Shown: positions 1-64,000 of the stretch, in pieces
How the letters are laid out: each line of letters begins with the position of its first letter
Numbering within the stretch: the stretch's first letter is position 1
NCBI RefSeq assembly: GCF_009765775.1
Contig: NZ_LMUU01000259.1
Location: forward strand, 33,173 to 97,172
DNA length: 64,000 nt
Reading direction: 5' to 3'
Origin: Beijerinckia sp. L45
GTDB taxonomy: Bacteria; Pseudomonadota; Alphaproteobacteria; Rhizobiales; Beijerinckiaceae
The notes under the pieces: model-generated
Told to the model about the DNA's origin: nothing
The model's input: only the letters and a program-made list of their open reading frames with translations
Databases searched by the model: none
Position numbers and translations under genes: made by a program

Positions 1-14
1 ATGGAGAGCATGCC

Positions 15-773
15 TTACCGCCCCAGATAGACTTCGATCACCCGTGGCTCGGCGCTGACGACGTCGAGCGGCCCCTCCGCCAACACCGACCCTTCGTGCA
101 GGACGGTGACGGTGACGCCGAGATCGCGCACGAAGGTCATGTCGTGCTCGACGACCACCACCGAATGGTCCCGCGCGATCTCGCGCAACAGGTCCGCCGT
201 CTGCACCGTCTCGGCATCGGTCATCCCGGCGACCGGCTCGTCGACGAGCAGCAGCTTCGGGTCCTGCGCCAGCAGCATCCCGATCTCGAGCCATTGCTTC
301 TGGCCATGCGACAGGTCGGCGGCCATGCGCGCCCGGTGATCCGTCAGCCGCGTTGTGCGCAGGATCGTCTCGATCTTCTCGAGCTGGCCCACCGCAGGCT
401 TGCCGAACAGGGTGGCGAAGGGCCCACGCGGCGCCTTCAGTGCCAGCAAAATATTGTCCTCGACGGTGTGGCTCTCGAACACGGTCGGCTTCTGGAACTT
501 GCGCCCGATGCCGAGTTCGGCGATCGCCGGCTCGTCCAGCTTGGTGAGATCGTGTGACCCGGCAAAGTAGACGGTGCCACTGTCCGGCTTGGTCTTGCCG
601 GTGATGACATCCATCATGGTGGTCTTGCCAGCGCCGTTGGGCCCGATGATCGCCCGCATCTCGCCAGGCCGAAGCACGAGGGAAAGGCCGCGCAACGCCT
701 TGTAGCCGTCGAAGGCGACAGCAACGTTGTCGAGATAAAGCAGCGAGGAGGTCAGCGCCGGTCTGTCAATCAT
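15..773 (-). CDS. urtD: Urea ABC transporter ATP-binding protein UrtD
   Basis: One of the two ATPases that energise uptake of urea through the UrtBC membrane channel; it acts on the cytoplasmic face. The 252-residue protein has a Walker A motif GPNGAGKTT at residues 44-52, an ABC signature LSHGQKQ at 154-160 and a Walker B LLLVDEP at 174-180. The Q in the signature and the loop between Walker A and signature fit the branched-chain amino acid/urea (LivG-like) family. The start is placed at 773 because its ATG overlaps the urtC stop (ATGA), which is typical of translational coupling. The frame stays open far upstream but that part is only the shadow of urtC. Immediately downstream, at 11-1 on the same strand, an ATG followed by Leu-Ser could be the first codons of urtE; too little is present to call it. 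Confidence 0.95.
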   Translation of the reverse strand: MIDRPALTSSLLYLDNVAVAFDGYKALRGLSLVLRPGEMRAIIGPNGAGKTTMMDVITGKTKPDSGTVYFAGSHDLTKLDEPAIAELGIGRKFQKPTVFESHTVEDNILLALKAPRGPFATLFGKPAVGQLEKIETILRTTRLTDHRARMAADLSHGQKQWLEIGMLLAQDPKLLLVDEPVAGMTDAETVQTADLLREIARDHSVVVVEHDMTFVRDLGVTVTVLHEGSVLAEGPLDVVSAEPRVIEVYLGR

Positions 774-1921
774 CTGTCCACCGGCACGTTGGCGTCGATC
801 GCGGCCTCGACACTGGCGGGCGCGTCTTTGCGCGGCGGCGCGCGCCGGCGACGCGGATCGAGAAGGCCGAGGATTCCTTTCGGCATGAAGATCGTGACGA
901 CGATGAACAGAGCCCCAAGCGCGAAGAGCCAGGCGCTGGGAAAGGCGCCGGTGAGGTAGGTCTTGCCGAAATTGACGAGCACCGCGCCGAGTGCGGCGCC
1001 GACCAGCGTGCCGCGGCCGCCGACGGCGACCCAGATCACCGCCTCGATCGAATTGGTCGGTTGGAATTCGCTGGGGTTGATGATGCCGACCTGCGGCACG
1101 TAGAGCGCTCCGGCGATGCCGGCCATCATCGCCGACAGCGTAAAAATCACCAGTTTGTAGTTTTCCACGCGGTAGCCGACGAAGCGCGCGCGGGATTCCG
1201 CATCGCGGATGGCGACGAGAACTTTTCCGAACTTCGAAACGACGATCGCTTGCGACGCGACGAGGGCAGTGGCAAGGGCGAGAGCGGACAGTGAGAACAG
1301 GACGGCGCGCGTCGCGTCGGCCTGGACGTTGAACCCCACAATATCCTTGAAGTCGGTAAGCCCGTTGTTGCCGCCGAAGCCCATGTCGTTGCGAAAGAAG
1401 GCGAGCAGCAGCGCGTAGGTCATCGCCTGGGTGATGATCGAGAGATAGACGCCGTTGACGCGCGAGCGAAACGCAAGAAAGCCGAAGACAAAGGCGAGAA
1501 TGCCCGGCACCAGCAGCACCATCAGCATGGCATAGGCGAAATGGTTGAAGCCCCACCATGTCACCGGCAGCGCCTTCATGTTGAGGAAGACCATGAAGTC
1601 CGGCAGGATAGGGTCGGCATAGCTGCCGCGGGTGCCGATCTGGCGCATGAGATACATGCCCATCGCGTAGCCGCCGAGCGCGAAGAACGCGCCATGGCCG
1701 AGCGAGAGAATGCCGCAATAACCCCAGACGAGATCGAGCGATACGGCGAGCAGCGCGAAGCATAGATATTTGCCGAACAGCGCCACGAGATAGGACGGTA
1801 CGTGCAGGGCCGAGGACTCCGGCAGTGCGAGCAGCAGAAGCGGCACCAGGATCGCGAGAGCGACGAGACTGATCACCGCGCCCATCGTGCGGCGGTGGCT
1901 GGCAAGGCGCGCGGTCAGCAT
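770..1921 (-). CDS. urtC: Urea ABC transporter permease UrtC
   Basis: Second membrane subunit of the urea importer, of the LivM type. The 383-residue protein starts with a cytoplasmic positively charged stretch and then has repeated hydrophobic segments. A GHGAFFALGGYAMG segment and a GGRGTLVGAALGAVLVN segment are both hallmarks of LivM/UrtC permeases. The C-terminal tail is rich in Arg and Pro (RRRRAPPRKDAP) and presumably cytoplasmic. It lies 13 bases downstream of urtB and overlaps urtD by four bases, so it sits in the middle of one operon. Length and order (A-B-C-D) match urt operons of other alphaproteobacteria. Confidence 0.95.
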   Translation of the reverse strand: MLTARLASHRRTMGAVISLVALAILVPLLLLALPESSALHVPSYLVALFGKYLCFALLAVSLDLVWGYCGILSLGHGAFFALGGYAMGMYLMRQIGTRGSYADPILPDFMVFLNMKALPVTWWGFNHFAYAMLMVLLVPGILAFVFGFLAFRSRVNGVYLSIITQAMTYALLLAFFRNDMGFGGNNGLTDFKDIVGFNVQADATRAVLFSLSALALATALVASQAIVVSKFGKVLVAIRDAESRARFVGYRVENYKLVIFTLSAMMAGIAGALYVPQVGIINPSEFQPTNSIEAVIWVAVGGRGTLVGAALGAVLVNFGKTYLTGAFPSAWLFALGALFIVVTIFMPKGILGLLDPRRRRAPPRKDAPASVEAAIDANVPVDR

Positions 1922-1934
1922 GAGCAGCGTCTCG

Positions 1935-3568
1935 TCATGCTTCCACCGCCCGGCCCTTCAACGCGAACAGGCCGCGCGGCCGCTTCTGGATGAACAGGAT
2001 GATGAAGACGAGGATCGCGATCTTCGCCAGCACCGCACCGGCGAAGGGTTCCATGAACTTGTTGCCGATCCCCAAGGTAAAAGCGGCGACGAGAGTCCCC
2101 CACAAATTCCCAACGCCGCCGAAGACGACGACCATAAAACTGTCGATGATGTAGCTCTGCCCGAGGTTGGGCGAGACATTGTCGATCTGCGACAGCGCGA
2201 CGCCGGCGATCCCGGCGACGCCGGAACCGAGCCCGAACGCCAGCCCATCGGCCCGGTTGGTGTTGATGCCGATGGCGGATGCCATGCGGCGGTTCTGCGT
2301 CACCGCGCGGATGCGTAACCCGAAGGAGGTCAGCCGCAGCAGCATCTGCAGCGCGATGAAGACGGTGACGGCGAAGATGATGATCCAGAACCGGCCGTAG
2401 GTGATCGACAGCCCACCGATCTGCGTCGTGCCCGCCATGAAGGCCGGGGCGCCGACCTCGCGGTTGTTGGCGCCAAAGATCGTGCGCACCAACTGCTGCA
2501 GGATCAGCGACAGGCCGAAGGTCGCCAGCAGGGTTTCGAGCGGCCGGCCATAGAGAAAGCGGATGATCGTGCGCTCGATCAGCATGCCGATGGCGCCGGT
2601 CATCGCGAACGCGACCGGCAGTGCGATCAGCAGGGAATAGTCGAACAGCGCCGGGTACCGCGTGCGGATCAGCTCCTGGGTCATGAAGGTCGCGTAGGCG
2701 CCGAGCATCACCATCTCGCCATGCGCCATATTGATGACGCCCATCACGCCGAAGGTGATGGCGAGGCCGATCGCCGCGAGCAGCAGCACCGAGCCGAGTG
2801 ACAGGCCGTACCAGGCGTTCTGCGCGTATCCCCAGAGCGCCAGTTTGGTGGTGACCGCGGCGTGCCCCGCGTCCGCCTCGGCCTTGACCGCGCCGGTGCT
2901 GGCCGCCGCGACCTGATCGAGCACGGCCAGCGCTTCCCGATCGCCGTGCGCCGCCACCGTCTTGATCGCGGCGATGCGGTCGGCGTCGCTGGCGCTGGTC
3001 TTGAGCGCTATCAGCGCGGCGGTGGCGAGATCCATCATCGTCTTGACTCGCATGTCCTTCTCTTTGGCGAGAGCCGCGGTCAAAGCCGGCAGCGCCGCGG
3101 TATCGCGGGATTTGAAGATGCTCTGCGCGGCATCGGCGCGGCGGCCCGGGTCGGCGACGCCAGCATGACCGTCCCGAAGGCGACGGCGAGGGCGCCGCGC
3201 ACGCGATTGTTGAGACGCACGGGCTTTAAGGTCGCCGGCTCGGTCGCGACGGCAGCGCCGGTCGCGGCGTCGCTGAGATGGCCCTCCGCATCTTTTATAA
3301 AGACCGCTTTGGGATCGACCGTGAAGAACAGATGGTCCGCCTTCAGCGCTTCGAGAACCGGTGCAGCGCGGGCGTCACCGCTGACGGCGAGCGCGGCAAT
3401 GGCTTTGTCCGTCGCGGCAAAATTATCCTTCGTGAAATCGTCGAGGAGCGCGGCGGTCGGCGTCTCCGCCCAAGCCGAGGTCACGCCGGCCAGGGCCATG
3501 AAGCCAAGGCCGACGGAAGCGAAAGCGGCGAACAGGGCAAAGCGCACGAAGGCCCCTTTGGATTGCAT
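1935..3568 (-). pseudogene. urtB: Urea ABC transporter permease UrtB, split by a one-base frameshift
   Basis: First membrane subunit of the urea importer. UrtB proteins are about 520-550 residues: an exported N-terminal helical-repeat domain followed by a LivH-type permease domain. Here the first part reads from 3568 with a signal peptide (residues 1 to about 34, ending AWA) through the motif VRLNNRVRGALAVAFGTVM. It then leaves frame near 3152. The conserved continuation (DPGRRADAAQSIFKSRD, then TAALPALTAALAKEKD) is found in the next frame and runs on into the permease domain to 1935. Restoring one C on the plus strand in the GTCGGC at 3151-3156 gives an uninterrupted 544-residue protein. The permease half has a possible internal start at 3083, but that would lack part of the N-terminal domain. 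Flanking urt genes are intact, so either a very recent mutation or a base missing from the sequence is possible. Confidence 0.85.
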
Positions 3569-3604
3569 CCGCCCGCGCCGGTCAGGCGGGCGGCGTGATG
3601 CGTC

Positions 3605-4915
3605 TCAGGCGCCGCACTTCTTGGTGACGGTGTTGTAGTTGCCGCACTTCAGCGTCTTCCAGTCGCCGACGAGATCCTTCGAACCGTCGAGCTCGCGCGA
3701 CCACGCGTCGCCCGCGATGAGTTTGTCGGATTTCCACACGACGTCGAACTGGCCGTCGGCCTTGATCTCGCCGATGAACACCGGCTTGGTGATATGGTGA
3801 TTGGCGAGCAACTCGGCGGTGCCGCCGGTGAGGTTGTCCTGCGTGATGCCGACGAGCGTATCGATCACCTTGTCGGGCTCTGCGCTGCCGGCTTTTTCGA
3901 CGGCCTTCACCCACATGTTGAAGCCGATGTAATGCGCTTCCATCGGATCGTTGGTGGTGCGCTTCGGGTTCTTGGTGAAGGCATGCCACTGCTCGATGAA
4001 CGCCTTGTTGGCGGGCGTATCGATGGATTCGAAGTTGTTCCAGGCCGCGAGATGGCCGACCAGCGGCTTGGTGTCCATGCCGGCGAGCTCTTCCTCGCCG
4101 ACCGAGAAGGCGCAGACCGGAATGTCCGTGGCCGCGATGCCCTGGTTGCCGAGTTCCTTGTAGAACGGCACGTTGGCGTCGCCGTTGATCGTCGACACGA
4201 CCGCCGTCTTCTTGCCCGACGAGCCGAAGCGCTTGATGTCCGCGACGATCGTCTGCCAGTCGGATTGCCCGAACGGCGTGTAGTTGATCATGATGTCGTC
4301 GGGGGCGACGCCCTTCTTCTTCAGATAGGCTTCGAGAATCTTGTTGGTGGTGCGCGGATAAACGTAATCGGTGCCCGCCAGCACCCAGCGCTTGACCTCG
4401 CCGCCATCGGCGGAGGCGAGGTAGTCCACGGCGGGGATCGCCTGCTGGTTGGGCGCGGCGCCGGTATAGACGACGTTGCGCTCGCTCTCCTCGCCCTCGT
4501 ATTGCACGGGATAAAACAGCAGGCTGTCGAGTTCCTTGAACACCGGCAGGACGCTCTTGCGCGACACGGAAGTCCAGCAGCCGAACGCCACGGAGACCTT
4601 GTCCTTGGCGATGAGTTCGCGCGCCTTCTCGGCGAACAGCGGCCAGTTCGAGGCGGGATCGACGACGACCGCTTCGAGCGGCCGCCCAATCACGCCGCCT
4701 TTCTTGTTCTGCGCGTCGATGAGCATCAGCATCACGTCTTTCAGCGTCGTCTCGCTGATCGCCATCGTGCCGGACAGCGAATGAAGGATCCCGATCTTGA
4801 TCGGTTCGGCCGCGGCCAGCGGACCGACGCTGCCGAGCGCTCCGGCACCGGCGACGGCGCCTGATGCTTGGAGAAGCCGACGGCGGGTAACGCTGCTAAA
4901 TGAATTTGAGGACAT
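3605..4915 (-). CDS. urtA: Urea ABC transporter substrate-binding protein UrtA
   Basis: Periplasmic receptor for urea, feeding UrtBC. The 436-residue protein opens with a twin-arginine signal (TRRRLLQAS at residues 10-18) and then the start of the mature protein, PIKIGILHSLSGTMAISE, which is highly typical of UrtA/FmdD-type receptors. Other family stretches are EALVVDPASNWPLFAEKA-like text around residue 75 and FYPVQYEGEESERNVVYTG around residue 130. It is the first gene of the urt operon. A GGGGGTGG ribosome-binding site precedes the ATG, and a sigma-54-like promoter lies about 30 bases upstream. A Tat signal suggests export in folded form, as predicted for many UrtA proteins. Confidence 0.96.
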   Translation of the reverse strand: MSSNSFSSVTRRRLLQASGAVAGAGALGSVGPLAAAEPIKIGILHSLSGTMAISETTLKDVMLMLIDAQNKKGGVIGRPLEAVVVDPASNWPLFAEKARELIAKDKVSVAFGCWTSVSRKSVLPVFKELDSLLFYPVQYEGEESERNVVYTGAAPNQQAIPAVDYLASADGGEVKRWVLAGTDYVYPRTTNKILEAYLKKKGVAPDDIMINYTPFGQSDWQTIVADIKRFGSSGKKTAVVSTINGDANVPFYKELGNQGIAATDIPVCAFSVGEEELAGMDTKPLVGHLAAWNNFESIDTPANKAFIEQWHAFTKNPKRTTNDPMEAHYIGFNMWVKAVEKAGSAEPDKVIDTLVGITQDNLTGGTAELLANHHITKPVFIGEIKADGQFDVVWKSDKLIAGDAWSRELDGSKDLVGDWKTLKCGNYNTVTKKCGA

Positions 4916-4945
4916 GGAACCACCCCCTTCCGATGCTTCAAGGCA

Positions 4946-4961
4946 TTCAAAGGCCGTGCCA
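4946..4961 (-). promoter_or_regulatory. Sigma-54-like promoter of the urt operon
   Basis: Read on the minus strand this is TGGCACGGCCTTTGAA. It matches the sigma-54 consensus TGGCACG-N4-TTGCA except that the -12 GC dinucleotide is GA. The element ends 30 bases before the urtA ATG, giving a short leader with room for the GGGGGTGG ribosome-binding site. Urea transporters are commonly controlled by nitrogen status through NtrC and sigma-54, so position and target fit. The substitution in the normally invariant -12 GC lowers confidence. No clear NtrC site was recognised. Confidence 0.4.
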
Positions 4962-5021
4962 TCGCAACGCGCTTCCGCTGCGTTATCTGACGTAAGGAGG
5001 GCCTATCGCGGCGCGCGTAAC

Positions 5022-5039
5022 GATGCCCTTACGGGCATC
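5022..5039. other. Small hairpin between the Fe-S gene and urtA
   Basis: A perfect 7-base-pair hairpin, GATGCCC-TTAC-GGGCATC, lies in the 231-base gap between the end of the 2Fe-2S gene (5147) and the urtA start (4915). It could end the transcript arriving from the catabolic operon, but no T-tract follows on either strand. It may also be part of the urt control region. Its role is open. Confidence 0.3.
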
Positions 5040-5146
5040 ATCCCCGCTGCCGCGAAGCAACTGATCGCGGCGAGATAGCCGCGCCGTTCTGGCCCCCAAG
5101 AGCCAATGACCTAAGACGTGCAATCAAGGGCGGTTGCCCGGGGTCA

Positions 5147-5488
5147 TCATGAACTGTGCAATCGTTCATCGGGCGGCGCGATTTCGGTCACCAAATCCCG
5201 ATGCAACGTCTTGTTCGCAAGCGGTTCGAGGGTCATTTCCCGGGCTTCGAGACGAGCCGTACAGGTATAGGAAACACGGCCGTCGACCAGCACCATGCAT
5301 TCCTTGCAGGCATTGGCGTTGATGCAACTGAAGCGAAATCCCAACGACGGATCATGGAGCTTTTGAATGCGCCGCAACCCGTCGAGAACGGACTCACCAA
5401 GTTCGAACGGCAGATCGAAGATGGACCAGGAGGGCGCGTCAACCGCTCCGCCTCTGCGGATCTTAAGGCGAGCCGAAGGCATCAGCAT
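5147..5488 (-). CDS. Stand-alone 2Fe-2S protein, SdhB/FrdB N-domain-like
   Basis: A 113-residue protein equal to only the plant-ferredoxin-type N-terminal domain of succinate dehydrogenase/fumarate reductase iron-sulfur subunits. Four cysteines C55, C61, C64 and C76 are placed like the 2Fe-2S ligands. The first spacing is C-x5-C rather than the usual C-x4-C of FrdB. The C-terminal domain that holds the 4Fe-4S and 3Fe-4S centres is absent, and no separate gene for it or for a membrane anchor is nearby. Its start overlaps the end of the flavoprotein gene by 26 bases, so the two are probably translated together and work as a pair. I infer that it carries electrons to or from the flavoprotein; the external partner is unknown. 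Confidence 0.75.
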   Translation of the reverse strand: MLMPSARLKIRRGGAVDAPSWSIFDLPFELGESVLDGLRRIQKLHDPSLGFRFSCINANACKECMVLVDGRVSYTCTARLEAREMTLEPLANKTLHRDLVTEIAPPDERLHSS

Positions 5489-7175
5489 GATCTCCCACTT
5501 TTGTCGTGCGCATATCCAGTCCGTGAGAGCCGCGCCGCAAAACGAGATTGCGCGTCCAGTCTGCGCTCAATGACGGAAAGTCCTCCCGTTGATGGGCCCC
5601 TCGGGACTCCGTTCGTCGAAGCGCCGAGCGCACGACGCAGTCGGCGACCACGAGCGCGTTGCGCAAATCGAACCAATCGAGCCGTTGAACCGGCCAGTGG
5701 CCGATCGAGCCGGATGGCCGATCGCCGGCCTCGGTTCGGATGCGCGCAAGCGTGTCGAGCGCTCGAAGCAGCCCCGCCTCTGTCCGGAACGGACCGACAT
5801 CGTCGGACATGGTGGCTTGAAGTTCGGCAAACAAAGCGCCGGGAAGAGCCGCGTCAGGTTGATGGCTTCCGAGAAGATCGAGAGCTTCGGTCGCACCGTC
5901 GAATGCGGATGCCCGGCCTGTTGTCGAATGGCTATGCGCGGCGGCGTTGGTACCGGCTTCTCGGCCGAAAACCAGTCCCTCTGTGACGGCGTTGCCGCTC
6001 AGACGGTTCGCACCGTTCGAACCGCCGACGGCTTCGCCGGCCGCGTAGAGTCCTGTCACATCGGTCTCCATCGACGGCCCGACGCGGACGCCGCCCATGT
6101 GGTAGTGGGCGATTGGCGCGACCTCGACGGGGCGTTGCGTCAAGTCGATGCCGTTTGCCGCCAATCGGTCTATGACGGGACCGAAGGCTTCCCTTAGAGC
6201 GGCCTCCGGCACATGCTCGAAACTGAGATAGGCGCCGCCCGACGGGGTTCCGCGGCCGGCCTCGACCTCTTTCATGATCGCGTAAGTCGCCAGATCTCGC
6301 GTCGTCACGTAGCGGCCGCCTGCCCCTTCGCCATAGCGATCGAGAAACTCCTCGTCCTCGCCGTTGAGAAGGCGGCCACCAAGCTTGTAGCGAAACGGAT
6401 CCCACATGATGGGATCCATGCCGATCAACCGGGGCGCCAGATGCCCGATCGGAAAGAATTGCACGAACTCCATGTCGATGAGGGAGGCGCCGGCTCGCAA
6501 GGCGAGAGCATAGCCGTCGCCCGCCATATTCAGCGACGCGCTGTTGCGCCGATAGAGTCGCGTCAACCCCCCGGTCGCGATGATGACCGATGGCGCCGTG
6601 ATGACGACCGGCTGGCCGTCCTGCAGGGAGAAACCGACGGCGCCCCGAATTGCTCCGTCCGTGACGACGAGGTCCGTAATGCAAAGGTCGCCGATCCTGC
6701 GGATCGAACTTTGGCGTTGAACCTGGGCGCGAAGCGTTTTCGAGATTGCCGGCCCCGAGGACAGGAAGTCCACATAAGCGCAACGGGGCCGGTCGTGGCC
6801 CGGCGCATGGGCTTGACGGATCCTTCCGTCATCATGGCGCGCCCAACCGACACCCCAGCCGTCGAGACGCCGCAACTCGCCGGGCCCCCGTTCGCAGACG
6901 ATCGCCGCGAGCCTTTCGTCGCAGAGGCCGCGGCCGGCTTGCAGCGTATCGGCCAAATGATGTTCCGCGGCGTCCGGAACCTCTTCGCCAAGCGCTGCAG
7001 CCACCGTCATCTGCGCCATGACCGTGGCGCCGCCACGACCAATGAGGCTTCGGTCGATGAGCAGGACCGCCGCGCCGGCGCTTGCCGCAGCCAGAGCGGC
7101 CGACATGCCGGCCGCCCCCGACCCGATGACGAGCACGTCGGTGACGAGGCTGGTGGTCTCCTGGTCGATGGTCAT
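5463..7175 (-). CDS. Fumarate reductase/succinate dehydrogenase-like flavoprotein
   Basis: A 570-residue FAD-dependent enzyme of the SdhA/FrdA/NadB family. The dinucleotide-binding start VLVIGSGAAGMSAALAA is at about residues 13-29. The family block HYHMGGV followed by GLYAAGEAVGG and NRLSGNA (active-site Arg and FAD contacts) lies in the middle. The region where SdhA/FrdA carry the histidine that binds FAD covalently reads GRGGATVMAQM, without that His, so FAD is probably held non-covalently, as in NadB-like and soluble members. The ATG at 7175 overlaps the oxoprolinase stop (ATGA) and fixes the start. It is paired with the small 2Fe-2S gene that follows. The substrate is unknown; a dicarboxylate or an unsaturated acid made by the upstream enzymes is an inference. 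Confidence 0.85.
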   Translation of the reverse strand: MTIDQETTSLVTDVLVIGSGAAGMSAALAAASAGAAVLLIDRSLIGRGGATVMAQMTVAAALGEEVPDAAEHHLADTLQAGRGLCDERLAAIVCERGPGELRRLDGWGVGWARHDDGRIRQAHAPGHDRPRCAYVDFLSSGPAISKTLRAQVQRQSSIRRIGDLCITDLVVTDGAIRGAVGFSLQDGQPVVITAPSVIIATGGLTRLYRRNSASLNMAGDGYALALRAGASLIDMEFVQFFPIGHLAPRLIGMDPIMWDPFRYKLGGRLLNGEDEEFLDRYGEGAGGRYVTTRDLATYAIMKEVEAGRGTPSGGAYLSFEHVPEAALREAFGPVIDRLAANGIDLTQRPVEVAPIAHYHMGGVRVGPSMETDVTGLYAAGEAVGGSNGANRLSGNAVTEGLVFGREAGTNAAAHSHSTTGRASAFDGATEALDLLGSHQPDAALPGALFAELQATMSDDVGPFRTEAGLLRALDTLARIRTEAGDRPSGSIGHWPVQRLDWFDLRNALVVADCVVRSALRRTESRGAHQREDFPSLSADWTRNLVLRRGSHGLDMRTTKVGDHADAFGSP

Positions 7176-10100
7176 GACGCCTCCTGTGCCGATCCGAAGC
7201 CGCCGCCGCCGGGTGTCTCGATAACGATGCAGTCGCCTGCGCCAACTTCGGCCCGAAAGATCCCGGGACAACCCTCGTTTGTTCCGTCCAGGCGCTGGAT
7301 CCACTGGCGGCCGACCGCCCCAGGATCTCCTCCGTCCAAGCCGAGAGGTACCTGGGTTCGCCGCGACGACACGAGGACAGCAGTCATCGGCTCAAGGAAC
7401 CGGAGCCGCCTGACGGCTCCATCGCCGCCGCGGTGCCGACCCCGGCCGCCGGACCCGGTGCGGACGGAAAACTGTTCGACCCGGACGGGATAGCGAAGCT
7501 CGAACACTTCCGGATCGGTCATCCGCGTGTTCGTCATATGCGTGTGCACCGCCGATGCACCATCGAACCCCGGGCCGGCGCCGGCACCCCCACAGATCGT
7601 CTCGTAGTATTGGCGTGTCGCGTCGCCAAACAGGAAGTTGTTCATGGTGCCCTGCCCACACGCCAAAGCCCCAAGAGCCAGGAACAAGGCATTGCAGATG
7701 GCTTGCGAGACCTCGGTGTTGCCGGCCACCACCGCGTGGCCCGGCTCCGGCGACAGGAACGTGCGCGGCGGGATGATGATGGTGATCGGCCTAAGGCATC
7801 CGTCGTTCAACGGAATGTCTTGGCCGACGAGGCAGCGGAAGACGTACAGCACAGCCGCGCGCGAAACAGCCGGCGGCGCATTGAAATTGTCCTCCCGCTG
7901 CGCGCCCGTGCCCGTGAAGTCGACCACAGCGGTACGTCTGGCATGATCCACCTCGACGCGAACGGCGAGCGGCGAACCATCGTCCATGGTGTACAGGGTC
8001 GAACCGCTCTTGATACGATCGATGACCTTGCGGACGCTCTCTTCGGCATTGTCCATGACGAAACCCATGTAGCGAAGAACGGTGTCGCGCCCGTACGTCG
8101 CGATCACACGTTCGAGTTCGTGGACGCCTTTCTGGTTCGCTGCGATCTGCGCCTTGATGTCCGCCACGTTCACGTCGGGGCTTCGCGCGGGATAAGGGCC
8201 CCCGGACAGGAGTTCGCGAAACGCCTGCTCCTGAAAAACACCGTCGGTGACGAGAAGGAAGTCGTCGATCACGACGCCCTCTTCCTCCAATCGTCGGGAG
8301 TTCGGTGGCATCGAGCCGGGCGTCGTGCCCCCGATGTCAGCATGGTGACCGCGCGACCCCACGAAAAACAGGATGTCGCGCCCGCCATCGGCGAACACGG
8401 GGGTGATGACGGTGATGTCGGGAAGGTGCGTGCCCCCGGCATACGGGTTGTTCAAGGCGATGACGTCACCCGGATTCAGCGACGAACCGCGCGAGCGCAG
8501 GACGAGCCTGACGCTCTCGCTCATCGCCCCGAGGTGCACGGGCACGTGCGGCGCATTGGCCACCAGATTACCGTCGGAATCGAAGATGGCGCAGGAAAAG
8601 TCCAGCCGCTCCTTGATGTTCACGCTTTGCGCGGTGTTCTGCAGGACCGTCCCGGTCTGCTCGGCGATGCTCATGAAGATGTTGTTGAAGAGTTCGAGCT
8701 TGACGGGATCGGCCGTCGCCAAATCCTTCGACGCCAGGGACCCGAGCGGCACGGTCCGTTGCAGAAGCAGATGCCCGGCAGAGGTCACGGTTGCCGACCA
8801 TCCGATTTCGATCACGGTGGTCGCGTTCGCCTCCTTGATCAGGGCCGGGCCCTCGATGCGCTTTCCCTTCGGAAGCGAGGTCCGCTCGAAAACCGGTGCG
8901 GCGTGAGACGCGCCATTCGACCAGATGACACCGCTTTCGAGGTCGACGTCTTGCGCCGGACTAAGCGCTTGAACCGCGAGGTCGGCGAGCACGTCGGTCT
9001 CTCGTAGAGCGATGACCCGAAGGGAATCGACGACGATGCCGCGCTCAGAAGACGGAAAACCGAACTGGCGTCGATGCGCCTGATCAAAGCGTTCGATGAT
9101 CTCGTCATACGTCCCGTAGGCAACGACGAGGACCGCTTCCGTTCCCTGATGCCGAAGGCTGATCCATCGTTCGTAACGAATGGCGCTGGCGCCTGCGCCC
9201 TGCAGACCCAAATCGGCTGCCGCGGCCTCCGTGAGGCGGCCCGCCAGCTCCTGGAGCTCGTTAAGCGAGGCGCGTTCGAACGCCTTTTCAACGGCCTGCT
9301 CGCGCAGGGCGCTTCGATCGGCGAGGCCCATACCATAAGCCGATAACACGCCGGCGAAGGGGTGGAGAAGGATCGAACCGATGCCGAGCTGATCGGCGAC
9401 CAGGCAGGCATGTTGTCCGCCGGCGCCGCCGAAGCACGACAGCGTGAACGCACTGGGATCGAGGCCTTTGTATAGCGACACCTGCTTGATCGCGCGCGCC
9501 ATGTTGGCAACGGCGACCTGCACGAAGCCCTCCGCGATGTCCCGGGGATCCATGCGGCGGCCGGTGGCCTGTTCGACATCCGTCGCGAGCTGGTCGAATT
9601 TCCGGCTCACGACATCGACGTCGATGAAGGCGTCGCCGTGATCCCCGAAGATCTTTGGAAAATGGGACGCGCGGATCTTTCCGAGCAGCACGTTTGCATC
9701 GGTCACGGTCAGGGGACCGCCGCGTCGATAGCAGGCCGGCCCAGGGGTCGCGCCCGCGCTTTCCGGGCCGACCCGAAACCGCGCGCCATCGAAGACGAGG
9801 ATGGACCCGCCGCCCGCTGCGACGGTGTTGATGGAAAGCATCGGGACGCGGATCTTGACTCCGCCTATCTCGCTTTCGACGGTCCGTTCGAACTGACCGG
9901 CATAGAGACAGACGTCGGTGGACGTGCCGCCCATGTCGAAGCCGATGATGTGATCGACGCCTTCCACCGCTGCCGTGCGTGCGGCGCCGACGAGCCCGCC
10001 CGCCGGTCCGGAAAGCAGTGCGTCCCGGCCGCGAAACGCGTTAGCCTCGGCAAGCCCGCCGTGGGACTGCATGAAGAGGACCGGGACGCCCGGAAGGTCT

Positions 10101-10777
10101 GCTACGAACTGATCGACATAGCGCTTGAGAATCGGCGAGACATAGGCGTCTACGACGGTCGTTTCCGCTCGCGGGATGAGGCGCAGAAGCCGGCTGGTGT
10201 CGTGACTGACGGAAACCTGTTCGAAGCCGGCGTCGCGCGCGAAGCCCGCCAAGGTCTGTTCCTGGGCAGGATACTTCCAGGCATGCATGAGGGCGATCGC
10301 GCAGGCCTTGAACCCGTTGGCCGCCGCCTCTGCAAACAAACGGCGGGCCTCGTCCTCGTCAACGGCGGACACTTCGATGCCGTCTGCACCGACACGACAG
10401 GAGACCTCCGCAACCTTCTGGTACAGCGGATCCGGCAGGAGGATGTTCAAGTCGAAAAGCTTCGGACGTGTCTGATCGCCAATGCGGAGGGCATCTTCGA
10501 ATCCGCGATTGACGACGAGAAGCACCGGCTCTCCCTTGCGCTCAAGCAGCGCATTGGTTGCCACGGTCGTTCCCATCCGAACGCCGTCGATCAAGCCGTC
10601 CGGGATCCGGCTATCGAGTGCCACGCCGAGGAGATGCTTGATACCAGCGACGGCCGCGTCACGATAATGATCCGGCCGTTCACTCAGGAGCTTGTGGGTC
10701 TGCAGGCTTCCGTCCGGTCGAACGGCCACGATGTCGGTAAACGTGCCACCGCGGTCCACCCAAAATTGCCAGCCCAT
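7172..10777 (-). CDS. Hydantoinase/5-oxoprolinase family protein, HyuA-HyuB fusion
   Basis: A 1201-residue protein joining the two halves that are separate HyuA and HyuB subunits in many bacteria and fused in eukaryotic-type 5-oxoprolinase. The N-terminal half starts with the acetate-kinase/hsp70-fold phosphate motif VDRGGTFTD (residues 7-15) and has MGTTVATNALLERKGEPV. The HyuB half begins near residue 690 (KLELFNNIFMSIAEQTGTVLQ-type text) and contains NNPYAGGTHLPDITVITPVF. Family members hydrolyse 5-oxoproline, hydantoins or related lactams with ATP, or carboxylate ketones. The neighbours (a decarboxylase-like protein and a flavoprotein) do not identify the substrate. It lies 17 bases downstream of the gene starting at 11802, within one operon. 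Confidence 0.88.
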   Translation of the reverse strand: MGWQFWVDRGGTFTDIVAVRPDGSLQTHKLLSERPDHYRDAAVAGIKHLLGVALDSRIPDGLIDGVRMGTTVATNALLERKGEPVLLVVNRGFEDALRIGDQTRPKLFDLNILLPDPLYQKVAEVSCRVGADGIEVSAVDEDEARRLFAEAAANGFKACAIALMHAWKYPAQEQTLAGFARDAGFEQVSVSHDTSRLLRLIPRAETTVVDAYVSPILKRYVDQFVADLPGVPVLFMQSHGGLAEANAFRGRDALLSGPAGGLVGAARTAAVEGVDHIIGFDMGGTSTDVCLYAGQFERTVESEIGGVKIRVPMLSINTVAAGGGSILVFDGARFRVGPESAGATPGPACYRRGGPLTVTDANVLLGKIRASHFPKIFGDHGDAFIDVDVVSRKFDQLATDVEQATGRRMDPRDIAEGFVQVAVANMARAIKQVSLYKGLDPSAFTLSCFGGAGGQHACLVADQLGIGSILLHPFAGVLSAYGMGLADRSALREQAVEKAFERASLNELQELAGRLTEAAAADLGLQGAGASAIRYERWISLRHQGTEAVLVVAYGTYDEIIERFDQAHRRQFGFPSSERGIVVDSLRVIALRETDVLADLAVQALSPAQDVDLESGVIWSNGASHAAPVFERTSLPKGKRIEGPALIKEANATTVIEIGWSATVTSAGHLLLQRTVPLGSLASKDLATADPVKLELFNNIFMSIAEQTGTVLQNTAQSVNIKERLDFSCAIFDSDGNLVANAPHVPVHLGAMSESVRLVLRSRGSSLNPGDVIALNNPYAGGTHLPDITVITPVFADGGRDILFFVGSRGHHADIGGTTPGSMPPNSRRLEEEGVVIDDFLLVTDGVFQEQAFRELLSGGPYPARSPDVNVADIKAQIAANQKGVHELERVIATYGRDTVLRYMGFVMDNAEESVRKVIDRIKSGSTLYTMDDGSPLAVRVEVDHARRTAVVDFTGTGAQREDNFNAPPAVSRAAVLYVFRCLVGQDIPLNDGCLRPITIIIPPRTFLSPEPGHAVVAGNTEVSQAICNALFLALGALACGQGTMNNFLFGDATRQYYETICGGAGAGPGFDGASAVHTHMTNTRMTDPEVFELRYPVRVEQFSVRTGSGGRGRHRGGDGAVRRLRFLEPMTAVLVSSRRTQVPLGLDGGDPGAVGRQWIQRLDGTNEGCPGIFRAEVGAGDCIVIETPGGGGFGSAQEAS

Positions 10778-10794
10778 TCTACGATCCAGACCTT

Positions 10795-11802
10795 CTAAAT
10801 TCGGGATGATTGGAGCGTCGAGGATGCAAACAGATCTTCGACGGAAAGATCCGTGTCGATCAGTCCATCCTGCGCGGAGTAGCGGAGCATTGTCTCGATT
10901 TCGTGCCGGTTTTCATCGACGCCGTAGGGCCAGAAGTCGTGTCCTAGGACCTCCCGCGTCGCCGCGAGTTCAGCCGAAAGCCAGGGTAACGTCGTGCGAA
11001 ACGCCGTCTGATACTCGAGATCGACGATCGCTGCAGCCTTCGCTTGCCTGAACGCTTTATAGACGCTTGCCGCGAGCCATGGCCATTGCGCCAGCAACGC
11101 CTTGCGGACCACCACAACGTGCATGATCGGATGGATCTTCGTCTTGGCGTAATAATCCTGTTCGGCACGACGGTAGTCCGGGAACAAACGACCGATGTGC
11201 GGCAGCTGCTGGACGAAGCACGAGGGAACGCCAGGCATGATCACGGCGTCCAGAGAACCGCGCGCCAGCATGCCGGACAATGTCTCATCGGTCGGTATAG
11301 CTTGGACATCGATCCCCGAGGGGAGCTCGATACGCATCCGCTCCTTGCGCCCGGGCTCTTCAGCGCCTCCCGTGCGCCAGCGGATCGCGTCGACGTCCAC
11401 CCCATGCTGGTCCCGCAGAAGCCCCCGTTGCCAGAGCGCTGCCGTCATCTGGTACTCGGGCACGCCCACCGTGCGGCCGCGCAGATCCTCGGGCCGATCG
11501 ATGCCACGATCGGTTCGGATATAGAATCCGGAATGACGAAAGGCCCGCGAGAGAAAGGCCGGGACCGCAACGTATTGGGAAATGCCCTTGGCGACCTGCA
11601 GAATATAGGTGCTGAACGACATCTCGCAAACATCGAACTCCGCATGACGGGCGGCGCGGAAGAAGAGCTCTTCGGGATTGAGCTCGATGTAGTTGACCGC
11701 GCACCCTTCGATCTCGATGTGGCCATCGCGGATGGCTCTAACCCTGTCGTAAGGGCCGGTCGCCACCGTGATTGAGAGCTTAGGCAAAGGCGTCCTCTTC
11801 AT
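10795..11802 (-). CDS. 4,5-Dihydroxyphthalate decarboxylase-like protein
   Basis: A 335-residue protein without a signal peptide. It belongs to the family of Pht5-type 4,5-dihydroxyphthalate decarboxylases, which use the periplasmic-binding-protein fold inside the cytoplasm. Family-type text includes ITVATGPYDRVRAIRDG near the start, NPEELFFRAARHAEFDVCEMSFS at about residues 42-64, and RGRTVGVPEYQMTAALW. It is the first gene of the operon that continues with the oxoprolinase, flavoprotein and 2Fe-2S genes, and is divergent from an MFS gene. Family annotation is often over-extended, so true decarboxylation of phthalate is not claimed; it could be a binding or hydrolytic relative. Confidence 0.7.
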   Translation of the reverse strand: MKRTPLPKLSITVATGPYDRVRAIRDGHIEIEGCAVNYIELNPEELFFRAARHAEFDVCEMSFSTYILQVAKGISQYVAVPAFLSRAFRHSGFYIRTDRGIDRPEDLRGRTVGVPEYQMTAALWQRGLLRDQHGVDVDAIRWRTGGAEEPGRKERMRIELPSGIDVQAIPTDETLSGMLARGSLDAVIMPGVPSCFVQQLPHIGRLFPDYRRAEQDYYAKTKIHPIMHVVVVRKALLAQWPWLAASVYKAFRQAKAAAIVDLEYQTAFRTTLPWLSAELAATREVLGHDFWPYGVDENRHEIETMLRYSAQDGLIDTDLSVEDLFASSTLQSSRI

Positions 11803-11900
11803 CTTCTTCGGCGGCGCGCTGCGCTGCCACTCTGCGCGTCAAAATTGCAGTCTGCGGGGGCCGTCAAAAGCCCATTGCGTCCCTCATAGACTAATACAAC

Positions 11901-11939
11901 TTTGCGTAAACGGATAGATATTCTAAAATGTGACGCAAA
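11901..11939. promoter_or_regulatory. Spaced inverted repeat in the divergent control region
   Basis: TTTGCGT at 11901-11907 and ACGCAAA at 11933-11939 form a 7-base inverted repeat whose arms are 25 bases apart. It lies in the 234-base, locally AT-rich gap between the decarboxylase-like gene and the MFS gene. It may be two half-sites of a regulator controlling both directions. No regulator gene is adjacent. Confidence 0.35.
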
Positions 11940-11983
11940 TGAGAAGCTTTCAAACTCTAGCCAATCGTGAGCCCGCACTCTAG

Positions 11984-12005
11984 GAGTTGGTATTTTCACC
12001 AACTC
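11984..12005. promoter_or_regulatory. Palindromic operator candidate upstream of the MFS gene
   Basis: A perfect palindrome, GAGTTGGT-N6-ACCAACTC, ends 31 bases before the MFS ATG. The core TTGGT-N6-ACCAA has the size and symmetry of a dimeric repressor site. Its position over the likely start of transcription would suit repression of the transporter and perhaps of the divergent operon. The alternative is a leader hairpin. No GntR/TetR/IclR gene is seen in the neighbourhood. Confidence 0.45.
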
Positions 12006-12036
12006 AAATGCAGCGTGTGACGATGGATAGGGCGCG

Positions 12037-13305
12037 ATGATACACGACAGAATTAGCGCGGATGAAATCCGAGCGCCAATTCAGCAAAGTCTGACGCGCC
12101 GTCACTGGGCGGTCCTGGCCATCACGATGCTGTTGTGGATGTTCGACGGTTACGAGACATACGCTCTGCTCCTGACGATCGGGCCGTCGCTGCATGAACT
12201 CGTTCCGGCCTCCCAGCTTCACGATTTGCCGCGATTTGCCGCTTATCTCATCTCGTTAACGCTTTTTGGATGGGCGATTGGCGGCGTGATCGGCGGACTG
12301 GTCGGCGACCGGATCGGACGTCGCTATACGATGATCGGGTCTGTGGTTCTCTACAGCCTCTTCACCGGCAGCAGCGCATTCGCCCACTCCTGGGAGACTT
12401 TGGCGTTGACGCGCTTCCTCACCGGGGTCGGCTTGGGCGCCGAGTGGGGGGTGGGAACCTCTTTGCTTCAGGAAGTCTGGCCCGATCGGTTGCGCACCAA
12501 AGCGGCCGGCGTCCTGCAGGCCGCTTTCTCGGGCGGCTTCGTCGTCGCATCCTTGCTTTGGCTGGCGATCGGCGGTGCCTCCGGGGGAACATGGCGATGG
12601 ATGTACGTCGCCGGAATCATTCCCGCCATTTTCGTCATCCTCGTCAACCGCATGATCCCGGAGTCCGATCGCTGGTCGCGTGCGGCATCGTCAGGGCCGT
12701 CGATCGGCATCCTGCTCAAAGCAAATCGAAGAAATCTCGCACTCGCGACGCTTGTCTCGGCGTCGATCACGGTCGGTTTTTGGGCCATTTCGTCATGGGT
12801 TCCGACCTATGTCGCGACATTGACGCGTGATCCAAAAAACGCAGTCTTCTACGCCGGTCTCGCGGGTTTGCTCTTCGCGATCGGGGAAATCATCGGCTGC
12901 GTTGCATTCGGGCTGCTTGCAGAGCGATGGGGGCGGCGCGGCACTCTGATCTTCTACCTCGCGGGATCGATCATCATCACGCCGATCCTGTTTCTGCTCG
13001 TCAGCGACGCGAAGACCTTCGTCGTCTTGCAAATCGCAAATGGCTTTTTGACCGGCGGGCTATACGGCTGGTTTGCTATCCATCCGCCTGAGCTCTTCCC
13101 AACGAGCATCAGATCCAGCGCGATCAGCATCATCTTCAACTCCGCTCGCTTCTTGGCTATGTTGGGGCCGTTGCTCTCATCCGCTTTCATCGCGTTCTTT
13201 GGAGGCTATGGCGAGGCGGCCACCATCTTTTCCGGTTGCTTCGCAGTCGGAATTGTCGCGGTTCTTTTCCTCCCGGAGACGCGCGGGAAGCCGCTTCCAG
13301 CATAG
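12037..13305 (+). CDS. MFS transporter, aromatic-acid/sugar-phosphate-like symporter
   Basis: A 422-residue inner-membrane carrier with about twelve hydrophobic segments. The first segment ends WMFDGYE (D37, E40), resembling the acidic motif in the first helix of aromatic acid:H+ symporters. The MFS signature GGLVGDRIGRR is at residues 86-96. A second loop LLAERWGRRGTL mirrors it in the other half. The gene is divergent from the decarboxylase/oxoprolinase operon across a 234-base gap with palindromes, so it probably brings in the substrate of that pathway. The substrate itself cannot be read from the sequence; organic acids or aromatic acids are most likely. Confidence 0.85.
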   Translation: MIHDRISADEIRAPIQQSLTRRHWAVLAITMLLWMFDGYETYALLLTIGPSLHELVPASQLHDLPRFAAYLISLTLFGWAIGGVIGGLVGDRIGRRYTMIGSVVLYSLFTGSSAFAHSWETLALTRFLTGVGLGAEWGVGTSLLQEVWPDRLRTKAAGVLQAAFSGGFVVASLLWLAIGGASGGTWRWMYVAGIIPAIFVILVNRMIPESDRWSRAASSGPSIGILLKANRRNLALATLVSASITVGFWAISSWVPTYVATLTRDPKNAVFYAGLAGLLFAIGEIIGCVAFGLLAERWGRRGTLIFYLAGSIIITPILFLLVSDAKTFVVLQIANGFLTGGLYGWFAIHPPELFPTSIRSSAISIIFNSARFLAMLGPLLSSAFIAFFGGYGEAATIFSGCFAVGIVAVLFLPETRGKPLPA

Positions 13306-13360
13306 ACGCCGCAGCCGCGAGCCTTGAGCACGGCTTTAGCTTGCATATCCAATCAATAGA

Positions 13361-13385
13361 CGCTGCCACGATGAGGCAGCGCTTT
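13361..13385 (+). terminator. Possible terminator after the MFS gene
   Basis: CGCTGCC and GGCAGCG form a 7-base-pair stem with a 7-base loop 56 bases after the MFS stop. The following CTTTC is only weakly T-rich, so this is a modest candidate for a factor-independent terminator. Confidence 0.4.
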
Positions 13386-13568
13386 CACACGTGGACCGTT
13401 TCGGTCAGCGCAGGTCGACTGTCGGCTTTGCGCGCAAGTTCTGTTGCAACCGAACCGAGAAATACCCTTGGTCATCGCGCCTCTGAGGCCGTTGCAGATT
13501 TAGCGCACTGAAAATAAAGGCGACGCTTCCGTAGCGTGAGCAGATGTGTCAACAAAGCGTGACGAAAT

Positions 13569-13586
13569 CTGTCAAAAAAGTGTCTT
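13569..13586 (+). promoter_or_regulatory. PHO-box-like direct repeat upstream of the autotransporter
   Basis: CTGTCAA-AAAA-GTGTCTT resembles the PhoB-binding PHO box, two CTGTCAT repeats separated by 4 bases. Eleven of the fourteen repeat positions match. It ends 57 bases before the autotransporter start. A related TGTCA unit lies 23 bases further upstream. Phosphate control is an inference only. Confidence 0.3.
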
Positions 13587-13643
13587 GAGTAAGCCCTACG
13601 TGCACCGACCAACCAAGTCGGCGTCCGTTCGAGTGTCCAAGTC

Positions 13644-16600
13644 ATGTTCGTTTCCCGAAAAGCCAATGTCTCCCGCTCGAGCGCCCTTGGAACACTTCTT
13701 TATGCTGGCCTGATCACGCCGGCGATTCTGCTTGCGGTCTGCGGGACCACCGCTCAGGCCGGGCAACTCGCGGCCAACGCCTTCCAGACCTACAACGCCG
13801 CTGCCGCCGCGGCGATCCAGGCCGGCCCGACCGCGCTCTTTGCTGTTTCCGTCGACAGCCTGCGTCCGACGCAGCTCAACGAAGGCCTGACCGAAGTCGG
13901 CAAGAAGACGGCGGGCTTCGATCTCCTGTCGCCGTCACAACTGCAGGCGAATCTGCTGACCGACATCGAACCTGTCGTCATCGGACCCGGCGGCCAGCTC
14001 TACCTGACGGATGGGCATCACACCCTCACGGCTTTGGAAGACTCGATCTACGGCGCGTCGAACCCGACGGTCTTTGTCGATGTCATCGCCAACTACTCCA
14101 ATCTGACGACGGCACAGTTCTTCGCGACGCTCCAGGCGCAGAACCTCTTGTTGCCGCTCAATGACGGTGTCCCGCAGACCGTGAATACGGCGACGGGCGC
14201 GCCGTTTCCGACAGCTCTCACTGGTTTGACCAGCGACGTTTATCGCGGGCTCGAATACAGCATCCTCAAGAACAAAAGCTCGACGCTGTTCACGACGGCG
14301 GCGAACATCACCGGAGCGGTCGGCGCGTCGACCCCCGGCCTCGACAAGATGACGGGTTTCTACGAGGATTTCTTCGAGGCGGCTGCCTACCGCAATGCCA
14401 ACGGCGGCCTCGGGCTGCCGACGATCTCGCCGGGCGACGTTGCGCTCGCCACCCAGTGGAATCTCAATCCGGCGAGCGTGACGACGCTGCCGAACGTCGC
14501 CGGCACCGTTACAGCGGCGCAGCTGCCGGGCTTCATTCTGGCCAACAGCATCACTTTGAACGGAGTCATCAGCAACGCGACGCTCGCCACCGGTGCGCTC
14601 GACGGCAACGGTACCTTCACCGGCCTCACGACGATCAACGCCGGCACCGCAGCGGCGCCGATCACGATCGGTACACCGAACACCGGCTTCGTGCTGCAAC
14701 TCGGCGCCGATAAGGGCAACACGGTCACGTTGAGCGGCGCCAACACCTATACCGGCGGCACGTCGCTGCTCGCGGGCACGCTGATCGTCGCCAACGATGC
14801 TTCGCTCGGCGCCGCGGTCCCCGCCGGCGCGACCATCGATCCCGCGAACATCAAGACCAGCGTGCAGGCGGCCAACGGCATCGTCTTCAACAGCCTCGAC
14901 GAAGGCGCTGCCACCTTGCAAATCGGTACCGCCGCCGGCAACGGCACCAGCACGTTCACGACGCTGCGCCCGATCGCCGTCGGCGGCGAAACCGCGACGA
15001 TCGACCTGAATGGCTACGTGACCACGCTGAGTGGCCCGATCGTCTCGCTTGGCGTCAACAACATCGGTATCGGCAACGCGTCAGGAGCCTCGGACCTCAC
15101 GATCGACGACAACAGCGCAAACCTGGGCGTGCTGGTCCTGTCCGGCAACAATTCCCTGTTCTACGGCAATCTCATCATCGGCAACACCAATGCGCCAACG
15201 GTGAAGGTGATGGACGACGCCGCGCTCGGCAATACCGTGGCGACCGCGGGGCAGATCAGCCAGATCGACTTGAACAGCGGCACGCTACAGGCTGGCGCCT
15301 CCTTCACCGCGCTTGAGCGCAACATCTTCCTCGGCAGCGGCAGCACGATCGACGTCAACGGTTTCACCACGAGCTGGGGAACGCTGACCGATGTGCAACG
15401 CGCGCTCGTTATCACCAACAGCAACAAGACGACCGCCGGCGCTGCGACGTTCGCCAATCTGACCATCGGCGGCACGGCTACATTGCAGTTGTCAGGCGGC
15501 AAGGCCGGCGAAACGGTCACGCTGACCAACGGTATTGCCCGCAGTGGCGCCGGCACGCTGATCATCCAGCCGACCTCCGCGACGTCGCTCGGCACTGCCA
15601 CGGAAACGCTGCGGTCTGGCGTCGGGACCGCCTCGCTCATCGACGGCATCGCGCCGGCGTGGATCGTGACGAATAACGGCGGCTCGAAAAGCGTCGGCCC
15701 TTATGACTTCGTGACCTACGGTGCCAATGGCTACGTCAAGGCGACTTACACCGGTACGACGCTGGGCACTGCGCCGACGGCGGTCGTCGCGCTGGCCGCC
15801 AATGCGGCGCCGGTCGGCAACGTCAGCGCCTTCGCGCTCAACACCGAAGGCAAGACCATCACGCTCGGCGCCGCCAATAGCCTGACCCTAGGCGATGGCA
15901 CGGATGCGGCGGGGCTCATTCTCGCCACCGGCAGCGCGATCAGCCAGGGCACCCTGGCCTTCGGCGGCAGCGAGGGCGTCATCTGGCTGAGCGGGACCAA
16001 CGCGACGATCTCGTCGAAGATCACCGGCAGCAATGGCCTGACCTTCGCCGGCTCGGGGGCCGTTGCGCTCAGCACGGCAGCAGCGGTCAGCGGTTTGATC
16101 ACGATCGACTCAGGCACGGTGACGCTTGCCGGCGCCAACATCTTCGGCACCGATGCCGCCGGCATCAATCTGGCCGATACCAAAAGCAAGCCGGCACCCG
16201 CCACCTTGTCGGTGACTGCGAACAACACGCTCACCACCTTGAGCTCTGTCGGCAACAACAGCGTCGTCCTCCTGAGCAACGGCGCCGCGTTGACGGTCGG
16301 CGACACGACCAACAACCTCAGCTCGGTCCTGAACAGCACGATCACCGAGACCGGCGCCGCGGTCGCCGGGGCGTTGACGCTCAACGGCTCCGGCCTCTTC
16401 GACGTGAGCGGCGGCAGTAAGAACGCACTCGGCCTTCTCGCCGGCAGCTCTGTCGTTCTCAACAACAGCGCGCAGCTGCGTGCGGTGGCCAACGAATTCG
16501 CGACCAACTTCGGGATCGTTTTGAACGGGACGAGCCAGCTGCAGTTCGCGCAGAACGGCGGCGGCGTCTTCGCCAACGCGGTGTCGGGCACCGGGTCTCT

Positions 16601-19600
16601 CGAACTGATCGGCGGCACGCTCAAGATCACCGGAACGGCCAACACCTATTCCGGCGGCACCTTCGTCGAGATCGGGGCCGTGCTCGACATCACCACCGCC
16701 AATCTCCCGGCGGTCAATCCCAACATCACCAACGCCGGTGGTTTGGTGGTCTTCGATCAGGCGACCAACGGCACCTATAACGGCGTCATCAGCGACGGCG
16801 CGCAGCTTGGCGTCGGCGCGACGCTGTCCGGCTCGTTCGACAAGGACGATAGCACCGGCGCCAACGCCGGCAACGTGATCCTCGCCAAGGCGCAGACCTT
16901 TACCGGTGCCACGACCGTCGAAGCCGGCACCCTGACGCTCGGCGCGGTCGACACGCTGGCGACCAGCAGCGGCGTCGATCTCGGCCGCGTCGGCGGCGGT
17001 GCGACCGCAACCCTGGCGCTCAGCGCCAACAATACGATCCAGGCGCTGTCGAGCGAGGCCGCCAACACAACGTCGGTCGCGCTCGGCGCCAACACCCTGA
17101 CGATCAATACCGCGGCGACGACCGCGGTGAACTTCGGCGGCTCGATCGGCGGGACCGGGGGCCTCGTCAAGAGCGGCGCCGGAACGCAGGCCCTGAGCGG
17201 CGTCAGCACCTTTAGCGGCGCCACAACCGTCACCGGCGGTCTTCTGGGGCTCGCGAGCGGCGGTGCGATCACTCAAAGCGCGTCTCTGACGAACGGAGGC
17301 ACCTTCCAGATCGATCAGGGCGCCTCGGCAACGTTCATGGGGGAGGTCACCAACACCGCAACCATCAACACCGCCGGCACCCTGGCCGCGGCCTCGTTCG
17401 CCAATTCGGGAACCCTGACCTCGACCGGGACGGTGACGGCCACGGGCGTCTTCACCAACACCGGCACGGTCATGGCATCCGGCACCTTCGCGGCGGCAAA
17501 CGTCACGAACGCTTCCATCTTCGCAGTGATGGGACCGCTCGGCGGCCTGACCAGCTTTACGCAACAGGCCGGCACCTTCGATCTCGGCGGCAACACCGTC
17601 GGCCTCACCACCTTCGCTTTCACCGGGGGCGTCGCCCAGAACGGCACGTTGACCGTCTCCGGCACCGATACCGTCCAGGCGGGCACGATCACCGCAACGC
17701 TCGCCGGCACCGCGGCGCTCACCAAGACAGGCACCGGCACCGTCGACCTGACCGCCGCCAACACCTATTCCGGCGGCACGACCCTCTCGGGCGGCACGCT
17801 CGCCGTGGGCAGCAACACGGCGCTCGGCACCGGCCAGGTCGCGATGGCCGACGGCACGACGCTCGCCTTCCTCGCCAACGGCCTGACGATCGCCAACCCG
17901 TTCCTGTTCACCGGCACCGGTGACCCGACGGTCGATACCGGCGCCTTCACCGAGACGCTGTCGAGCGCCATCACCGGCACCGGCGCCTTGACCAAGGCGG
18001 GCACCGGCACCCTCGTCCTGACGGGCGCGAGCACCTATACCGGCGCGACGAGCGTCGCTCAGGGTGTCCTCGAGGTCGATGGCTCCATCGTCTCCGGCAC
18101 CACCGTGCAGAGCGGCGCCGCCCTGACCGGCTCGGGCACGATCGGTGGCTTGACGGTGGCGAGCGGCGCGACGCTGTCGCCCGGCAGCGGCCTCACCGTC
18201 GGCACATTGACGGCGATCGGGCCGACGAGCTTTGCCGCCAATTCCTTCTTCGACGTGAAGGTCACGCCGACCACCAACGATCGTCTGAACACGACGGGCC
18301 TGGCGACGATCGCCGGCGGTACCGTCCAGGCGCTGATCGGCAACTTCAACTTCCCCAATGTGACGCGGGTGACGATCCTGACGGCGACGGACGGCGTCAG
18401 CGGGCAATTCGCGGCAGCAACGTCGAGCTCCGCCTTCCTGACGCCGACGTTGAGCTACGATGCCAACGACGTGTTCCTGACGCTTGCCCGCAACGACGTG
18501 TCGTTCGCGTCGGTCGGCGCCACATCGAACCAGCGCGCCGTCGGCCAAGCGATCCAGAATGCCGCGAACGCTCTTGTGGGCGGCCCGGCCAATCCCAACG
18601 GCGCCGCCATCCTCAACAACCTCATTCTCGGCAATGGGGCGGCCGCGCGTTCGACCTTCGACATGCTGTCCGGCGAGGGGCTGACCGGCGCGCAAAACCT
18701 CGCCTTCACGGCCAACAAGCTGTTCACCTCGGCCATGCAGGACCAGTCGGCGTTCTTCCGACCGGGCGGCGGAGTCAGCGTCAGCGTGTCGGCTGATACA
18801 GTCGTGCCGCTGGCCTATGCCGGCGAGACGCTTGCCTTCCCGAGCCCGATCCATCTCAACACCGAGGCGCCGCGCCCGTGGCGCGCCTGGTCGACCGGCT
18901 TCGGCGGTGGTGAATCGCTTCGTGGCAATGCCGGGGTCGGCGCCACCGGGCAAACCGACAGCATCGGCGGCGGCGCGGCCGGCATCGACTACAGGATTTC
19001 GCCGGACCTGCTGATCGGCGTCGCCGGCGGCGGCACAGATGGCAATTTCTACGCGCCGGGTGCTGCGACGCAGGGCGAGGTCAAGGGCGGCCACGCTGGT
19101 GTCTATGCCACCGCGACCTTCGGACCGGCCTACGTGCAGTCGAGCGTCGCCTTTTCGTCCTTTGAAAACACGACCCGTCGACAGGTCCAGGGCTTCGGTG
19201 CCTTGGCCGGCGAAACGGAAAACGGAAACTTCGGTTCGCGCGAAATCAGGGCCCGGATCGAGGCCGGACGCCGGCTCAATGTGGGCCTCGGCGCGGTGGG
19301 CGTCACGCCTTTCGTTGCCCTCGAAATCGCGGAACTGTGGACGAGCGGCTTCACCGAGCAGGCTGGCGGCGGTGGTCCCGGTGTTCTCGGCCTCGCCGTA
19401 CCCGGCCAGAGCCTGGCCTCAGTCCCCGGCATCGTCGGCGCGCGCTTCGACACGGTTTACGCAATCGGCAACGGCATGACGCTGTCGCCGACGGTGAGCC
19501 TCGCCTATGTCCACGACTTCGCGCCGCAGCGCTCCTTGCAGGCGTCGCTGATCTCGCTGCCTGCCGCGAGCTTCATCGTCGACGGCGCGCGCCAGGCCAG

Positions 19601-19736
19601 CAATGCCGCGCAGGTCAAGGCCGGCGGCGAGCTCGCGGTGACCCAGAGCGTCACGCTGTTCGGCACCTTCGAAGGCGAGTTCTCGGGCGAGGCCACGAGC
19701 TACGCCGGGAAGGGCGGGATCAGGATCGGCTGGTAG
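13644..19736 (+). CDS. Giant autotransporter with a ParB-like N-terminal passenger domain
   Basis: A 2030-residue type Va secreted protein. A long signal peptide ends near residue 40 (TTAQAGQ). Residues about 60-265 look like the ParBc_2/ParB-Srx fold: VDSLRPTQLNEGL, then LYLTDGHHTLTAL with D123-G-H-H-T, and a helical end FYEDFFEAAAYRN. The rest of the passenger is Gly/Thr/Ala/Asn-rich beta-helix with autotransporter-associated repeats of the form NTYTGGTSLLAGTL. These recur near residues 363, 997, 1085, 1370 and 1461. The last 290 residues (from about 1742, PRPWRAWSTGFGG) form the beta-barrel translocator, ending in Trp as expected of outer-membrane barrels. It is a single-gene transcription unit. 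Many passengers are adhesins; here a possible catalytic domain would be displayed first. Confidence 0.9.
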   Translation: MFVSRKANVSRSSALGTLLYAGLITPAILLAVCGTTAQAGQLAANAFQTYNAAAAAAIQAGPTALFAVSVDSLRPTQLNEGLTEVGKKTAGFDLLSPSQLQANLLTDIEPVVIGPGGQLYLTDGHHTLTALEDSIYGASNPTVFVDVIANYSNLTTAQFFATLQAQNLLLPLNDGVPQTVNTATGAPFPTALTGLTSDVYRGLEYSILKNKSSTLFTTAANITGAVGASTPGLDKMTGFYEDFFEAAAYRNANGGLGLPTISPGDVALATQWNLNPASVTTLPNVAGTVTAAQLPGFILANSITLNGVISNATLATGALDGNGTFTGLTTINAGTAAAPITIGTPNTGFVLQLGADKGNTVTLSGANTYTGGTSLLAGTLIVANDASLGAAVPAGATIDPANIKTSVQAANGIVFNSLDEGAATLQIGTAAGNGTSTFTTLRPIAVGGETATIDLNGYVTTLSGPIVSLGVNNIGIGNASGASDLTIDDNSANLGVLVLSGNNSLFYGNLIIGNTNAPTVKVMDDAALGNTVATAGQISQIDLNSGTLQAGASFTALERNIFLGSGSTIDVNGFTTSWGTLTDVQRALVITNSNKTTAGAATFANLTIGGTATLQLSGGKAGETVTLTNGIARSGAGTLIIQPTSATSLGTATETLRSGVGTASLIDGIAPAWIVTNNGGSKSVGPYDFVTYGANGYVKATYTGTTLGTAPTAVVALAANAAPVGNVSAFALNTEGKTITLGAANSLTLGDGTDAAGLILATGSAISQGTLAFGGSEGVIWLSGTNATISSKITGSNGLTFAGSGAVALSTAAAVSGLITIDSGTVTLAGANIFGTDAAGINLADTKSKPAPATLSVTANNTLTTLSSVGNNSVVLLSNGAALTVGDTTNNLSSVLNSTITETGAAVAGALTLNGSGLFDVSGGSKNALGLLAGSSVVLNNSAQLRAVANEFATNFGIVLNGTSQLQFAQNGGGVFANAVSGTGSLELIGGTLKITGTANTYSGGTFVEIGAVLDITTANLPAVNPNITNAGGLVVFDQATNGTYNGVISDGAQLGVGATLSGSFDKDDSTGANAGNVILAKAQTFTGATTVEAGTLTLGAVDTLATSSGVDLGRVGGGATATLALSANNTIQALSSEAANTTSVALGANTLTINTAATTAVNFGGSIGGTGGLVKSGAGTQALSGVSTFSGATTVTGGLLGLASGGAITQSASLTNGGTFQIDQGASATFMGEVTNTATINTAGTLAAASFANSGTLTSTGTVTATGVFTNTGTVMASGTFAAANVTNASIFAVMGPLGGLTSFTQQAGTFDLGGNTVGLTTFAFTGGVAQNGTLTVSGTDTVQAGTITATLAGTAALTKTGTGTVDLTAANTYSGGTTLSGGTLAVGSNTALGTGQVAMADGTTLAFLANGLTIANPFLFTGTGDPTVDTGAFTETLSSAITGTGALTKAGTGTLVLTGASTYTGATSVAQGVLEVDGSIVSGTTVQSGAALTGSGTIGGLTVASGATLSPGSGLTVGTLTAIGPTSFAANSFFDVKVTPTTNDRLNTTGLATIAGGTVQALIGNFNFPNVTRVTILTATDGVSGQFAAATSSSAFLTPTLSYDANDVFLTLARNDVSFASVGATSNQRAVGQAIQNAANALVGGPANPNGAAILNNLILGNGAAARSTFDMLSGEGLTGAQNLAFTANKLFTSAMQDQSAFFRPGGGVSVSVSADTVVPLAYAGETLAFPSPIHLNTEAPRPWRAWSTGFGGGESLRGNAGVGATGQTDSIGGGAAGIDYRISPDLLIGVAGGGTDGNFYAPGAATQGEVKGGHAGVYATATFGPAYVQSSVAFSSFENTTRRQVQGFGALAGETENGNFGSREIRARIEAGRRLNVGLGAVGVTPFVALEIAELWTSGFTEQAGGGGPGVLGLAVPGQSLASVPGIVGARFDTVYAIGNGMTLSPTVSLAYVHDFAPQRSLQASLISLPAASFIVDGARQASNAAQVKAGGELAVTQSVTLFGTFEGEFSGEATSYAGKGGIRIGW

Positions 19737-19746
19737 CCGATCCTGT
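19722..19746 (+). other. Perfect hairpin across the autotransporter stop codon
   Basis: CAGGATCGGCT-GGT-AGCCGATCCTG is an 11-base-pair perfect stem with a 3-base loop. It contains the last codons of the autotransporter (Arg-Ile-Gly-Trp) and its TAG. No T-tract follows, so it is not a classical terminator. It could protect the messenger's 3' end or affect termination of translation. Confidence 0.5.
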
Positions 19747-19776
19747 CGCTCGAGACCGCACACAACCGGGGCCGCC

Positions 19777-19823
19777 CGGGAAATCTTCCCTGTTTGTCCA
19801 GGTATTCTTTCCCGGCGTTTTGT
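19777..19823 (+). terminator. Weak terminator candidate downstream of the autotransporter
   Basis: CCGGGAAA (19777-19784) pairs with TTTCCCGG (19809-19816) around a 24-base loop that contains a further TTCCC. CGTTTTG follows. The long loop makes it a weak candidate for ending the autotransporter transcript. Confidence 0.3.
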
Positions 19824-19851
19824 CGGACATAGAGAATCATGTCCGGCCTGA

Positions 19852-20826
19852 GTGCGTGTTATCGACGTCCATCTGTATATCGTCGCGCCCCGAACGGCTC
19901 GGTCCCGGCGAATAAAAGCCCTGGTCGTAGCGCTTGCGCTCGTCTGCCAGGCCGCCGCGCCGCATCAGGCTCGGGCCGAGGACGCCGGCAACCGCGACTT
20001 TCCGGCGACCCTGGTCGTCGATGAGCCGCAAGTCGAAACCGAGATCGCGCCGCAAATCGCGCGCTGGACGGCCGACAGGGCGCGCCGGACCGACTTCAGC
20101 ACCGACGTCTCTTTGAAGCTCGCGGCCCCTTTGAGCCTCGTGATAAAATCTGATTTCACATCGCTTCGGCCGGGCAGCAGCGGCTTCCAAGATGCGGAGG
20201 TCGGCCTAAAATACCAGTTCATCGCAAACGCCGAGCATGAGTTCATCTTCTCGGCCGGTCTTTCCAGCATATTGGGCCGGACGGGATCAGCGCAGGTCGG
20301 GGCCGACACTTTCACCACTCTCGTCCCGACCCTCTATTTCGGGCGAGGCGCCGGCGATCTGTCCGATAGCTTGGCCTGGGCACGGCCATTCGCCGTCACC
20401 GGACAGCTGGGTTTCGAGGCTCCGGTTCAAGCAAGGTCACGTCCGTCGCCGTCGACACAAGGCGTCGACGACCCTTATCAGTCGAACCCCTACGCTCTCA
20501 GTCTGGAAGGGTCGTTTCAGTACAGTTTTGCTTACGCCGCGGCGAACGTACCGAGTATCGATTGGGCGAAAAGTCTGAAGGGGTGGATTCCTCTTGTCGA
20601 ATACGAGATTGAGATCCCGATTGCCAACAACGGATCGCGGGTTCCGACGACGGGCACTATCGATCCCGGCGTTCTTTGGGTGATTGGCGATGTCACGCTC
20701 GGGTTGGAAGCCCTGATCCCGATCAATCATCAGAGCGGCAGACACCCCGGTGTCAGGCTGCAGCTTTCCTATTCGTTCGCGACGCCTTGGCCCTTGGCGG
20801 GCGGCGGCCCAAGCGTTTCCGATTGA
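19852..20826 (+). CDS. Exported putative outer-membrane beta-barrel protein
   Basis: A 324-residue protein read from a GTG start at 19852. It has a hydrophobic export signal (ALVVALALVCQAAAPHQARA, ending near residue 43). The mature part alternates polar and hydrophobic residues in strands such as FEFIFSAGLSS-like and VTLGLEALIPINH, ending in SYSF and a short tail, which suits a beta-barrel or a MetA-like outer-membrane family. Conserved-looking text is DFSTDVSLKLAAPLSLVIKSDF near residue 80. No enzymatic motif is visible. It follows the autotransporter by 115 bases on the same strand and may be expressed separately. I do not recognise the family with certainty. Confidence 0.6.
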   Translation: MRVIDVHLYIVAPRTARSRRIKALVVALALVCQAAAPHQARAEDAGNRDFPATLVVDEPQVETEIAPQIARWTADRARRTDFSTDVSLKLAAPLSLVIKSDFTSLRPGSSGFQDAEVGLKYQFIANAEHEFIFSAGLSSILGRTGSAQVGADTFTTLVPTLYFGRGAGDLSDSLAWARPFAVTGQLGFEAPVQARSRPSPSTQGVDDPYQSNPYALSLEGSFQYSFAYAAANVPSIDWAKSLKGWIPLVEYEIEIPIANNGSRVPTTGTIDPGVLWVIGDVTLGLEALIPINHQSGRHPGVRLQLSYSFATPWPLAGGGPSVSD

Positions 20827-20955
20827 TCGACCGCGGCTCTCTTTTTTAAAAAAATTTGAGCATTTTCTCGATCACAAAAGTCTGCAACTTTTGTGGAAAA
20901 TGGTCTGGCCTGTTCGACCACCGCCTCGGCCTTACGAAGGTCGGAACGCCGGCGT

Positions 20956-21489
20956 TCAGCCGAGGCGATTGTATCCGGCGCGCCAATAGACGAGCGCTCC
21001 GTCGCCGCCGAAAGCTCGTGTCTCCCGGACCCGGCCGATGACGATAGTGTGGGAGAAGCGATCGACGAGATCCTCGACGTCGCATTCGAACGAGGCGAGG
21101 GCGTTGGCCAGAACCGGCGGGTAGTCCGATCCGCCGATCCAATCGCCGCCGGCAAAGCGGTCGGCGCCCTGGCTGCCGTCGCGTCCTGCGAAGCGATCGG
21201 CGATCGCCTGATGCTCATGGCCGAGAATGCTGACGCCGAAGCGACCATGACTTTTCAGCAGCGGAAGGCCCGACGCGCTCTGTTTGACACAGACGAGAAG
21301 GCTCGGTGGATCCGCGGACAGTGAGGTGACCGATGTGGCGGTCAGGCCGCCGCGCTCGGCGCCCCCGCCCACCGTGATGATGCTGACGCCGCCGACCAGG
21401 TGGCGCATCGCGGCGCGAAAACTTTCGCGCTCGGTATCGGTGTGCGGCACGGGCTCGCGCGGAACGCTGGGAGAGACTGAAACGGTCAT
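20956..21489 (-). CDS. Flavin reductase (RutF/HpaC-like)
   Basis: A 177-residue member of the flavin-reductase domain family, which reduces FMN or FAD with NAD(P)H for partner monooxygenases. Visible family stretches are FRAAMRHLVGGVSIITVG near residue 25, the segment GLTATSVTSLSADPPSLLVCV at about 48-68, FGVSILGHEHQAIADRF and a final HTIVIGRV. These match HpaC/RutF-type enzymes. It is the last gene of the long minus-strand run that begins with the RutA-like flavin monooxygenase at 27747, so it probably supplies that enzyme with reduced FMN, the role RutF has in the Rut pathway. The gap of 74 bases to the preceding permease gene is compatible with one transcript. Confidence 0.82.
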   Translation of the reverse strand: MTVSVSPSVPREPVPHTDTERESFRAAMRHLVGGVSIITVGGGAERGGLTATSVTSLSADPPSLLVCVKQSASGLPLLKSHGRFGVSILGHEHQAIADRFAGRDGSQGADRFAGGDWIGGSDYPPVLANALASFECDVEDLVDRFSHTIVIGRVRETRAFGGDGALVYWRAGYNRLG

Positions 21490-21563
21490 CGGGTATTGGG
21501 CTCTTGGTGTAGGGGCATGGTGAAAGGCAGCCGATCCGGGCGGTCTACTTCCCCGTCTTTGCG

Positions 21564-22502
21564 TCAGCGGGCGCTGCGGATGAACGGACGTCCGAGGTCA
21601 GACGGCCCCGTGGCGCTTCGTCCGATCGCGACCCACGCGACGAGCGCGAGAACGAACGGAAACATCAGAAGAAGGGCGGGGGATATGTTGAGGCCGATCG
21701 ATTGGCCCTGGTACTGCAACGCGTCGGCGCAGCCGAACAGGATCGAGGTCAACACCACCCAGATCGGATTCCAGCGCCCGAAGATGGCGATCGCGATCGA
21801 CAGATAGCCGCGGCCGGCGGTGATGTCGTCGACGAAGACGCCGCCCGACGCCACGATGGCGAGATAGGCCCCGCCGAGGCCGGTCATCGCGCCGGTCGCC
21901 AGCATGGCGCCGAAACGGATCGCGGTCACCGACAGACCCGCCGCATCGGCGGCCGTGGCGCCCTCGCCGGCGGCCCGGACCAGGAGGCCGAGCCGCGTAT
22001 AGCGAAACATCAGCCACAGGAGCAGGCCGGCCACGACGCCGCCGTAAAGCAGCGGGCTTTGCGAGAACAGGCCGCGCCCGACGATCGGCCAGGTCGAGAG
22101 CACCGGGATCTTGTAGACCGAGACGGCACGCACCGAGACGGATTCCGTCGGCCCGGCCAGGAGAAGCTGGCGGAGCAGCGACGTGGTTCCCAGCGCCAGC
22201 AGGTTGAAACCGATGCCGGTGACGACCTGATCCGCGCGCATGATCACGACGGCCGTCGCCAGGATCGCGGCACTCGCGACACCGCCACCGACGCCGGCGG
22301 CGACCCCGAGCATCGGCGACCCGGTCAGCACCATGGTCGCGGCACCGGCGAAGGCGCCGATAAGCATGATGCCTTCGAGCCCGATGTTGAAGACGCCGGC
22401 GCGTTCGGAGATCAATTCGCCGAGGCTTGCCAGGATCAGCGGGCCGCTCAGGCGAACGGCCGAGGCGAGGAACAGCCCGAGCGTTACCGCGTCGATTTCC
22501 AC
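21564..22502 (-). CDS. BMP-type ABC transporter permease 2
   Basis: A 312-residue inner-membrane subunit of a nucleoside/nucleobase importer (NupQ/YufQ-like). It has multiple hydrophobic segments and the family text LGELISERAGVFNIGLEGIM at about residues 25-45. The start is a GTG at 22502 that lies inside the end of the preceding permease gene (overlap of 19 bases). A longer open frame continues upstream but only mirrors that gene. It pairs with the permease encoded at 22484-23590, the ATPase and the BMP receptor. Confidence 0.88.
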   Translation of the reverse strand: MEIDAVTLGLFLASAVRLSGPLILASLGELISERAGVFNIGLEGIMLIGAFAGAATMVLTGSPMLGVAAGVGGGVASAAILATAVVIMRADQVVTGIGFNLLALGTTSLLRQLLLAGPTESVSVRAVSVYKIPVLSTWPIVGRGLFSQSPLLYGGVVAGLLLWLMFRYTRLGLLVRAAGEGATAADAAGLSVTAIRFGAMLATGAMTGLGGAYLAIVASGGVFVDDITAGRGYLSIAIAIFGRWNPIWVVLTSILFGCADALQYQGQSIGLNISPALLLMFPFVLALVAWVAIGRSATGPSDLGRPFIRSAR

Positions 22503-23590
22503 AAGGGTCTCCCTTTCAGAAGCAGGACGCCATGGACGCAGGCCAGGATCACGATGGGCAGGCCGGTCATGATGTCCGACAGCGCGCCGGGAATGCTGAG
22601 CACGCTCTGAAGCGCCAAGGTTCCGCTCGATATGGCGCCGAAGTACAGCGCGACCAGCACGGTCGCCAGGGGCTCGAGGCTGCCGAGGTAGGCGATGGCG
22701 AGACCGTCGAAGCCGATGTTGGTGCTGAACCCGTCGATCAGCCGGTACTGCACGCCCAGGACTTCGGTGGCGCCAGCCAACCCGCCGATCGCGCCCGAAA
22801 TCGCCATCGAGCTGACGAGAAGCCGGGCAACCGGGAGGCGCTGCACCTGCGCGGCTCGCGGACTCAGCCCGGTGGCGCGGAGGCGAATGCCATAGGCCGT
22901 ATGATACAACAGGAACCACACGACCGCGGCGGCGAGCAGCGCCAGAATCACCCCGGCATGAAGCCGCGTGCCGGGGACGAGCACCGGGAGGATCGCGCCA
23001 TCGGCCACCTTGGCCGACATGTTGAACTCGGATCCCCGTGGCTGCAGCAGCCCCTGGACGAGATATTTGACGAGATAGATGCCGATGAAGTTGAGCATCA
23101 GGGTCACGATGATCTCGTCGGCCCCCCGCCAGAGTTTTAGGACGGCGGGAATCAGCGCCCAGAGCGCGCCGAACGCCGCGGCGCAGAGGCATGACAAGGG
23201 AAGCAGAAGCCAGCCTAGGGAGGGCGGAAGCATCGTCGCGGGCAGGATCGCGCCGATCGCCCCGACCTGCAGCTGTCCCTCGCCGCCAAGGTTGAACTGG
23301 CCACACCGCAGAGCCACGATGGCGCCGAGCGCCACGAGAAGCCGCGGCGCCATAAAGACCAGCGTATCGGCGAACGCCCGTTGCGATCCGACGGCGCCCA
23401 TCACGAAAACGGACAGGCCGCGGCCGGGGGCGACGCCCAGCGCCGCGAGAATGCCGAGGACGAGGATGAGACTGACGGCGAAGGTCGCGAGAACGATGCC
23501 GAGGCGTAGGCCGCCGCCGCCGAGATCGAGCAGGCGCGCGCGCCACGATATCGGCGGCGGGAACGCGTCAGTTGCGACATCTGTCTTCAT
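22484..23590 (-). CDS. BMP-type ABC transporter permease 1
   Basis: A 368-residue inner-membrane subunit (NupP/YufP-like). Family text includes ALRCGQFNLGGEGQLQVGA at about residue 95, followed by further membrane segments and the cytoplasmic coupling region RLRATGLSPRAAQ. The ATG at 23590 overlaps the stop of the ATPase gene (ATGA), which sets the start. With the other permease it would form the heterodimeric channel for the substrate delivered by the BMP protein. Relatives import nucleosides or purine/pyrimidine bases. Confidence 0.9.
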   Translation of the reverse strand: MKTDVATDAFPPPISWRARLLDLGGGGLRLGIVLATFAVSLILVLGILAALGVAPGRGLSVFVMGAVGSQRAFADTLVFMAPRLLVALGAIVALRCGQFNLGGEGQLQVGAIGAILPATMLPPSLGWLLLPLSCLCAAAFGALWALIPAVLKLWRGADEIIVTLMLNFIGIYLVKYLVQGLLQPRGSEFNMSAKVADGAILPVLVPGTRLHAGVILALLAAAVVWFLLYHTAYGIRLRATGLSPRAAQVQRLPVARLLVSSMAISGAIGGLAGATEVLGVQYRLIDGFSTNIGFDGLAIAYLGSLEPLATVLVALYFGAISSGTLALQSVLSIPGALSDIMTGLPIVILACVHGVLLLKGRPLWKSTR

Positions 23591-25110
23591 GACGCCATCC
23601 TGCTTGCGATGTCCGCATCGCGTCCCCCGACCATCCACTGGCCGAGGCGATCGGCGGTGGCATCCACGCCGGCGATCTCGCCCGCGAACTCGCCCTCGTA
23701 GAGAACCTTGATCCGATCGCTCATGCGCATGATCTCCTGCAGGTTGCTGGAGATGAGTAGGACGGCGAGGCCGTCATCCGCGGCGCCGCGGAGTCGCGCC
23801 AGCACCTCTTCGCTCGCCGCCACGTCGAGGCCGCGGGTCGGCTGGTAGACGATGAGGACGCGCGGGGCGCCGCTGAGCGCCCGGGCGATGACGATCTTCT
23901 GCTGATTGCCGCCGGAGAGACTGCGCGCCGGCAGCGCGATGTCGGCGGTCCGCACGTCGTAGGTCTTGGCAAGGTCGCGGGCCCGCATCGCGATCGCGCC
24001 ATGTCGCAAGACCCCGAAGCGGGAATAGGCGGCGCCGTCGAGCTGGTCGAGCAGCAGGTTGATCGATACGGGAAGATCGAGGATCAGGCCTTCGGTGTGC
24101 CGATCCTCGGGAACGAGGTTGACGATCGGCCGCTGCCGTGCGTCCATGGCCCGGGTCCACACCCGGCCCGTGACCGGCGCCCGCAGGCCCGCCAGGATAT
24201 CGAACAATTCGCGTTGGCCGTTCCCTTCGACGCCGGCGATGCCGACGACTTCACCCGCGCGCACTGTGAGGTCGACGGCGTGCAGACCGGACGAAAAGGC
24301 GGTGCCTGGAACCGACACGCCTTCGAGGCGCAGTTCCTCCTCGCCGACCGCGTCGACGCGGCCCGGCAGCCGGCTATCGACGGCGACGCTGCGCCCGACG
24401 ATCTGCTGGACCAGCGCGTCGCGATTCATCTCCTTGGTCAGAGCGGTGCCGACGAGCGTGCCATGGCGGATCACCGAGACGCGGTCGCTGTAGCGCAACA
24501 CTTCGTCGAGATGATGCGTCACGGCGACGACGGCGTGACCTTCCCGGGTGAGGTGGCCGAGCACGCCATAAAGCGATTCCGCCTCGCGGGGGTTGAGGAT
24601 CGTCGTCGGCTCGTCGAGGATCAAGACGACGGCCTCGTTGACCAGCGCTTTCAAAATTTCGACCCGCTGCTGGATGGCAAGCGGCAGACGCCCCGTCAGG
24701 GCGGACGGATCGAGCGTCATGCCATAACGCTCGGCGATCGCCGCGACGTCGCGGTCCGTCCGGAGTTTGGCACGCACGGCCGGCCGTGCCGCGAGGCACA
24801 GGTTTTCTTTGACGGTGAAACTCGGCACAAGTTTGAAATGCTGGTGCACCATGCCGATCCCGTTGGCGATCGCGTCAGACGGGCTCCGGTGGATGACCTG
24901 GCGGCCATCGATCAGGATGCCACCCTCGTCCGGCTGCTGAAGGCCGAAGAGGATGTTCATCAGCGTGCTCTTGCCGGCGCCGTTTTCGCCGACGATCGCG
25001 TGAAGCTCGCCTTTGCGAAGGGACAGGGACACGCGATCCAGCGCCACATGCGCCTTGAAGCGCTTGGTCACATGGTCGATCGCGACGATCGGCGTGTCCC
25101 GCATGTCCAT
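23587..25110 (-). CDS. BMP-type ABC transporter ATP-binding protein (double NBD)
   Basis: A 507-residue protein with two nucleotide-binding domains in tandem. NBD1 has Walker A GENGAGKST at about residues 36-44 and Walker B LILDEPT. Its signature is degenerate (LPLAIQQR, where an LSVG-type motif is usual). NBD2 has the relaxed Walker A GVEGNGQRE but a perfect signature LSGGNQQK. Its Walker B region reads VLIVYQPTRGLD, with Gln where Glu is catalytic in most ABC proteins. This asymmetry is typical of sugar/nucleoside importers in which one ATP site is weak. It lies 8 bases downstream of the BMP receptor gene. Confidence 0.92.
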   Translation of the reverse strand: MDMRDTPIVAIDHVTKRFKAHVALDRVSLSLRKGELHAIVGENGAGKSTLMNILFGLQQPDEGGILIDGRQVIHRSPSDAIANGIGMVHQHFKLVPSFTVKENLCLAARPAVRAKLRTDRDVAAIAERYGMTLDPSALTGRLPLAIQQRVEILKALVNEAVVLILDEPTTILNPREAESLYGVLGHLTREGHAVVAVTHHLDEVLRYSDRVSVIRHGTLVGTALTKEMNRDALVQQIVGRSVAVDSRLPGRVDAVGEEELRLEGVSVPGTAFSSGLHAVDLTVRAGEVVGIAGVEGNGQRELFDILAGLRAPVTGRVWTRAMDARQRPIVNLVPEDRHTEGLILDLPVSINLLLDQLDGAAYSRFGVLRHGAIAMRARDLAKTYDVRTADIALPARSLSGGNQQKIVIARALSGAPRVLIVYQPTRGLDVAASEEVLARLRGAADDGLAVLLISSNLQEIMRMSDRIKVLYEGEFAGEIAGVDATADRLGQWMVGGRDADIASRMAS

Positions 25111-25118
25111 CGTGCTAG

Positions 25119-26105
25119 TTACTTCTCGACGTCGATTTTCTTGGTGGCGATCGCGTCGATGACGGCGAGCGTCTTGGTCTCGACGGCCTTGTCCACGTGC
25201 TTGAACGGCGTGCTCAACGTCCAGGCTTTGCCGGCGAGATCGAGCGGCACGACCTTGTCGCCAAGCGTGTGGTCGGTGAACATCTTGCCGATCTGATCGT
25301 AGGCCATCGTGTAGTTCAGCATGGTGCTGCTGACGATGGCGTTGGGAAACTTGGCGCCTTCGTCGGTATATTCACCCATCGTCATCGCGGTTTCCTGATC
25401 CGCGGCCTGCTGAATCCCGGCATCCGCCGCGTCGGCGGAGGGGATCACGAAGTCCGCACCCCGGGCGATCAGACCCGTCGTGATCTCCTTCGCCTTGGCG
25501 ACATCGGTGAACGAACCGGTGAAGACGGTGTCCACCTGGATTTTCGGATCGACGCTCTTGGCGCCCTTAATCATGAATTCGATCGACCGCTTGGCGGAAG
25601 GAATGGGCTCCGCGGCGACGATCGCGATGTGATGCGTCTTGCTCGCCCCGGCGCCCAGAGCGCCGACGACGTAACCGTACTCATCCCAGTTGACCGACCA
25701 GGCCGTATAGTTCTTCAGGCCATGGCTCGAGTCGGCATAGCTGTAGAGGACGAACTGCGTGTTGGGGAAATCCGGAGCGACTTCCTGGATCGCCGCGGCA
25801 TAGCCGGACGAATGACAGATGATCATCTTGACGCCGCGCGAGGCCAACTGGCGCAGCAGTGCCGGCGCCTTCTCGTACGACGCACCCTCGACGTGAGATG
25901 GTTTGAAGTTATACTTCTTGGCCATCTTCTCGAAGGCCTGATAGCCGCCGACATCCCAGCTGCCCTGCGTCACCGACCCGGTGAAGAGACCGGCGACCTC
26001 CGGGAGATCAGCCGCAAATGTCGGCGCCGCGCTTCCCGAGACGGCAAGGGCGGCGGCGGAGACGAGGAGCATGCGGCGGGCGAGGCTTTTGTTCATAGGG
26101 GTCAT
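25119..26105 (-). CDS. BMP family ABC transporter substrate-binding protein
   Basis: A 328-residue exported receptor of the basic membrane protein (BMP/Med) family, whose members bind nucleosides or bases. It has an N-terminal export signal (RRMLLVSAAALAVSG, cleavage near AFA-AD at residue 31). Family text includes GSWDVGGYQAFEKMAKKYNF, MIICHSSGYAAAIQEVAPDFPN and ADQETAMTMGEYTDE. No lipobox Cys is seen, so it should be a free periplasmic protein. It stands between the ridA gene (129 bases upstream) and the ATPase. The location after a RutA-like oxygenase suggests that it captures the heterocycle that the oxygenase attacks. Confidence 0.9.
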   Translation of the reverse strand: MTPMNKSLARRMLLVSAAALAVSGSAAPTFAADLPEVAGLFTGSVTQGSWDVGGYQAFEKMAKKYNFKPSHVEGASYEKAPALLRQLASRGVKMIICHSSGYAAAIQEVAPDFPNTQFVLYSYADSSHGLKNYTAWSVNWDEYGYVVGALGAGASKTHHIAIVAAEPIPSAKRSIEFMIKGAKSVDPKIQVDTVFTGSFTDVAKAKEITTGLIARGADFVIPSADAADAGIQQAADQETAMTMGEYTDEGAKFPNAIVSSTMLNYTMAYDQIGKMFTDHTLGDKVVPLDLAGKAWTLSTPFKHVDKAVETKTLAVIDAIATKKIDVEK

Positions 26106-26233
26106 GACCGTCGTGTTTCTATCTGGAGGAGGCGTTTCGGCAGGAAGCGGCTATCGGCAAGGCGAGAAAATCGGGCTGGCAGGTCGTGATCAAACTTGTG
26201 GCGTCTGCATCGGCGTAAGGGACTGGCAGCCGG

Positions 26234-26632
26234 TTACGCCGCACCATGCGGCAGCATCACGGTGACGTCGATTTCGACCAGCAGGTCCGGCTCGGCAAGG
26301 CCGGCGACCAGGATGAACGTGCTGGCGGGGTAGGGGCCGTCGCCGAAGAAACGCCCGCGTTCCGCATGCAGGGCGGGGAGGAAATCGCGGCTTGTCGCGT
26401 AGGTCACGAGCTTCACGATATCCTGTCGTGTCGCGCCGATCTCGGTGACCAGGGCGTCGATGTTGCGCCACGTCTGCGCAATCTGTGCCGCGATGTCGCC
26501 GGGCCCGACGATGATGCCGTCGCCATCCCAGGCGACCTGGCCGGTCAGGAACACCGGCGTTCCGGCCTTGACCACGGCATGGTTGTAATAGCTTTGCGCC
26601 TTCAGAGCTGGTGGATTGACGAGCCGCGTCAT
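26234..26632 (-). CDS. RidA family protein lacking the catalytic arginine
   Basis: A 132-residue member of the YjgF/YER057c/UK114 (Rid) family, which form trimers. The family end PDLLVEIDVTVM is clear. In RidA and RutC an arginine follows Pro-Ala near the end (P-A-R); here the text is PAST with Ser104 at that place, so imine/enamine deaminase activity of the RidA type is doubtful. Its ATG overlaps the stop of the RutA-like gene (ATGA), showing tight coupling to the oxygenase. A second Rid protein in the window (32088-32489) keeps the Arg and is the better RutC candidate. This one may hydrolyse or isomerise a different ring-opening product, or act as a binding partner. Confidence 0.85.
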   Translation of the reverse strand: MTRLVNPPALKAQSYYNHAVVKAGTPVFLTGQVAWDGDGIIVGPGDIAAQIAQTWRNIDALVTEIGATRQDIVKLVTYATSRDFLPALHAERGRFFGDGPYPASTFILVAGLAEPDLLVEIDVTVMLPHGAA

Positions 26633-27747
26633 GCCGCCACCTGCCGCTGATTTGCGGAGGCGGTGGTGACGATGCCGTCTGCGGCCAATGCCGCCACGAC
26701 GTCCGTGCCGACAGTTCTGAGATCGTCGATGAAATCGGGCACGATCACCGTCACGCCGTTGAGATTGGCCCCGCGGATGATCGTCGCGAGTTTGCGCGCG
26801 ATGGTTTCGGGCGAGCCGATGACCGCAGCCTTGGTGATCGAGCGAGCCTCGGTCCCCTGCTGAATGAAACGGTTGGCCATGGTGTTCTGCTTGAGGCTTT
26901 TGTCGCCGGAATATTCCCGCGTCTGGTTGTCCAGAGCCACGCGATCGACGCCGGAATTGAACAAGGCCACGCGATCCTCGGCCTCCTTGTCGGTTGCGCC
27001 GGGCACGATGGTGAACAGGCCATAGGTCTTGAACTCAGGGCGATTCATGTCCGCGGCGATCTCTTTGGCGCGCAAGCCCGTCTTGATGAAATCGTCGGAG
27101 TCGCTGCCGAGCAGGAAGCTCCCGGTGCAGTTCTCGACGGTGAAGCGGAACCCGCTGTCGGAACCGCCGGCGCAGATGATCGGCGGCAGCTTCGCCGGCT
27201 TGGGATTGGACATGCAATCGGTCAGCGTGAAGAACTCGCCTTCGTGGTCGACCCGCTCCTCGGTCCACAACCGCTTGGCGACGGTGATCCATTCCTTGGC
27301 GAGGGTGTAGCGGCCGGCGTGATCGAGGTCGCGCCACAGACCCATCTGGCCCTGGTCGCTCGGATTCGAGCCGGCTACCAGATTGAGGCCGAACCGTCCG
27401 CCGGAGATCTGGTCGAGCACCGCAGCCATCTTGGCCACCACCGCCGGATGGAACACCATCGTATGAACGGTGCCCCACACGCCGATGCGGCTCGTCGCCT
27501 CCGCAATCCCGGACATCGTGGTGAGGGATTCGAGCGTGGTATCCCAATGCTTGCTCGGGCCGCCGTAGCCGCGCCATTTCGCCATACTGAGCGCGAAATC
27601 AAATCCAAGGTTCTCGGCGAGGACCGCGACCTGCTTGTTGAAGGCATAGGTTGCCGGCGTTTCGGGGCTTGTCGTCGACGTGATCCAGCCGCCGTTTCCG
27701 ACAGGCAGGAAGACGCCGAGCTCTACGGATTTTTCAGCCAAGCCCAT
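26629..27747 (-). CDS. RutA-like flavin-dependent monooxygenase (LLM class)
   Basis: A 372-residue luciferase-like monooxygenase, family of the pyrimidine oxygenase RutA that opens the uracil ring between N3 and C4 using FMNH2 and O2. Shared text includes ELGVFLPVGNGGW near the start, FDFALSMAKWRGYGG at about 45-59, ISGGRFGLNLVAGSNPSD at about 121 and PIICAGGSDSGFRF. The match to RutA is clear but not close throughout, and the residues after NLV differ (AGSNPSDQ against TGWQKPEY). The substrate may therefore be uracil or another cyclic amide. The start at 27747 is preceded by GAGGATAG; the longer frame upstream has no family similarity. It heads the operon with RidA, BMP transporter and flavin reductase. 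Confidence 0.85.
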   Translation of the reverse strand: MGLAEKSVELGVFLPVGNGGWITSTTSPETPATYAFNKQVAVLAENLGFDFALSMAKWRGYGGPSKHWDTTLESLTTMSGIAEATSRIGVWGTVHTMVFHPAVVAKMAAVLDQISGGRFGLNLVAGSNPSDQGQMGLWRDLDHAGRYTLAKEWITVAKRLWTEERVDHEGEFFTLTDCMSNPKPAKLPPIICAGGSDSGFRFTVENCTGSFLLGSDSDDFIKTGLRAKEIAADMNRPEFKTYGLFTIVPGATDKEAEDRVALFNSGVDRVALDNQTREYSGDKSLKQNTMANRFIQQGTEARSITKAAVIGSPETIARKLATIIRGANLNGVTVIVPDFIDDLRTVGTDVVAALAADGIVTTASANQRQVAA

Positions 27748-28146
27748 TGCTCTATCCTCGTGGCGAAAGGGGTACGTCGCTGGGCAAAATCTAGCAGCCC
27801 GCCGCCGCGGGCGCATACCCGAGATTGCACTATGCCGCGTTGCCGGAGTCGCAACGCTCAATCCCACGCAAATCTTTTGGGCGTTTCCTGGCCGAATGTG
27901 CCACTCAGTCGTGCATAGGGCGCCAACTTTGTCGCGACGATTCTACGCTTTTCCTAAAAGGTCAGTGAACATAAGGCGATGGGAAAAGCGCCGTCTGCCG
28001 CCAGAAGCAGCACAGTTTGGCGTTGCAGTTTGGGCAACAAGCATCCGCTCGATCGGTGTTACGGCTCGACGCGGGCACCGATTAACAAGAGATCATCAGC
28101 ACAGAACGCCGAGCTTCTGGTTTGAGGCAACACCACCACCAAGCGC

Positions 28147-28171
28147 CACAAAATGCGCAATTGGTTTTGTG
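28147..28171. promoter_or_regulatory. Inverted repeat upstream of the porin gene
   Basis: CACAAAA (28147-28153) and TTTTGTG (28165-28171) are 7-base arms around an 11-base centre that includes TGCGCA. It lies 75 bases before the porin ATG, a suitable place for an activator or repressor of the divergent genes. It does not contain the symmetric T-N11-A of LysR boxes. Confidence 0.4.
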
Positions 28172-28193
28172 TGCCACTTACCTTTAGCGCGGA

Positions 28194-28217
28194 CGGGTCG
28201 CGGGGGATCGCGACCCG
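28194..28217 (+). promoter_or_regulatory. Leader hairpin of the porin gene
   Basis: CGGGTCGCG-GGGGAT-CGCGACCCG is a perfect 9-base-pair stem with a 6-base loop, 29 bases before the porin ATG and just upstream of its GAGGGGAC ribosome-binding site. It could stabilise the messenger or gate translation, as seen for many porin leaders. There is no T-tract, so termination is unlikely. Confidence 0.45.
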
Positions 28218-28246
28218 CTGTATGGATCTCACGAGGGGACGAAACC

Positions 28247-29788
28247 ATGAAACAGCGCTATTTTGAGTCCGGAGGCATCGGCCTCGTTGCCATCGGCCTG
28301 CTCGCCCTGACCGTCACCGCGGGTAAGGCTGCGGAGCAGTCGAGCGCCGCGCTTGACACGCCCAATGCGACGGCGCCGACGGTATCGGTGGCTCAAAAGC
28401 GTCGCATCAAGCTGCGGCACCGTGCTGTGTATCGGGGTGGTGCAACCGGATCGAACGCCGGCCGGATCTCGCCCGACTCGCATCCCGCCGCGCTGGCCGC
28501 TCCCGTGGCGGCAGGCCCGACCGGTCCCCTGTCCAAGGTCGGCAAGGCTTTTGAGGACGCCGGCATCACGCTGCATCTCTTTGAAGTCGAGACCTACTAC
28601 AACAACCTCAATTCCGGCATCGTCAAGAATTCCAGCAGCAATACCGCCTTCTTCGTCGCCGGCGCCGACTTCGACATGGGTCATATTGCCAACATCACCG
28701 GCGGCACGGTGCATGTCGAGGAGCAGCTGTTCCACGGCGAGGTCAACGTTCTGTCGACCGGCGCGCGCTACGGCGGCCTGACGTCCGGATACGAACCCGT
28801 CTACAATCCGACGGATAACCAGCTGACCGTGCTGACCTACGAGCAGAAGTTTGCCAACGACAAGCTCGACATCGAGATCGGTCGTACGAATGCGCTCAGG
28901 GCGTTCATCCTGCCGATCTGCCCCAACCTCGTGAGTTGCTGGAACGACGTCGTCGAACAGGATGCCCGGACCCGTACGGGCCACTCGGCATCATGGGGGG
29001 CTCGCGCGGCCTACAACATCACCCCGGCGCTTTACGTGCAGGCCGGCGCCTATGAGGACAATCCCGATGCCGAGGCCGAACACGGCTTCAACTTCGCGGC
29101 AACGAAATCGACGGGCGCCATCCTCCTCGGCGAAGTCGGCTACAAAACCGACTACACGACCGCAAAATATCCCGAGCGCGTCGAGGCGGTCGGCTTTTAC
29201 AACACGTCCACGGTCGCAGACCCCTATTTCACGACCACCGGCCAATCGGCGGCCCTCAATCCGGGTCAGCCGCTCAGAATGAACACCGGCGACGGCGGCT
29301 TCGTGCTCGACGCCATCAAGACGGTCTGGCGCGCTGACGGTGGTCTCACCGACAACCTTCACCCGACGGCGCTTGCGGCCTATGCCAGCGTCTCGGCACC
29401 CGTGACCTCGGGTGCCCTTGTCAGCATGGAATCCTACGTCGGATTGACGCTGCTGGCGCCGTTCCAGAGCCGTCCCTTCGATACGTTCGGTGCGAAGATC
29501 CACTTCACGCAGCTTTCGAACCGCGAACAAGCCTATCTTCAGGACTCCAACATCGCCGCCGGTGGTTCCGGGTACACCAAGTCGCGCAACGGCATCGAGT
29601 TCGAATTGAGCTCGCATCACCAGATCGCCAGCTATCTCGCGATCAACACGACGATCCAGTATTTCGCCAACAACAACAATTTTTACAACCCGGCGTCGAC
29701 GGTCGCCTCCCGGGACGGCTTCTACTTCGGCATGGACGCCGCGGTTCCGATCGGCGCCATCCTGGGCCTTTCGAGCCAGCCTTACTAA
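28247..29788 (+). CDS. OprB family carbohydrate-type outer-membrane porin
   Basis: A 513-residue exported protein of the OprB family. The signal peptide reads GLVAIGLLALTVTAGKAAE. A variable basic/proline stretch follows, and then the porin barrel from about residue 95 (FEDAGITLHLFEVETYYNN). The barrel contains LDIEIGRTNALRAFILPICPNLVSCWNDV, a well-conserved OprB region with two cysteines. The end GFYFGMDAAVPIGAILG is barrel-like but stops in SQPY rather than F. OprB channels pass sugars and other small solutes. Placed between the RutA-like operon and the RutC/RutD genes, it may admit the heterocyclic substrate. The start is set by GAGGGGAC at proper spacing; the long frame upstream is not coding. 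Confidence 0.85.
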   Translation: MKQRYFESGGIGLVAIGLLALTVTAGKAAEQSSAALDTPNATAPTVSVAQKRRIKLRHRAVYRGGATGSNAGRISPDSHPAALAAPVAAGPTGPLSKVGKAFEDAGITLHLFEVETYYNNLNSGIVKNSSSNTAFFVAGADFDMGHIANITGGTVHVEEQLFHGEVNVLSTGARYGGLTSGYEPVYNPTDNQLTVLTYEQKFANDKLDIEIGRTNALRAFILPICPNLVSCWNDVVEQDARTRTGHSASWGARAAYNITPALYVQAGAYEDNPDAEAEHGFNFAATKSTGAILLGEVGYKTDYTTAKYPERVEAVGFYNTSTVADPYFTTTGQSAALNPGQPLRMNTGDGGFVLDAIKTVWRADGGLTDNLHPTALAAYASVSAPVTSGALVSMESYVGLTLLAPFQSRPFDTFGAKIHFTQLSNREQAYLQDSNIAAGGSGYTKSRNGIEFELSSHHQIASYLAINTTIQYFANNNNFYNPASTVASRDGFYFGMDAAVPIGAILGLSSQPY

Positions 29789-29895
29789 GGTTTCAAAAAC
29801 GACGACAAAGATCCGCCTTGCGGTTCCGGCTTCCGGGATCGCAGGGCGGCATGCTGTTTGGGTCCAACGCAGATGCCAACACGCGAAACGTGGAC

Positions 29896-30831
29896 TCAGG
29901 GCCGCTCGACCTGCGGCACGCCGCTGTAATCGATATCGCCGATCATCGCGAATTCCTTGGCGATCTTCTTGAGAAACTCGGTGGCGGCGTAGGACAGCGG
30001 GCGTTCGCGATGCACGCAGATCGTCGACTTGGCGCCCGCGAATTCCGGCTCTTCGATCGGCACCGCCTTCAGCAACCCTTCCTGGATTTCGCGCATCGCG
30101 GAGAGCCGCGGCCCGATCGTCACGGCGCGGCCCGCAAGCGCAATGCCGCGCGTCAGCTCGAGCTTGTTCGTGGACAGCATGACGCGTGCCGACAGCTTTC
30201 GGGCGGCGATCGCGCGATCGAAAATCTGGCGCAGCCCAAAGCTTCCAAGCGGCAGTGCGACCGGAACGTCGCAGATCTCGGCAAGCGATAGGCTGGCGCG
30301 GTTGGCGAGCGGGTGGTCCTTGCTCAACAGGCACACCACCGGCTCGACATGTTCCGCCACGACCTCGATCTCATCGCGCGGACGGCTGTTGTAGACGGCC
30401 GCGATGTCCGCTTCGTTGCGGATCAGCGCCTCAATCATGCGGTCGGTCGAATCGGACGTGACGGTGAAATTGATGGCGGGATACTGCGCATTGAATTCGG
30501 AGATGACGCGGGGCAGGAAGCCCGAGACGATGCCGTCCATCACGCATAGTTTGACCTCGCCCTCTTGCAGACCTTTGAAATCCTTGATCGAGGCCTGCAG
30601 CCGCTCAAGGTCGTTGAACATGCCGAGCGTATAGCGTTCCACCATTTCGCCGGCCGGCGTCAGCATGATTCCGACGTTGGTGCGCTCGACGAGCAACGCG
30701 CCAAGACTGTGTTCGAGCTGCACGAGCTGTCGGCTCACCGCCGAAGGTGCGATATGCAACCGGTCGGCGGCGCGGCGGATCGATTTCGTCTTGGCCACTT
30801 CATTAAAATACTTGAACGCCACGAAATTCAT
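29896..30831 (-). CDS. LysR family transcriptional regulator
   Basis: A 311-residue LysR-type regulator. The winged helix-turn-helix is at residues about 1-60 (FNEVAKTKSIRRAADRLHIA and SAVSRQLVQLEHSLGALLVER). The co-inducer-binding domain follows from about 90 (GEVKLCVMDGIVSGFLPRVI). It is transcribed away from the RutD-like gene, and the shared gap contains a GTTGCCG-TAA-CGGCAAC palindrome with the T-N11-A pattern expected of a LysR box. This suggests that it regulates the rutD-rutC unit and itself, perhaps also the porin and oxygenase operons on either side. The start at 30831 is the one that gives a standard LysR N-terminus. Confidence 0.9.
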   Translation of the reverse strand: MNFVAFKYFNEVAKTKSIRRAADRLHIAPSAVSRQLVQLEHSLGALLVERTNVGIMLTPAGEMVERYTLGMFNDLERLQASIKDFKGLQEGEVKLCVMDGIVSGFLPRVISEFNAQYPAINFTVTSDSTDRMIEALIRNEADIAAVYNSRPRDEIEVVAEHVEPVVCLLSKDHPLANRASLSLAEICDVPVALPLGSFGLRQIFDRAIAARKLSARVMLSTNKLELTRGIALAGRAVTIGPRLSAMREIQEGLLKAVPIEEPEFAGAKSTICVHRERPLSYAATEFLKKIAKEFAMIGDIDYSGVPQVERP

Positions 30832-31238
30832 TGCTGGTCGCCTTCTTCGCCCTCGCGCGGCAGAGCATCTGGCGCCGATGCCGTGTGATGCAAAACCGAG
30901 GCCACAAGAGCCATTTCCGTTGCCGTAACGGCAACAAGCGTCCATTCGTTTGGGTGAACTCGATCGACGGATCGTGCGTCCGCCAAGGTCCGTCCGAGCG
31001 ATCGCCTTGATTATGCGACGCGAGCGGAGCGCAAAGCGCGAGACCCACGAGACAGCTCAATTCGGGCAACGCCGCCGTCTCGACTTTGATCTACGGCGAT
31101 GCAGGGCCAGTTGCTACTGACGGCATGTCGCGCGGCGGTGCCGCCTTGGGCTGCAAGCCTGTCGAAGCAAGAATCTCAACACCGACGGACATGGCGCATC
31201 ACGCGCCCTTCGTCCGCGCTATTCTGGGGGCATGGACA
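30832..31238. other. 407-base divergent gap between lysR and the RutD-like gene
   Basis: No gene is seen. The open frame preceding the RutD-like gene reaches back to 31086, but that part has no family similarity and is treated as leader. The gap holds the LysR-box palindrome at 30919-30935, 88 bases from the lysR start. Confidence 0.5.
30919..30935. promoter_or_regulatory. LysR-box palindrome
   Basis: GTTGCCG-TAA-CGGCAAC, with perfect 7-base arms and a 3-base centre. It contains T-N11-A (T at 30921, A at 30933), the hallmark of LysR recognition sites. It lies between the divergent lysR and rutD-like genes and is thus a strong candidate for the binding site of the adjacent regulator. Confidence 0.6.
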
Positions 31239-32027
31239 TTGGCTTTTGTCGCGGTCGAGGATTCGGAGTTCTACTACGAGATCTCCGGTGAGGGGCCGCC
31301 GGTCGTCCTCGTCACGGGCCTCGCCGGTGTTGCCTCCTATTGGGAGCCGAACATCGCCGAGTTGCGGAAGCATTTTACGGTGCTTCGCTACGATCATCGC
31401 GGAACCGGCAAAAGCGTGCGATCGGAGCGTGATTATTCGATCGAGATGCTGGCCGACGATCTCCTGGGCCTGATGGATGCCGTCGGCTTCGAGCGGGCTT
31501 CGCTCATCGGCCACTCGACGGGCGGCGCCATCGGACAGGTCCTTGCAGCGCGCTATCCCGAGCGCATCGATCGTCTCGTACTGTACGGGACGTGGGCGAC
31601 CCTGTGCCCGCAGATGCGGCTCTGCATGGAGCTTCGGCTGAACCTGCTGGACGCCTATGGCGTCGCGAAATATCATGAGGCATCGCCGATCTTCCTCTAT
31701 CCGCCGCGCTTCGTCTCCGATCAGTGGGACCGGATCGCGCGCGATCTTGTCGCGGCGGTTGCGAACTCGACGACGCCGTCGATCCTGAAAGCGCGCGTCG
31801 CTGCCGTCGTCGATTTCGATGGCTCGTCCTATCTGCCCGACATCGAGTCGACGACCCTGATCCTGGTTGCGCAGGACGACATTCTGACGCCGGCCGGCTG
31901 CTCCGAAGAACTGGCGCGAGGGATCCCGCATGCGACGCTCAAGGTTTTGTCCGACGGCGCGCATGCCGTGTCCCACTGCGATCCGAAAACCTTCAACGAC
32001 ACCGTCATCGCCTTTCTGACTGTCTGA
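31239..32027 (+). CDS. RutD-like alpha/beta hydrolase
   Basis: An alpha/beta hydrolase of about 262 residues. The nucleophile elbow GHSTGG has Ser93, RYDHRGTGKS lies at about residues 50-59, and the acid and His are in VAQDDILTPAGCS and DGAHAVSHCDP. The text ASPIFLYPPRF and the CSEELARGIPHA region follow E. coli RutD closely, which is proposed to help hydrolyse aminoacrylate. I choose the TTG at 31239: it follows GGGGG at good spacing, and its product starts FVAVEDSEFYYE, matching the family N-terminus. ATG starts further upstream would add residues with no similarity. It is followed after 60 bases by rutC, as in known rut operons. Confidence 0.82.
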   Translation: MAFVAVEDSEFYYEISGEGPPVVLVTGLAGVASYWEPNIAELRKHFTVLRYDHRGTGKSVRSERDYSIEMLADDLLGLMDAVGFERASLIGHSTGGAIGQVLAARYPERIDRLVLYGTWATLCPQMRLCMELRLNLLDAYGVAKYHEASPIFLYPPRFVSDQWDRIARDLVAAVANSTTPSILKARVAAVVDFDGSSYLPDIESTTLILVAQDDILTPAGCSEELARGIPHATLKVLSDGAHAVSHCDPKTFNDTVIAFLTV

Positions 32028-32087
32028 CACGGCGATTGGCTTTTGCATGCCGATCGCACCACCCGAACCCGAGAAGAGGACCCGACC

Positions 32088-32489
32088 ATGAATACGCCAA
32101 TCAACCCGAAAGACTGGATCCGCGGCAAGACCTCGGCCGGCACCTATCATCTGAACTGGGGCGTCAAAGCGGGAAATCATGTCTATGTCGCGGGCATGCT
32201 GGCCACCGACCCCTATGATGGCAGCATCGTCGGTGTCGGCGATATCGAAGTCCAGACGCGTCGCGTCCTCGACAGCATCAAGACTGTGGTCGAGGCGGCA
32301 GGCGGCACGATGGACGACGTGACGTTCAATCAGATCTTTCTGCGGGACCTTGCCGACTACGACAAGATGAACGCGATCTACGTCGAGTACTTCCCCAACC
32401 TTCTGCCGGCGCGGTTTTGCGTCAAACTGGAAATGGTGAAGCCGGAGTTCCTCGTAGAGATCGCGACGACGGCCGTGCTGTCCGCGTAA
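32088..32489 (+). CDS. rutC: RutC-type RidA family protein
   Basis: A 133-residue Rid protein very close to E. coli RutC, which deaminates or processes 3-aminoacrylate formed during uracil breakdown. Diagnostic text is VEAAGGTMDDVTFNQIFLRD at about residues 68-87, NAIYVEYFP at 95-103, and PARFCVKLEMVKPEFLVEIA. The conserved Arg (R109) of active Rid enzymes is present. The start is preceded by GAAGAGGAC. It stands directly after the RutD-like gene and before a strong terminator, so these two genes form one unit. Confidence 0.9.
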   Translation: MNTPINPKDWIRGKTSAGTYHLNWGVKAGNHVYVAGMLATDPYDGSIVGVGDIEVQTRRVLDSIKTVVEAAGGTMDDVTFNQIFLRDLADYDKMNAIYVEYFPNLLPARFCVKLEMVKPEFLVEIATTAVLSA

Positions 32490-32533
32490 CGTCGATCGCA
32501 GGACAATCCCCGCCTTCCCAACACCCGCACCAA

Positions 32534-32572
32534 GACCGCTGCGACGCCTCGACGTCGCAGCGGTCGTTTTTC
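32534..32572 (+). terminator. Strong factor-independent terminator after rutC
   Basis: GACCGCTGCGACG and CGTCGCAGCGGTC form a perfect 13-base-pair stem with a 6-base loop, followed by GTTTTTCTT. It lies 45 bases after rutC and ends 27 bases before the dehydrogenase gene, so it separates the rutDC unit from what follows. Confidence 0.85.
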
Positions 32573-32598
32573 TTCCTCAGCCTTGACGCAGTGAGCTC

Positions 32599-33489
32599 AT
32601 GACGACTATCGCCTTCATCGGTCTCGGGAACATGGGTGGCCCAATGGCGGCCAACCTGCAAAGGGCCGGTCACACTGTCGTAGGCTACGACGTCCAGGCG
32701 GAAGCCTGTGCCGCGGCGAAAGCCCGGCACATCGTGATTGCGTCGTCGGTCGCCGCTGCGGCACGCGATGCCGACGTCATCGTCACCATGCTTCCCAGCG
32801 GTGCCTTGGTGAACGCCGTCTGGCGGGAAGCGACGCGGGCCGCTCGTCCCGGCACGATGATGATCGACTCTTCGACCATCGATGTCGCCAGCGCGCGGGA
32901 GGCCCATGCTTTGGCCCAGGCCGCAGGCCATGCGTCGCTGGATGCGCCGGTTTCGGGCGGCACCGAGGGCGCGAGCAACGCGACCCTGACGTTCATGGTC
33001 GGTGGCGCGGCGGACACGTTCGCACGCGCCAATCCGATCCTTGCCGCGATGGGTCGCAAGATCGTGCATTGCGGGATCGCCGGAAACGGTTAGGCGGCGA
33101 AGATCTGCAACAACATGATCCTCGGCATCTCGATGATCGCCGTCAGCGAGGCCTTCAATCTTGCGGAGAAGGTGGGGCTCTCGCATCAGGCCCTGTTCGA
33201 TGTGGCTTCGACCGCGTCGGGCCAGTGCTACGCGCTGACCGTGCATTGCCCGGTGCCTGGGCCTGTCCCGACGTCGGCATCGAACCGCGATTATCAGCCA
33301 GGCTTCGCGGCGGAGCTGATGCTGAAGGACCTGGGCCTGTCGCAGAGCGTGGCGAGCGCCGAAGGTCTGGGAACGCCGCTTGGCGCAGCCGCGTGCGACA
33401 TCTTCGATCGGTTCGTGCAGGCCGGCGGCCGCGGCAGGGATTACTCAGCCGTCGTCACCTACCTGAAGCAGCTCCATCCATCAGCCTGA
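32599..33489 (+). pseudogene. 3-Hydroxyisobutyrate/beta-hydroxyacid dehydrogenase, amber-interrupted
   Basis: A member of the beta-hydroxyacid dehydrogenase family (MmsB, GarR, malonic or tartronic semialdehyde reductases). The NAD(P)-binding start FIGLGNMGGPMAANL is at residues 6-20 and the substrate loop DAPVSGGTEGAS at about 115. The catalytic-lysine block should read GNGQAAKICNNM, but its Gln codon is TAG (33091-33093, codon 165). Both halves are in one frame, so a single C-to-T change accounts for it. Intact, it would have 296 residues. In the Rut pathway a reductase turns malonic semialdehyde into 3-hydroxypropionate, so this enzyme suits its place after rutDC. As read, the first 164 residues lack the catalytic Lys. 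It may be a true pseudogene, a sequence error or a read-through case. Confidence 0.85.
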
Positions 33490-33584
33490 CACGCGTTCCA
33501 TTGCGCCGTACGGACGGCGGCGCGTGCTTCCCGCGTCGTTTTCTGCTCTAGCTCCGGCGTCGCAACGTTTTGAGTGAGAGTTCC

Positions 33585-33872
33585 ATGAAGGTGGCCGCAG
33601 ACCTGTGTATCGTGCCGATGGGTGTCGGCCCGTCGGTTTCACCCTATGTGCGGGAGATCAGGACGATCATCGAGTCCAGTGGCCTCACCGCGACGATGCA
33701 TGCCAATGGCACGAACGTCGAGGGCGAGCTGAGCGCCATCTGCCGCCTGGCGGAGCAATGCGAAGCCAGGCTCGCCGAGCTGGGTGTCGAACGCACCTTC
33801 TTCACCCTGATCTTTTCGACGCGTCGCGACAAGGATCAGTCGATGGCCGACAAGATGGCTGCCGTCTCCTAA
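33585..33872 (+). CDS. MTH1187/YkoF-type thiamine-binding family protein
   Basis: A 95-residue protein of the DUF77/MTH1187 family. Characteristic text is VPMGVGPSVSPYVREI near the start, then SGLTATMHANGTNVEGEL. Members bind thiamine or related compounds and form tetramers; the role in most bacteria is not settled. No thiamine (TPP) riboswitch pattern is seen in the 95 bases upstream. It follows the interrupted dehydrogenase. The ATG at 33585 is preferred over a TTG at 33570 since the family starts here. Confidence 0.75.
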   Translation: MKVAADLCIVPMGVGPSVSPYVREIRTIIESSGLTATMHANGTNVEGELSAICRLAEQCEARLAELGVERTFFTLIFSTRRDKDQSMADKMAAVS

Positions 33873-34206
33873 ATGGACTGCAGTCTGGCGGTAAAGAACA
33901 GCTGGCTGGTTTGGTGCCAGTCAGGTCGTGCCGAAAGACAAGAATTCGGCGCTGCGGCTATAGAATAGAATGGCGCTCAAAATATCGTGATCTGGACGTC
34001 GAGGAGATTTTCTGCGCTCCATCGAAGTAGTTCCTTAAGAATCAGCGGCATACCCGCCGAATGTCCGCATACAACACCGTGACTCTGCCGCTGTGCAGAG
34101 CGCGAGATCGGCATTCGCCACCGAAATATCTACATCTTTCGGTCAATTGCGGCAGGGCACGAATCGCGTCGTAGCTATGCTTGGGCATAGGTGCATAGGT
34201 GAGGCC
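33873..34206. other. 334-base gap before the HU/IHF gene
   Basis: No gene or strong structure is seen. A GCATAGGTGCATAGGTG tandem repeat immediately precedes the HU/IHF start, and a CTATAGAATAG stretch near 33959 could be a -10-like element. Nothing else is supported. Confidence 0.4.
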
Positions 34207-34539
34207 GTGAAAACTCGGAACGCTACGATCGACCGCAAAACCGCGACGCGCGCCGACCTCGTCGACGCGGTTTATGTCACCTGTCTGCCGGTCTCGCGCG
34301 CGGATACGCGGAAAGTCTTCGAAACGATTTTCGACGAAGTGTCCAAGGCCTTCGTCGGCGGGGACCAGGTCAAGCTTCGGGGATTTGGCGTGTTTTCGGT
34401 GCGCGAAAAGAGCGAGCGCATGGGGCGCAATCCCCGCACCGGGCTCGAAGCCGCAATCGCACCGCGCCGCGTCCTGACGTTCAAGCCCTCACCGGCGCTG
34501 ATCGCGCTGATGAATGGCGGGAAGCCCCCGGCATCGTAG
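34207..34539 (+). CDS. HU/IHF family DNA-binding protein (IhfA-like)
   Basis: A nucleoid protein of about 110 residues. The family core is present: TRADLVDAVY, the dimerisation text VFETIFDEVSKAFVGGDQVKLRGFGVFSVREK, then the DNA-inserting arm GRNPRTGLEAAIAPRRVLTFKPSP. The Pro in the arm and the segment RNPRTG are typical. The residue pattern is nearer IHF-alpha than HU, but the N-terminus (VTCLPVSRADTRK) is unusual and includes a Cys, so it is probably an extra paralogue rather than the main ihfA. The GTG at 34207 after GGTGAGG is my start; an ATG at 34177 is possible. It lies alone upstream of the Tad genes. Confidence 0.82.
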   Translation: MKTRNATIDRKTATRADLVDAVYVTCLPVSRADTRKVFETIFDEVSKAFVGGDQVKLRGFGVFSVREKSERMGRNPRTGLEAAIAPRRVLTFKPSPALIALMNGGKPPAS

Positions 34540-34810
34540 TCGGCAGTCGGTCTGCACGAGTCGTTGCGAAGGATCGCGTGGCCGCTCCGTCTCGGTGTCA
34601 CGCCACGGCGAGCGCGTCCGGCTGGCTTTGATGTGTCTAGCAGGCAACTTAAGGCCGTCGCCGACTTAACGACAATAACGCGCCGTCCCGTGACTGCAGT
34701 ATCCGGGTGCACGCCAACGCGTTGAATTTTATGGGATGTGCCGCACTCTAAATTAAGAATTATTGCGTATGCCGTGACATAGATAAAACGCGGCATAGCG
34801 ATTTTGAGCA

Positions 34811-35356
34811 ATGATTTTTACGTTTTTCAGGGGGCTTCGCCTATTTAGAGCCTTCGCGAGCGATCCTCGCGGATCGACAGCGGTCGAATTTGCATTGGTC
34901 AGCGCGCCTTTTTTCGCGCTCCTGCTCGCGTCCATCCAGACCGCGCTCGTCTATTTTTGCGGACAGTGCCTCGAGACCGCCGCCGAAAAGTCCGGGCGCC
35001 TTCTTTTGACGGGATACGCGCAGACCAACACCTTGAGCCAGCAGCAATACCTGGCACTTGTCTGCGCAAGGCTGCCTAGTCTGTTGTCCTGCAGCAACGT
35101 CATGATCGATGTGCAGAGCTATTCGTCGTTCTCTTCTGCGGTGACCTCCGCCCCTACGGTGAAGTTCGCGAAGAACGGCTCCGTGTCCAACGTCTGGAGT
35201 TTTAGCCCGGGCAATCCCGGCGACATCGTCGTGCTGCGCGTGATGTATCAGATGCCGGTGATCGGTGGCCCCTTGAACTTCACCCTGTCCAACCTCAGCA
35301 ACGGCAACCACCTGCTGTTGGCGACGGCTGTGTTCAAGAACGAGCAGTACCAGTGA
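34811..35356 (+). CDS. TadE family pilus-assembly protein
   Basis: A 181-residue pseudopilin-like protein. The N-terminal block DPRGSTAVEFALVSAPFFALLLASI has the Gly-x4-5-Glu processing pattern and single membrane helix of TadE. Two Cys pairs occur in the exported part (CGQCLE and VCARLPSLLSC). It is the first of three genes with overlapping ends (TGATG and ATGA) that together encode TadE, TadE/TadF and TadG-type proteins. The rest of the tight-adherence machinery (CpaA-F, TadBC) is not within the window. The preceding region is AT-rich with an inverted ATGCCG/CGGCAT pair near the start. Confidence 0.85.
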   Translation: MIFTFFRGLRLFRAFASDPRGSTAVEFALVSAPFFALLLASIQTALVYFCGQCLETAAEKSGRLLLTGYAQTNTLSQQQYLALVCARLPSLLSCSNVMIDVQSYSSFSSAVTSAPTVKFAKNGSVSNVWSFSPGNPGDIVVLRVMYQMPVIGGPLNFTLSNLSNGNHLLLATAVFKNEQYQ

Positions 35357-35907
35357 TGTCGCCGACCGCCCGAATCCTGCAAGCAGTCCTGCGCGTGGCG
35401 CGCGACAAGCGCGGCGTATCGGCCGTCGAATTCGCGCTCGTCCTTCCCCTTCTGCTGTTGATCTATCTGGGCGGGTTCCAAATCAGCCAGATGCTTTCGG
35501 CCTATCGAAAGATGACCATCACGACGCGTGCCGTCGCCGACTTGACGACGCAGTACGTGAGCATGTCCAACGACGATATCGCGAACGTGCTCAATGCGTC
35601 TGCGCAGGTCATGGCGCCCTTTCCGACGACGAATCTGTCGATCGTCCTCAGCGAGATCACGACGAGTGCCGCAGGGGTCTCAACCGTGGCGTGGAGCCGG
35701 CCTTTCAATGCGACCGCGCTCACGACGGGCAAGGTGGTCGTCCTACCCGTCGGCATCATGCAGCCCGGCACGTCGGTCATCCTCAGTCAGGTCAGCTACC
35801 TCTACACGCCGACCCTCGGGTATCAGCTCACCGGGTCTCACTTGATGAGCGATCAGCTGTACATGCGCCCGCGCCAGGCGCAATCCGTGGCTCTCACCGG
35901 ATCATGA
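35356..35907 (+). CDS. TadE/TadF-like pseudopilin
   Basis: A 183-residue protein of the TadE/TadF kind: DKRGVSAVEFALVLPLLLLIYLGG carries the Glu at the +5-type position followed by one membrane helix, and the rest is predicted to be periplasmic. The ATG at 35356 overlaps the previous stop (TGATG). Downstream it overlaps the TadG-like gene by four bases. The two pseudopilins likely act together as minor components of a Flp-type pilus, probably for surface attachment. Confidence 0.85.
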   Translation: MSPTARILQAVLRVARDKRGVSAVEFALVLPLLLLIYLGGFQISQMLSAYRKMTITTRAVADLTTQYVSMSNDDIANVLNASAQVMAPFPTTNLSIVLSEITTSAAGVSTVAWSRPFNATALTTGKVVVLPVGIMQPGTSVILSQVSYLYTPTLGYQLTGSHLMSDQLYMRPRQAQSVALTGS

Positions 35908-37241
35908 CAATGCTCCCAACGGTCCTGAACTTCGTGAAACGATTTGTCGGCGGGCAGCGCGCCAACGTGACGATCACTTTCGCGCTCGCGAGCCTGCCGG
36001 TGTTTCTGCTCATCGGCATGAGCGTCGACTATTCGCTTGCCGGGCGCCGCGAAGCGAAACTGAACGCGGTTGCCGATGCCGCGGCGCTTGCAGCGACAAC
36101 GCCGGCGATGATGGTTCAAACGCCAGACACCGCCAAGGCTGCTGCGATCGCAATGTTCAACGCGCAGGCCAATAGCCTGTCGGGTGTGACCGTCGACGCG
36201 GCGAACCTTTCCGTAAAGGTCGTTGATTCGGCCGGTGCAACGGCAACCGTTCGAACGGCAACGGTTTCCTACACGGCCGCATCGCAGAATGCCTTCGCCA
36301 CCTTGTTGAAGATGAAAACGATGACCATCGGCGGCACGTCGCAGTCGTCCGCCAACGTGGCGCCAAACATCAACTTCTATCTGCTGATCGATACGTCGCC
36401 CTCAATGGGCATCGCGGCGACGACTGCGGGCATCAATACGATGGTCGCCAACACATCCCAGCAGGGCGGATGCGCGTTTGCCTGCCACGAGACCAATCCC
36501 GCCGCGGGCGACGTCGTGGGGAACCCCGTCCCGAAACACAGCTCGACCCCGGAAGACAATTACACGCTCGCCCGAAATCTTGGTGTCACGCTCCGCATCG
36601 ACCTCGTGCAGACGGCAGTCTCGAGCATGATCTCGACGGCGATCGCCACGGGAAGCCAGAATAACGCAAAATACCAGATCGGCACCTATACGTTCGACAC
36701 CGCCTTCAACACGATAACGAAATTGACTTCAAACCTGTCGCAGGCGCAGTCCGACGCCGCCAATATCCAAATGCTGGAAGTCTATGGCGGCAACAATTTG
36801 ACAAAAACAAATGACAATAACGACGAGGACACGCAATTCGATACGGCCATGAACAGCCTGCAAATTGCCAATCCTGGAAACGGCACGAACCAAGTATCGG
36901 ACAGTCCGCAGGCCGTGCTGTTCATCGTGACGGACGGGGTGATTGACGAATTATATGCCGGCGGACGGAAAATCACGACGATCGGCGGCACAACGGATTG
37001 GTGTACGCCGCTCCGATCCCGCGGGGTCCGCATCGCGATCCTGTACACGACCTACAATCCGCTTCCGACGAATGCGTTTTACAACGACAATGTTGCACCG
37101 TTCCAGCCGAATATCGGAACGGCTCTGTCGCAATGTGCCTCACCTGGGCTCTACACGCAGGTCAGCACCGATGGCGACATCACGGCTGCCATCAACAACC
37201 TGTTTGCCAACGCCGTGAAGACGGCGCATCTCACGCAGTAA
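35904..37241 (+). CDS. TadG-like pilus protein with von Willebrand A domain
   Basis: A 445-residue protein with an N-terminal TadE/G-like membrane anchor (NVTITFALASLPVFLLIGMSVD) and then a von Willebrand factor A domain. The metal-ion-dependent adhesion site is DTSPS (D163, S165, S167), and a second block is VLFIVTDGVIDE. Cysteines are clustered in the insert GGCAFACHETN, suggesting a disulfide. Such proteins are part of tad loci and probably contact surfaces. The ATG at 35904 overlaps the previous stop. The gene ends 40 bases before the convergent ABC transporter genes. Confidence 0.85.
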   Translation: MTMLPTVLNFVKRFVGGQRANVTITFALASLPVFLLIGMSVDYSLAGRREAKLNAVADAAALAATTPAMMVQTPDTAKAAAIAMFNAQANSLSGVTVDAANLSVKVVDSAGATATVRTATVSYTAASQNAFATLLKMKTMTIGGTSQSSANVAPNINFYLLIDTSPSMGIAATTAGINTMVANTSQQGGCAFACHETNPAAGDVVGNPVPKHSSTPEDNYTLARNLGVTLRIDLVQTAVSSMISTAIATGSQNNAKYQIGTYTFDTAFNTITKLTSNLSQAQSDAANIQMLEVYGGNNLTKTNDNNDEDTQFDTAMNSLQIANPGNGTNQVSDSPQAVLFIVTDGVIDELYAGGRKITTIGGTTDWCTPLRSRGVRIAILYTTYNPLPTNAFYNDNVAPFQPNIGTALSQCASPGLYTQVSTDGDITAAINNLFANAVKTAHLTQ

Positions 37242-37281
37242 CGCATGGCATCGGCAGGGGCAGCGCCAAACGTGTTGCGCT

Positions 37282-38061
37282 TCACGCCACTTTTGGCGCG
37301 AGATGGCTGTGCAATTGCCTCCCGATCATCCGGCGCACGTCGCTGAAATCGTGGTCGGCGACGTCGCGGGGGCGGGGCAGGGTGACGGCGTGGACGGAGT
37401 CGATGCGGCCGGGGCCGGGCGACATCACCACGATGCGGTCGGCGAGCACGATGGCCTCCTCGATCGAGTGGGTGACGAAGATCACTGTGAGGCCGGTGCG
37501 CTGCCACAACTCCAAGAGTTCGGCCTGCAGCCGCTCGCGGGTCATCGCATCGAGCGCGCCGAAGGGCTCGTCCATCAGCACCACTTCGGCCTCGTTGGCG
37601 AGCACCCGGGCGATCGCCACGCGCTGCTTCATGCCGCCGGAGAGCTGGTGGGGATAGGCGTCGGCGAAGCGCTGCAGGCCGACGAGCTCGACGTAGCGCT
37701 CCACGGTGTCGCGGATCTCGGCCTTCGGGCGTTTGCGCGAAGTCGGCCCGAAGGCGATGTTGCCGCGCACCGACAGCCAGGGGAACAGACCGTAGTCCTG
37801 GAACACCATGCCGCGGCTCGGCATCGGACCGGCGACCGGCTTGCCCCACATCAAAATCTCGCCGGACGTCGCGGTCTCGAAGCCGGCGACGATGCGTAGC
37901 AGCGTCGATTTTCCGCAGCCGGACGCGCCGATGATGCAGATGAACTCGCCGCGCTTGATCGTGAGACTGGCGCCGCGCAGCGCGTCGATGCGCTGGCCCT
38001 GCAGGCTGAAGGTTTTCGACACGTCGCGGATGTCGAGGATCGGCAGCGCGGCCTTATCCAT
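37282..38061 (-). CDS. ABC transporter ATP-binding protein, SsuB/TauB/NrtD-like
   Basis: A 259-residue ATPase of the nitrate/sulfonate/taurine importer family. Walker A GASGCGKST is at residues 45-53, the Q-loop text MVFQDYGLFPWLSVRGNI at about 85-102, the signature LSGGMKQR at 140-147 and Walker B VVLMDEP at 160-166. The FQDYGLFPWLS text is typical of SsuB/TauB. It overlaps the permease gene by eight bases. The imported compound cannot be deduced. Confidence 0.9.
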   Translation of the reverse strand: MDKAALPILDIRDVSKTFSLQGQRIDALRGASLTIKRGEFICIIGASGCGKSTLLRIVAGFETATSGEILMWGKPVAGPMPSRGMVFQDYGLFPWLSVRGNIAFGPTSRKRPKAEIRDTVERYVELVGLQRFADAYPHQLSGGMKQRVAIARVLANEAEVVLMDEPFGALDAMTRERLQAELLELWQRTGLTVIFVTHSIEEAIVLADRIVVMSPGPGRIDSVHAVTLPRPRDVADHDFSDVRRMIGRQLHSHLAPKVA

Positions 38062-38887
38062 GGGTAGGGCTCCAGGCCAGCAGGCGGCGGCCGATCAGCA
38101 TCAGCGCGCGGTCGGAGAGGTAGCCGGCGATGCCGATCACCAGCATGCCGCAGATGACGAGATCGGTGCGCGACAGCTGGCGGGCTTCCATGATGACGGC
38201 GCCGAGCCCCGTCTGCACCCCGGTCATCTCGCCGACGACGATGACCACCCAGGCGAAGCCGAGGCCAAGCCGCAGGCCGGTGAAGATCGAGGGCAGCGCC
38301 GCCGGCAGCACCACACGCGAAAATTGCGCGCGGGGACCGCAGCCGAGCATCGCCGCCGCCTCGAACAGCCGCGGCTCGACCGAGCGGACCCCGAAAATCG
38401 TGTTGAACAGCACGGGGTAGAAGGCGCCGAGAAAGACGAGAAAATAGGCCGAGCGCGGGCCGAGGCCGAAGAGGATCATCGACAGCGGCAGCCACGCCGT
38501 GACCGGCACCGGGCGGAGGAACTGCAGCGTCGGGTCGAACAGCCGCTGCGCCAGCGGCACCCGGCCGATGAGCATGCCGAGCGGCAAAGCCAGCAGCGTG
38601 GCCAGCGCGAAGCCACCGAACACCCGCGACAGCGAGGCGACGAGATGGGTCAGGAGGGTGGCGCTGAAAGCGTCGTCGTTGATGCCGCCGACGGCGAAAT
38701 CCTGCATCGCCGTCCAGACGTCGGCGGGCGGCGGGATCAGGCTGTAGGGCCGGCCGGCGGTCGCAAGGTGCCAGCCGGCCAGGAAGATCACGGGCAGAAT
38801 AAGGGCGAGCGCCGGCGTCTTCAGCCGCGCCGCAAGGTTTTGGCCGCGCGGGATGGCAGGCGCCAAGGGATCGGCGGCCAGCGTCAC
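38054..38887 (-). CDS. ABC transporter permease, SsuC/TauC-like
   Basis: A 277-residue inner-membrane protein of the family found in nitrate/sulfonate/taurine importers. It has an FLAGWHLATAGRPYSLIPPP opening, several hydrophobic segments and the coupling loop EAAAMLGCGPRAQFSRVVLPAALP. The GTG at 38887 overlaps the stop of the receptor gene (GTGA) and fits the operon pattern. The long frame upstream mirrors the receptor gene. Order receptor-permease-ATPase is standard. Confidence 0.88.
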   Translation of the reverse strand: MTLAADPLAPAIPRGQNLAARLKTPALALILPVIFLAGWHLATAGRPYSLIPPPADVWTAMQDFAVGGINDDAFSATLLTHLVASLSRVFGGFALATLLALPLGMLIGRVPLAQRLFDPTLQFLRPVPVTAWLPLSMILFGLGPRSAYFLVFLGAFYPVLFNTIFGVRSVEPRLFEAAAMLGCGPRAQFSRVVLPAALPSIFTGLRLGLGFAWVVIVVGEMTGVQTGLGAVIMEARQLSRTDLVICGMLVIGIAGYLSDRALMLIGRRLLAWSPTHG

Positions 38888-39837
38888 GGTTGCGCCGCGG
38901 CCATCGCATCGACGAATTCGGTGTCGAGGAAGGTGGAAAATTCCGGGAGGCGCTTGATCTGCTTCAGCTCCAGCATGTGCTGGGCGTAGGCCTTCACCTG
39001 CTTGACCTCGGCCGCTCCGAGCTTCCACTTCAGCTCGACGTTGGGGATCGAGATGAGCAGCGCTGCCTTCTTCTGTCCGAGCTTCTGGCCGGCCATGGCG
39101 ATGACGGCATCGGGGTTCTTTGCCGCGAAGTCCGACGCCTGTCGGTGAATCTGCAGCAGCAGGCGGACGCGATCGGGGTTCTGGTCGATCGTGTCGCGAT
39201 GGGTGCCGAGGATCTGGTTGAGCGCGCCCATTTCCGTGCCGTAGGGATACTCGACCAGCGTCCCGACGCCCGAAGAGAGGCTGACGCCGGGCGCGGGTTC
39301 GGCCCCGACATAGGCGTCGATGTCGCCGCGCGCCAAAGCGATATGCATCTCGCTGAAGGAGATCCGCACCGGCGTGATGTCCTTGACGCTCATGCCTTCC
39401 ATGCGTAGCCGCTCGAGGGCGAAGACCTCCTGCGTCGAGCCAGGCCATAGGGCGACGCGCTTGCCTTTCAGGTCTTTGAGGGTGGTGATCCCGGAGTCCT
39501 TCTTGGCGATGATCCCCATGCCGCGATCGCACATCAGGGCGATCACGACGATCGGCTCGCCGGCCGCGCCGCCGAGGACCGCGGCAGCGATCCCGAAGGT
39601 GCCGAAATCGACCGATTTGGTCACGACGGCGTTCTTGCCCTCGGTCGGGCTCTCGAACGGCAGGACCTCGATGGTCACGCCGGCAGGGGCGAATTGCTGG
39701 TAGAAGTAGGGTGTGATCGAATGGATCAGCCGGAGCACGCCGACCTTGATGGTGATCGGCTCTGCCGCAAAAACAGGCAGCGGCGCGAGGGCGAGGCCCG
39801 CACCGAGGCCGCTCAGGAGGTCGCGGCGGTTGATCAT
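38884..39837 (-). CDS. ABC transporter substrate-binding protein, NMT1/SsuA-like
   Basis: A 317-residue exported receptor. The N-terminus MINRRDLLSGLGAGLALAPL resembles a twin-arginine signal (NRRDLL), cleaved near AAE at about residue 27. The mature part has KVGVLRLIHSITPYFYQQF and the domain text LKDLKGKRVALWPGSTQEVF. NMT1/SsuA-type receptors bind sulfonates, taurine, nitrate or thiamine precursors; the ligand here is unknown. The ATG at 39837 is preceded by AGGAATT. First gene of a three-gene operon. Confidence 0.87.
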   Translation of the reverse strand: MINRRDLLSGLGAGLALAPLPVFAAEPITIKVGVLRLIHSITPYFYQQFAPAGVTIEVLPFESPTEGKNAVVTKSVDFGTFGIAAAVLGGAAGEPIVVIALMCDRGMGIIAKKDSGITTLKDLKGKRVALWPGSTQEVFALERLRMEGMSVKDITPVRISFSEMHIALARGDIDAYVGAEPAPGVSLSSGVGTLVEYPYGTEMGALNQILGTHRDTIDQNPDRVRLLLQIHRQASDFAAKNPDAVIAMAGQKLGQKKAALLISIPNVELKWKLGAAEVKQVKAYAQHMLELKQIKRLPEFSTFLDTEFVDAMAAAQP

Positions 39838-39963
39838 AGAGGGAATTCCTGGGATTGCTGTGTCGATCTCGACTGCCAGCAAGGCCCGTGCCTTGATGTG
39901 AGGCAGGCGCGCGGCTGCGTCAGGGTCCCATGGCGGTGGGCGGCATGAAACAGGGTATGACGT

Positions 39964-41487
39964 TTGGACGATCGTGAGTACGAATTGAAATTCGAGATCG
40001 ATCCGCGTGACTCGGGCCGCCTCATGGCTCATCCGGCCCTGGCGGACGCTCTCGCGGCACGCGGCGCCAGCCGTTTGGTGTCGACCTACTTCGACACGGC
40101 AGGCGCGCTTTTGCGTGCGCGGCGGATCAGCCTGCGAGTTCGGCGATCGGAGCAGGGCACCGTGCATACGCTCAAGCGGTCCGGCGCCTCGATCGTCGAC
40201 CGCGACGAGTGGGAATGTGTAGCGAGCGCGGCGCGCCCGGATGCGGAATGGCTCCGCTCGACCCCCTTGAAGGCGCTATTTCGTGGCCGTCGGGCCGAAG
40301 AACTCGATCCGCAGTTTACCGTCGAGGTCCGGCGCACGACGGTGCCGATCCGCTACAATGGCGCCGCTATCGAAGGCGCCTTCGACCAGGGGGAGATCCG
40401 CGCCAAGGATCGCGCGCTCCCGGTCAGCGAATTTGAATTGGAGCTCAAGGAGGGGTCGGCCGATACCGTGCTGGCGCTTGCCCGCGCGTTGGTGCGCGAC
40501 CTGCCGCTCGTGTTGAGCCTCTCCAGCAAATCGGAACGCGGCTACGGCCTCGCCGACGCCAGTTGGGGGCGCCCGACGAAGGCGCTGGCCCTGACCCTTA
40601 CCGACGGCATGACCCTCGCGCAGGCGTTCGAGGCCATCGTTCAAGCCTGCCTGCACGCGCTGCTCGTCAATGCCACCCTGATCCCGACGGCCGAGGCGCT
40701 GGAGGCGACGCACAAGGCACGGATCGCGCTGCGCCGCCTGCGCGGGGCGCTGAACCTGTTCAAGCCCGCGCTGCGGCAAGGCGCGCTCGACGCCCTCACC
40801 CAGGAGATCAAGTGGATCGGGGATGCGCTCGGCACGGCCCGCGATGCCGACGTATTCCAGAGCGAGGTCTTCGATCCGGCGGAGGCTGATGCGGCGATCC
40901 CCGGGGCCGCGGATCTCGCGACGATCATGCGCGGCCTGCAGGGGCAGGCGCATGCGGACCTGCAGGCCGCGCTCCACTCGCAACGATGGCGCCTGCTGGT
41001 GCTGGATTTGCTGGCATTTTCAGGCGATGGCGTGCGCAAAGCGGAACGCGATGCCGGCTACCGGCCTTTCGTCAAAGACCGCCTCGAACACGGTCGCCGG
41101 GCCCTGGCCAAACAGGCGGATGGCTTGTCGGGCATGACGAGCGATGCGCTGCACGACATCCGGAAGAAGGCCAAGATGCTGCGCTACAACCTCGATTTCT
41201 TCGAGAATGCGAAGAAGCTGGGGCGTGGGAGCAAGCCGTTCCGCCGGCTGCAGAGCGATCTTCAGGTGCTTCAGGAGACGCTCGGCGCGCTCCACGACCA
41301 TGATGCGATGCGCGACCACCTTCGCGCGACGATGGTCGACCGCGACGTCCCGCCCGGCACGCCGTTCGTCTTTTGGAAAAGCGCGGCCTTTGCTGCCGGC
41401 ATGATCGCCGCGCTGCCGCCGCAGGGCGATGCGCTGAAGCGCGCCGCAAAGGCGGCGCGCCGGATCGCTAAAGCCGGCGTATTCTGA
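39964..41487 (+). CDS. CYTH-CHAD domain protein
   Basis: A 507-residue protein. An N-terminal CYTH domain (residues 1 to about 200) opens with the signature E-Y-E-L-K (residues 5-9) that binds triphosphate and metal. A C-terminal CHAD domain (about 220-500) is helical and rich in conserved His, Lys and Arg, for example THKARIALRRLRGALNLFKP and LHDIRKKAKMLRYNLDFF. CYTH enzymes act as tri- or polyphosphatases; CHAD binds polyphosphate. The only start that keeps the CYTH signature is the TTG at 39964, since a stop codon lies directly upstream. Single gene, divergent from the ABC operon. Confidence 0.9.
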   Translation: MDDREYELKFEIDPRDSGRLMAHPALADALAARGASRLVSTYFDTAGALLRARRISLRVRRSEQGTVHTLKRSGASIVDRDEWECVASAARPDAEWLRSTPLKALFRGRRAEELDPQFTVEVRRTTVPIRYNGAAIEGAFDQGEIRAKDRALPVSEFELELKEGSADTVLALARALVRDLPLVLSLSSKSERGYGLADASWGRPTKALALTLTDGMTLAQAFEAIVQACLHALLVNATLIPTAEALEATHKARIALRRLRGALNLFKPALRQGALDALTQEIKWIGDALGTARDADVFQSEVFDPAEADAAIPGAADLATIMRGLQGQAHADLQAALHSQRWRLLVLDLLAFSGDGVRKAERDAGYRPFVKDRLEHGRRALAKQADGLSGMTSDALHDIRKKAKMLRYNLDFFENAKKLGRGSKPFRRLQSDLQVLQETLGALHDHDAMRDHLRATMVDRDVPPGTPFVFWKSAAFAAGMIAALPPQGDALKRAAKAARRIAKAGVF

Positions 41488-41493
41488 CGCGGC

Positions 41494-41754
41494 CTATTGG
41501 CAGCAGGTGGCCCAGCCGAACACTGGCGGCGTCGGGAACGCCGACTTGATGATGAAAAACCGCGAGTGGTAGCGGTAGGCGGCGTGCCGATAATGGTGAT
41601 GATGCCGGAAATGCAGGCGCTGGCCATCGTCCGTGTAGAACGGATAGTCGACGCGTTCGCCGAGGTTCGGGTTGACCACCATCTGCGCGCTGGCGAGGGG
41701 GGTGCCGAGCGCGAGGAACGCGGCGACGGCGAGACCGACTCTGACGACTTTCAT
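41494..41754 (-). CDS. Small exported His/Tyr-rich protein
   Basis: An 86-residue protein with a clear signal peptide (VRVGLAVAAFLALGTPLASAQ). The middle is rich in His, Tyr and Arg (FRHHHHYRHAAYRYHSRFF), and the end has two adjacent Cys (WATCCQ). An AGGAG ribosome-binding site lies seven bases before the ATG at 41754. The His cluster could bind metal, but the function is unknown. It converges on the CYTH-CHAD gene, ending seven bases from it. Confidence 0.65.
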   Translation of the reverse strand: MKVVRVGLAVAAFLALGTPLASAQMVVNPNLGERVDYPFYTDDGQRLHFRHHHHYRHAAYRYHSRFFIIKSAFPTPPVFGWATCCQ

Positions 41755-41903
41755 CACTATGCTCCTAATAGATCCGCTCGCGCTATAGCACGGGATAGGG
41801 CATGTCGGAATTCGGTTTCGGGGCTTTGGACCGGATTTGACATTGATCCGTGGTGGCCGCTTAAGGCGCTCCGTACACGCGTGATGCAGCGGACAGGCGG
41901 ACC

Positions 41904-43040
41904 ATGCCAAACTCTCAAGACCTCGGACCGAACGCGGATCTGATCGGCGCGCCGGACGGGCGCGATCGGCTCGAGACGCCGGCCCTCGTCCTCGACCTGC
42001 CGGCCTTCGAGCGCAATCTGGTGCGCATGGCGGCTTCGGCGGCGGGCCGTGGCATGGCCCTGCGCCCGCACGCCAAGACGCACAAAAGCGTCGAGATCGC
42101 GCGTCGGCAGATTGCTGCCGGCGCGTTGGGCGTGTCATGCACGGTGCTGCGCGAGGCGGAGATCATGGTGGCCGGCTGCATCCCCGGCGTCCTCATCACG
42201 TCGCCCGTCGTGACGCCGACGCATATCAAACGCCTGATCGCCATCGCGCGGCGCGCGGGTGCCGGCAACCTGATGGTCGTCTGCGATCATCCGGCGAATG
42301 CCGAAGCGCTGTCCGCGGCTGCCGCGTCGCTCGGCTTTCCGCTCGGCATCCTCGTCGATTTCAGTTCGGGCTACCATCGGACCGGCGTGGCAACGGAAGC
42401 GGATGCCGTCGCGCTGGCGGCGGCCGTTGAGGCACTGCCCCATGTAGAATTGCGCGGCCTGCAGGCCTACGCCGGCAACATCCAGCATATCGAGGACCGC
42501 GCGGCGCGCGCGGCGCGGGCGGCGGGTCTGCGCGAGGCCGTAACCCGAATCATCGCCGCGGCCGCGGTAGAGGGATTGCGTCTCGAGATCGTCAGCGGGG
42601 CCGGGACCGGCACCCATGATATGGACATGGCGCCGTTCACCGAGTTGCAGCCCGGGTCCTATTTGTTCGGCGACGCACAATATGCGCCTGTGCTTCGTGA
42701 CGGTCTTGCGTCGCAACCGTTTGAGATCGCCCTTTTCGCGCAGGCGAGCGTGGTGAGCGTCAACGCGGCGGATTACGTCACGATCGATGCCGGGGTCAAA
42801 AGCCTCGCGACCGACGGGCCGCTGCCGCTCGTCGCGCGCGGCGTCGAAGGCGAGGCGACTTACGCGTTCTTCGGCGACGAACACGGGCGCATCTATGCGC
42901 CGAACCGCCCGGGGCTGGGAGCGAAGATCGAACTCGTCACGCCGCATTGCGACCCGACGGTCAACCTTCACGATTGGCTTCACGTCGTGGATGGCGACCG
43001 GCTCGTCGCGGTCTGGCGGATCGACGCCCGCGGCCACTGA
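41904..43040 (+). CDS. D-threonine aldolase/D-serine dehydratase-like PLP enzyme
   Basis: A 378-residue enzyme of the fold-III (alanine-racemase-like) PLP family that includes D-threonine aldolase, 3-hydroxy-D-aspartate aldolase and DSD1-type D-serine dehydratase. The PLP lysine is K58 in RPHAKTHKS, preceded by the usual TPALVLDL. The metal-binding pair is H348-C-D350 in PHCDPTVN near the end, as in enzymes that need Mn or Zn. FSSGYHRTGV lies in the middle. Probable reaction: cleavage or dehydration of a D-beta-hydroxy amino acid. It is alone in its transcription unit, with a hairpin 15 bases after its stop. Confidence 0.85.
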   Translation: MPNSQDLGPNADLIGAPDGRDRLETPALVLDLPAFERNLVRMAASAAGRGMALRPHAKTHKSVEIARRQIAAGALGVSCTVLREAEIMVAGCIPGVLITSPVVTPTHIKRLIAIARRAGAGNLMVVCDHPANAEALSAAAASLGFPLGILVDFSSGYHRTGVATEADAVALAAAVEALPHVELRGLQAYAGNIQHIEDRAARAARAAGLREAVTRIIAAAAVEGLRLEIVSGAGTGTHDMDMAPFTELQPGSYLFGDAQYAPVLRDGLASQPFEIALFAQASVVSVNAADYVTIDAGVKSLATDGPLPLVARGVEGEATYAFFGDEHGRIYAPNRPGLGAKIELVTPHCDPTVNLHDWLHVVDGDRLVAVWRIDARGH

Positions 43041-43054
43041 AGGCGCAAACGCAA

Positions 43055-43079
43055 ACGGCGCGGATAAGACCCGCGCCGT
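43055..43079. terminator. Terminator-like hairpin between convergent genes
   Basis: ACGGCGCGG and CCGCGCCGT form a 9-base-pair stem around ATAAGAC. It lies between the aldolase stop (43040) and the end of the minus-strand glycine-zipper gene (43101) and could serve both. No T-tract follows. Confidence 0.5.
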
Positions 43080-43100
43080 CGCTGTTCAAGGAAATTCTCG

Positions 43101-43382
43101 TTACGGGCAGTTGCTGCGATGCACCGTCTCGGAGTCGCCAGCGCCGTTCTCACGATGCACCGTCTTCGACTCGCAGCCGTGATCGCCACCGACGCCAAGA
43201 ACACCGCCGACCGTGCCGGTTGCAGCGCCGACGGCACCGCCCACGACGCCGCCGACCGGACCGGCCGCCGCGTCGCCTTCATTGGCGCCATGTTCCGCGC
43301 CGCGGATCGTGCCCTGTGCAAAGGACGAAGCCGGCACTGCGATCACGAGACCGAGAGCGAGAATGGCATGTTTCATCGACAT
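43101..43382 (-). CDS. Small exported glycine-zipper protein 1
   Basis: A 93-residue protein with a signal peptide (ILALGLVIAVPASSFAQ). A glycine-zipper stretch with regularly spaced Gly follows (PVGGVVGGAVGAATGTVGGV), then a short tail with two Cys (HGCESKTVH and SNCP). GGAG precedes the ATG at 43382; a second ATG at 43376 is possible. It is a paralogue of the protein encoded at 44234-44482: both read EGD-x-AAGP-x-G-x-VVGGAVGA in the same place. Glycine-zipper proteins often insert into or cross membranes; the function here is unknown. Confidence 0.7.
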   Translation of the reverse strand: MSMKHAILALGLVIAVPASSFAQGTIRGAEHGANEGDAAAGPVGGVVGGAVGAATGTVGGVLGVGGDHGCESKTVHRENGAGDSETVHRSNCP

Positions 43383-43616
43383 TGATTGATCTCCAGTGGT
43401 TTCGCCGTAAACGGCATGCCACCGGTCTCGTTCCCTCCTTTTTTCCACGACACGCGTCGGGCTCGATGAATTAGGATAGATTTGCGAGAGCATCCGCAGG
43501 CGCGACTGGTGATGATTCGATGCTCCGAACGGCATAATGCGGCCTCGGAACTACGCTCCAGCGTCTCCCGTTACCAAAATAAAAAATAAAACAGCAACTG
43601 AACGGGAAAAACGACC

Positions 43617-43880
43617 ATGAGACTTACGATTCTGTGTGTCGCAGTGGCGACAACGCTTGCCCTCGCACCATCGATGACAATGGCGCAGAGCCCGGGCGAC
43701 TCCGATAGTGCGACGGGCGCGGTGAAGATGAAGGGGCCGCCGAACGCCAACGGCATGTCCTCCGGCAAGACCATGCAGCCGGATCAGCCGACCTCGGGGC
43801 GCAGCGATAGCTCGGGCACCACGATGAAGCGACCGCCCAACGCTGACGGCGCGCCAGGGGCCCGTGGGTCGAACAACTGA
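43617..43880 (+). CDS. Small exported repeat-containing protein
   Basis: An 87-residue protein with a signal peptide (LTILCVAVATTLALAPSMTMAQ). The mature part is hydrophilic and low in complexity, and the motif MK-[GR]-PPNA-[ND]-G occurs twice (KGPPNANG and KRPPNADG), about 34 residues apart. No known domain. It sits in a block of small exported proteins (41.5-44.5 kb). Confidence 0.6.
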   Translation: MRLTILCVAVATTLALAPSMTMAQSPGDSDSATGAVKMKGPPNANGMSSGKTMQPDQPTSGRSDSSGTTMKRPPNADGAPGARGSNN

Positions 43881-44036
43881 TTCGGACGTAAGGCGACGCT
43901 TTGCGACCGTGCGTGCGACGCTCTTGAATTTGCCGGAAAGGGCCAGGAATATCGCGGTAAAAGCAGGGGCTTGGAGCAAGGCCATATAGACGCGGTCATG
44001 TCCCAAGCCTAAGCTTGAATCGAATGGAGGTGCGTG

Positions 44037-44153
44037 ATGGCAAAAGGTGACGGCGCTCAAAAGGAAAAGAAGAAGCCCAAGAAGGAAAAGCCGAAAGTGA
44101 TCGCGGCGGCGGCTTCTCTGAAGATCGGCGCGAATGCCGACAAAAAGAAGTAG
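44037..44153 (+). CDS. 38-residue lysine-rich small protein
   Basis: A short gene with an excellent ribosome-binding site, GGAGG six bases before the ATG. The product is MAKGDGAQKEKKKPKKEKP followed by KVIAAAASLKIGANADKKK. About 37 percent of residues are Lys, and no hydrophobic segment is present, so it should be soluble and might bind nucleic acid. A strong hairpin terminator stands 24 bases after its stop. This architecture supports a real gene in spite of its size; the function is unknown. Confidence 0.6.
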   Translation: MAKGDGAQKEKKKPKKEKPKVIAAAASLKIGANADKKK

Positions 44154-44170
44154 CCTTCGGCAGGACGAAC

Positions 44171-44206
44171 AAAAAAAGCGGCGCCTCACGGGCGCCGCTT
44201 TGCTTT
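44171..44206. terminator. Bidirectional factor-independent terminator
   Basis: AGCGGCGCC and GGCGCCGCT form a perfect 9-base-pair stem with loop TCACG, flanked by A-rich sequence on the left and TTTGCTTT on the right. It can end both the plus-strand 38-residue gene and the minus-strand glycine-zipper gene that stops at 44234. Confidence 0.8.
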
Positions 44207-44233
44207 AGGGCAAGGCTCGTCGAGCCCGCGGGA

Positions 44234-44482
44234 TCAATAACGGCAATGACGATGGCCGTGGCGGTAGTAGCAACGGTGACCGCGGTGGATGCCCAGCGCG
44301 CCGTTGACGGTACCGACACCGGCGCCGACTGCGCCGCCGACGACCGCACCGAGCGGACCCGCTGCGCGATCACCCTCATGCGCGCCTTCACGAGCGCCGC
44401 CGACAAGACCCTGGGCCTGGGCAGCGATCGGAAGCGACGCCAGAGCAAGCAGGCTGGCGGCGACGGCAAAACGAAGTTTCAT
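44234..44482 (-). CDS. Small exported glycine-zipper protein 2
   Basis: An 82-residue protein. Signal peptide VAASLLALASLPIAAQAQ, then GLVGGAREGAHEGDRAAGP and the glycine zipper LGAVVGGAVGAGVGTVNGAL. The tail is rich in His, Tyr and Arg with two Cys (HRCYYRHGHRHCRY). It is a paralogue of the protein at 43101-43382 but with a much more basic, His-rich tail. GGAGAG stands eight bases before the ATG at 44482. Confidence 0.7.
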   Translation of the reverse strand: MKLRFAVAASLLALASLPIAAQAQGLVGGAREGAHEGDRAAGPLGAVVGGAVGAGVGTVNGALGIHRGHRCYYRHGHRHCRY

Positions 44483-44577
44483 CTGAGTCTCTCCAAACAA
44501 CATGGGATACACATGGCGCGCTGAACGCTGCAGTCAAGCTTCAGCCGCCTAGGCGTTCGGCAGATGTCGATTTAACG

Positions 44578-44910
44578 TTACTCTTCGATAGGCTCGCCGG
44601 CCGCGTTCCAGTCGAGCATGCCGCCGGCATAATGCGCCGTGATGTCGGTCCGGCCCGCCGCCCGCGCCCGCTCCATCGCCACGAGCGAGCGTTTGCCCGA
44701 CCGGCAGGAGAGCACGATGCGCTTGCCCGGCTCTTGCGGCGGCAGCGCCTCGGGATCGAAGCTCTGCAGGGGGTTGAGACCGGCGCCGGGAATATGACCA
44801 TCGGCATATTCGTAGGGCTCGCGGACATCGACGAGCACGATCGTGCCGTCGGCCATGCCGCGCTTGAGGTCTTCGCGGCTGACGTTCTCGACGGTGAAAG
44901 AATCGGGCAT
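44578..44910 (-). CDS. Rhodanese-domain protein
   Basis: A 110-residue single-domain sulfurtransferase. The active-site loop is LSCRSGKRS with Cys69. The conserved start DLKRGMADGTIVLVDVREPYEY and end YAGGMLDWNAAG are present. The size is that of GlpE/PspE-like rhodaneses. The cytoplasmic form is expected since no signal peptide is seen. Single gene, divergent from the PhzF-like gene. Confidence 0.9.
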   Translation of the reverse strand: MPDSFTVENVSREDLKRGMADGTIVLVDVREPYEYADGHIPGAGLNPLQSFDPEALPPQEPGKRIVLSCRSGKRSLVAMERARAAGRTDITAHYAGGMLDWNAAGEPIEE

Positions 44911-45047
44911 GGGTGGGCGCTTTCCTGTGTTTGGCGAAACATAGGCGGTGACGTCGCCTAGTCCAAGCCTTTGCGCGCCCCGTGTTCGCTATCGGCTTGA
45001 CGGCGGGGGAGCGGGGCGTGCATCTCGCCTCCAACAAGGGGGGCCGC

Positions 45048-45938
45048 ATGCGCCGAAGGTACCATGTGCTCGATGTCTTCACGGCGGAGCCGCTCGCCGG
45101 CAACCCGCTGGCCGTTGTGCTCGACAGCGCCGGCCTCGACGCCGTGGCGATGCAGAAAATCGCCCGCGAGTTCAATCTGTCCGAGACGGTGTTCGTGGCC
45201 GAGCCCCGGGATCCCGTGAATTCAGCGCGGCTGCGCATCTTCACCCCCACCACGGAACTGCCGTTCGCCGGGCATCCGACGGTCGGCACGGCGGTCCTGC
45301 TCGCCAAGCTGCAGGCGCCGGATCTGCTGCACGGCCAGGATGTCGGCCTGGTGCTCGAGGAGGGCATCGGCCCCGTGTCCTGCAGCGTCCGCCATCGGCG
45401 CGGCGAGGCGGCGCATGCGTCGTTCGACGTGCCGCGGCTGCCGGAGCGGACCGGCGAAGGCCCGTCCCGCGACGAGGCCGCCAGCTTGCTCGGCCTAGCG
45501 CCGGACGATATCGGCTTCGGCGAGCACGGGCCCACCTGCTTTTCCGCCGGCGTGCCGTTCACCTTCGTGCCGCTCGCCTCGCTCGAGGCGCTCGGGCGGG
45601 CGGCGCTGTCCGGCGCCGCCACGGAGCGCCGCGCCTATTACCTCTACACGCCCGACGGCGCGCGGCGACCGCATGCCTATCGCACGCGGATGATCGCCTC
45701 GGGGCTCGGCGTGGCCGAAGACCCGGCGACAGGTTCGGCCGCCGCGGCCTTCGCCGGCGTGCTGGTGGCCAACGAAGCCTTGGCCGATGGCGATCATGAT
45801 TGCACGCTGCATCAGGGCGTCGAGATGGGTCGCCCGAGCTTCATCGGCCTCGCCCTGGCCGTTGAGGGCGGCCAGTTGAGCCGCGTCGCCATCGGCGGCT
45901 CCGCCGTGATGATCGCGCAAGGGACGCTCGAGATTTGA
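45048..45938 (+). CDS. PhzF family isomerase
   Basis: A 296-residue member of the PhzF/diaminopimelate-epimerase-like fold. The catalytic Glu46 is in FNLSETVFV, and other family blocks are RIFTPTTELPFAGHPTVGTA and AEDPATGSAAAAFAG. Most bacterial PhzF proteins outside phenazine clusters have unknown substrates, and no phenazine genes are near. It is coupled to the NUDIX gene by a one-base TGATG overlap. Confidence 0.9.
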   Translation: MRRRYHVLDVFTAEPLAGNPLAVVLDSAGLDAVAMQKIAREFNLSETVFVAEPRDPVNSARLRIFTPTTELPFAGHPTVGTAVLLAKLQAPDLLHGQDVGLVLEEGIGPVSCSVRHRRGEAAHASFDVPRLPERTGEGPSRDEAASLLGLAPDDIGFGEHGPTCFSAGVPFTFVPLASLEALGRAALSGAATERRAYYLYTPDGARRPHAYRTRMIASGLGVAEDPATGSAAAAFAGVLVANEALADGDHDCTLHQGVEMGRPSFIGLALAVEGGQLSRVAIGGSAVMIAQGTLEI

Positions 45939-46657
45939 TGCGCACCCAGGCGATCCGGCGGGCGGCGACGATCGATTATCGCTGCGAGGCCTACGATTGG
46001 GCTTTCGCCCGCGACGCGGCCGTACGGATCGACGCGCATTGGGCGGATTTGCGGGCGGAAAAGCCGGGCCTGTTCGATGGGCGGGTGCTGGTGGCGCATG
46101 ATCTCGCCATTGACCAGGCCGACGGCGGCACGTTGCGGGCGCGCGGCTTCGAGACCAATTACAAGCCGTTCCTCTGCTGGCGCGATTTCGGATTTCCCGG
46201 CGCGCCGGTGGTCAATCTTTTCGCGATGGCGGCGCTGCGCTCGGCAGACGGGGCCTTCATCCTCGGCGAGATGAGCGCCGGAACGGCAAGTGCCGGAAAA
46301 CTCTACTTTCCGGCAGGCACGCCCGAGCCCGCCGATGCCGACGCCGCGGGCATCGTGGATCTCCAGGCCAACGCGCTGCGTGAGCTGGCGGAGGAAACCG
46401 GGTTCGGCGCGGCTGATGTCACGGTGGAGGACGGCTGGACCATCGTCTTCGACGACGCCCGCGTCGCCTGCATGAAGGCGCTGCGCTCGCCCCTCAGCAT
46501 AGAGGCGCTGATGCAGCGCTTCGCGGTCTTCCGCGCGGCCGAAGCTGATCCCGAACTCGACGCGCTGGTCCCCGTGTGGTCGCCGGACGATCTCGACGCC
46601 ACGCGGATGCCAGGGTTCATGCTGACCTATCTGCATGACGCTTTTGCCGCGGGGTGA
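45938..46657 (+). CDS. NUDIX hydrolase family protein
   Basis: A 239-residue protein. The last part of the Nudix box is clear (RELAEETGF), with the upstream half read as GIVDLQANAL; the usual first Glu of the box is not present at its normal place. About 80 residues precede the Nudix domain. Related proteins hydrolyse nucleoside diphosphates linked to other groups. The ATG overlaps the PhzF stop. Its end overlaps the convergent DUF2786 gene by 41 bases. Confidence 0.8.
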   Translation: MRTQAIRRAATIDYRCEAYDWAFARDAAVRIDAHWADLRAEKPGLFDGRVLVAHDLAIDQADGGTLRARGFETNYKPFLCWRDFGFPGAPVVNLFAMAALRSADGAFILGEMSAGTASAGKLYFPAGTPEPADADAAGIVDLQANALRELAEETGFGAADVTVEDGWTIVFDDARVACMKALRSPLSIEALMQRFAVFRAAEADPELDALVPVWSPDDLDATRMPGFMLTYLHDAFAAG

Positions 46658-48419
46658 CCGGCTCGTCGATCTCGCGGCGCGCCTGAAACCGCTGTCCCGC
46701 GACCCGCCCGGCTTCATAGGAGTCGGGCTGCACGAGATGCCGCTTGATCGGCTTCGATTTGAAGGCCAGGCCGAGCTTGGCCAGATCGTCGTCGATGACG
46801 GCGTGTTTTACCGCAACGAGCTCCCGACCTGAGCCCGATAGCACGGTCTCATCGCGCGTGGCGCGCAACTTGGCGAGCTTGGTGCTGATCGTGTGTCCGA
46901 GGCCGACCTGGAAAGAGGTGGTTGCTCCGCGTCGATCGACGCCCAGAATCTCGATGTAAAGCGCGCTGCGTTGGAAGATGGTGGTCTCGGTCTCGAACGC
47001 CGCTGCGACCCGTTCGTAAAGATAATGCGCGGCTGCGACGTCAGCGGGCAGACCGAAGAATACGGTGCGCAGCGTGTCGGCTGCCGTCTTTTCCTGCCAC
47101 GCCTTGCAGTCGCAAAAACCGGCGATGGAAGGCAGACACTCGTCCAGGGGACCGACGCGCTTGCGGTTCGAATCGACCCCGACACCTTCGCAGGTCTGCG
47201 TCCGGATATCGATTTCGCTGAGCGAGAGCCCATAGCGGTCGAGCAATTCGGCCACCTTGGAGGCGGCCGCCAACGCTTCTTCTTCGGTGCAACCCTGATC
47301 GATGGTCTTGGCGCGCAGGGCCCGGATGCGTTCGATGACGCGCGTCAGGTCGTCCTGATTTTTTCGCGGTTTCGCGGCGCCCGTCAGCTTGGTGCGCAGC
47401 GCCACGAACAGCGCCTGGGCTTCGCGCGGATAATCGTTCGTCGCGACCTCGTGTGCGATTGCGGCGGCGATGGTGTCGAGCGGGCTGAGGTCGCGCCCGG
47501 AGCCGACCGCCGCGCGTCGGTGCAACGTATCCATGAGAACGTCGGCGATGCGACGATACCCACGTGCGAGATCCATTTCGGCTTGCTGCGTGGCGGCAGC
47601 CTTGAAAAGAATCTTGAGGACTTCGCCCGGCGTTGCGACATTGCGCACGGTTTCAACGCTCGGCCCAGGCAGTTCCTCGTCCCCAAGGTCGGTCCAGAGC
47701 CGAGCGATCGCATCGAGCTCGTTCAATTCGAAGCCGTGGGGAGCGGGGTCGTCCGTCTCGGCAAAGTCGTTGAGGCCGGCGATCTTAGGGCCGCCATGAC
47801 GAACGACATGACGATAGACGGCGGAAGCGCAGCGATGATCGTTGGTCAGCCCTTTTCCCGGCCGCACGAAATCCAGCGCGACGGCGAGCCCGGCGTCGTC
47901 GAGCGGCGTGACGACGCCGACCAGGCCGAAGAGATCGTCGGACAGCGGGCAAACGCGAGCGACCAGCGTCGATCCCACGACGGCTTGCGGGAGCTCTTCG
48001 TCGAAGATCGATACCGTCGCGCCCGTCGCCAGATTTTGGGCGGTAAAAACCGCGTCGGAGCGAGACAAGATGCGCAGAGGCAGAAAGCGGGCGTTCCGAA
48101 GGGACTTCAGCGCTGCGACATCGAATTCGGCGTCCGGAGGCCGGCGCTGCGCGAGTCGATCGAAGGTGGTCTTGCCGCTCGAGGACGGCTTAAACAGCTC
48201 GAGGTCCCCGGCAAGCATCAGAGCGACTACGGTGGTCGCCTCGGCTTCGCTTTCGTCCGTCTCGTCGAATCGGAGCGGCAGCCACTGCCGGACCACGTTC
48301 TGAATCTGCGGCTTCAGCGCGAGGCTCATGGCTTCATCATGGAGGGTCAGGACCGCTGCAAGCAGCCCCCGGGACTGAGCCAAAGGATCAGGGATCCTGC
48401 GATTTTGCGCTGTCGCCAT
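46617..48419 (-). CDS. DUF2786 domain protein
   Basis: A 600-residue protein. A DUF2786 domain lies near residue 360 (VIERIRALRAKTIDQGCTEE, then EALAAASKVAELLDRYGLS), followed by a region with CDCKAWQEKTA and VDRRGATTSFQVG that often accompanies this domain. The first half is not recognised. DUF2786 proteins occur in phage-like and plasmid contexts as well as chromosomes; the role is unknown. AAGGAGG before the ATG at 48419 supports the start. The gene converges on the NUDIX gene. Confidence 0.75.
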   Translation of the reverse strand: MATAQNRRIPDPLAQSRGLLAAVLTLHDEAMSLALKPQIQNVVRQWLPLRFDETDESEAEATTVVALMLAGDLELFKPSSSGKTTFDRLAQRRPPDAEFDVAALKSLRNARFLPLRILSRSDAVFTAQNLATGATVSIFDEELPQAVVGSTLVARVCPLSDDLFGLVGVVTPLDDAGLAVALDFVRPGKGLTNDHRCASAVYRHVVRHGGPKIAGLNDFAETDDPAPHGFELNELDAIARLWTDLGDEELPGPSVETVRNVATPGEVLKILFKAAATQQAEMDLARGYRRIADVLMDTLHRRAAVGSGRDLSPLDTIAAAIAHEVATNDYPREAQALFVALRTKLTGAAKPRKNQDDLTRVIERIRALRAKTIDQGCTEEEALAAASKVAELLDRYGLSLSEIDIRTQTCEGVGVDSNRKRVGPLDECLPSIAGFCDCKAWQEKTAADTLRTVFFGLPADVAAAHYLYERVAAAFETETTIFQRSALYIEILGVDRRGATTSFQVGLGHTISTKLAKLRATRDETVLSGSGRELVAVKHAVIDDDLAKLGLAFKSKPIKRHLVQPDSYEAGRVAGQRFQARREIDEPVTPRQKRHADRSA

Positions 48420-48516
48420 CGGTCCTCCTTACGGTCAGACCCGTGTAGATATTAACGATGCTATCGCGCGTCATCATCCCCTGTCGTCGCGTTCCACAAG
48501 AGGCACGGCGCGATGA

Positions 48517-49314
48517 TCACCCCTTCAGCCGCTCCAGCGCCAGCTTGTGCAGGCGGTGATCGCCCGAGGCGACGACGTCGCCGCCGGCGGCCGGCGGGCC
48601 GCCGTCCCAGTTGGTGATGATGCCGCCGGCCCCCTCGATGATCGGCACCAGGGCGACGACGTCATAGGGCTGGACGCCGGATTCCACAACGCAGTCGACG
48701 TGGCCGGCGGCGAGCATGGCGAAGGCATAGCAATCGCAGCCGTAGCGGACCAACCGCGCCTCGGCCTCGAGCCGGCGCAGCGCCGCAAGCTTGTCGTCTT
48801 TATAGAGCAGCGGGGAGGTCGTCATCACGGTCGCGACGGCGAGGCTGTTGCAGCGGCGCGTCGTCAGGCGGCGGCGCTCGCGGGCCTTGCCGAGGCCTGG
48901 GCCGTGCCAGTGCGCGCTGCCGCAATCGCCGACGAAGCGTTCGCCGGTAAAGGGCTGAACCATCATGCCGTAGGTCGGCTGGCCCTTGTGCATCAGGCCG
49001 ATGAGGACGCCCCAGGTGGGCAGACCGGCGATGAAGGCCTTGGTGCCGTCGATCGGATCGAGAACCCAGACGTAGTCGGCGTCGGCGCGCACCGAGCCGA
49101 ACTCCTCACCGACGATGCCGTGGGCGGGAAACATCGACTCGATCATCCGCCGCATCGCGACCTCGGCCGCGCGGTCGGCCTCGGTCACGGGATCGAAAAT
49201 GCCGCCGCTGTTCTTGTCCTCGGTGCCGAGCGTGGTGCGGAAAAACGGCAGGATCGTCTCGCTGGCGGCGTCGCCGAGTTTTTCGACGAAGGCTGCAAAA
49301 TCAACGGCTGTCAT
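48517..49314 (-). CDS. hisN: Histidinol-phosphatase (HisN), inositol monophosphatase family
   Basis: A 265-residue Mg-dependent phosphatase. Metal-binding blocks are E70-E71 in GIVGEEFG, D86-P-I-D89-G in WVLDPIDGTKAF, and QPYDVVALVPIIEGAGG near the end. The wording GTKAFIAGLPTWGVLIGL is typical of alphaproteobacterial HisN, which removes phosphate from histidinol phosphate in histidine biosynthesis. Related SuhB-type activity cannot be excluded. An alpha-r8/suhB-type small RNA is encoded on the opposite strand upstream, as in other alphaproteobacteria. Confidence 0.87.
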   Translation of the reverse strand: MTAVDFAAFVEKLGDAASETILPFFRTTLGTEDKNSGGIFDPVTEADRAAEVAMRRMIESMFPAHGIVGEEFGSVRADADYVWVLDPIDGTKAFIAGLPTWGVLIGLMHKGQPTYGMMVQPFTGERFVGDCGSAHWHGPGLGKARERRRLTTRRCNSLAVATVMTTSPLLYKDDKLAALRRLEAEARLVRYGCDCYAFAMLAAGHVDCVVESGVQPYDVVALVPIIEGAGGIITNWDGGPPAAGGDVVASGDHRLHKLALERLKG

Positions 49315-49453
49315 GGTGTGATGTCCCCCGGCGCGCTTGAAAGGCAGTGCCACGACCGCGCGGAAGCCGCAACCGGCGCTGGAATCCAGCTGCCCGGAAA
49401 ACGCAGGGCTTGCCTGCGTACCTGCATATGCGCGGGAAAAGTCAACTGCAGCG

Positions 49454-49483
49454 CTTGATTTTTGTGCGGCGCACTGGCATCTT
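49454..49483 (+). promoter_or_regulatory. Promoter of the alpha-r8-type small RNA
   Basis: TTGATT (49455-49460) and CATCTT (49478-49483) are separated by 17 bases, a fair sigma-70-type arrangement placed to start the small RNA near 49490. A TGGCAT-N5-TTGC-like text overlaps but has the wrong spacing for sigma-54. Confidence 0.4.
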
Positions 49484-49489
49484 GTTGCG

Positions 49490-49579
49490 GTGCGGTAGCC
49501 TTGCTATCGCCGATGCCCTCCTTGGGCGTTTCCTCCCTAGACTTAGGCCGCTTGTGGTAACGCAGGCGGCCTCTTTTTT
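49490..49579 (+). ncRNA. Alpha-r8/suhB/MmgR-family small RNA
   Basis: Two hairpins surround a single-stranded TTTCCTCCCT (49529-49538), the decamer I know as conserved in the alpha-r8 (MmgR, Rfam suhB) family of alphaproteobacterial small RNAs. The first hairpin is GCCC-N5-GGGC at 49515-49527. The second is AGGCCGC/GCGGCCT at 49545-49572, followed by CTTTTTT, a proper terminator. The 5' end is set by the predicted promoter and is approximate. It is encoded opposite to, and between, hisN and the N-formylglutamate amidohydrolase gene. In Sinorhizobium meliloti MmgR limits polyhydroxybutyrate granules and responds to nitrogen source. Confidence 0.82.
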
Positions 49580-49599
49580 GGCCGTAAGCCAAGCGCGAC

Positions 49600-50541
49600 C
49601 TATTCCGCTGCCGTCTTCACCGGGCTGCCGCGTTTCGTTGTCGCCTCGGCGAGCGCCGCCAGGACATCCGTCAGGTCCGCGGCGACATCGGTGAAGCGGC
49701 CGAGCTTTTCGATCCGCCGTTCATCCATGTAAAGAGCGCGGTTCACCTCGATCTGAACGGCGTGAACGCCGTTGAGCGGCGCCCCATAATGCTCGGTGAT
49801 GAAGCCGCCGGCATAAGGCTTGTTGCGCTGGACGATGTAGCCAAGACGGCGCATCGCCTGTTCCAGCCCCTCCACCAGATCCTTGTCGCAGCTGGTGCCG
49901 TAGCGATCGCCGATGACGAAATCGGTCTTCAGCTTCTTGTCGCCGCCGAGGCTCACCAGCGCCGGGGCCGAGGGCATGGAGTGGCAATCGACCAGCACCG
50001 CGATGCCGAACTGCTGGTAGGAGCGTTCGAGCAGCTGACGCAGCGTCGCATGATACGGCTTATAGAGGCGTTCGATACGCTGGATTCCCTCGTCGACGGA
50101 CAGCCGTGCGGCATAGATTTCCTGGGAATCACCGACGACGCGGGCGATCGTTCCGAGGCCGCCTGCCACCCGCACCGAGCGGGTGTTGGCGAAGCCCGGC
50201 AGGCGTCCGTCGAACATCCGCGGGTCGAGTTCGTAGGGTTCGCGATTGAGGTCGAGATAGGCGCGGGGAAACCGCGCCTTGATCAGCGGCGCGCCGAGCG
50301 CCTGGGCGCCCGCGAAAAGTTGATCGACGAAGGCATCTTCCGAACGGCGTAGCGCGAAAGCGTCGAGGCGGGCGCTCTGCAGGAAGCGGCTGGGATAAAT
50401 CGACCCCGAATGCGGCGACGAGAACACGAGCGGGCAGGTCAAGCTTTGCGGCTCGACGACGTCGAAGGGCGGATCGAGTTCCGGCTCATGCGCCGGTTCG
50501 TGCGACCCGCCGAAGGAACCTGTTGGCTCCCCGTTGCTCAT
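49600..50541 (-). CDS. N-formylglutamate amidohydrolase
   Basis: A 313-residue Zn-dependent hydrolase that releases formate and glutamate from N-formylglutamate (last step of one histidine-degradation route) or acts on related N-acyl substrates. Family text: FSSPHSGSIYPSRF near residue 41, FPRAYLDLNREPYELDPRMF near 90, and VLVDCHSMPS, QIEVNRALYMDE at the metal and substrate sites. No other hut genes are in the window. Its start is 299 bases from cpdR, in a divergent arrangement. Confidence 0.88.
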   Translation of the reverse strand: MSNGEPTGSFGGSHEPAHEPELDPPFDVVEPQSLTCPLVFSSPHSGSIYPSRFLQSARLDAFALRRSEDAFVDQLFAGAQALGAPLIKARFPRAYLDLNREPYELDPRMFDGRLPGFANTRSVRVAGGLGTIARVVGDSQEIYAARLSVDEGIQRIERLYKPYHATLRQLLERSYQQFGIAVLVDCHSMPSAPALVSLGGDKKLKTDFVIGDRYGTSCDKDLVEGLEQAMRRLGYIVQRNKPYAGGFITEHYGAPLNGVHAVQIEVNRALYMDERRIEKLGRFTDVAADLTDVLAALAEATTKRGSPVKTAAE

Positions 50542-50840
50542 TCATCCTCCCGGGAGAGCGGGCAAGGCCCGCCGATGAGGCTTCTGCATGGGTTACGCAT
50601 CGCGCCTGAAATCCGTCCTATCGCTTAGAGCGCTTCTTGGCCATGATGGGAACCACTCCTGCGTCTCAACGAGTCGAAGCGGCATCATGCCGACGCCAAT
50701 TCTATGTCTATGATGCCGGCGTTCTCTTCAAGAGGCGGGTCGCTAACGAAGAGCGGCTTGCCGAACGCCAGACAATCGCCCAGCATTCATTCGATTTTTA
50801 CATACCCGGCGCCATATGGGCGGCGTTGCGAGGGTGGGAC

Positions 50841-51224
50841 ATGAACGATACGGATGACATGGTGACCGGAAAAATCCTGCTCGCTGAAGATGATAACGAT
50901 ATGCGGCGCTTTCTGTCGAAGGCCCTGCAGAATGCCGGCTACGACGTATCGTCGTTCGACAACGGCCTGTCCGCCTACAACAGGTTGCGCGAAGAGCCTT
51001 TTGAGCTTCTGCTGACCGATATCGTGATGCCGGAGATGGACGGGATCGAACTGGCCCGACGCGCCACGGAGCTCGATCCCGACATCAAGGTGATGTTTAT
51101 CACCGGCTTTGCCGCAGTCGCGCTGAATCCCGACAACAACGCGCCGAAGCAGGCCAAAATCCTGTCGAAGCCTTTCCATCTCAAGGATCTGGTCAACGAG
51201 GTGCAGCGGCTTCTCGCCGCTTGA
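50841..51224 (+). CDS. cpdR: Response regulator CpdR
   Basis: A single-domain receiver of about 127 residues, closely matching alphaproteobacterial CpdR, the adaptor that controls ClpXP proteolysis in the cell cycle when unphosphorylated. The acidic pocket is E16-D17-D18, the phospho-acceptor D60 is in LLLTDIVMPEMDG, and the text MFITGFAAVALNPDN and LSKPFHLKDLV is characteristic. It ends in Ala-Ala, which in Caulobacter CpdR is needed for its own degradation. The ATG at 50841 follows GAGGGTGGG; an ATG at 50859 is a possible alternative. It should be phosphorylated through the CckA-ChpT relay, which is encoded elsewhere. Confidence 0.93.
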   Translation: MNDTDDMVTGKILLAEDDNDMRRFLSKALQNAGYDVSSFDNGLSAYNRLREEPFELLLTDIVMPEMDGIELARRATELDPDIKVMFITGFAAVALNPDNNAPKQAKILSKPFHLKDLVNEVQRLLAA

Positions 51225-51352
51225 GACGTCTCGCCGCGGCCGATCCGCGGATTTCCGTGCGGGGATGCCGCTTTCCGGTTGCGTCCCCCGATCCTTGCCG
51301 ATATATCCGGCCTCTCGCGAACGACCCGAGTTCGCGGACGACCAAGTGCGTA

Positions 51353-51427
51353 GGGCGCGTAGCTCAGCGGGAGAGCACTGCATTGACATTGCAGGGGTCA
51401 CAGGTTCAATCCCTGTCGTGCCCACCA
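51353..51427 (+). tRNA. tRNA-Val (GAC)
   Basis: A complete cloverleaf. The acceptor stem GGGCGCG pairs with CGTGCCC with one G-T pair, and the D-arm is GCTC-AGCGGGA-GAGC. The anticodon arm CTGCA-TTGACAT-TGCAG carries anticodon GAC, and the T-arm is ACAGG-TTCAATC-CCTGT. CCA is encoded. It lies 128 bases after cpdR. A short AT hairpin (CTAAATC-TTT-GATTTAG, 51430-51446) follows. No integrase or attachment-site repeat is nearby. Confidence 0.97.
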
Positions 51428-51625
51428 CACTAAATCTTTGATTTAGCTGGTGAACTTGGTTTTAGATTTCAGCGAGCATTCTGAGGCTTTGGGCCGTGGA
51501 CGGCGGCCACGATATCGGGTGGGTCGTGCCGTGATCGGGTGTCTTCGCCGTTGAAACGCCAAATGTTTCGGGAACTTAAAGAACAGGCCGGACTTGTGTC
51601 CTCGATTTTCTAGGGAGCAAGCCGA

Positions 51626-51898
51626 ATGCCGCGCTATTTCTTCCACGTGAAAGACGGCGACACGTCCCTCGATCATGACGGCGTTGTCTTTTCGAGTGTG
51701 GAAGAAGCCAAATCCCAGGCCCTGGAAACAATGGGCGAGATTCTGCGGGACGAGGGACGAAACCCCTGGACCGCAGAGACGTGGCGCATGCACGTCATGG
51801 ACGAGGACGGCAAGACGGTCTGCCAACTCTACTTCGCCGGTAACTCGAAGAGCACGGGAAAGACCGAGCCCTTTGCGGCGACAGAACTGCTCCCATAA
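51626..51898 (+). CDS. DUF6894 family small protein
   Basis: A 90-residue protein beginning MPRYFFHVKDGD, the hallmark of the DUF6894 family that is abundant in Rhizobiales. A central VVFSSVEEAKSQALETMGEI and a C-terminal VMDEDGKTVCQLYF are also typical. No function is established. A perfect terminator follows 15 bases after the stop, so it forms its own unit. Confidence 0.82.
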   Translation: MPRYFFHVKDGDTSLDHDGVVFSSVEEAKSQALETMGEILRDEGRNPWTAETWRMHVMDEDGKTVCQLYFAGNSKSTGKTEPFAATELLP

Positions 51899-51912
51899 CG
51901 ACGCAATAGCAG

Positions 51913-51941
51913 AAGCGGCCGGACAATCTCCGGCCGCTTTG
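51913..51941. terminator. Terminator after the DUF6894 gene
   Basis: AAGCGGCCGGA and TCCGGCCGCTT form a perfect 11-base-pair stem with loop CAATC, followed by TGCG. It may also end the minus-strand gene that stops at 51976. Confidence 0.75.
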
Positions 51942-51975
51942 CGTTCGCTGTCGATCACGGTATGCCGACGGCTGA

Positions 51976-52230
51976 TTACTGGCCTTTGGCGGGCGGGGTC
52001 GTGCCGGGGGAGGCGCCGACGGTGCCCGGCGCACTCTTCGACGTGGCGCCCTGCTGCGCCTTCACGCCGCCTGGATCGGTCGCGACGCCATTGGCGTTGA
52101 CGTTGCCCATTGCACCCGTCGCGCCGGGTGCGGCGCCCTTGCCGCCACCCTCATCCTTGTTCATCGACTGGGCTTGCGCGGCGCCGAGCGAAAGCAACAG
52201 CGCGAGACTCGCGCAGGTCAAAATCTTCAT
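51976..52230 (-). CDS. Small exported low-complexity protein
   Basis: An 84-residue protein with a signal peptide (ILTCASLALLLSLGAAQAQ). The mature part consists mostly of Gly, Ala, Asn, Pro and Thr (GAAPGATGAMGNVNANGV), without a known domain. GAGGAAG precedes the ATG at 52230. In composition it resembles the other small exported proteins of the window. Confidence 0.6.
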   Translation of the reverse strand: MKILTCASLALLLSLGAAQAQSMNKDEGGGKGAAPGATGAMGNVNANGVATDPGGVKAQQGATSKSAPGTVGASPGTTPPAKGQ

Positions 52231-52307
52231 GGGGCTTCCTCCAAATTGTTTTATCGATTGGGCACGAGTGCCGCGCATCCAACCGTGAATTTGGAGGAAT
52301 GTTCCCG

Positions 52308-52868
52308 CTAGTCCGCGATCTGGAAGGGAAGGGCGATGTCCGCGATCTTCGGGCTCTCGAGATCGCGCAGCGTATAATGCAGCACGTAGGACCCGGCCGG
52401 AAAGCCGTCGAGGTTCAGTGATGCCGTCAGCATCAGCTCCTTGACCTTGGCATGCGACGCCGTCGCATAGGACAGAAAGTTCTTCTGGCCGGCGAGGATC
52501 TTGCCGTCCGGCGTGAGGATCTCGAAATCGAGTGATACGCCGAAGGCGAACAGGCCGTCGGCCGCGGGCGCCCAGGCATAGCCGACCGGTTCGATATAGG
52601 TCAGCAGGGTTTCACCTGGCTTGAACGTACTGGTCGGGCGCGGCGTGTAGGCGCCGAACAATAGCGCCTTTTCCGACACGAACATCGCGTGCTCGCCGCT
52701 CAGCGGCAGCGTCGTCCAGATGGCATCGACGGCGGATTGAGCGTCTTGCAAACGCGTCACGGGCTTTTCCTCCGGCGGACCGGCCTGCGCGCCGCTTGAG
52801 CCAAAGCTACCGCAGCACAGGGCGATCGACATACCAAAACGGATAGTCCTGGGATAGCGGGCTGGCAT
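52308..52868 (-). CDS. Exported protein of unknown function
   Basis: A 186-residue protein with a probable signal peptide (FGMSIALCCGSFGSSGAQA). The mature part looks all-beta. Text such as EKALLFGAYTPRPTSTFKPG, LLTYIEPVGYAW and GFPAGSYVLHYTLRDLES suggests a periplasmic beta-sandwich domain. I do not recognise the family. The start at 52868 is chosen for the signal peptide and a GGAC-type ribosome-binding site. Confidence 0.6.
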   Translation of the reverse strand: MPARYPRTIRFGMSIALCCGSFGSSGAQAGPPEEKPVTRLQDAQSAVDAIWTTLPLSGEHAMFVSEKALLFGAYTPRPTSTFKPGETLLTYIEPVGYAWAPAADGLFAFGVSLDFEILTPDGKILAGQKNFLSYATASHAKVKELMLTASLNLDGFPAGSYVLHYTLRDLESPKIADIALPFQIAD

Positions 52869-53052
52869 GAAGCGTCCTTCGGCGGCGGCCTTCCGCCGGC
52901 GCTGACCATACGCGACGCCGGGCGCGACACCATCCTCCGGTCGTTGAATCATGCCCGTATCGAAAAATTATATGACGATCGACATATTGAAAGCTCGGGT
53001 CATCAGGAGCATTTATCAACTGCAGGCACATACCTGTTAAAAGGAGATCGTC

Positions 53053-53121
53053 ATGGACGCTTCGCTCGACACGGACACGCTCAACAACGGCATCGACGGG
53101 CTGCATTTCGCGCCGCGCTAG
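53053..53121 (+). CDS. Possible 22-residue mini-protein
   Basis: An AAGGAG ribosome-binding site seven bases upstream of an ATG leads into the 22-residue reading MDASLDTDTLNNGIDGLHFA-PR, which ends in TAG. The preceding 100 bases are AT-rich for this genome and could hold a promoter. The peptide is acidic and without a membrane segment; it could be a leader peptide, a true micro-protein, or the remnant of a longer gene. I do not recognise it. Confidence 0.3.
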   Translation: MDASLDTDTLNNGIDGLHFAPR

Positions 53122-53149
53122 GTGCAGCGGGGTGCCCTCGGCCCGCGCT

Positions 53150-54058
53150 TTATGCCGGTGCCCCGATGACGACCGTCGAGGCACCGTAAAGATCGGCGGC
53201 GATGAGCATGTTGCTCATCGCGCCGAGCCCGGTGGCGCGCGTCGTGACGACGTCACCTTCCTGCAGAAACACCGGCGGTTCGCGGGCGCTGCCGATGCCG
53301 GCGGGCGTTCCCGTCAGGATCACGTCGCCCGGTTCCAGCGTCATGCCGAAGGAGAGCTCGGCGATCAGCTCGGCCACGGTGAACGCCATCTGGCTCGCCA
53401 TGGCACTTTGCATCTCCACGCCGTTGACGAGGCATGCGAGGCGCACGCTCGACAGGTCGATAGCGTCCGCCGTCACGATATACGGGCCGAGCGGCATCGT
53501 GCCGTCGATGCTCTTGCCCTTCAGCCATTGCCCGCCGTGGCGGCGTTGCAGATCGCGCTGCGATACGTCGTTGGCGAGCGTGTAGCCGAAAATGTGGTTT
53601 GCGGCGTCGTCCACGCGGATGCTGCGACCGCGCTTGCCGATGATGACAGCGATCTCGGCCTCGTAATCCCATTTGGCGGAGATGCGGGCATCATAGGCGA
53701 TCGGGTCGAGCGGTCCGATCACGGCATGCGGAGCCTTGGTGAAGAACACCGGCGCGGTCGGGCGTGCCACCTCCTGGTCGCCACGCTTGCCGACACTCTC
53801 GTCGAAATGCGCCCAGTAATTCCAGCCGGTGCAAAGAATGTCGCGACCAAAACGATCGATCGGGGCGAGCAGCGCCGCCCCGGCGAGGGGAACGCGCGGC
53901 GCACCCGGCACGGCGGCGGCGACGGCAGCAAGGCCGTCGGCACCGGCGCGGATCACATCGACCATGTCGCCGAGGTATGGCGGCAGGACGGCGATCATCG
54001 CGTCCTCGACGACGCCGAGACGTGGCGCGCCGTCGAGGCTCAATCTCAAGATCTGCAC
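53150..54058 (-). CDS. Fumarylacetoacetate hydrolase family enzyme
   Basis: A 302-residue enzyme of the FAH superfamily, which hydrolyses or decarboxylates 1,3-dicarbonyl or keto acids made during catabolism of aromatics. Conserved text: KWDYEAEIAVIIGKRGR (metal-binding Glu), HIFGYTLANDVSQRDLQ, GPYIVTADAI and FMTLEPGDVILTGTPAGIG-like LEPGDVILTGTPAGIG. The start is read as GTG at 54058, 11 bases after the cyclase stop; an ATG at 54094 would overlap that gene. Last gene of the ABC/VOC/cyclase run. Confidence 0.87.
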   Translation of the reverse strand: MQILRLSLDGAPRLGVVEDAMIAVLPPYLGDMVDVIRAGADGLAAVAAAVPGAPRVPLAGAALLAPIDRFGRDILCTGWNYWAHFDESVGKRGDQEVARPTAPVFFTKAPHAVIGPLDPIAYDARISAKWDYEAEIAVIIGKRGRSIRVDDAANHIFGYTLANDVSQRDLQRRHGGQWLKGKSIDGTMPLGPYIVTADAIDLSSVRLACLVNGVEMQSAMASQMAFTVAELIAELSFGMTLEPGDVILTGTPAGIGSAREPPVFLQEGDVVTTRATGLGAMSNMLIAADLYGASTVVIGAPA

Positions 54059-54068
54059 GCTGGGATTC

Positions 54069-54851
54069 TCAGACGCCGACCAGCGCCAGGACACGCAGCG
54101 GACTGCCCGAGCCGTTCTCGATCTTCAGCGGCGGCGTGATCAGGATGGCCCCTGTCGGCGGCAGCTGATCGAGATTGGTGAGGCTGGCGAGCCCGAGCTT
54201 CCCCGCGCCGTGCATCATGTTGTGCGCGGGAAACGGCGGCTCGAACATGAAGGCCTGGCCGTGGTCGGTGCCGACGCATTCGACGCCCCAGCCGTTGACG
54301 TTGCGCTGCCCCACCAGAAAGCGCATCGCTTCCACCGAAGGGCCGGGCGAGTGCGGGCCGTCTTCCTTCATGTTGAGGAAGGCGTCGGGGTCGCTGCGTT
54401 TCGACCAGTCGGTGCGCATCAGCACCCAGGCGCCGTCCGGAATGCGGCCGTGCTTCGCCTCCCAGGCCGTGATGTGGTCGGGCTGGAGGGTGAAGCGTTC
54501 GTCGGCGGCAGCCTCTTTCGAGCAGTCGATCACCACGGCGGGGGCGACCAGGCGCTGCGCCGGCAGCGTGTCGGTGTAGCCGTCGGCGTAATCCTTGCCG
54601 GTGACCCAATGGACCGGCGCGTCGAAATGAGTGCCGGTATGCTCGCCCATGGAAATGTTGTTCCAGTACCAGGCGGGCCCGCGTTCGTCGTAGTGCGAGA
54701 TTTCCTCGATACGGAAGGCGTTCGACGGGGCGATGGGCGGCGGGAGGCCGATCACCGGCGTCGAAGGACTCAAGGTCTGGGTGAGATCGACGACGCGGAT
54801 CCCGCCGCTTGCGAGCGCCACGGCGACTTGGGCTAAAAGCTCGTTCGACAT
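54069..54851 (-). CDS. Cyclase/arylformamidase-like metal hydrolase
   Basis: A 260-residue member of the cyclase family (PF04199) that includes kynurenine formamidase KynB. The metal site H71-T-G-T-H75-F-D77-A-P-V-H81 is intact, and a C-terminal WGVECVGTDHG is present. Family members hydrolyse N-formyl-kynurenine, isatin or related amides and lactones. Its position before an FAH-family gene and opposite an indolepyruvate oxidoreductase suggests a role in degrading an indole- or aromatic-amino-acid-derived compound, which is inference. Confidence 0.87.
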   Translation of the reverse strand: MSNELLAQVAVALASGGIRVVDLTQTLSPSTPVIGLPPPIAPSNAFRIEEISHYDERGPAWYWNNISMGEHTGTHFDAPVHWVTGKDYADGYTDTLPAQRLVAPAVVIDCSKEAAADERFTLQPDHITAWEAKHGRIPDGAWVLMRTDWSKRSDPDAFLNMKEDGPHSPGPSVEAMRFLVGQRNVNGWGVECVGTDHGQAFMFEPPFPAHNMMHGAGKLGLASLTNLDQLPPTGAILITPPLKIENGSGSPLRVLALVGV

Positions 54852-55054
54852 TCTCTCTCACTCTTTCCTGAAGTGTTGGACCTGAAACCGCGGGTGCCGA
54901 TCGGCACGCAGTGGCGCGTGGTGAAATCGGGGCCGGCGGGTCGAACTTCGATCGCGAGGCTGCGGCGCTCGTTTGCTTGCGCGGCAGGTCGCGAGATTAA
55001 GCTGTCTTGCTTCGTTGTTTCAAGATGATGACTCGGGCGGCGATCGGACATCGC

Positions 55055-55666
55055 TCATTGCGCGGGCGCTGTGGGTTTCCACAGAACCGTGCTGGCGCCC
55101 TTCTCGTATCCCATGCCGTGAGGATAACTGATCGCCTCGAGCTGCAGGCCCCAAGGCGCATAGAAATAGAGGATGGTTTCGCCCGACGCCGGCCCCTCGG
55201 CGATCGGGATCGGACCCTTCAGGGTGCGGATGTGCTTGCTGTCGAGATAGTCCTTCGCCGCCTGCACGTCGTCGACATAGAGCGCGATGTGCATGCCGCC
55301 GATGTCGCTGTTTTTCGGGATCGCCGTCTTCTGGTCCGGCGCGGTATATTTGAACAGCTCGATGTTCGATCCGGCCTTGCAGCGGATCATCGTGATCTGT
55401 TCGATCACGGCCGCGCGGTCGACGTCGAGGACATCCTTCATGAAGGTGCCCGAGTCCTTGAACGGCCCGAAGGTCATCGCGGCATGGCACCCCAGGACGT
55501 TGGTGAAGAAGTCGATCGCCTGCGCCATATCGGGCACGGTGATCCCGGTGTGGTCATGGCCGCGCAGACCCGGCAGCGTGTCGGCGCGTGCCGTGCCGGT
55601 GATCGCGAGCAGCCCCGCTGCGGCAAGGCCCAATGTCTTCAACGTCACCCGTTTTTTGAACATCAT
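55055..55666 (-). CDS. Exported VOC (glyoxalase/dioxygenase fold) protein
   Basis: A 203-residue protein with a signal peptide (VTLKTLGLAAAGLLAITGTARA, cleaved near residue 29) followed by a vicinal-oxygen-chelate domain. Metal ligands are likely His39 in HDHTGITVPD, the His in GGMHIALYVDD and the Glu in LQLEAISYP. Most VOC enzymes are cytoplasmic; this one should act in the periplasm. It lies between the ABC transporter genes and the cyclase gene on the same strand. GGAG before the ATG at 55666 supports the start. Confidence 0.82.
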   Translation of the reverse strand: MMFKKRVTLKTLGLAAAGLLAITGTARADTLPGLRGHDHTGITVPDMAQAIDFFTNVLGCHAAMTFGPFKDSGTFMKDVLDVDRAAVIEQITMIRCKAGSNIELFKYTAPDQKTAIPKNSDIGGMHIALYVDDVQAAKDYLDSKHIRTLKGPIPIAEGPASGETILYFYAPWGLQLEAISYPHGMGYEKGASTVLWKPTAPAQ

Positions 55667-55695
55667 CACAGGACTCCCGGAACGAAGGTTGGCGA

Positions 55696-56523
55696 TCATG
55701 CAGCGACGTCTACGCGCGTTAGCCAGGTCGAGTCGGGCACCGGCAACGGGATGGCGTCGATGAGGCTGCGGGTATAGGCGGCACGCGGCGCGTCGAAGAC
55801 GACGTCGCAAGCGCCTTCTTCGACGATCTCGCCCTGACGCATCACGATGACGCGGTCGCAGATGGCGCGGATGACGGACAGGTCGTGGCTGATGAAGGCC
55901 ATCGCCAAGCCCATCTCGCGGGTGAGCGCGCCGATCAGGCGCAGCACCTGCGCCTGCGTCGACACGTCGAGGCCGGAGACGATTTCGTCGGCGAGGACGA
56001 AGTCCGGCTTCAGCATGATGGCGCGGGCGATGCCGACGCGCTGGCGCTGGCCGCCGGAGATTTCGTGCGGATAGCGCGTCAGCACGCCGGGCGGCAGGCC
56101 CACGCGCTCGAGCGTCATCGCGGCCTGCTGATCCGCCTCGCGCATCGTGCGCGCAACCTTGTGGAGCAGCAGCGGCGCGGTGAGGATGCGGCGGATCCTA
56201 TGCCGCGGATTGAGCGACGACATCGGATCCTGAAAGATCATCTGCATGCGGCGCCGCAACGGCCGCATCCTCTGTTCGTCAAGGCCGGAGACGGGCGTGC
56301 CGTCGAACGCGATGGAGCCGGACATCGGCGCGATCAGACCGAGCAGCGCACGGCCGAGCGTGGTCTTGCCCGAGCCGGATTCGCCGACGATGCCGACCAC
56401 TTCGCCGCGCGCGATCGAAAGCGAAACGCCCTTCACGACCGGCACGATCGGTTGGGAAGCGCCGAACGCCGCGCGGCGGTAGCCGATGACGAGGTTCTGG
56501 GCGCTCAGCAAGGGTTCAGCCAT
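55696..56523 (-). CDS. Peptide-type ABC transporter ATP-binding protein (OppF/DppF-like)
   Basis: A 275-residue ATPase. Walker A GESGSGKTT, signature ISGGQRQR, Walker B FVLADEIVSGLD and the text IFQDPMSSLNPRHRI are typical of OppF/DppF subunits. It overlaps the preceding OppD-like gene by eight bases. No C-terminal iron-sulfur Cys motif is obvious. The substrate is not known. Confidence 0.9.
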   Translation of the reverse strand: MAEPLLSAQNLVIGYRRAAFGASQPIVPVVKGVSLSIARGEVVGIVGESGSGKTTLGRALLGLIAPMSGSIAFDGTPVSGLDEQRMRPLRRRMQMIFQDPMSSLNPRHRIRRILTAPLLLHKVARTMREADQQAAMTLERVGLPPGVLTRYPHEISGGQRQRVGIARAIMLKPDFVLADEIVSGLDVSTQAQVLRLIGALTREMGLAMAFISHDLSVIRAICDRVIVMRQGEIVEEGACDVVFDAPRAAYTRSLIDAIPLPVPDSTWLTRVDVAA

Positions 56524-57397
56524 GGGTGGCCCCGTCGAAGCCGGCGATCTCGGCGCGGCAGGCGGCGATGACGGCGTCCGGAACCGGGATCAAGCCGTCC
56601 ACGGGCCGGTCGTAGCGCGGCGTCGCCCGCACCAGCGCCTTGGTGTAGGCGTGTCGCGGCTTCAGCAGAAGATCCGCCGTCAAACCATGTTCCATCACCT
56701 TGCCCTGGTAGAGCAGGGTGACGCGATCGCAGATCTGCGCGACGACGCCGAGATCGTGGGTGACGAAGATCGCGCCGGTCTTGTGCCGCGCCTGCATCGC
56801 GCGGATCAGTTTGAGGATCTGCTTCTGCACGGTGACGTCGAGCGCGGTCGTCGGCTCGTCGGCGATCACCAGCTTCGGCTCCAGCGCGAAGGCGGCGGCG
56901 ATCAGCACGCGTTGCCGCATGCCGCCGGAGAGTTCATGCGGATAGCAGCGCATGACGCGTTCGGGCTCGCGCATCTGCACTTCGTCGAGCAGCGTGAGCG
57001 CCCGCTCCCGCGCGCTTTTCGCGGAATGGCCTTTCCACATGCGCAAACCATCGGTCATCTGCGCTTCGATGCGGCGGCTCGGGTTGAGGGCGGTCAGCGG
57101 GTCCTGCGGGATCAGCGCGACTTCGGCCCCGAGCAGCCGGCGCAGCTGCCTTGCGTCGAGGCTCAGCAGCTCGGTGTTGCCGAGGATGATCGCGCCTTGC
57201 GTGATTCGCACGGTGCGCGGCGTCATGCCGAGAATGGCGCGCGCGATCGTCGACTTGCCGGCGCCGCTTTCGCCGACGAGGCCGTGGATTTCTCCGGGCG
57301 CCACCGCGAGCGACACGTCGCGCAGGATCGGCGCACCGTTGTCGCGATCCGAGACGGCGGACAGGCCCTCGATGCTGAGGAGTCTTGGTTCGCTCAT
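56516..57397 (-). CDS. Peptide-type ABC transporter ATP-binding protein (OppD/DppD-like)
   Basis: A 293-residue ATPase with Walker A GESGAGKST, signature LSGGMRQR, Walker B LVIADEPTTALD, and IPQDPLTALNPSRRI. The ATG at 57397 overlaps the stop of the permease gene (ATGA); the longer open frame is a shadow. It pairs with the OppF-like subunit and with the two permeases to form the importer. Confidence 0.9.
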   Translation of the reverse strand: MSEPRLLSIEGLSAVSDRDNGAPILRDVSLAVAPGEIHGLVGESGAGKSTIARAILGMTPRTVRITQGAIILGNTELLSLDARQLRRLLGAEVALIPQDPLTALNPSRRIEAQMTDGLRMWKGHSAKSARERALTLLDEVQMREPERVMRCYPHELSGGMRQRVLIAAAFALEPKLVIADEPTTALDVTVQKQILKLIRAMQARHKTGAIFVTHDLGVVAQICDRVTLLYQGKVMEHGLTADLLLKPRHAYTKALVRATPRYDRPVDGLIPVPDAVIAACRAEIAGFDGATHG

Positions 57398-58311
57398 CGC
57401 CGCATCACCGGATCGAGCGCGCGGCGCAGGCCGTCGCCAAGCTGGTTGAAGGCGAGGACCGTGGCGAACACCGCGGCGAGCGGCGCGGCGAACACCCACC
57501 AGGCCTGGTAGATGATCTGCCGCCCGGAGGCGATCATGCTCCCCCAGGTCGGCGTGTCCGAGGAGACGGACAGGCCGACGAAGGAGAGGATCGCCTCGAT
57601 CACCACGGCGATCCCCATCTCCATCGCAAGAAGCGCGATGAGGCCGGGCATGACGTTGGGCAGGATCTCGCGGAACAGGATGGTCCAGCGCCCGAAACCG
57701 AGCGTCCGCGCGGCGACGACGTAGTCCGCCTGCGCGTTGGCCATCGTGTCGGCGCGGATCACCCGGGCGAACCGCGTCCAGTCGATGATCGCGATGGCGA
57801 CGATCACGGTGCCGACGCCGGAGCCGAGGATCGCGACGATGAGGATCGACAGCAGCACTGCCGGGAAGGCCATCCAGATTTCGATGAGGCGCGAGACCGC
57901 GATATCGGTCCAGCCATCGAAATAGCCGGCGAGAAGGCCGAGCAACGATCCAACGGTGCCGGCCGCAACGCCGGCCACCACGGCGACGGTCAGTGCGACG
58001 CGCGAGCCGAAGATCAGGCGCGAGAGCACGTCGCGGCCGAGATCGTCGGTGCCGAGAAGATGCGCCGGATCCGCACCGGCGAGCCAGAACGGCGGCAGCG
58101 CTGACGCCATCAGATCCTGTTCCAGCGGATCATGCGGCGCGATGGCCGGTGCGAACACGGCGATGATCACCAGAAGCAGAACGAAGCCGCCGCCGAGGCC
58201 GAGTTTGGGATTTTGGAGAAGGCGGATCAGTGCAGGAAAACGCGGTCGGCCGCGTGTGCGCGAAAAGGGTTTCGGCATGGCCTGACTCGGGGACACTTGC
58301 GCCTCAACCAT
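57394..58311 (-). CDS. Peptide-type ABC transporter permease (OppC/DppC-like)
   Basis: A 305-residue membrane protein. HLLGTDDLGRDVLSRLIFGSR near residue 85 is the DppC signature, and further helices and the coupling text AARTLGFGRWTILFREILPN follow. The start at 58311 gives an eight-base overlap with the DppB-like gene; a longer form starting at 58335 is less likely. Confidence 0.9.
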   Translation of the reverse strand: MVEAQVSPSQAMPKPFSRTRGRPRFPALIRLLQNPKLGLGGGFVLLLVIIAVFAPAIAPHDPLEQDLMASALPPFWLAGADPAHLLGTDDLGRDVLSRLIFGSRVALTVAVVAGVAAGTVGSLLGLLAGYFDGWTDIAVSRLIEIWMAFPAVLLSILIVAILGSGVGTVIVAIAIIDWTRFARVIRADTMANAQADYVVAARTLGFGRWTILFREILPNVMPGLIALLAMEMGIAVVIEAILSFVGLSVSSDTPTWGSMIASGRQIIYQAWWVFAAPLAAVFATVLAFNQLGDGLRRALDPVMRR

Positions 58312-59308
58312 GGCGGAGTTTCGGGTTGAGGCCAACCACCGTGAGGTCGACGACGAGATTGGTCAGGATGAAGAGGAAGCCGAAGGTCAGAACGATGCCT
58401 TGGATCAGCGGCAGGTCGCGATTGATGACGCCCTCGATCGCCATGTTGCCGAGACCGGGAAAAGAAAAGATGCGCTCGACGATCACCGTGCCGCCGAGCA
58501 GGAAGGTGAACTGCACGCCGGTCAGGGCCAGCGTCGGGCCGATCGCGTTGCGCAGCGCCTCGCGGGTGACGATCCGCAACTCGGAAAACCCTTTGACGCG
58601 CGCAAGGAGGACGTAGTCCTGCACCATGGCCTCGTCGAGCGCACCCTTGAGCACGCGGGCGATGATCGCGGCGAGCGGCAGAGCGAGCGCCAGAACCGGC
58701 ATCACAAGGTGGGCGGCGGCATCGCGCACGGCCGCGCCCTGGCCTGTCACCAGGGCCTCCAGAAGATAAAACGGAGTATGAAATTGCGCGCCGAGGCTCG
58801 GGTCGACACGGCCCGACATCGGAAATAGCGGCACCGCGACGCCGAACAGCAGCACAAGCAGCAGGGCCCAGACGAAATCGGGAATGGCGAGCAGCAGCCC
58901 GGTCGCACCATCGACCACCGCTTCGCCAGCGCGGCGCTTGCCGAGCGTGCCGATCACCGCGAGGGCGATGCCAAGCACGAGGGCGACGCCGAGCGCGCAA
59001 AACGCCAGTTCGAGGGTCGCCGGCAAGCGCTCGCCGATCAACGCCACGACATCGCGGCGGAGCGAAATCGACGTGCCGAAATCGCCGTGCAGCATCGCGC
59101 CGAGCCACACAGCGAATTGCATCGGGAGCGAGCCGTCCAGCCCGTAGTGTGCGCGCAGCGCCACGATGTCGGCCGGGCTGGCGCCGGGACCGATCATCAT
59201 GGCGATGGGGTCGCCCGGCGCGACGCGGAGCAGCACGAAGACCACCAGCGCGACGCCGAACAACGTCACCGCCATCATTGCGGCGCGGTGGGCCGCGCCG
59301 GCGATCAC
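58304..59308 (-). CDS. Peptide-type ABC transporter permease (OppB/DppB-like)
   Basis: A 334-residue membrane protein of the DppB family. It has FVLLRVAPGDPIAMMIGPGA near the start, LDGSLPMQFAVWLGAMLHGDFGTS near residue 60, and the coupling text ARVKGFSELRIVTREALRN. It follows the receptor gene by 34 bases in the same operon. Confidence 0.9.
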   Translation of the reverse strand: MIAGAAHRAAMMAVTLFGVALVVFVLLRVAPGDPIAMMIGPGASPADIVALRAHYGLDGSLPMQFAVWLGAMLHGDFGTSISLRRDVVALIGERLPATLELAFCALGVALVLGIALAVIGTLGKRRAGEAVVDGATGLLLAIPDFVWALLLVLLFGVAVPLFPMSGRVDPSLGAQFHTPFYLLEALVTGQGAAVRDAAAHLVMPVLALALPLAAIIARVLKGALDEAMVQDYVLLARVKGFSELRIVTREALRNAIGPTLALTGVQFTFLLGGTVIVERIFSFPGLGNMAIEGVINRDLPLIQGIVLTFGFLFILTNLVVDLTVVGLNPKLRHG

Positions 59309-59342
59309 GGGCGCGCCTGGATGACGAGGCCCGCTTTACACA

Positions 59343-60896
59343 TCACGCCTTGGCGACCAGGGTCGGCTGCATCGCCGCCGACTCGTTCGCGGTCACCTTC
59401 AGCGCCTTCTTGAAGATGACCGGCTGAACATACTGCAGCAGCGGGATGATCAGAGCATCGTCCGCCACCGCGCGATCGACGGCCTTCCAGCCAGCGATGC
59501 GCTTCGTCTCGTCCTTCTCGCCCCACAGAGGCCCAATCATTCCGAGCACCTCAGGGCCCTTCCAGGCGCTGTGCGGAGACATCGGGAACATCGCGAAGCC
59601 GGTCGAATTCGTCGGATCGCCGGTGGCATTGCCCCAGTTGTAGAAGGCCGCAGGCCCGAGTTTGCCACTCAGGCGCAACTCGTAGTGCTTGGCGATCTCG
59701 TAGACTTCGATCTCGGCCTGGATGCCGACCTTGCGCCACATGCCGACGATCGCCTGGATCATCTCATAGTCTTTCGGCTTGTAGCCGCGCGTCGTCTGGA
59801 TGGTGAATTTGACGGGCTTCTCCGGCGAGAAGCCGCTGGCCTTCAACAGCTCCGCCGCCTTCTTAGGATCGTAGGCAATCTTGATCGCGGGATCGTAGGC
59901 CGTGTAGATCGGCGCTTCCAAGGTGCTGATCGGCACGCCGTAGCCCTTGAGCAGGCGCTTTACCAGCGCCTCCTTGTCGATGGCGAGGTGGGCGGCCATC
60001 CGCACGTTCTTGTCGAGCATCGGCGCGACATTGGTGATGAAGATCAGGCCGATGTCGGAGACCGGCGTGGCGACGCCGGCGAACCCTGGTTTGGCGCGCA
60101 GCCGATCATATTCCTCGTAGGGGATTTCGAGGGTGAGGTCGGAAGAGCCGCTCTCGATTTCGGCCACCCGGCTCGTCGCATCGGTGACGAACTTGAACAC
60201 GACGGTCTCGAACGCCGGCTTCGGCCCCCAGTAATGCGGATTGGCCTTGAGACGGAGGAACGCGTTGCCCTGATACTCGTCGACCATGTAGGGGCCGGTG
60301 CCGATCGGCTTCTTCTCGAAGCCGTCCGCCCCGACCTTCTCGAAATAGGCTTTCGGCATGACGTATCCGGTCATGAAGCCCATCCACATGAAGATGGTGG
60401 GCTCGAAGGAGACCACGTCGGCGGTGATCTTCTGCCCGTCGATCTTGAAGTTGGCGATCTTCGACCAGATGAACTGGATCGAGTTGGCCCCCTTCGGGTC
60501 GCCGGCGCGGGTCAGCGACCACACGATGTCTTCGGGCGTCAGCGGCGAGCCGTCGTGCCAGGTGACGCCGGGGCGGACATCCATCCAGATCTTGGTCTTG
60601 TCTTCGTTCCAGCCCCAGGCTGTGAGCAGACCCGGCTCCCAGCTGAGATCCGGCTTCTGGCCGATATATTGGTCGAAGACCGAGCGGTAGATCGCCTGGA
60701 TGCTCGGGTTGACGCCGGACGGTCCCATCGTCGGATCGAAGGAGGGCAAATTGACGTGGTAGGCGATGGTCAGCGTGCCGTTGTCCGCGGCCTGGACGGG
60801 GATGCGTCCGGCGAGCAGGCTGGCGATGAAGCCCCCCGCGCCGAGCGCCATCGTCTGCCGGCGTGACAGGGCGTGCTGGGGTGACAATCCAACCAT
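59343..60896 (-). CDS. Peptide-type ABC transporter substrate-binding protein (SBP family 5)
   Basis: A 517-residue periplasmic receptor of family 5 (DppA/OppA). The N-terminus ALSRRQTMALGAGGFIASLL looks like a twin-arginine signal, cleaved near VQAAD. Family blocks are MDVRPGVTWHDGSPLTPEDIVWS and GTGPYMVDEYQ. It is the first gene of an operon that continues with permeases, ATPases, an exported VOC protein, a cyclase and a FAH enzyme, so the ligand is probably the substrate of those enzymes. ATG at 60896 is chosen; upstream ATG at 60947 has no signal-like context. Confidence 0.9.
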   Translation of the reverse strand: MVGLSPQHALSRRQTMALGAGGFIASLLAGRIPVQAADNGTLTIAYHVNLPSFDPTMGPSGVNPSIQAIYRSVFDQYIGQKPDLSWEPGLLTAWGWNEDKTKIWMDVRPGVTWHDGSPLTPEDIVWSLTRAGDPKGANSIQFIWSKIANFKIDGQKITADVVSFEPTIFMWMGFMTGYVMPKAYFEKVGADGFEKKPIGTGPYMVDEYQGNAFLRLKANPHYWGPKPAFETVVFKFVTDATSRVAEIESGSSDLTLEIPYEEYDRLRAKPGFAGVATPVSDIGLIFITNVAPMLDKNVRMAAHLAIDKEALVKRLLKGYGVPISTLEAPIYTAYDPAIKIAYDPKKAAELLKASGFSPEKPVKFTIQTTRGYKPKDYEMIQAIVGMWRKVGIQAEIEVYEIAKHYELRLSGKLGPAAFYNWGNATGDPTNSTGFAMFPMSPHSAWKGPEVLGMIGPLWGEKDETKRIAGWKAVDRAVADDALIIPLLQYVQPVIFKKALKVTANESAAMQPTLVAKA

Positions 60897-61286
60897 CCGT
60901 TTTCCCCAAAATTGCGGTACGCCAACAATAACAAGGCCCGCGCTCACTCCTTCAAACTTAAAACGTTATCGGTGTTTCCGCTATGGCCGCATTGCAGTGA
61001 TTTTGCGCAGCCGCTGCAGAATGTTTAGGCGCGCTTCGTTCGATAAAGATGCAGATGATGTCTAACAAGACATTGCCCATTTCCGGCAAGACCAAGACGC
61101 CGCCACGGGCGCCCGGGTTTGCGTTGTCGCGCTAGCCATCGGGCTTTCTATTGAAAGGTTACTTGATGATAGGGTCGCACGCGGCGTGCGCCGGCTTAAG
61201 AGGCGTTGACAATGGCAAGCCAGATCATATGACAATGCATAGATCGTTCGGCGGGTCATTGGCCGTCGGCGTGCGAGGAGTGTGGC
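60897..61286. other. 390-base divergent gap, SBP operon and iorA control region
   Basis: No gene is seen. The gap separates the peptide-type transporter operon from the indolepyruvate oxidoreductase genes. A sigma-70-like promoter is visible on the iorA side (61206-61233). On the other side AT-rich text near 60950-61000 could hold the promoter of the transporter operon, but no clear element was recognised. Confidence 0.5.
61206..61233 (+). promoter_or_regulatory. Sigma-70-like promoter of iorA
   Basis: TTGACA (61206-61211) and TATGAC (61228-61233) are separated by 16 bases. The -35 element is a perfect consensus, and the -10 element keeps T1, A2 and T3. About 45 bases then lead to the GAGGAG ribosome-binding site of iorA. 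Confidence 0.5.
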
Positions 61287-63452
61287 ATGGCTGAACGATC
61301 CTTCGCGTCCGAGGTCCAGGACCTCAAGCTCGGCGCCGGCGACGTGTTCCGCGGCGAAGGCATTCTCGCGATCACCAAGGCACTGCTGCAGTCCGGCGTG
61401 TCCTACGTCGGCGGCTATCAGGGTTCGCCGATCTCGCATCTGATGGACGTGCTCGCCGACGCCAAGGACGTGCTGGACGACCTCGGCGTGCACTTCGAGT
61501 CCTCGGCCTCCGAAGCGGCTGCCGCGGCGATGCTGTCGGCCTCGGTGATGTATCCCGTGCGCGGCGCAGTGACATGGAAGTCGACGGCGGGCACCAACGT
61601 CGCCGCCGACGCGCTGTCAAACCTGTCGTCGGGCGGCGTCAAAGGCGGCGCGCTGATCATCCTCGGCGAGGATTACGGCGAGGGCTCTTCCATCATGCAG
61701 GAGCGCAGCCACGCCTTCGCGATGAAATCGCAGATGTGGCTGCTCGATCCGCGCCCCAACCTCGAATGCATGGTGAAGGCGGTCGAGGACGGGTTCGAGC
61801 TTTCCGAAGCCTCCAACACGCCGGTGATGATGCAGGTCCGCGTGCGCGGCTGCCACGTCCACGGCCAGTTCGTCGCCAAGGACAACAAGCGCCCGACCTT
61901 CACGCTGAAGGACGCGCTGGAAAACCCCAAGCGCGACCTCGGCCGCATCGTCCTGCCGCCCGCCGCCTACACCCACGAAAACGAAAAGCTGGAGAACCGC
62001 TGGCCCGCCGCCGTCGCCTTCATCAAGGCACAAAAGCTCAACGAGCACTTTGGTCCGGACGTCGGCGAGATCGGCCTGATCATCCAGGGCGGTCTCTACA
62101 ACAATGTCATGCGGGCCCTGCAATTCCTCGGCCTCGCCGACGTCTACGGCGAGACCACCGTGCCGATCTACGTGATGAACGTGACCTATCCGATGGTGGA
62201 TGACGAGGTGGTCGCGTTCTGCCTCGGCAAGACGGCGGTCATCATGATCGAGGAGGGCCAGCCGGAGTATATCGAGCACACGCTGCATACGCTGCTCCGC
62301 CGCCGCGACATCAATACGAAGGTCAGCGGCAAGGACCTGCTGCCGCAGGGCGGCGAGTATACCGCGCCGGTGCTGGTCAAAGGCCTCGCCGCCTTCATCG
62401 AGACGCATGCGCCGCTGCTGCTCGGCAACCGACCGCCGGTGCCGAGCGCCGCGATGGTTCTTGCCGACCCCGCCATCAAGGCGCTGGCCGCGGTGGTGCC
62501 GGCGCGGCCCGCCGGTTTCTGCATCGGCTGTCCGGAGCGGCCGATCTTTGCCGCAATGAAGCTCGTCGAGGAAGAACTCGGCATCCATCATGTGTCTGCC
62601 GACATCGGCTGCCACCTGTTCTCGATCCTGCCGCCGTTCAACATCGGCGCGACGACGATGGGCTACGGCCTCGGGCCGGCCTCGGCCTCCGCCTTCAACG
62701 TGCCGGCGAAAAAGCGGCCGATCTCGATCATGGGTGACGGTGGTTTCTGGCACAACGGTCTCGCCACAAGCGTCGGCAATGCCGTGTTCAACAAGCACGA
62801 CGGCGTCATCATGGTGGTCGATAATTTCTACTCCGCCGCGACGGGCGGCCAGGACATCCTGTCGTCGCGCGCGGACAACCCGGGGCGGCTGACCAACAAT
62901 TCGATCGTCGCTGCGGTGAAAGGCATCGGCGCCACCTGGGTACGGCAGATCGACCGCACCTACGACGTCGCGAGGATGCGCGATACGCTGCGCGACGCGC
63001 TGTCGTCGAAGGACAAGGGCCCGAAGATCATCGTGGCGTCTTCCGAGTGCATGCTGAACAAGCAGCGGCGCATCCGCCCCCTGATCGCCAAGGCGATCAA
63101 GGACGGCAAGCGCATGGTGCGCGAAAAATTCGGCGTCGACGAGGACGTGTGCACCGGCGATCACGCCTGCATCCGGCTCTCCGGTTGCCCCTCGCTGTCG
63201 GTGAAGGAAACGTCCGACCCGCTGCGCGACGATCCCGTCGCCGCCATCGACCAGACCTGCGTCGGCTGCGGCAATTGCGGCGAAGTCGCCGAGGCGGCGG
63301 TGCTTTGCCCCTCGTTCTATCGCGCCGACATCATCTCCAACCCGACGCGCGTGGATCGTTTGCTGGCGCGCGTTCGCGGCGCGGTCATCGGCCATCTGCA
63401 GCGCCGCCGCGCCGCGCGCCGCACTGTCTTCGCGGCCGAGATGTCGTCATGA
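61287..63452 (+). CDS. iorA: Indolepyruvate:ferredoxin oxidoreductase subunit alpha (IorA-like)
   Basis: A 721-residue thiamine-diphosphate enzyme that oxidatively decarboxylates aryl pyruvates (indolepyruvate, phenylpyruvate) to acyl-CoA while reducing ferredoxin. The N-terminal pyrimidine-binding domain has YVGGYQGSPISHLMDVLAD. The TPP-binding block MGDGGFWHNG with a following Asn is near residue 485. The C-terminal part has cysteines typical of a 4Fe-4S ferredoxin domain (CTGDHACIRLSGCPS and CVGCGNCGEVAEAAVLCP). The ATG follows GAGGAG. It overlaps the iorB-like gene by four bases. Confidence 0.93.
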   Translation: MAERSFASEVQDLKLGAGDVFRGEGILAITKALLQSGVSYVGGYQGSPISHLMDVLADAKDVLDDLGVHFESSASEAAAAAMLSASVMYPVRGAVTWKSTAGTNVAADALSNLSSGGVKGGALIILGEDYGEGSSIMQERSHAFAMKSQMWLLDPRPNLECMVKAVEDGFELSEASNTPVMMQVRVRGCHVHGQFVAKDNKRPTFTLKDALENPKRDLGRIVLPPAAYTHENEKLENRWPAAVAFIKAQKLNEHFGPDVGEIGLIIQGGLYNNVMRALQFLGLADVYGETTVPIYVMNVTYPMVDDEVVAFCLGKTAVIMIEEGQPEYIEHTLHTLLRRRDINTKVSGKDLLPQGGEYTAPVLVKGLAAFIETHAPLLLGNRPPVPSAAMVLADPAIKALAAVVPARPAGFCIGCPERPIFAAMKLVEEELGIHHVSADIGCHLFSILPPFNIGATTMGYGLGPASASAFNVPAKKRPISIMGDGGFWHNGLATSVGNAVFNKHDGVIMVVDNFYSAATGGQDILSSRADNPGRLTNNSIVAAVKGIGATWVRQIDRTYDVARMRDTLRDALSSKDKGPKIIVASSECMLNKQRRIRPLIAKAIKDGKRMVREKFGVDEDVCTGDHACIRLSGCPSLSVKETSDPLRDDPVAAIDQTCVGCGNCGEVAEAAVLCPSFYRADIISNPTRVDRLLARVRGAVIGHLQRRRAARRTVFAAEMSS

Positions 63453-64000
63453 CACTCGTCGATCTCGCGCGCCCCGTGCGGCTTTCCACCGACCGGCCGC
63501 TCTGCGTCGCGATCCTGGCGATGGGCGGGCAGGGCGGCGGCGTGCTGTCGGACTGGATCGTGGCGATGGCGGAGGCCGAAGGCTGGGCGGCGCAATCGAC
63601 CTCGGTGCCTGGCGTCGCGCAGCGCACCGGCGCGACGATCTACTATATCGAAATGCTGCCAGAAAAGGCCGGCCGCCGCCCCATCTTCGCGCTGATGCCG
63701 ACGCCGGGCGACGTCGATGTGGTCCTGGCGGCGGAATTCATGGAGGCCGGGCGCTCGATGATGCGCGGCCTCGTCACGCCCGACAGGACGGTGCTGATCG
63801 CCTCGACGCACCGCGCCTTCGCCGTCCAGGAAAAAGAGAAGCCGGGCAACGGCATCGCCGATCCGAACGCGGTGTTCGCCGCCGCCGGCATTGCGGCGAA
63901 ACGCATCATCGGCTTCGACATGCAGGCGCTTGCCGAGCAGAACGGCACGGTGATCTCCGCCACGCTGTTCGGCGCACTCGCCGGGGCGGCCGTGCTGCCG
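63449..64000 (+). CDS. Indolepyruvate oxidoreductase beta-type subunit, 5' part
   Basis: The first 184 residues of a gene cut by the window's right edge. Its ATG overlaps the iorA stop (ATGA). The opening CVAILAMGGQGGGVLSDWIV and VPGVAQRTGATIYYIEML are typical of the gamma/beta-type domain (pyruvate ferredoxin oxidoreductase gamma family) of IorB. In rhizobia and relatives the IorB-like protein is about 500 residues with an extra C-terminal domain, so more than half is probably missing here. Confidence 0.9.
   Translation, partial: MTLVDLARPVRLSTDRPLCVAILAMGGQGGGVLSDWIVAMAEAEGWAAQSTSVPGVAQRTGATIYYIEMLPEKAGRRPIFALMPTPGDVDVVLAAEFMEAGRSMMRGLVTPDRTVLIASTHRAFAVQEKEKPGNGIADPNAVFAAAGIAAKRIIGFDMQALAEQNGTVISATLFGALAGAAVLP

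Follow-up and report, generated by a model that had tools for sequence, protein, structure and literature searches.

A Rut-like gene cassette of Beijerinckia sp. L45 as a candidate system for opening a thiamine-type pyrimidine ring

The closest described relative of the locus analyzed here is the Rut system (rutABCDEFG, RutR), in which RutA cleaves the N3–C4 amide of uracil. Vitamin B6 catabolism is a pyridine ring pathway that employs oxygenases other than the one discussed below, and we know of no bacterial pathway for the opening of a thiamine-type pyrimidine ring. Riboflavin catabolism (RcaE; lum genes) offers another example of vitamin breakdown begun by an FMN-dependent monooxygenase, with a chemistry which, according to the available text of PMC12746152, differs from that proposed here.

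The window, that is, the whole 64,000-nucleotide stretch of Beijerinckia sp. L45 DNA that was analyzed, contains a minus-strand run whose composition was correctly predicted. It comprises a RutA-like LLM flavin monooxygenase (26629..27747), the proposed ring-opening enzyme, a Rid protein in which Ser replaces the deaminase Arg (26234..26632), a four-gene BMP transporter and a RutF/HpaC-like flavin reductase (20956..21489; PF01613, 122.6 bits), which is probably the electron partner of the LLM enzyme. The transporter consists of a BMP/PnrA-type substrate-binding protein (25119..26105; PF02608, 109.6 bits), an ATPase with two ABC_tran stretches (23587..25110) and two BPD_transp_2 permeases with approximate starts (permease 1, 22484..23590; permease 2, 21564..22493). 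Its best NCBIfam names were those of a B6 ABC transporter (NF047927–30), which were rejected on scores of 100.3 against 400 for the binding protein and 438.7 against 670 for the ATPase. The LysR regulator of the cassette (29896..30831) also lies on the minus strand. The plus strand carries an OprB-family porin (28247..29788; PF04966, 151 bits), a RutD-like alpha/beta hydrolase (about 31191..32027, start uncertain), a RutC-like Rid protein (32088..32489) and a HIBADH-type dehydrogenase (32599..33489) which, having an in-frame TAG at 33091–33093, is either broken or read through. The run is closed by the gene of an MTH1187-family thiamine-binding protein (33585..33872; TIGR00106, 77 against 54.7; PF01910, 82.4 against 24.9). 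The original prediction had the RutD-like, RutC-like and reductase genes in their right places across the porin and the LysR gene, but the reductase contains a stop and the run is one gene longer. MTH1187 proteins are widespread, and linkage of their gene to the cassette was not seen in the other loci. No break in GC content was found at the window cassette.

The counterparts of RutA (TIGR03612, 260.3 against 498.3), RutC (127.7 against 169.1), RutD (218.7 against 238.5) and RutF (112.8 against 254.75) all score below their NCBIfam cut-offs, and are by this measure relatives rather than members of these families. A profile search of the same genome finds adjacent genes for RutA, B, C and D on contig C53, each above its cut-off, which suggests that uracil is handled there; a second RutA lies on contig C199. 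The reported lack of RutB and RutG is thus correct for the cluster, but the genome has RutB above cut-off on C53 (and only there), and RutG is matched weakly, its genome-wide best being 101.3 against 758.65 on contig C260. A complete rutABCDEFG operon elsewhere combined with an unconserved gene order had been named beforehand as evidence against a separate pathway; rutABCD is indeed found elsewhere, yet the order is conserved, as described below.

The likeness to Rut extends to a group C flavin oxygenase of the RutA type, a flavin reductase, a RutC-like protein, a RutD-like hydrolase and a terminal reductase gene. In contrast to Rut, the cluster possesses BMP-type ABC uptake, a LysR gene and an additional Arg-less Rid protein, and some relatives of the cassette are linked to thiamine-pyrimidine genes. 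All five O2-pocket residues of RutA (L65, T105, N134, V136 and F224, with roles as given in the available text of PMC10005588 and PMC7662398) are kept in the window LLM enzyme, whereas the substrate-side Trp139 of RutA corresponds to Ser127, in agreement with the departure from RutA that had been noted after the NLV motif. The enzyme may hence be proposed to work as a RutA-type N5-peroxide oxygenase, cleaving the N3–C4 bond of a pyrimidinone amide. The suggested phylogeny separates the LLM clade from three RutA sequences with a support of 100/100. Within the clade, the closest sequence to that of the window (98/93) is from locus L037, in which an amidohydrolase directly follows the Rid gene; LLM enzymes of Cupriavidus, Leisingera and Sphingobium having other partner genes nest there as well, so that substrates can drift. 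Four distant LLM relatives added little beyond their rows in the tree.

The RutD-like protein of the window has Ser, Asp and His in place; the Ser nucleophile is present in 23 of 23 RutD-like proteins, against Ala in all three canonical RutD sequences examined. It weakly matches 3kxp (E 4.2e-11), the alpha-(N-acetylaminomethylene)succinate hydrolase of vitamin B6 catabolism, likewise an alpha/beta hydrolase, which takes the acetyl group off an N-acetyl enamide. The two Rid proteins are clearly distinguished: the RutC-like one has the deaminase Arg in 20 of 20 cases, including the window, the other a Ser in 26 of 26. This Arg is the catalytic residue of RutC-type 3-aminoacrylate deaminases (R104 in RutC, in the available text of PMC8113886). 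On the cut-offs, the tree, the residues and the canonical rutABCD on C53, a plain second Rut operon was rejected. A second, divergent uracil/thymine Rut pathway, to which the kinship with the RutA, C, D and F families and the shared O2-pocket residues might point, is very unlikely in view of these same observations, namely the canonical set on C53, four homologues under cut-off, a separate clade, the replacement of Trp139 and of the RutD Ala by Ser, and a cluster devoid of RutB and RutG.

Using the LLM sequence, 29 related loci were found (60–79% identity to the window enzyme). The recurrence of the LLM-Rid-BMP order, which the original prediction had left to be looked for, is confirmed: a BMP transporter is also encoded in 20 of the 29 loci, which argues against a chance arrangement (ORF clusters of the binding protein, ATPase and permease 1 in 20 loci each, of permease 2 in 19). 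The Rid protein is the most constant partner of the LLM enzyme, and the LysR cluster occurs in 22 loci. Counterparts of the porin and the dehydrogenase, on the other hand, are absent from all 29 (E≤0.01), and both were discarded as core parts. An aldo/keto reductase is found in 15 loci, a deaminase-type amidohydrolase no more than 10 kb from the LLM gene in 10, TenA near it in six and a probable FAMP deformylase in five, the latter name being taken from the annotation of one record while the NCBIfam name is acetylornithine deacetylase. In Paenibacillus (L048) a single strand reads deformylase-TenA-LLM-Rid-FMN reductase-ThiZ-ThiX-ThiY-amidohydrolase-MFS, and in Curtobacterium (L038) the order is PF02133 permease-amidohydrolase-LLM-Rid; both modules, thiamine-related and ring-opening, occur together in L022, L023, L027, L034, L041, L050 and L051. 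The locus counts are not independent, since the loci of gammaproteobacteria are near-duplicates of one another (LLM 92% or more). In a class-wide sample of 385 genomes only the window's own LLM exceeded 500 bits, five genomes having a match at E≤1e-100; with the family so rare in that class, the association counts were drawn from the 29 loci and from plasmid records, where the amidohydrolase was found at E<1e-100 in three of 72,556, all three also with the LLM gene. A ribB-type domain and ribA/ribBA genes lie near two relatives; riboflavin as the substrate was rejected, FMN supply being the simpler reading, and no lum-like gene was noticed among the loci inspected.

Further evidence comes from a palindrome, GTTGC-N7-GCAAC, presumably bound by the LysR protein. 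The window has three exact sites against 0.09 expected: 97 bp 5' of the LLM start (27839..27855), where it is the proposed operator, elsewhere in the LLM/porin intergenic region (28022..28038), and in the gap between the LysR and RutD-like genes (30919..30935). Its presence in both halves of the cluster suggests one regulon, and to this extent the predicted common pathway gains support, but not for the porin and the dehydrogenase, which are unconserved, the latter with its stop. The palindrome was derived from these same data. It has 37 sites in the loci against about one expected in all (0–3 copies in 10 simulations), and 33 of the 37 precede LLM, Rid, LysR, RutD-like, amidohydrolase or ThiZ genes. 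It occurs 17 times in the window genome against six for a control pattern; at the 10 of these 17 places that were examined, eight of them outside the window, no clear further regulon member was seen. On the thiamine side, exact copies precede the amidohydrolase in L022 and ThiZ/amidohydrolase in L041 and L051, one-mismatch copies lie 5' of the amidohydrolase in L023 and L050, and the thiamine genes of L027 and L034 continue a strand run headed by the RutD-like gene and its palindrome. On the ring-opening side, exact copies are present in all of the seven two-module loci but L041, before the LLM gene in L022 and before the RutD-like gene in L051.

ThiXYZ, TenA and YlmB constitute a known set for FAMP salvage (available text of PMC5627462), and their homologues lie near the LLM gene in several relatives, some with the same palindrome. 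One might therefore suppose that the genes recycle degraded thiamine to HMP, the LLM enzyme having a side or repair role. We consider this very improbable: none of the eight thiamine-linked loci, nor the window, contains a TPP riboswitch at the gathering score, although one is matched in 11 of 12 carrier genomes (10 over the cut-off, elsewhere in the genome), and the palindrome is tied to LysR instead. Both this lack and the association of the salvage genes with an amidohydrolase of the deaminase type and an oxygenase of the ring-opening type suit catabolism; moreover, a C4 deaminase would be expected to destroy HMP for thiamine synthesis. The comparative evidence thus points to a thiamine-type 2-methylpyrimidine as the substrate that had initially been left open.

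The window genome has neither an amidohydrolase orthologue (best 32%) nor a deformylase orthologue (in a search run with no positive control), no aldo/keto reductase is linked in the window, and of two TENA/THI-4/PQQC genes one is isolated on C53 and one reads as PqqC by its neighbours. The NMT1-type transporter at 37282–39918 resembles linked ThiXYZ at 38% (ATPase) and 28% (permease), its binding protein matching only that of L020 (28%), a similarity too limited to be taken as orthology. A search of 26 complete carrier genome sets found the amidohydrolase (48% or more) in 10, the same 10 that have it linked to the LLM gene, and missed it at E≤1e-60 in 16, of which 15 are BMP-type; 15 of 20 BMP-type loci have no deaminase. 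The compound used by BMP-type cassettes may accordingly be a different one, or one that has already lost its amino group. It is thus conceivable, if rather unlikely, that they, the window's included, open some other 2-substituted pyrimidinone or N-heterocycle of plant, insect or pesticide origin, thiamine pyrimidine being reserved for the ThiXYZ/amidohydrolase variants. The best solved relative of the window BMP protein is indeed an atrazine periplasmic binding protein (6pi5), and the differently partnered LLM enzymes of the clade include that of Sphingobium fuliginis pSF2. Against this stand the seven loci with both modules, the exact palindrome on the thiamine side of three of them and the ring-opening side of six, the deaminase of the nearest relative L037 and the thiamine-binding protein gene that closes the window run. 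Loss of function by decay in this strain, as the in-frame stop and the lack of a linked aldo/keto reductase, deaminase or deformylase could indicate, is highly improbable; the remaining genes are open, the residues inspected in the LLM, RutD-like and RutC-like proteins are conserved, and the three palindromes are exact.

We therefore favor, as probable on present sequence evidence, a LysR-controlled catabolic cassette for the uptake and RutA-like oxidative ring opening of a 2-alkylpyrimidine, which most likely stems from the pyrimidine of thiamine. The predicted ring-opening route would then stand as one separate from uracil Rut and having its own ABC uptake, the outer-membrane channel excepted. 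We infer the substrate, every reaction and the role of the Arg-less Rid protein from the computed gene content, conservation, palindrome, residue changes and linkage. The heterocycle would be imported by the BMP transporter (in relatives also by ThiXYZ), and its 4-amino group, where present, converted to the 4-oxo (amide) form by the amidohydrolase. The LLM oxygenase and the flavin reductase would cleave the N3–C4 amide as RutA does in uracil. Since C2 carries methyl in place of oxygen, the expected product is an N-acetimidoyl or N-acetyl aminoacrylate rather than ureidoacrylate, from which the RutD-like hydrolase could release acetate by its Ser nucleophile; a product with no ureido group would explain both this nucleophile and the absence of RutB. 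The RutC-like protein would deaminate the 3-aminoacrylate, and the 2-substituted malonic semialdehyde would be reduced by the aldo/keto reductase or, here, by the HIBADH-type enzyme with its stop. The fuller proposal, of a horizontally spread, LysR-controlled catabolism of the B1 pyrimidine with a remodelled RutA paralogue, a Ser-triad RutD paralogue in place of RutB and an Arg-less Rid protein that acts in a new role on an amidine intermediate, appears to us evenly balanced.

Among the papers listed by searches of open-access PMC, none was seen to describe a RutA-type enzyme that acts in the breakdown of thiamine, no experiment on such a pathway turned up, and the available text of two papers on marine B1 (PMC10470507, PMC10881298) mentions neither catabolism nor a deaminase or luciferase. 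If the proposal is true, the cassette names candidate enzymes, uptake, regulator and operator for the opening of the thiamine pyrimidine ring, and an old gap in its breakdown becomes testable by single-enzyme assays. It would also account for a Rut-like operon lacking RutB, extend RutA-type amide cleavage past uracil and thymine, and bear on the loss of thiamine breakdown products from the vitamin pool shared in soil, plants and sea water.

ORF and profile searches recovered in the window every gene named in the original prediction. On the minus strand, 20956-27747 encodes, in order, a flavin reductase, two permeases, an ATPase, a BMP protein, a Rid protein and the RutA-like LLM oxygenase; an OprB porin gene follows the LLM gene on the plus strand, then a LysR gene on the minus strand and, again on the plus strand, genes for a RutD-like hydrolase, a RutC-like protein and a HIBADH-type dehydrogenase. 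Two features had been overlooked: the dehydrogenase, both halves of which match HIBADH (186 and 144.1 bits), is interrupted by an in-frame TAG (33091-33093), and it is followed on the plus strand by a gene (33585-33872) for an MTH1187-family thiamine-binding protein above the Pfam and NCBIfam cut-offs. A few kb past the cassette lies an SsuABC/NMT1-type ABC transporter (37282-39918), with no demonstrated orthology to the ThiXYZ proteins linked to LLM genes elsewhere, and 5 kb past the window a Rid gene adjoins a further RutA-like LLM (L064, G000:C179:102245-103288; 163 bits to RutA, below cut-off).

The window cluster is not the uracil pathway. All four of its Rut namesakes fall under the NCBIfam cut-offs, and rutB, noted in the original prediction as missing from the cluster, is present in the genome, where RutA, RutB, RutC and RutD are adjacent on contig C53 and all above cut-off; another RutA is found on C199, and RutG, likewise noted as missing, gives a weak match at best anywhere. 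A tree with 35 rows, made up of 16 LLMs from cassettes, 3 canonical RutA and 16 others, splits the cassette LLMs from RutA with 100/100 support; several of its deep branches are less certain, and five rows are long. The C53 locus (L063, 8933-19389) is an N-heterocycle catabolism island where rutABCD lies beside genes for dihydropyrimidinase, a TRZ/ATZ-type amidohydrolase, cyanuric acid amidohydrolase and a malonate decarboxylase subunit. The second RutA (L065, 8834-11203) scores 639.6 bits, above cut-off, and is followed by a small gene with no family match and a ribose-5-phosphate isomerase gene, with no RutB up to the contig end.

The O2 pocket of RutA comprises L65, T105, N134, V136 and F224 (PMC10005588, PMC7662398, PMC8234197), and the window LLM retains all five residues. 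Trp139 borders the substrate side of RutA; across 32 family rows, second paralogues and partial sequences included, its place is taken by Ser in 28, the window LLM among them, by Gly in 3 and by Thr in 1. The RutD-like hydrolases carry the Ser of GHSTGG, with Asp and His, in 23/23 cases; RutD of E. coli, of Pantoea and of the window genome itself has Ala in GHALG. RutC activity needs an Arg (PMC8113886) that is present in 20/20 RutC-like proteins, and the other Rid protein has Ser at this position (26/26).

The LLM-Rid-BMP transporter set recurs in other genomes, a question raised in the original prediction. One scan of a genome collection with six peptide patterns, which misses relatives devoid of them, yielded 29 loci, some incomplete and with flanks of at most 10 kb, whose LLMs share 60-79% identity in the best segment with that of the window. 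Hosts are Pseudomonas, Pantoea, Erwinia, Serratia, Rhizobium, Pararhizobium, Xanthobacteraceae, Acetobacteraceae, Sinirhodobacter, Burkholderia, actinobacteria and Paenibacillus; the gammaproteobacterial loci are close copies, many LLM pairs being at least 92% identical. By tblastn, the Rid protein is found in 28 of the 29 loci, the remaining one being a contig that ends inside the LLM gene, and the RutC-like protein in 20; ORF clusters give LysR and RutD-like in 22 each, the BMP protein in 20, the flavin reductase in 16 and an aldo/keto reductase in 15. Neither porin nor dehydrogenase has a counterpart in these loci at E<=0.01, the sole dehydrogenase match being in L080, a riboswitch locus.

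A link to thiamine appears from gene position. In 10/29 loci (L022, L023, L027, L034, L037, L038, L039, L041, L044 and L048) the LLM gene has, no more than 10 kb away, a gene for a TRZ/ATZ deaminase-type amidohydrolase, accompanied by a probable FAMP deformylase in five and by TenA in six. These amidohydrolases are 47-86% identical to that of the reference locus L051, whose deformylase scores 721.9 vs 412 for PRK08596 (NCBIfam name acetylornithine deacetylase) and whose TenA, at 129.1 vs 130 for thiaminase II, is slightly below cut-off. The whole set is carried by two plasmids, annotated as thiamine biosynthesis protein, melamine deaminase, thiaminase-2 and FAMP deformylase in Paracoccaceae La6, and as thiamine biosynthesis protein, chlorohydrolase, thiaminase II and acetylornithine deacetylase in Rhizobium ACO-34A. 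Paenibacillus L048 has, on one strand, deformylase-TenA-LLM-Rid-FMN reductase-ThiZ-ThiX-ThiY-amidohydrolase-MFS transporter, and Curtobacterium L038 has the order PF02133 permease-amidohydrolase-LLM-Rid. Among 26 carrier genomes searched whole (all but those of L033, L043 and L047), the amidohydrolase (at least 48% identity) occurs in ten, identical to the ten with an LLM-linked copy, and the other 16 show none at E<=1e-60. Of 72,556 plasmid records, 3 hold the amidohydrolase at E<1e-100; all three also hold the LLM, one being the R. daejeonense plasmid also represented as L023. At L051 (8201-8836) and L052 (20440-22212), a partial DHBP synthase (ribB) domain gene and ribA/ribBA genes lie near the LLM clusters, perhaps for FMN supply.

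Regulation gives a further link: comparison of upstream regions of these same data brought out the palindrome GTTGC-N7-GCAAC. Three copies occur in the window, in the gaps between divergently oriented cluster genes (0.09 expected), a number reached in none of 100 shuffles. In all, 37 copies were counted across the window, the 29 loci and two plasmid loci; 33 of these sit no more than 330 bp ahead of a cassette or thiamine-module gene, the distance being 85-126 bp for almost every LLM, Rid and minus-strand amidohydrolase start. Ten first-order simulations on this sequence set produced 0-3 copies altogether. The counts are descriptive, since the motif was found on the same data and many loci are related. 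L022 has one copy before the amidohydrolase and another before the LLM gene. L051 and L041 have one in the ThiZ/amidohydrolase gap, a copy with one mismatch is found 5' of the amidohydrolase in L023 and L050, and eight gammaproteobacterial loci have one before a Rid gene situated away from the LLM. No copy directly precedes a thiamine gene in L027 and L034, where RutD-like, with the palindrome in its promoter, is followed on the same strand by ThiY-TenA-ThiZ-ThiX-amidohydrolase-deformylase. The palindrome is present in each of the 25 sequences that include a LysR gene, in 24 of them before a listed gene (the exception, L028, has two copies); among the seven sequences that lack LysR, only L041 contains it. 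The window genome has 17 copies, three of them in the window, vs 6 of a control pattern; one of the copies outside the window is close to another OprB-type porin gene (L089, G000:C93:2737), whose product is 33% identical to the window porin. Salvage genes of thiaminase-producing Paenibacillus are described as riboswitch-controlled (PMC5627462). No TPP riboswitch reached the Rfam gathering score in the eight thiamine-linked loci scanned (L022, L027, L034, L039, L041, L048, L050 and L051), whereas 11/12 carrier genomes have a match elsewhere, ten above cut-off; this would fit a catabolic role.

The window genome has no amidohydrolase of the linked kind, no deformylase in a search run without a positive control, one unlinked TenA plus a probable PqqC, and no close aldo/keto reductase (best 44%). 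Because the amidohydrolase is missing here and, both nearby and genome-wide, in 15/20 loci with a BMP transporter, the substrate in the window strain may be already deaminated, processed by another deaminase, or different. L037, with the nearest LLM, has the amidohydrolase and no BMP transporter within its 14.7 kb. Plasmid LLMs of Sphingobium fuliginis ATCC 27551, Leisingera and Cupriavidus nest in the clade with differing partner genes. ATCC 27551 also uses the 2-isopropylpyrimidinol ring, which would fit a family preference for 2-alkylpyrimidinones. The strain degrades diazinon (PMC8591295); in the sections available, its genome paper (PMC6934885) makes no mention of use of this ring. Its plasmid pSF2 (L078, 2126-9872) groups the LLM with Rid, flavin reductase, alpha/beta hydrolase and RutC, a candidate opener of the diazinon pyrimidinol ring. 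Another RutA-like cluster, on plasmids of Paraburkholderia graminis (L053) and Acinetobacter baumannii (L054), has an LLM 39-41% identical to that of the window, with Ser at the Trp139 place, a cysteine/isochorismatase-type hydrolase, a flavin reductase, an MFS transporter and one further gene (annotated as M20 peptidase in L054 and as hypothetical in L053), and probably serves ring opening by a different route.

RutA opens uracil at N3-C4, RutB hydrolyses ureidoacrylate and RutC deaminates 3-aminoacrylate (PMC8113886, PMC7662398). From this chemistry and the parts of the cassette we infer both the substrate and each reaction: uptake would be followed by C4 deamination where needed and by oxidative cleavage at N3-C4; the Ser hydrolase would then remove the acetamidine or acetyl group, before deamination and the final reduction of a 2-substituted semialdehyde. 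The HIBADH substrate, methylmalonate semialdehyde, closely resembles the product that a 5-substituted pyrimidine should give. In B6 catabolism, an alpha/beta hydrolase (3kxp) takes the acetyl group off an N-acetyl enamide; the RutD-like protein matches it weakly. The best solved relative of the BMP protein is an atrazine binding protein. Our literature search, of incomplete coverage, found no RutA-type enzyme in thiamine breakdown. Vitamin catabolism is described as well characterised only for B6, NAD+ and riboflavin (PMC12746152, a 2025 paper), and we propose that the cassette represents RutA-type ring opening with a new substrate.
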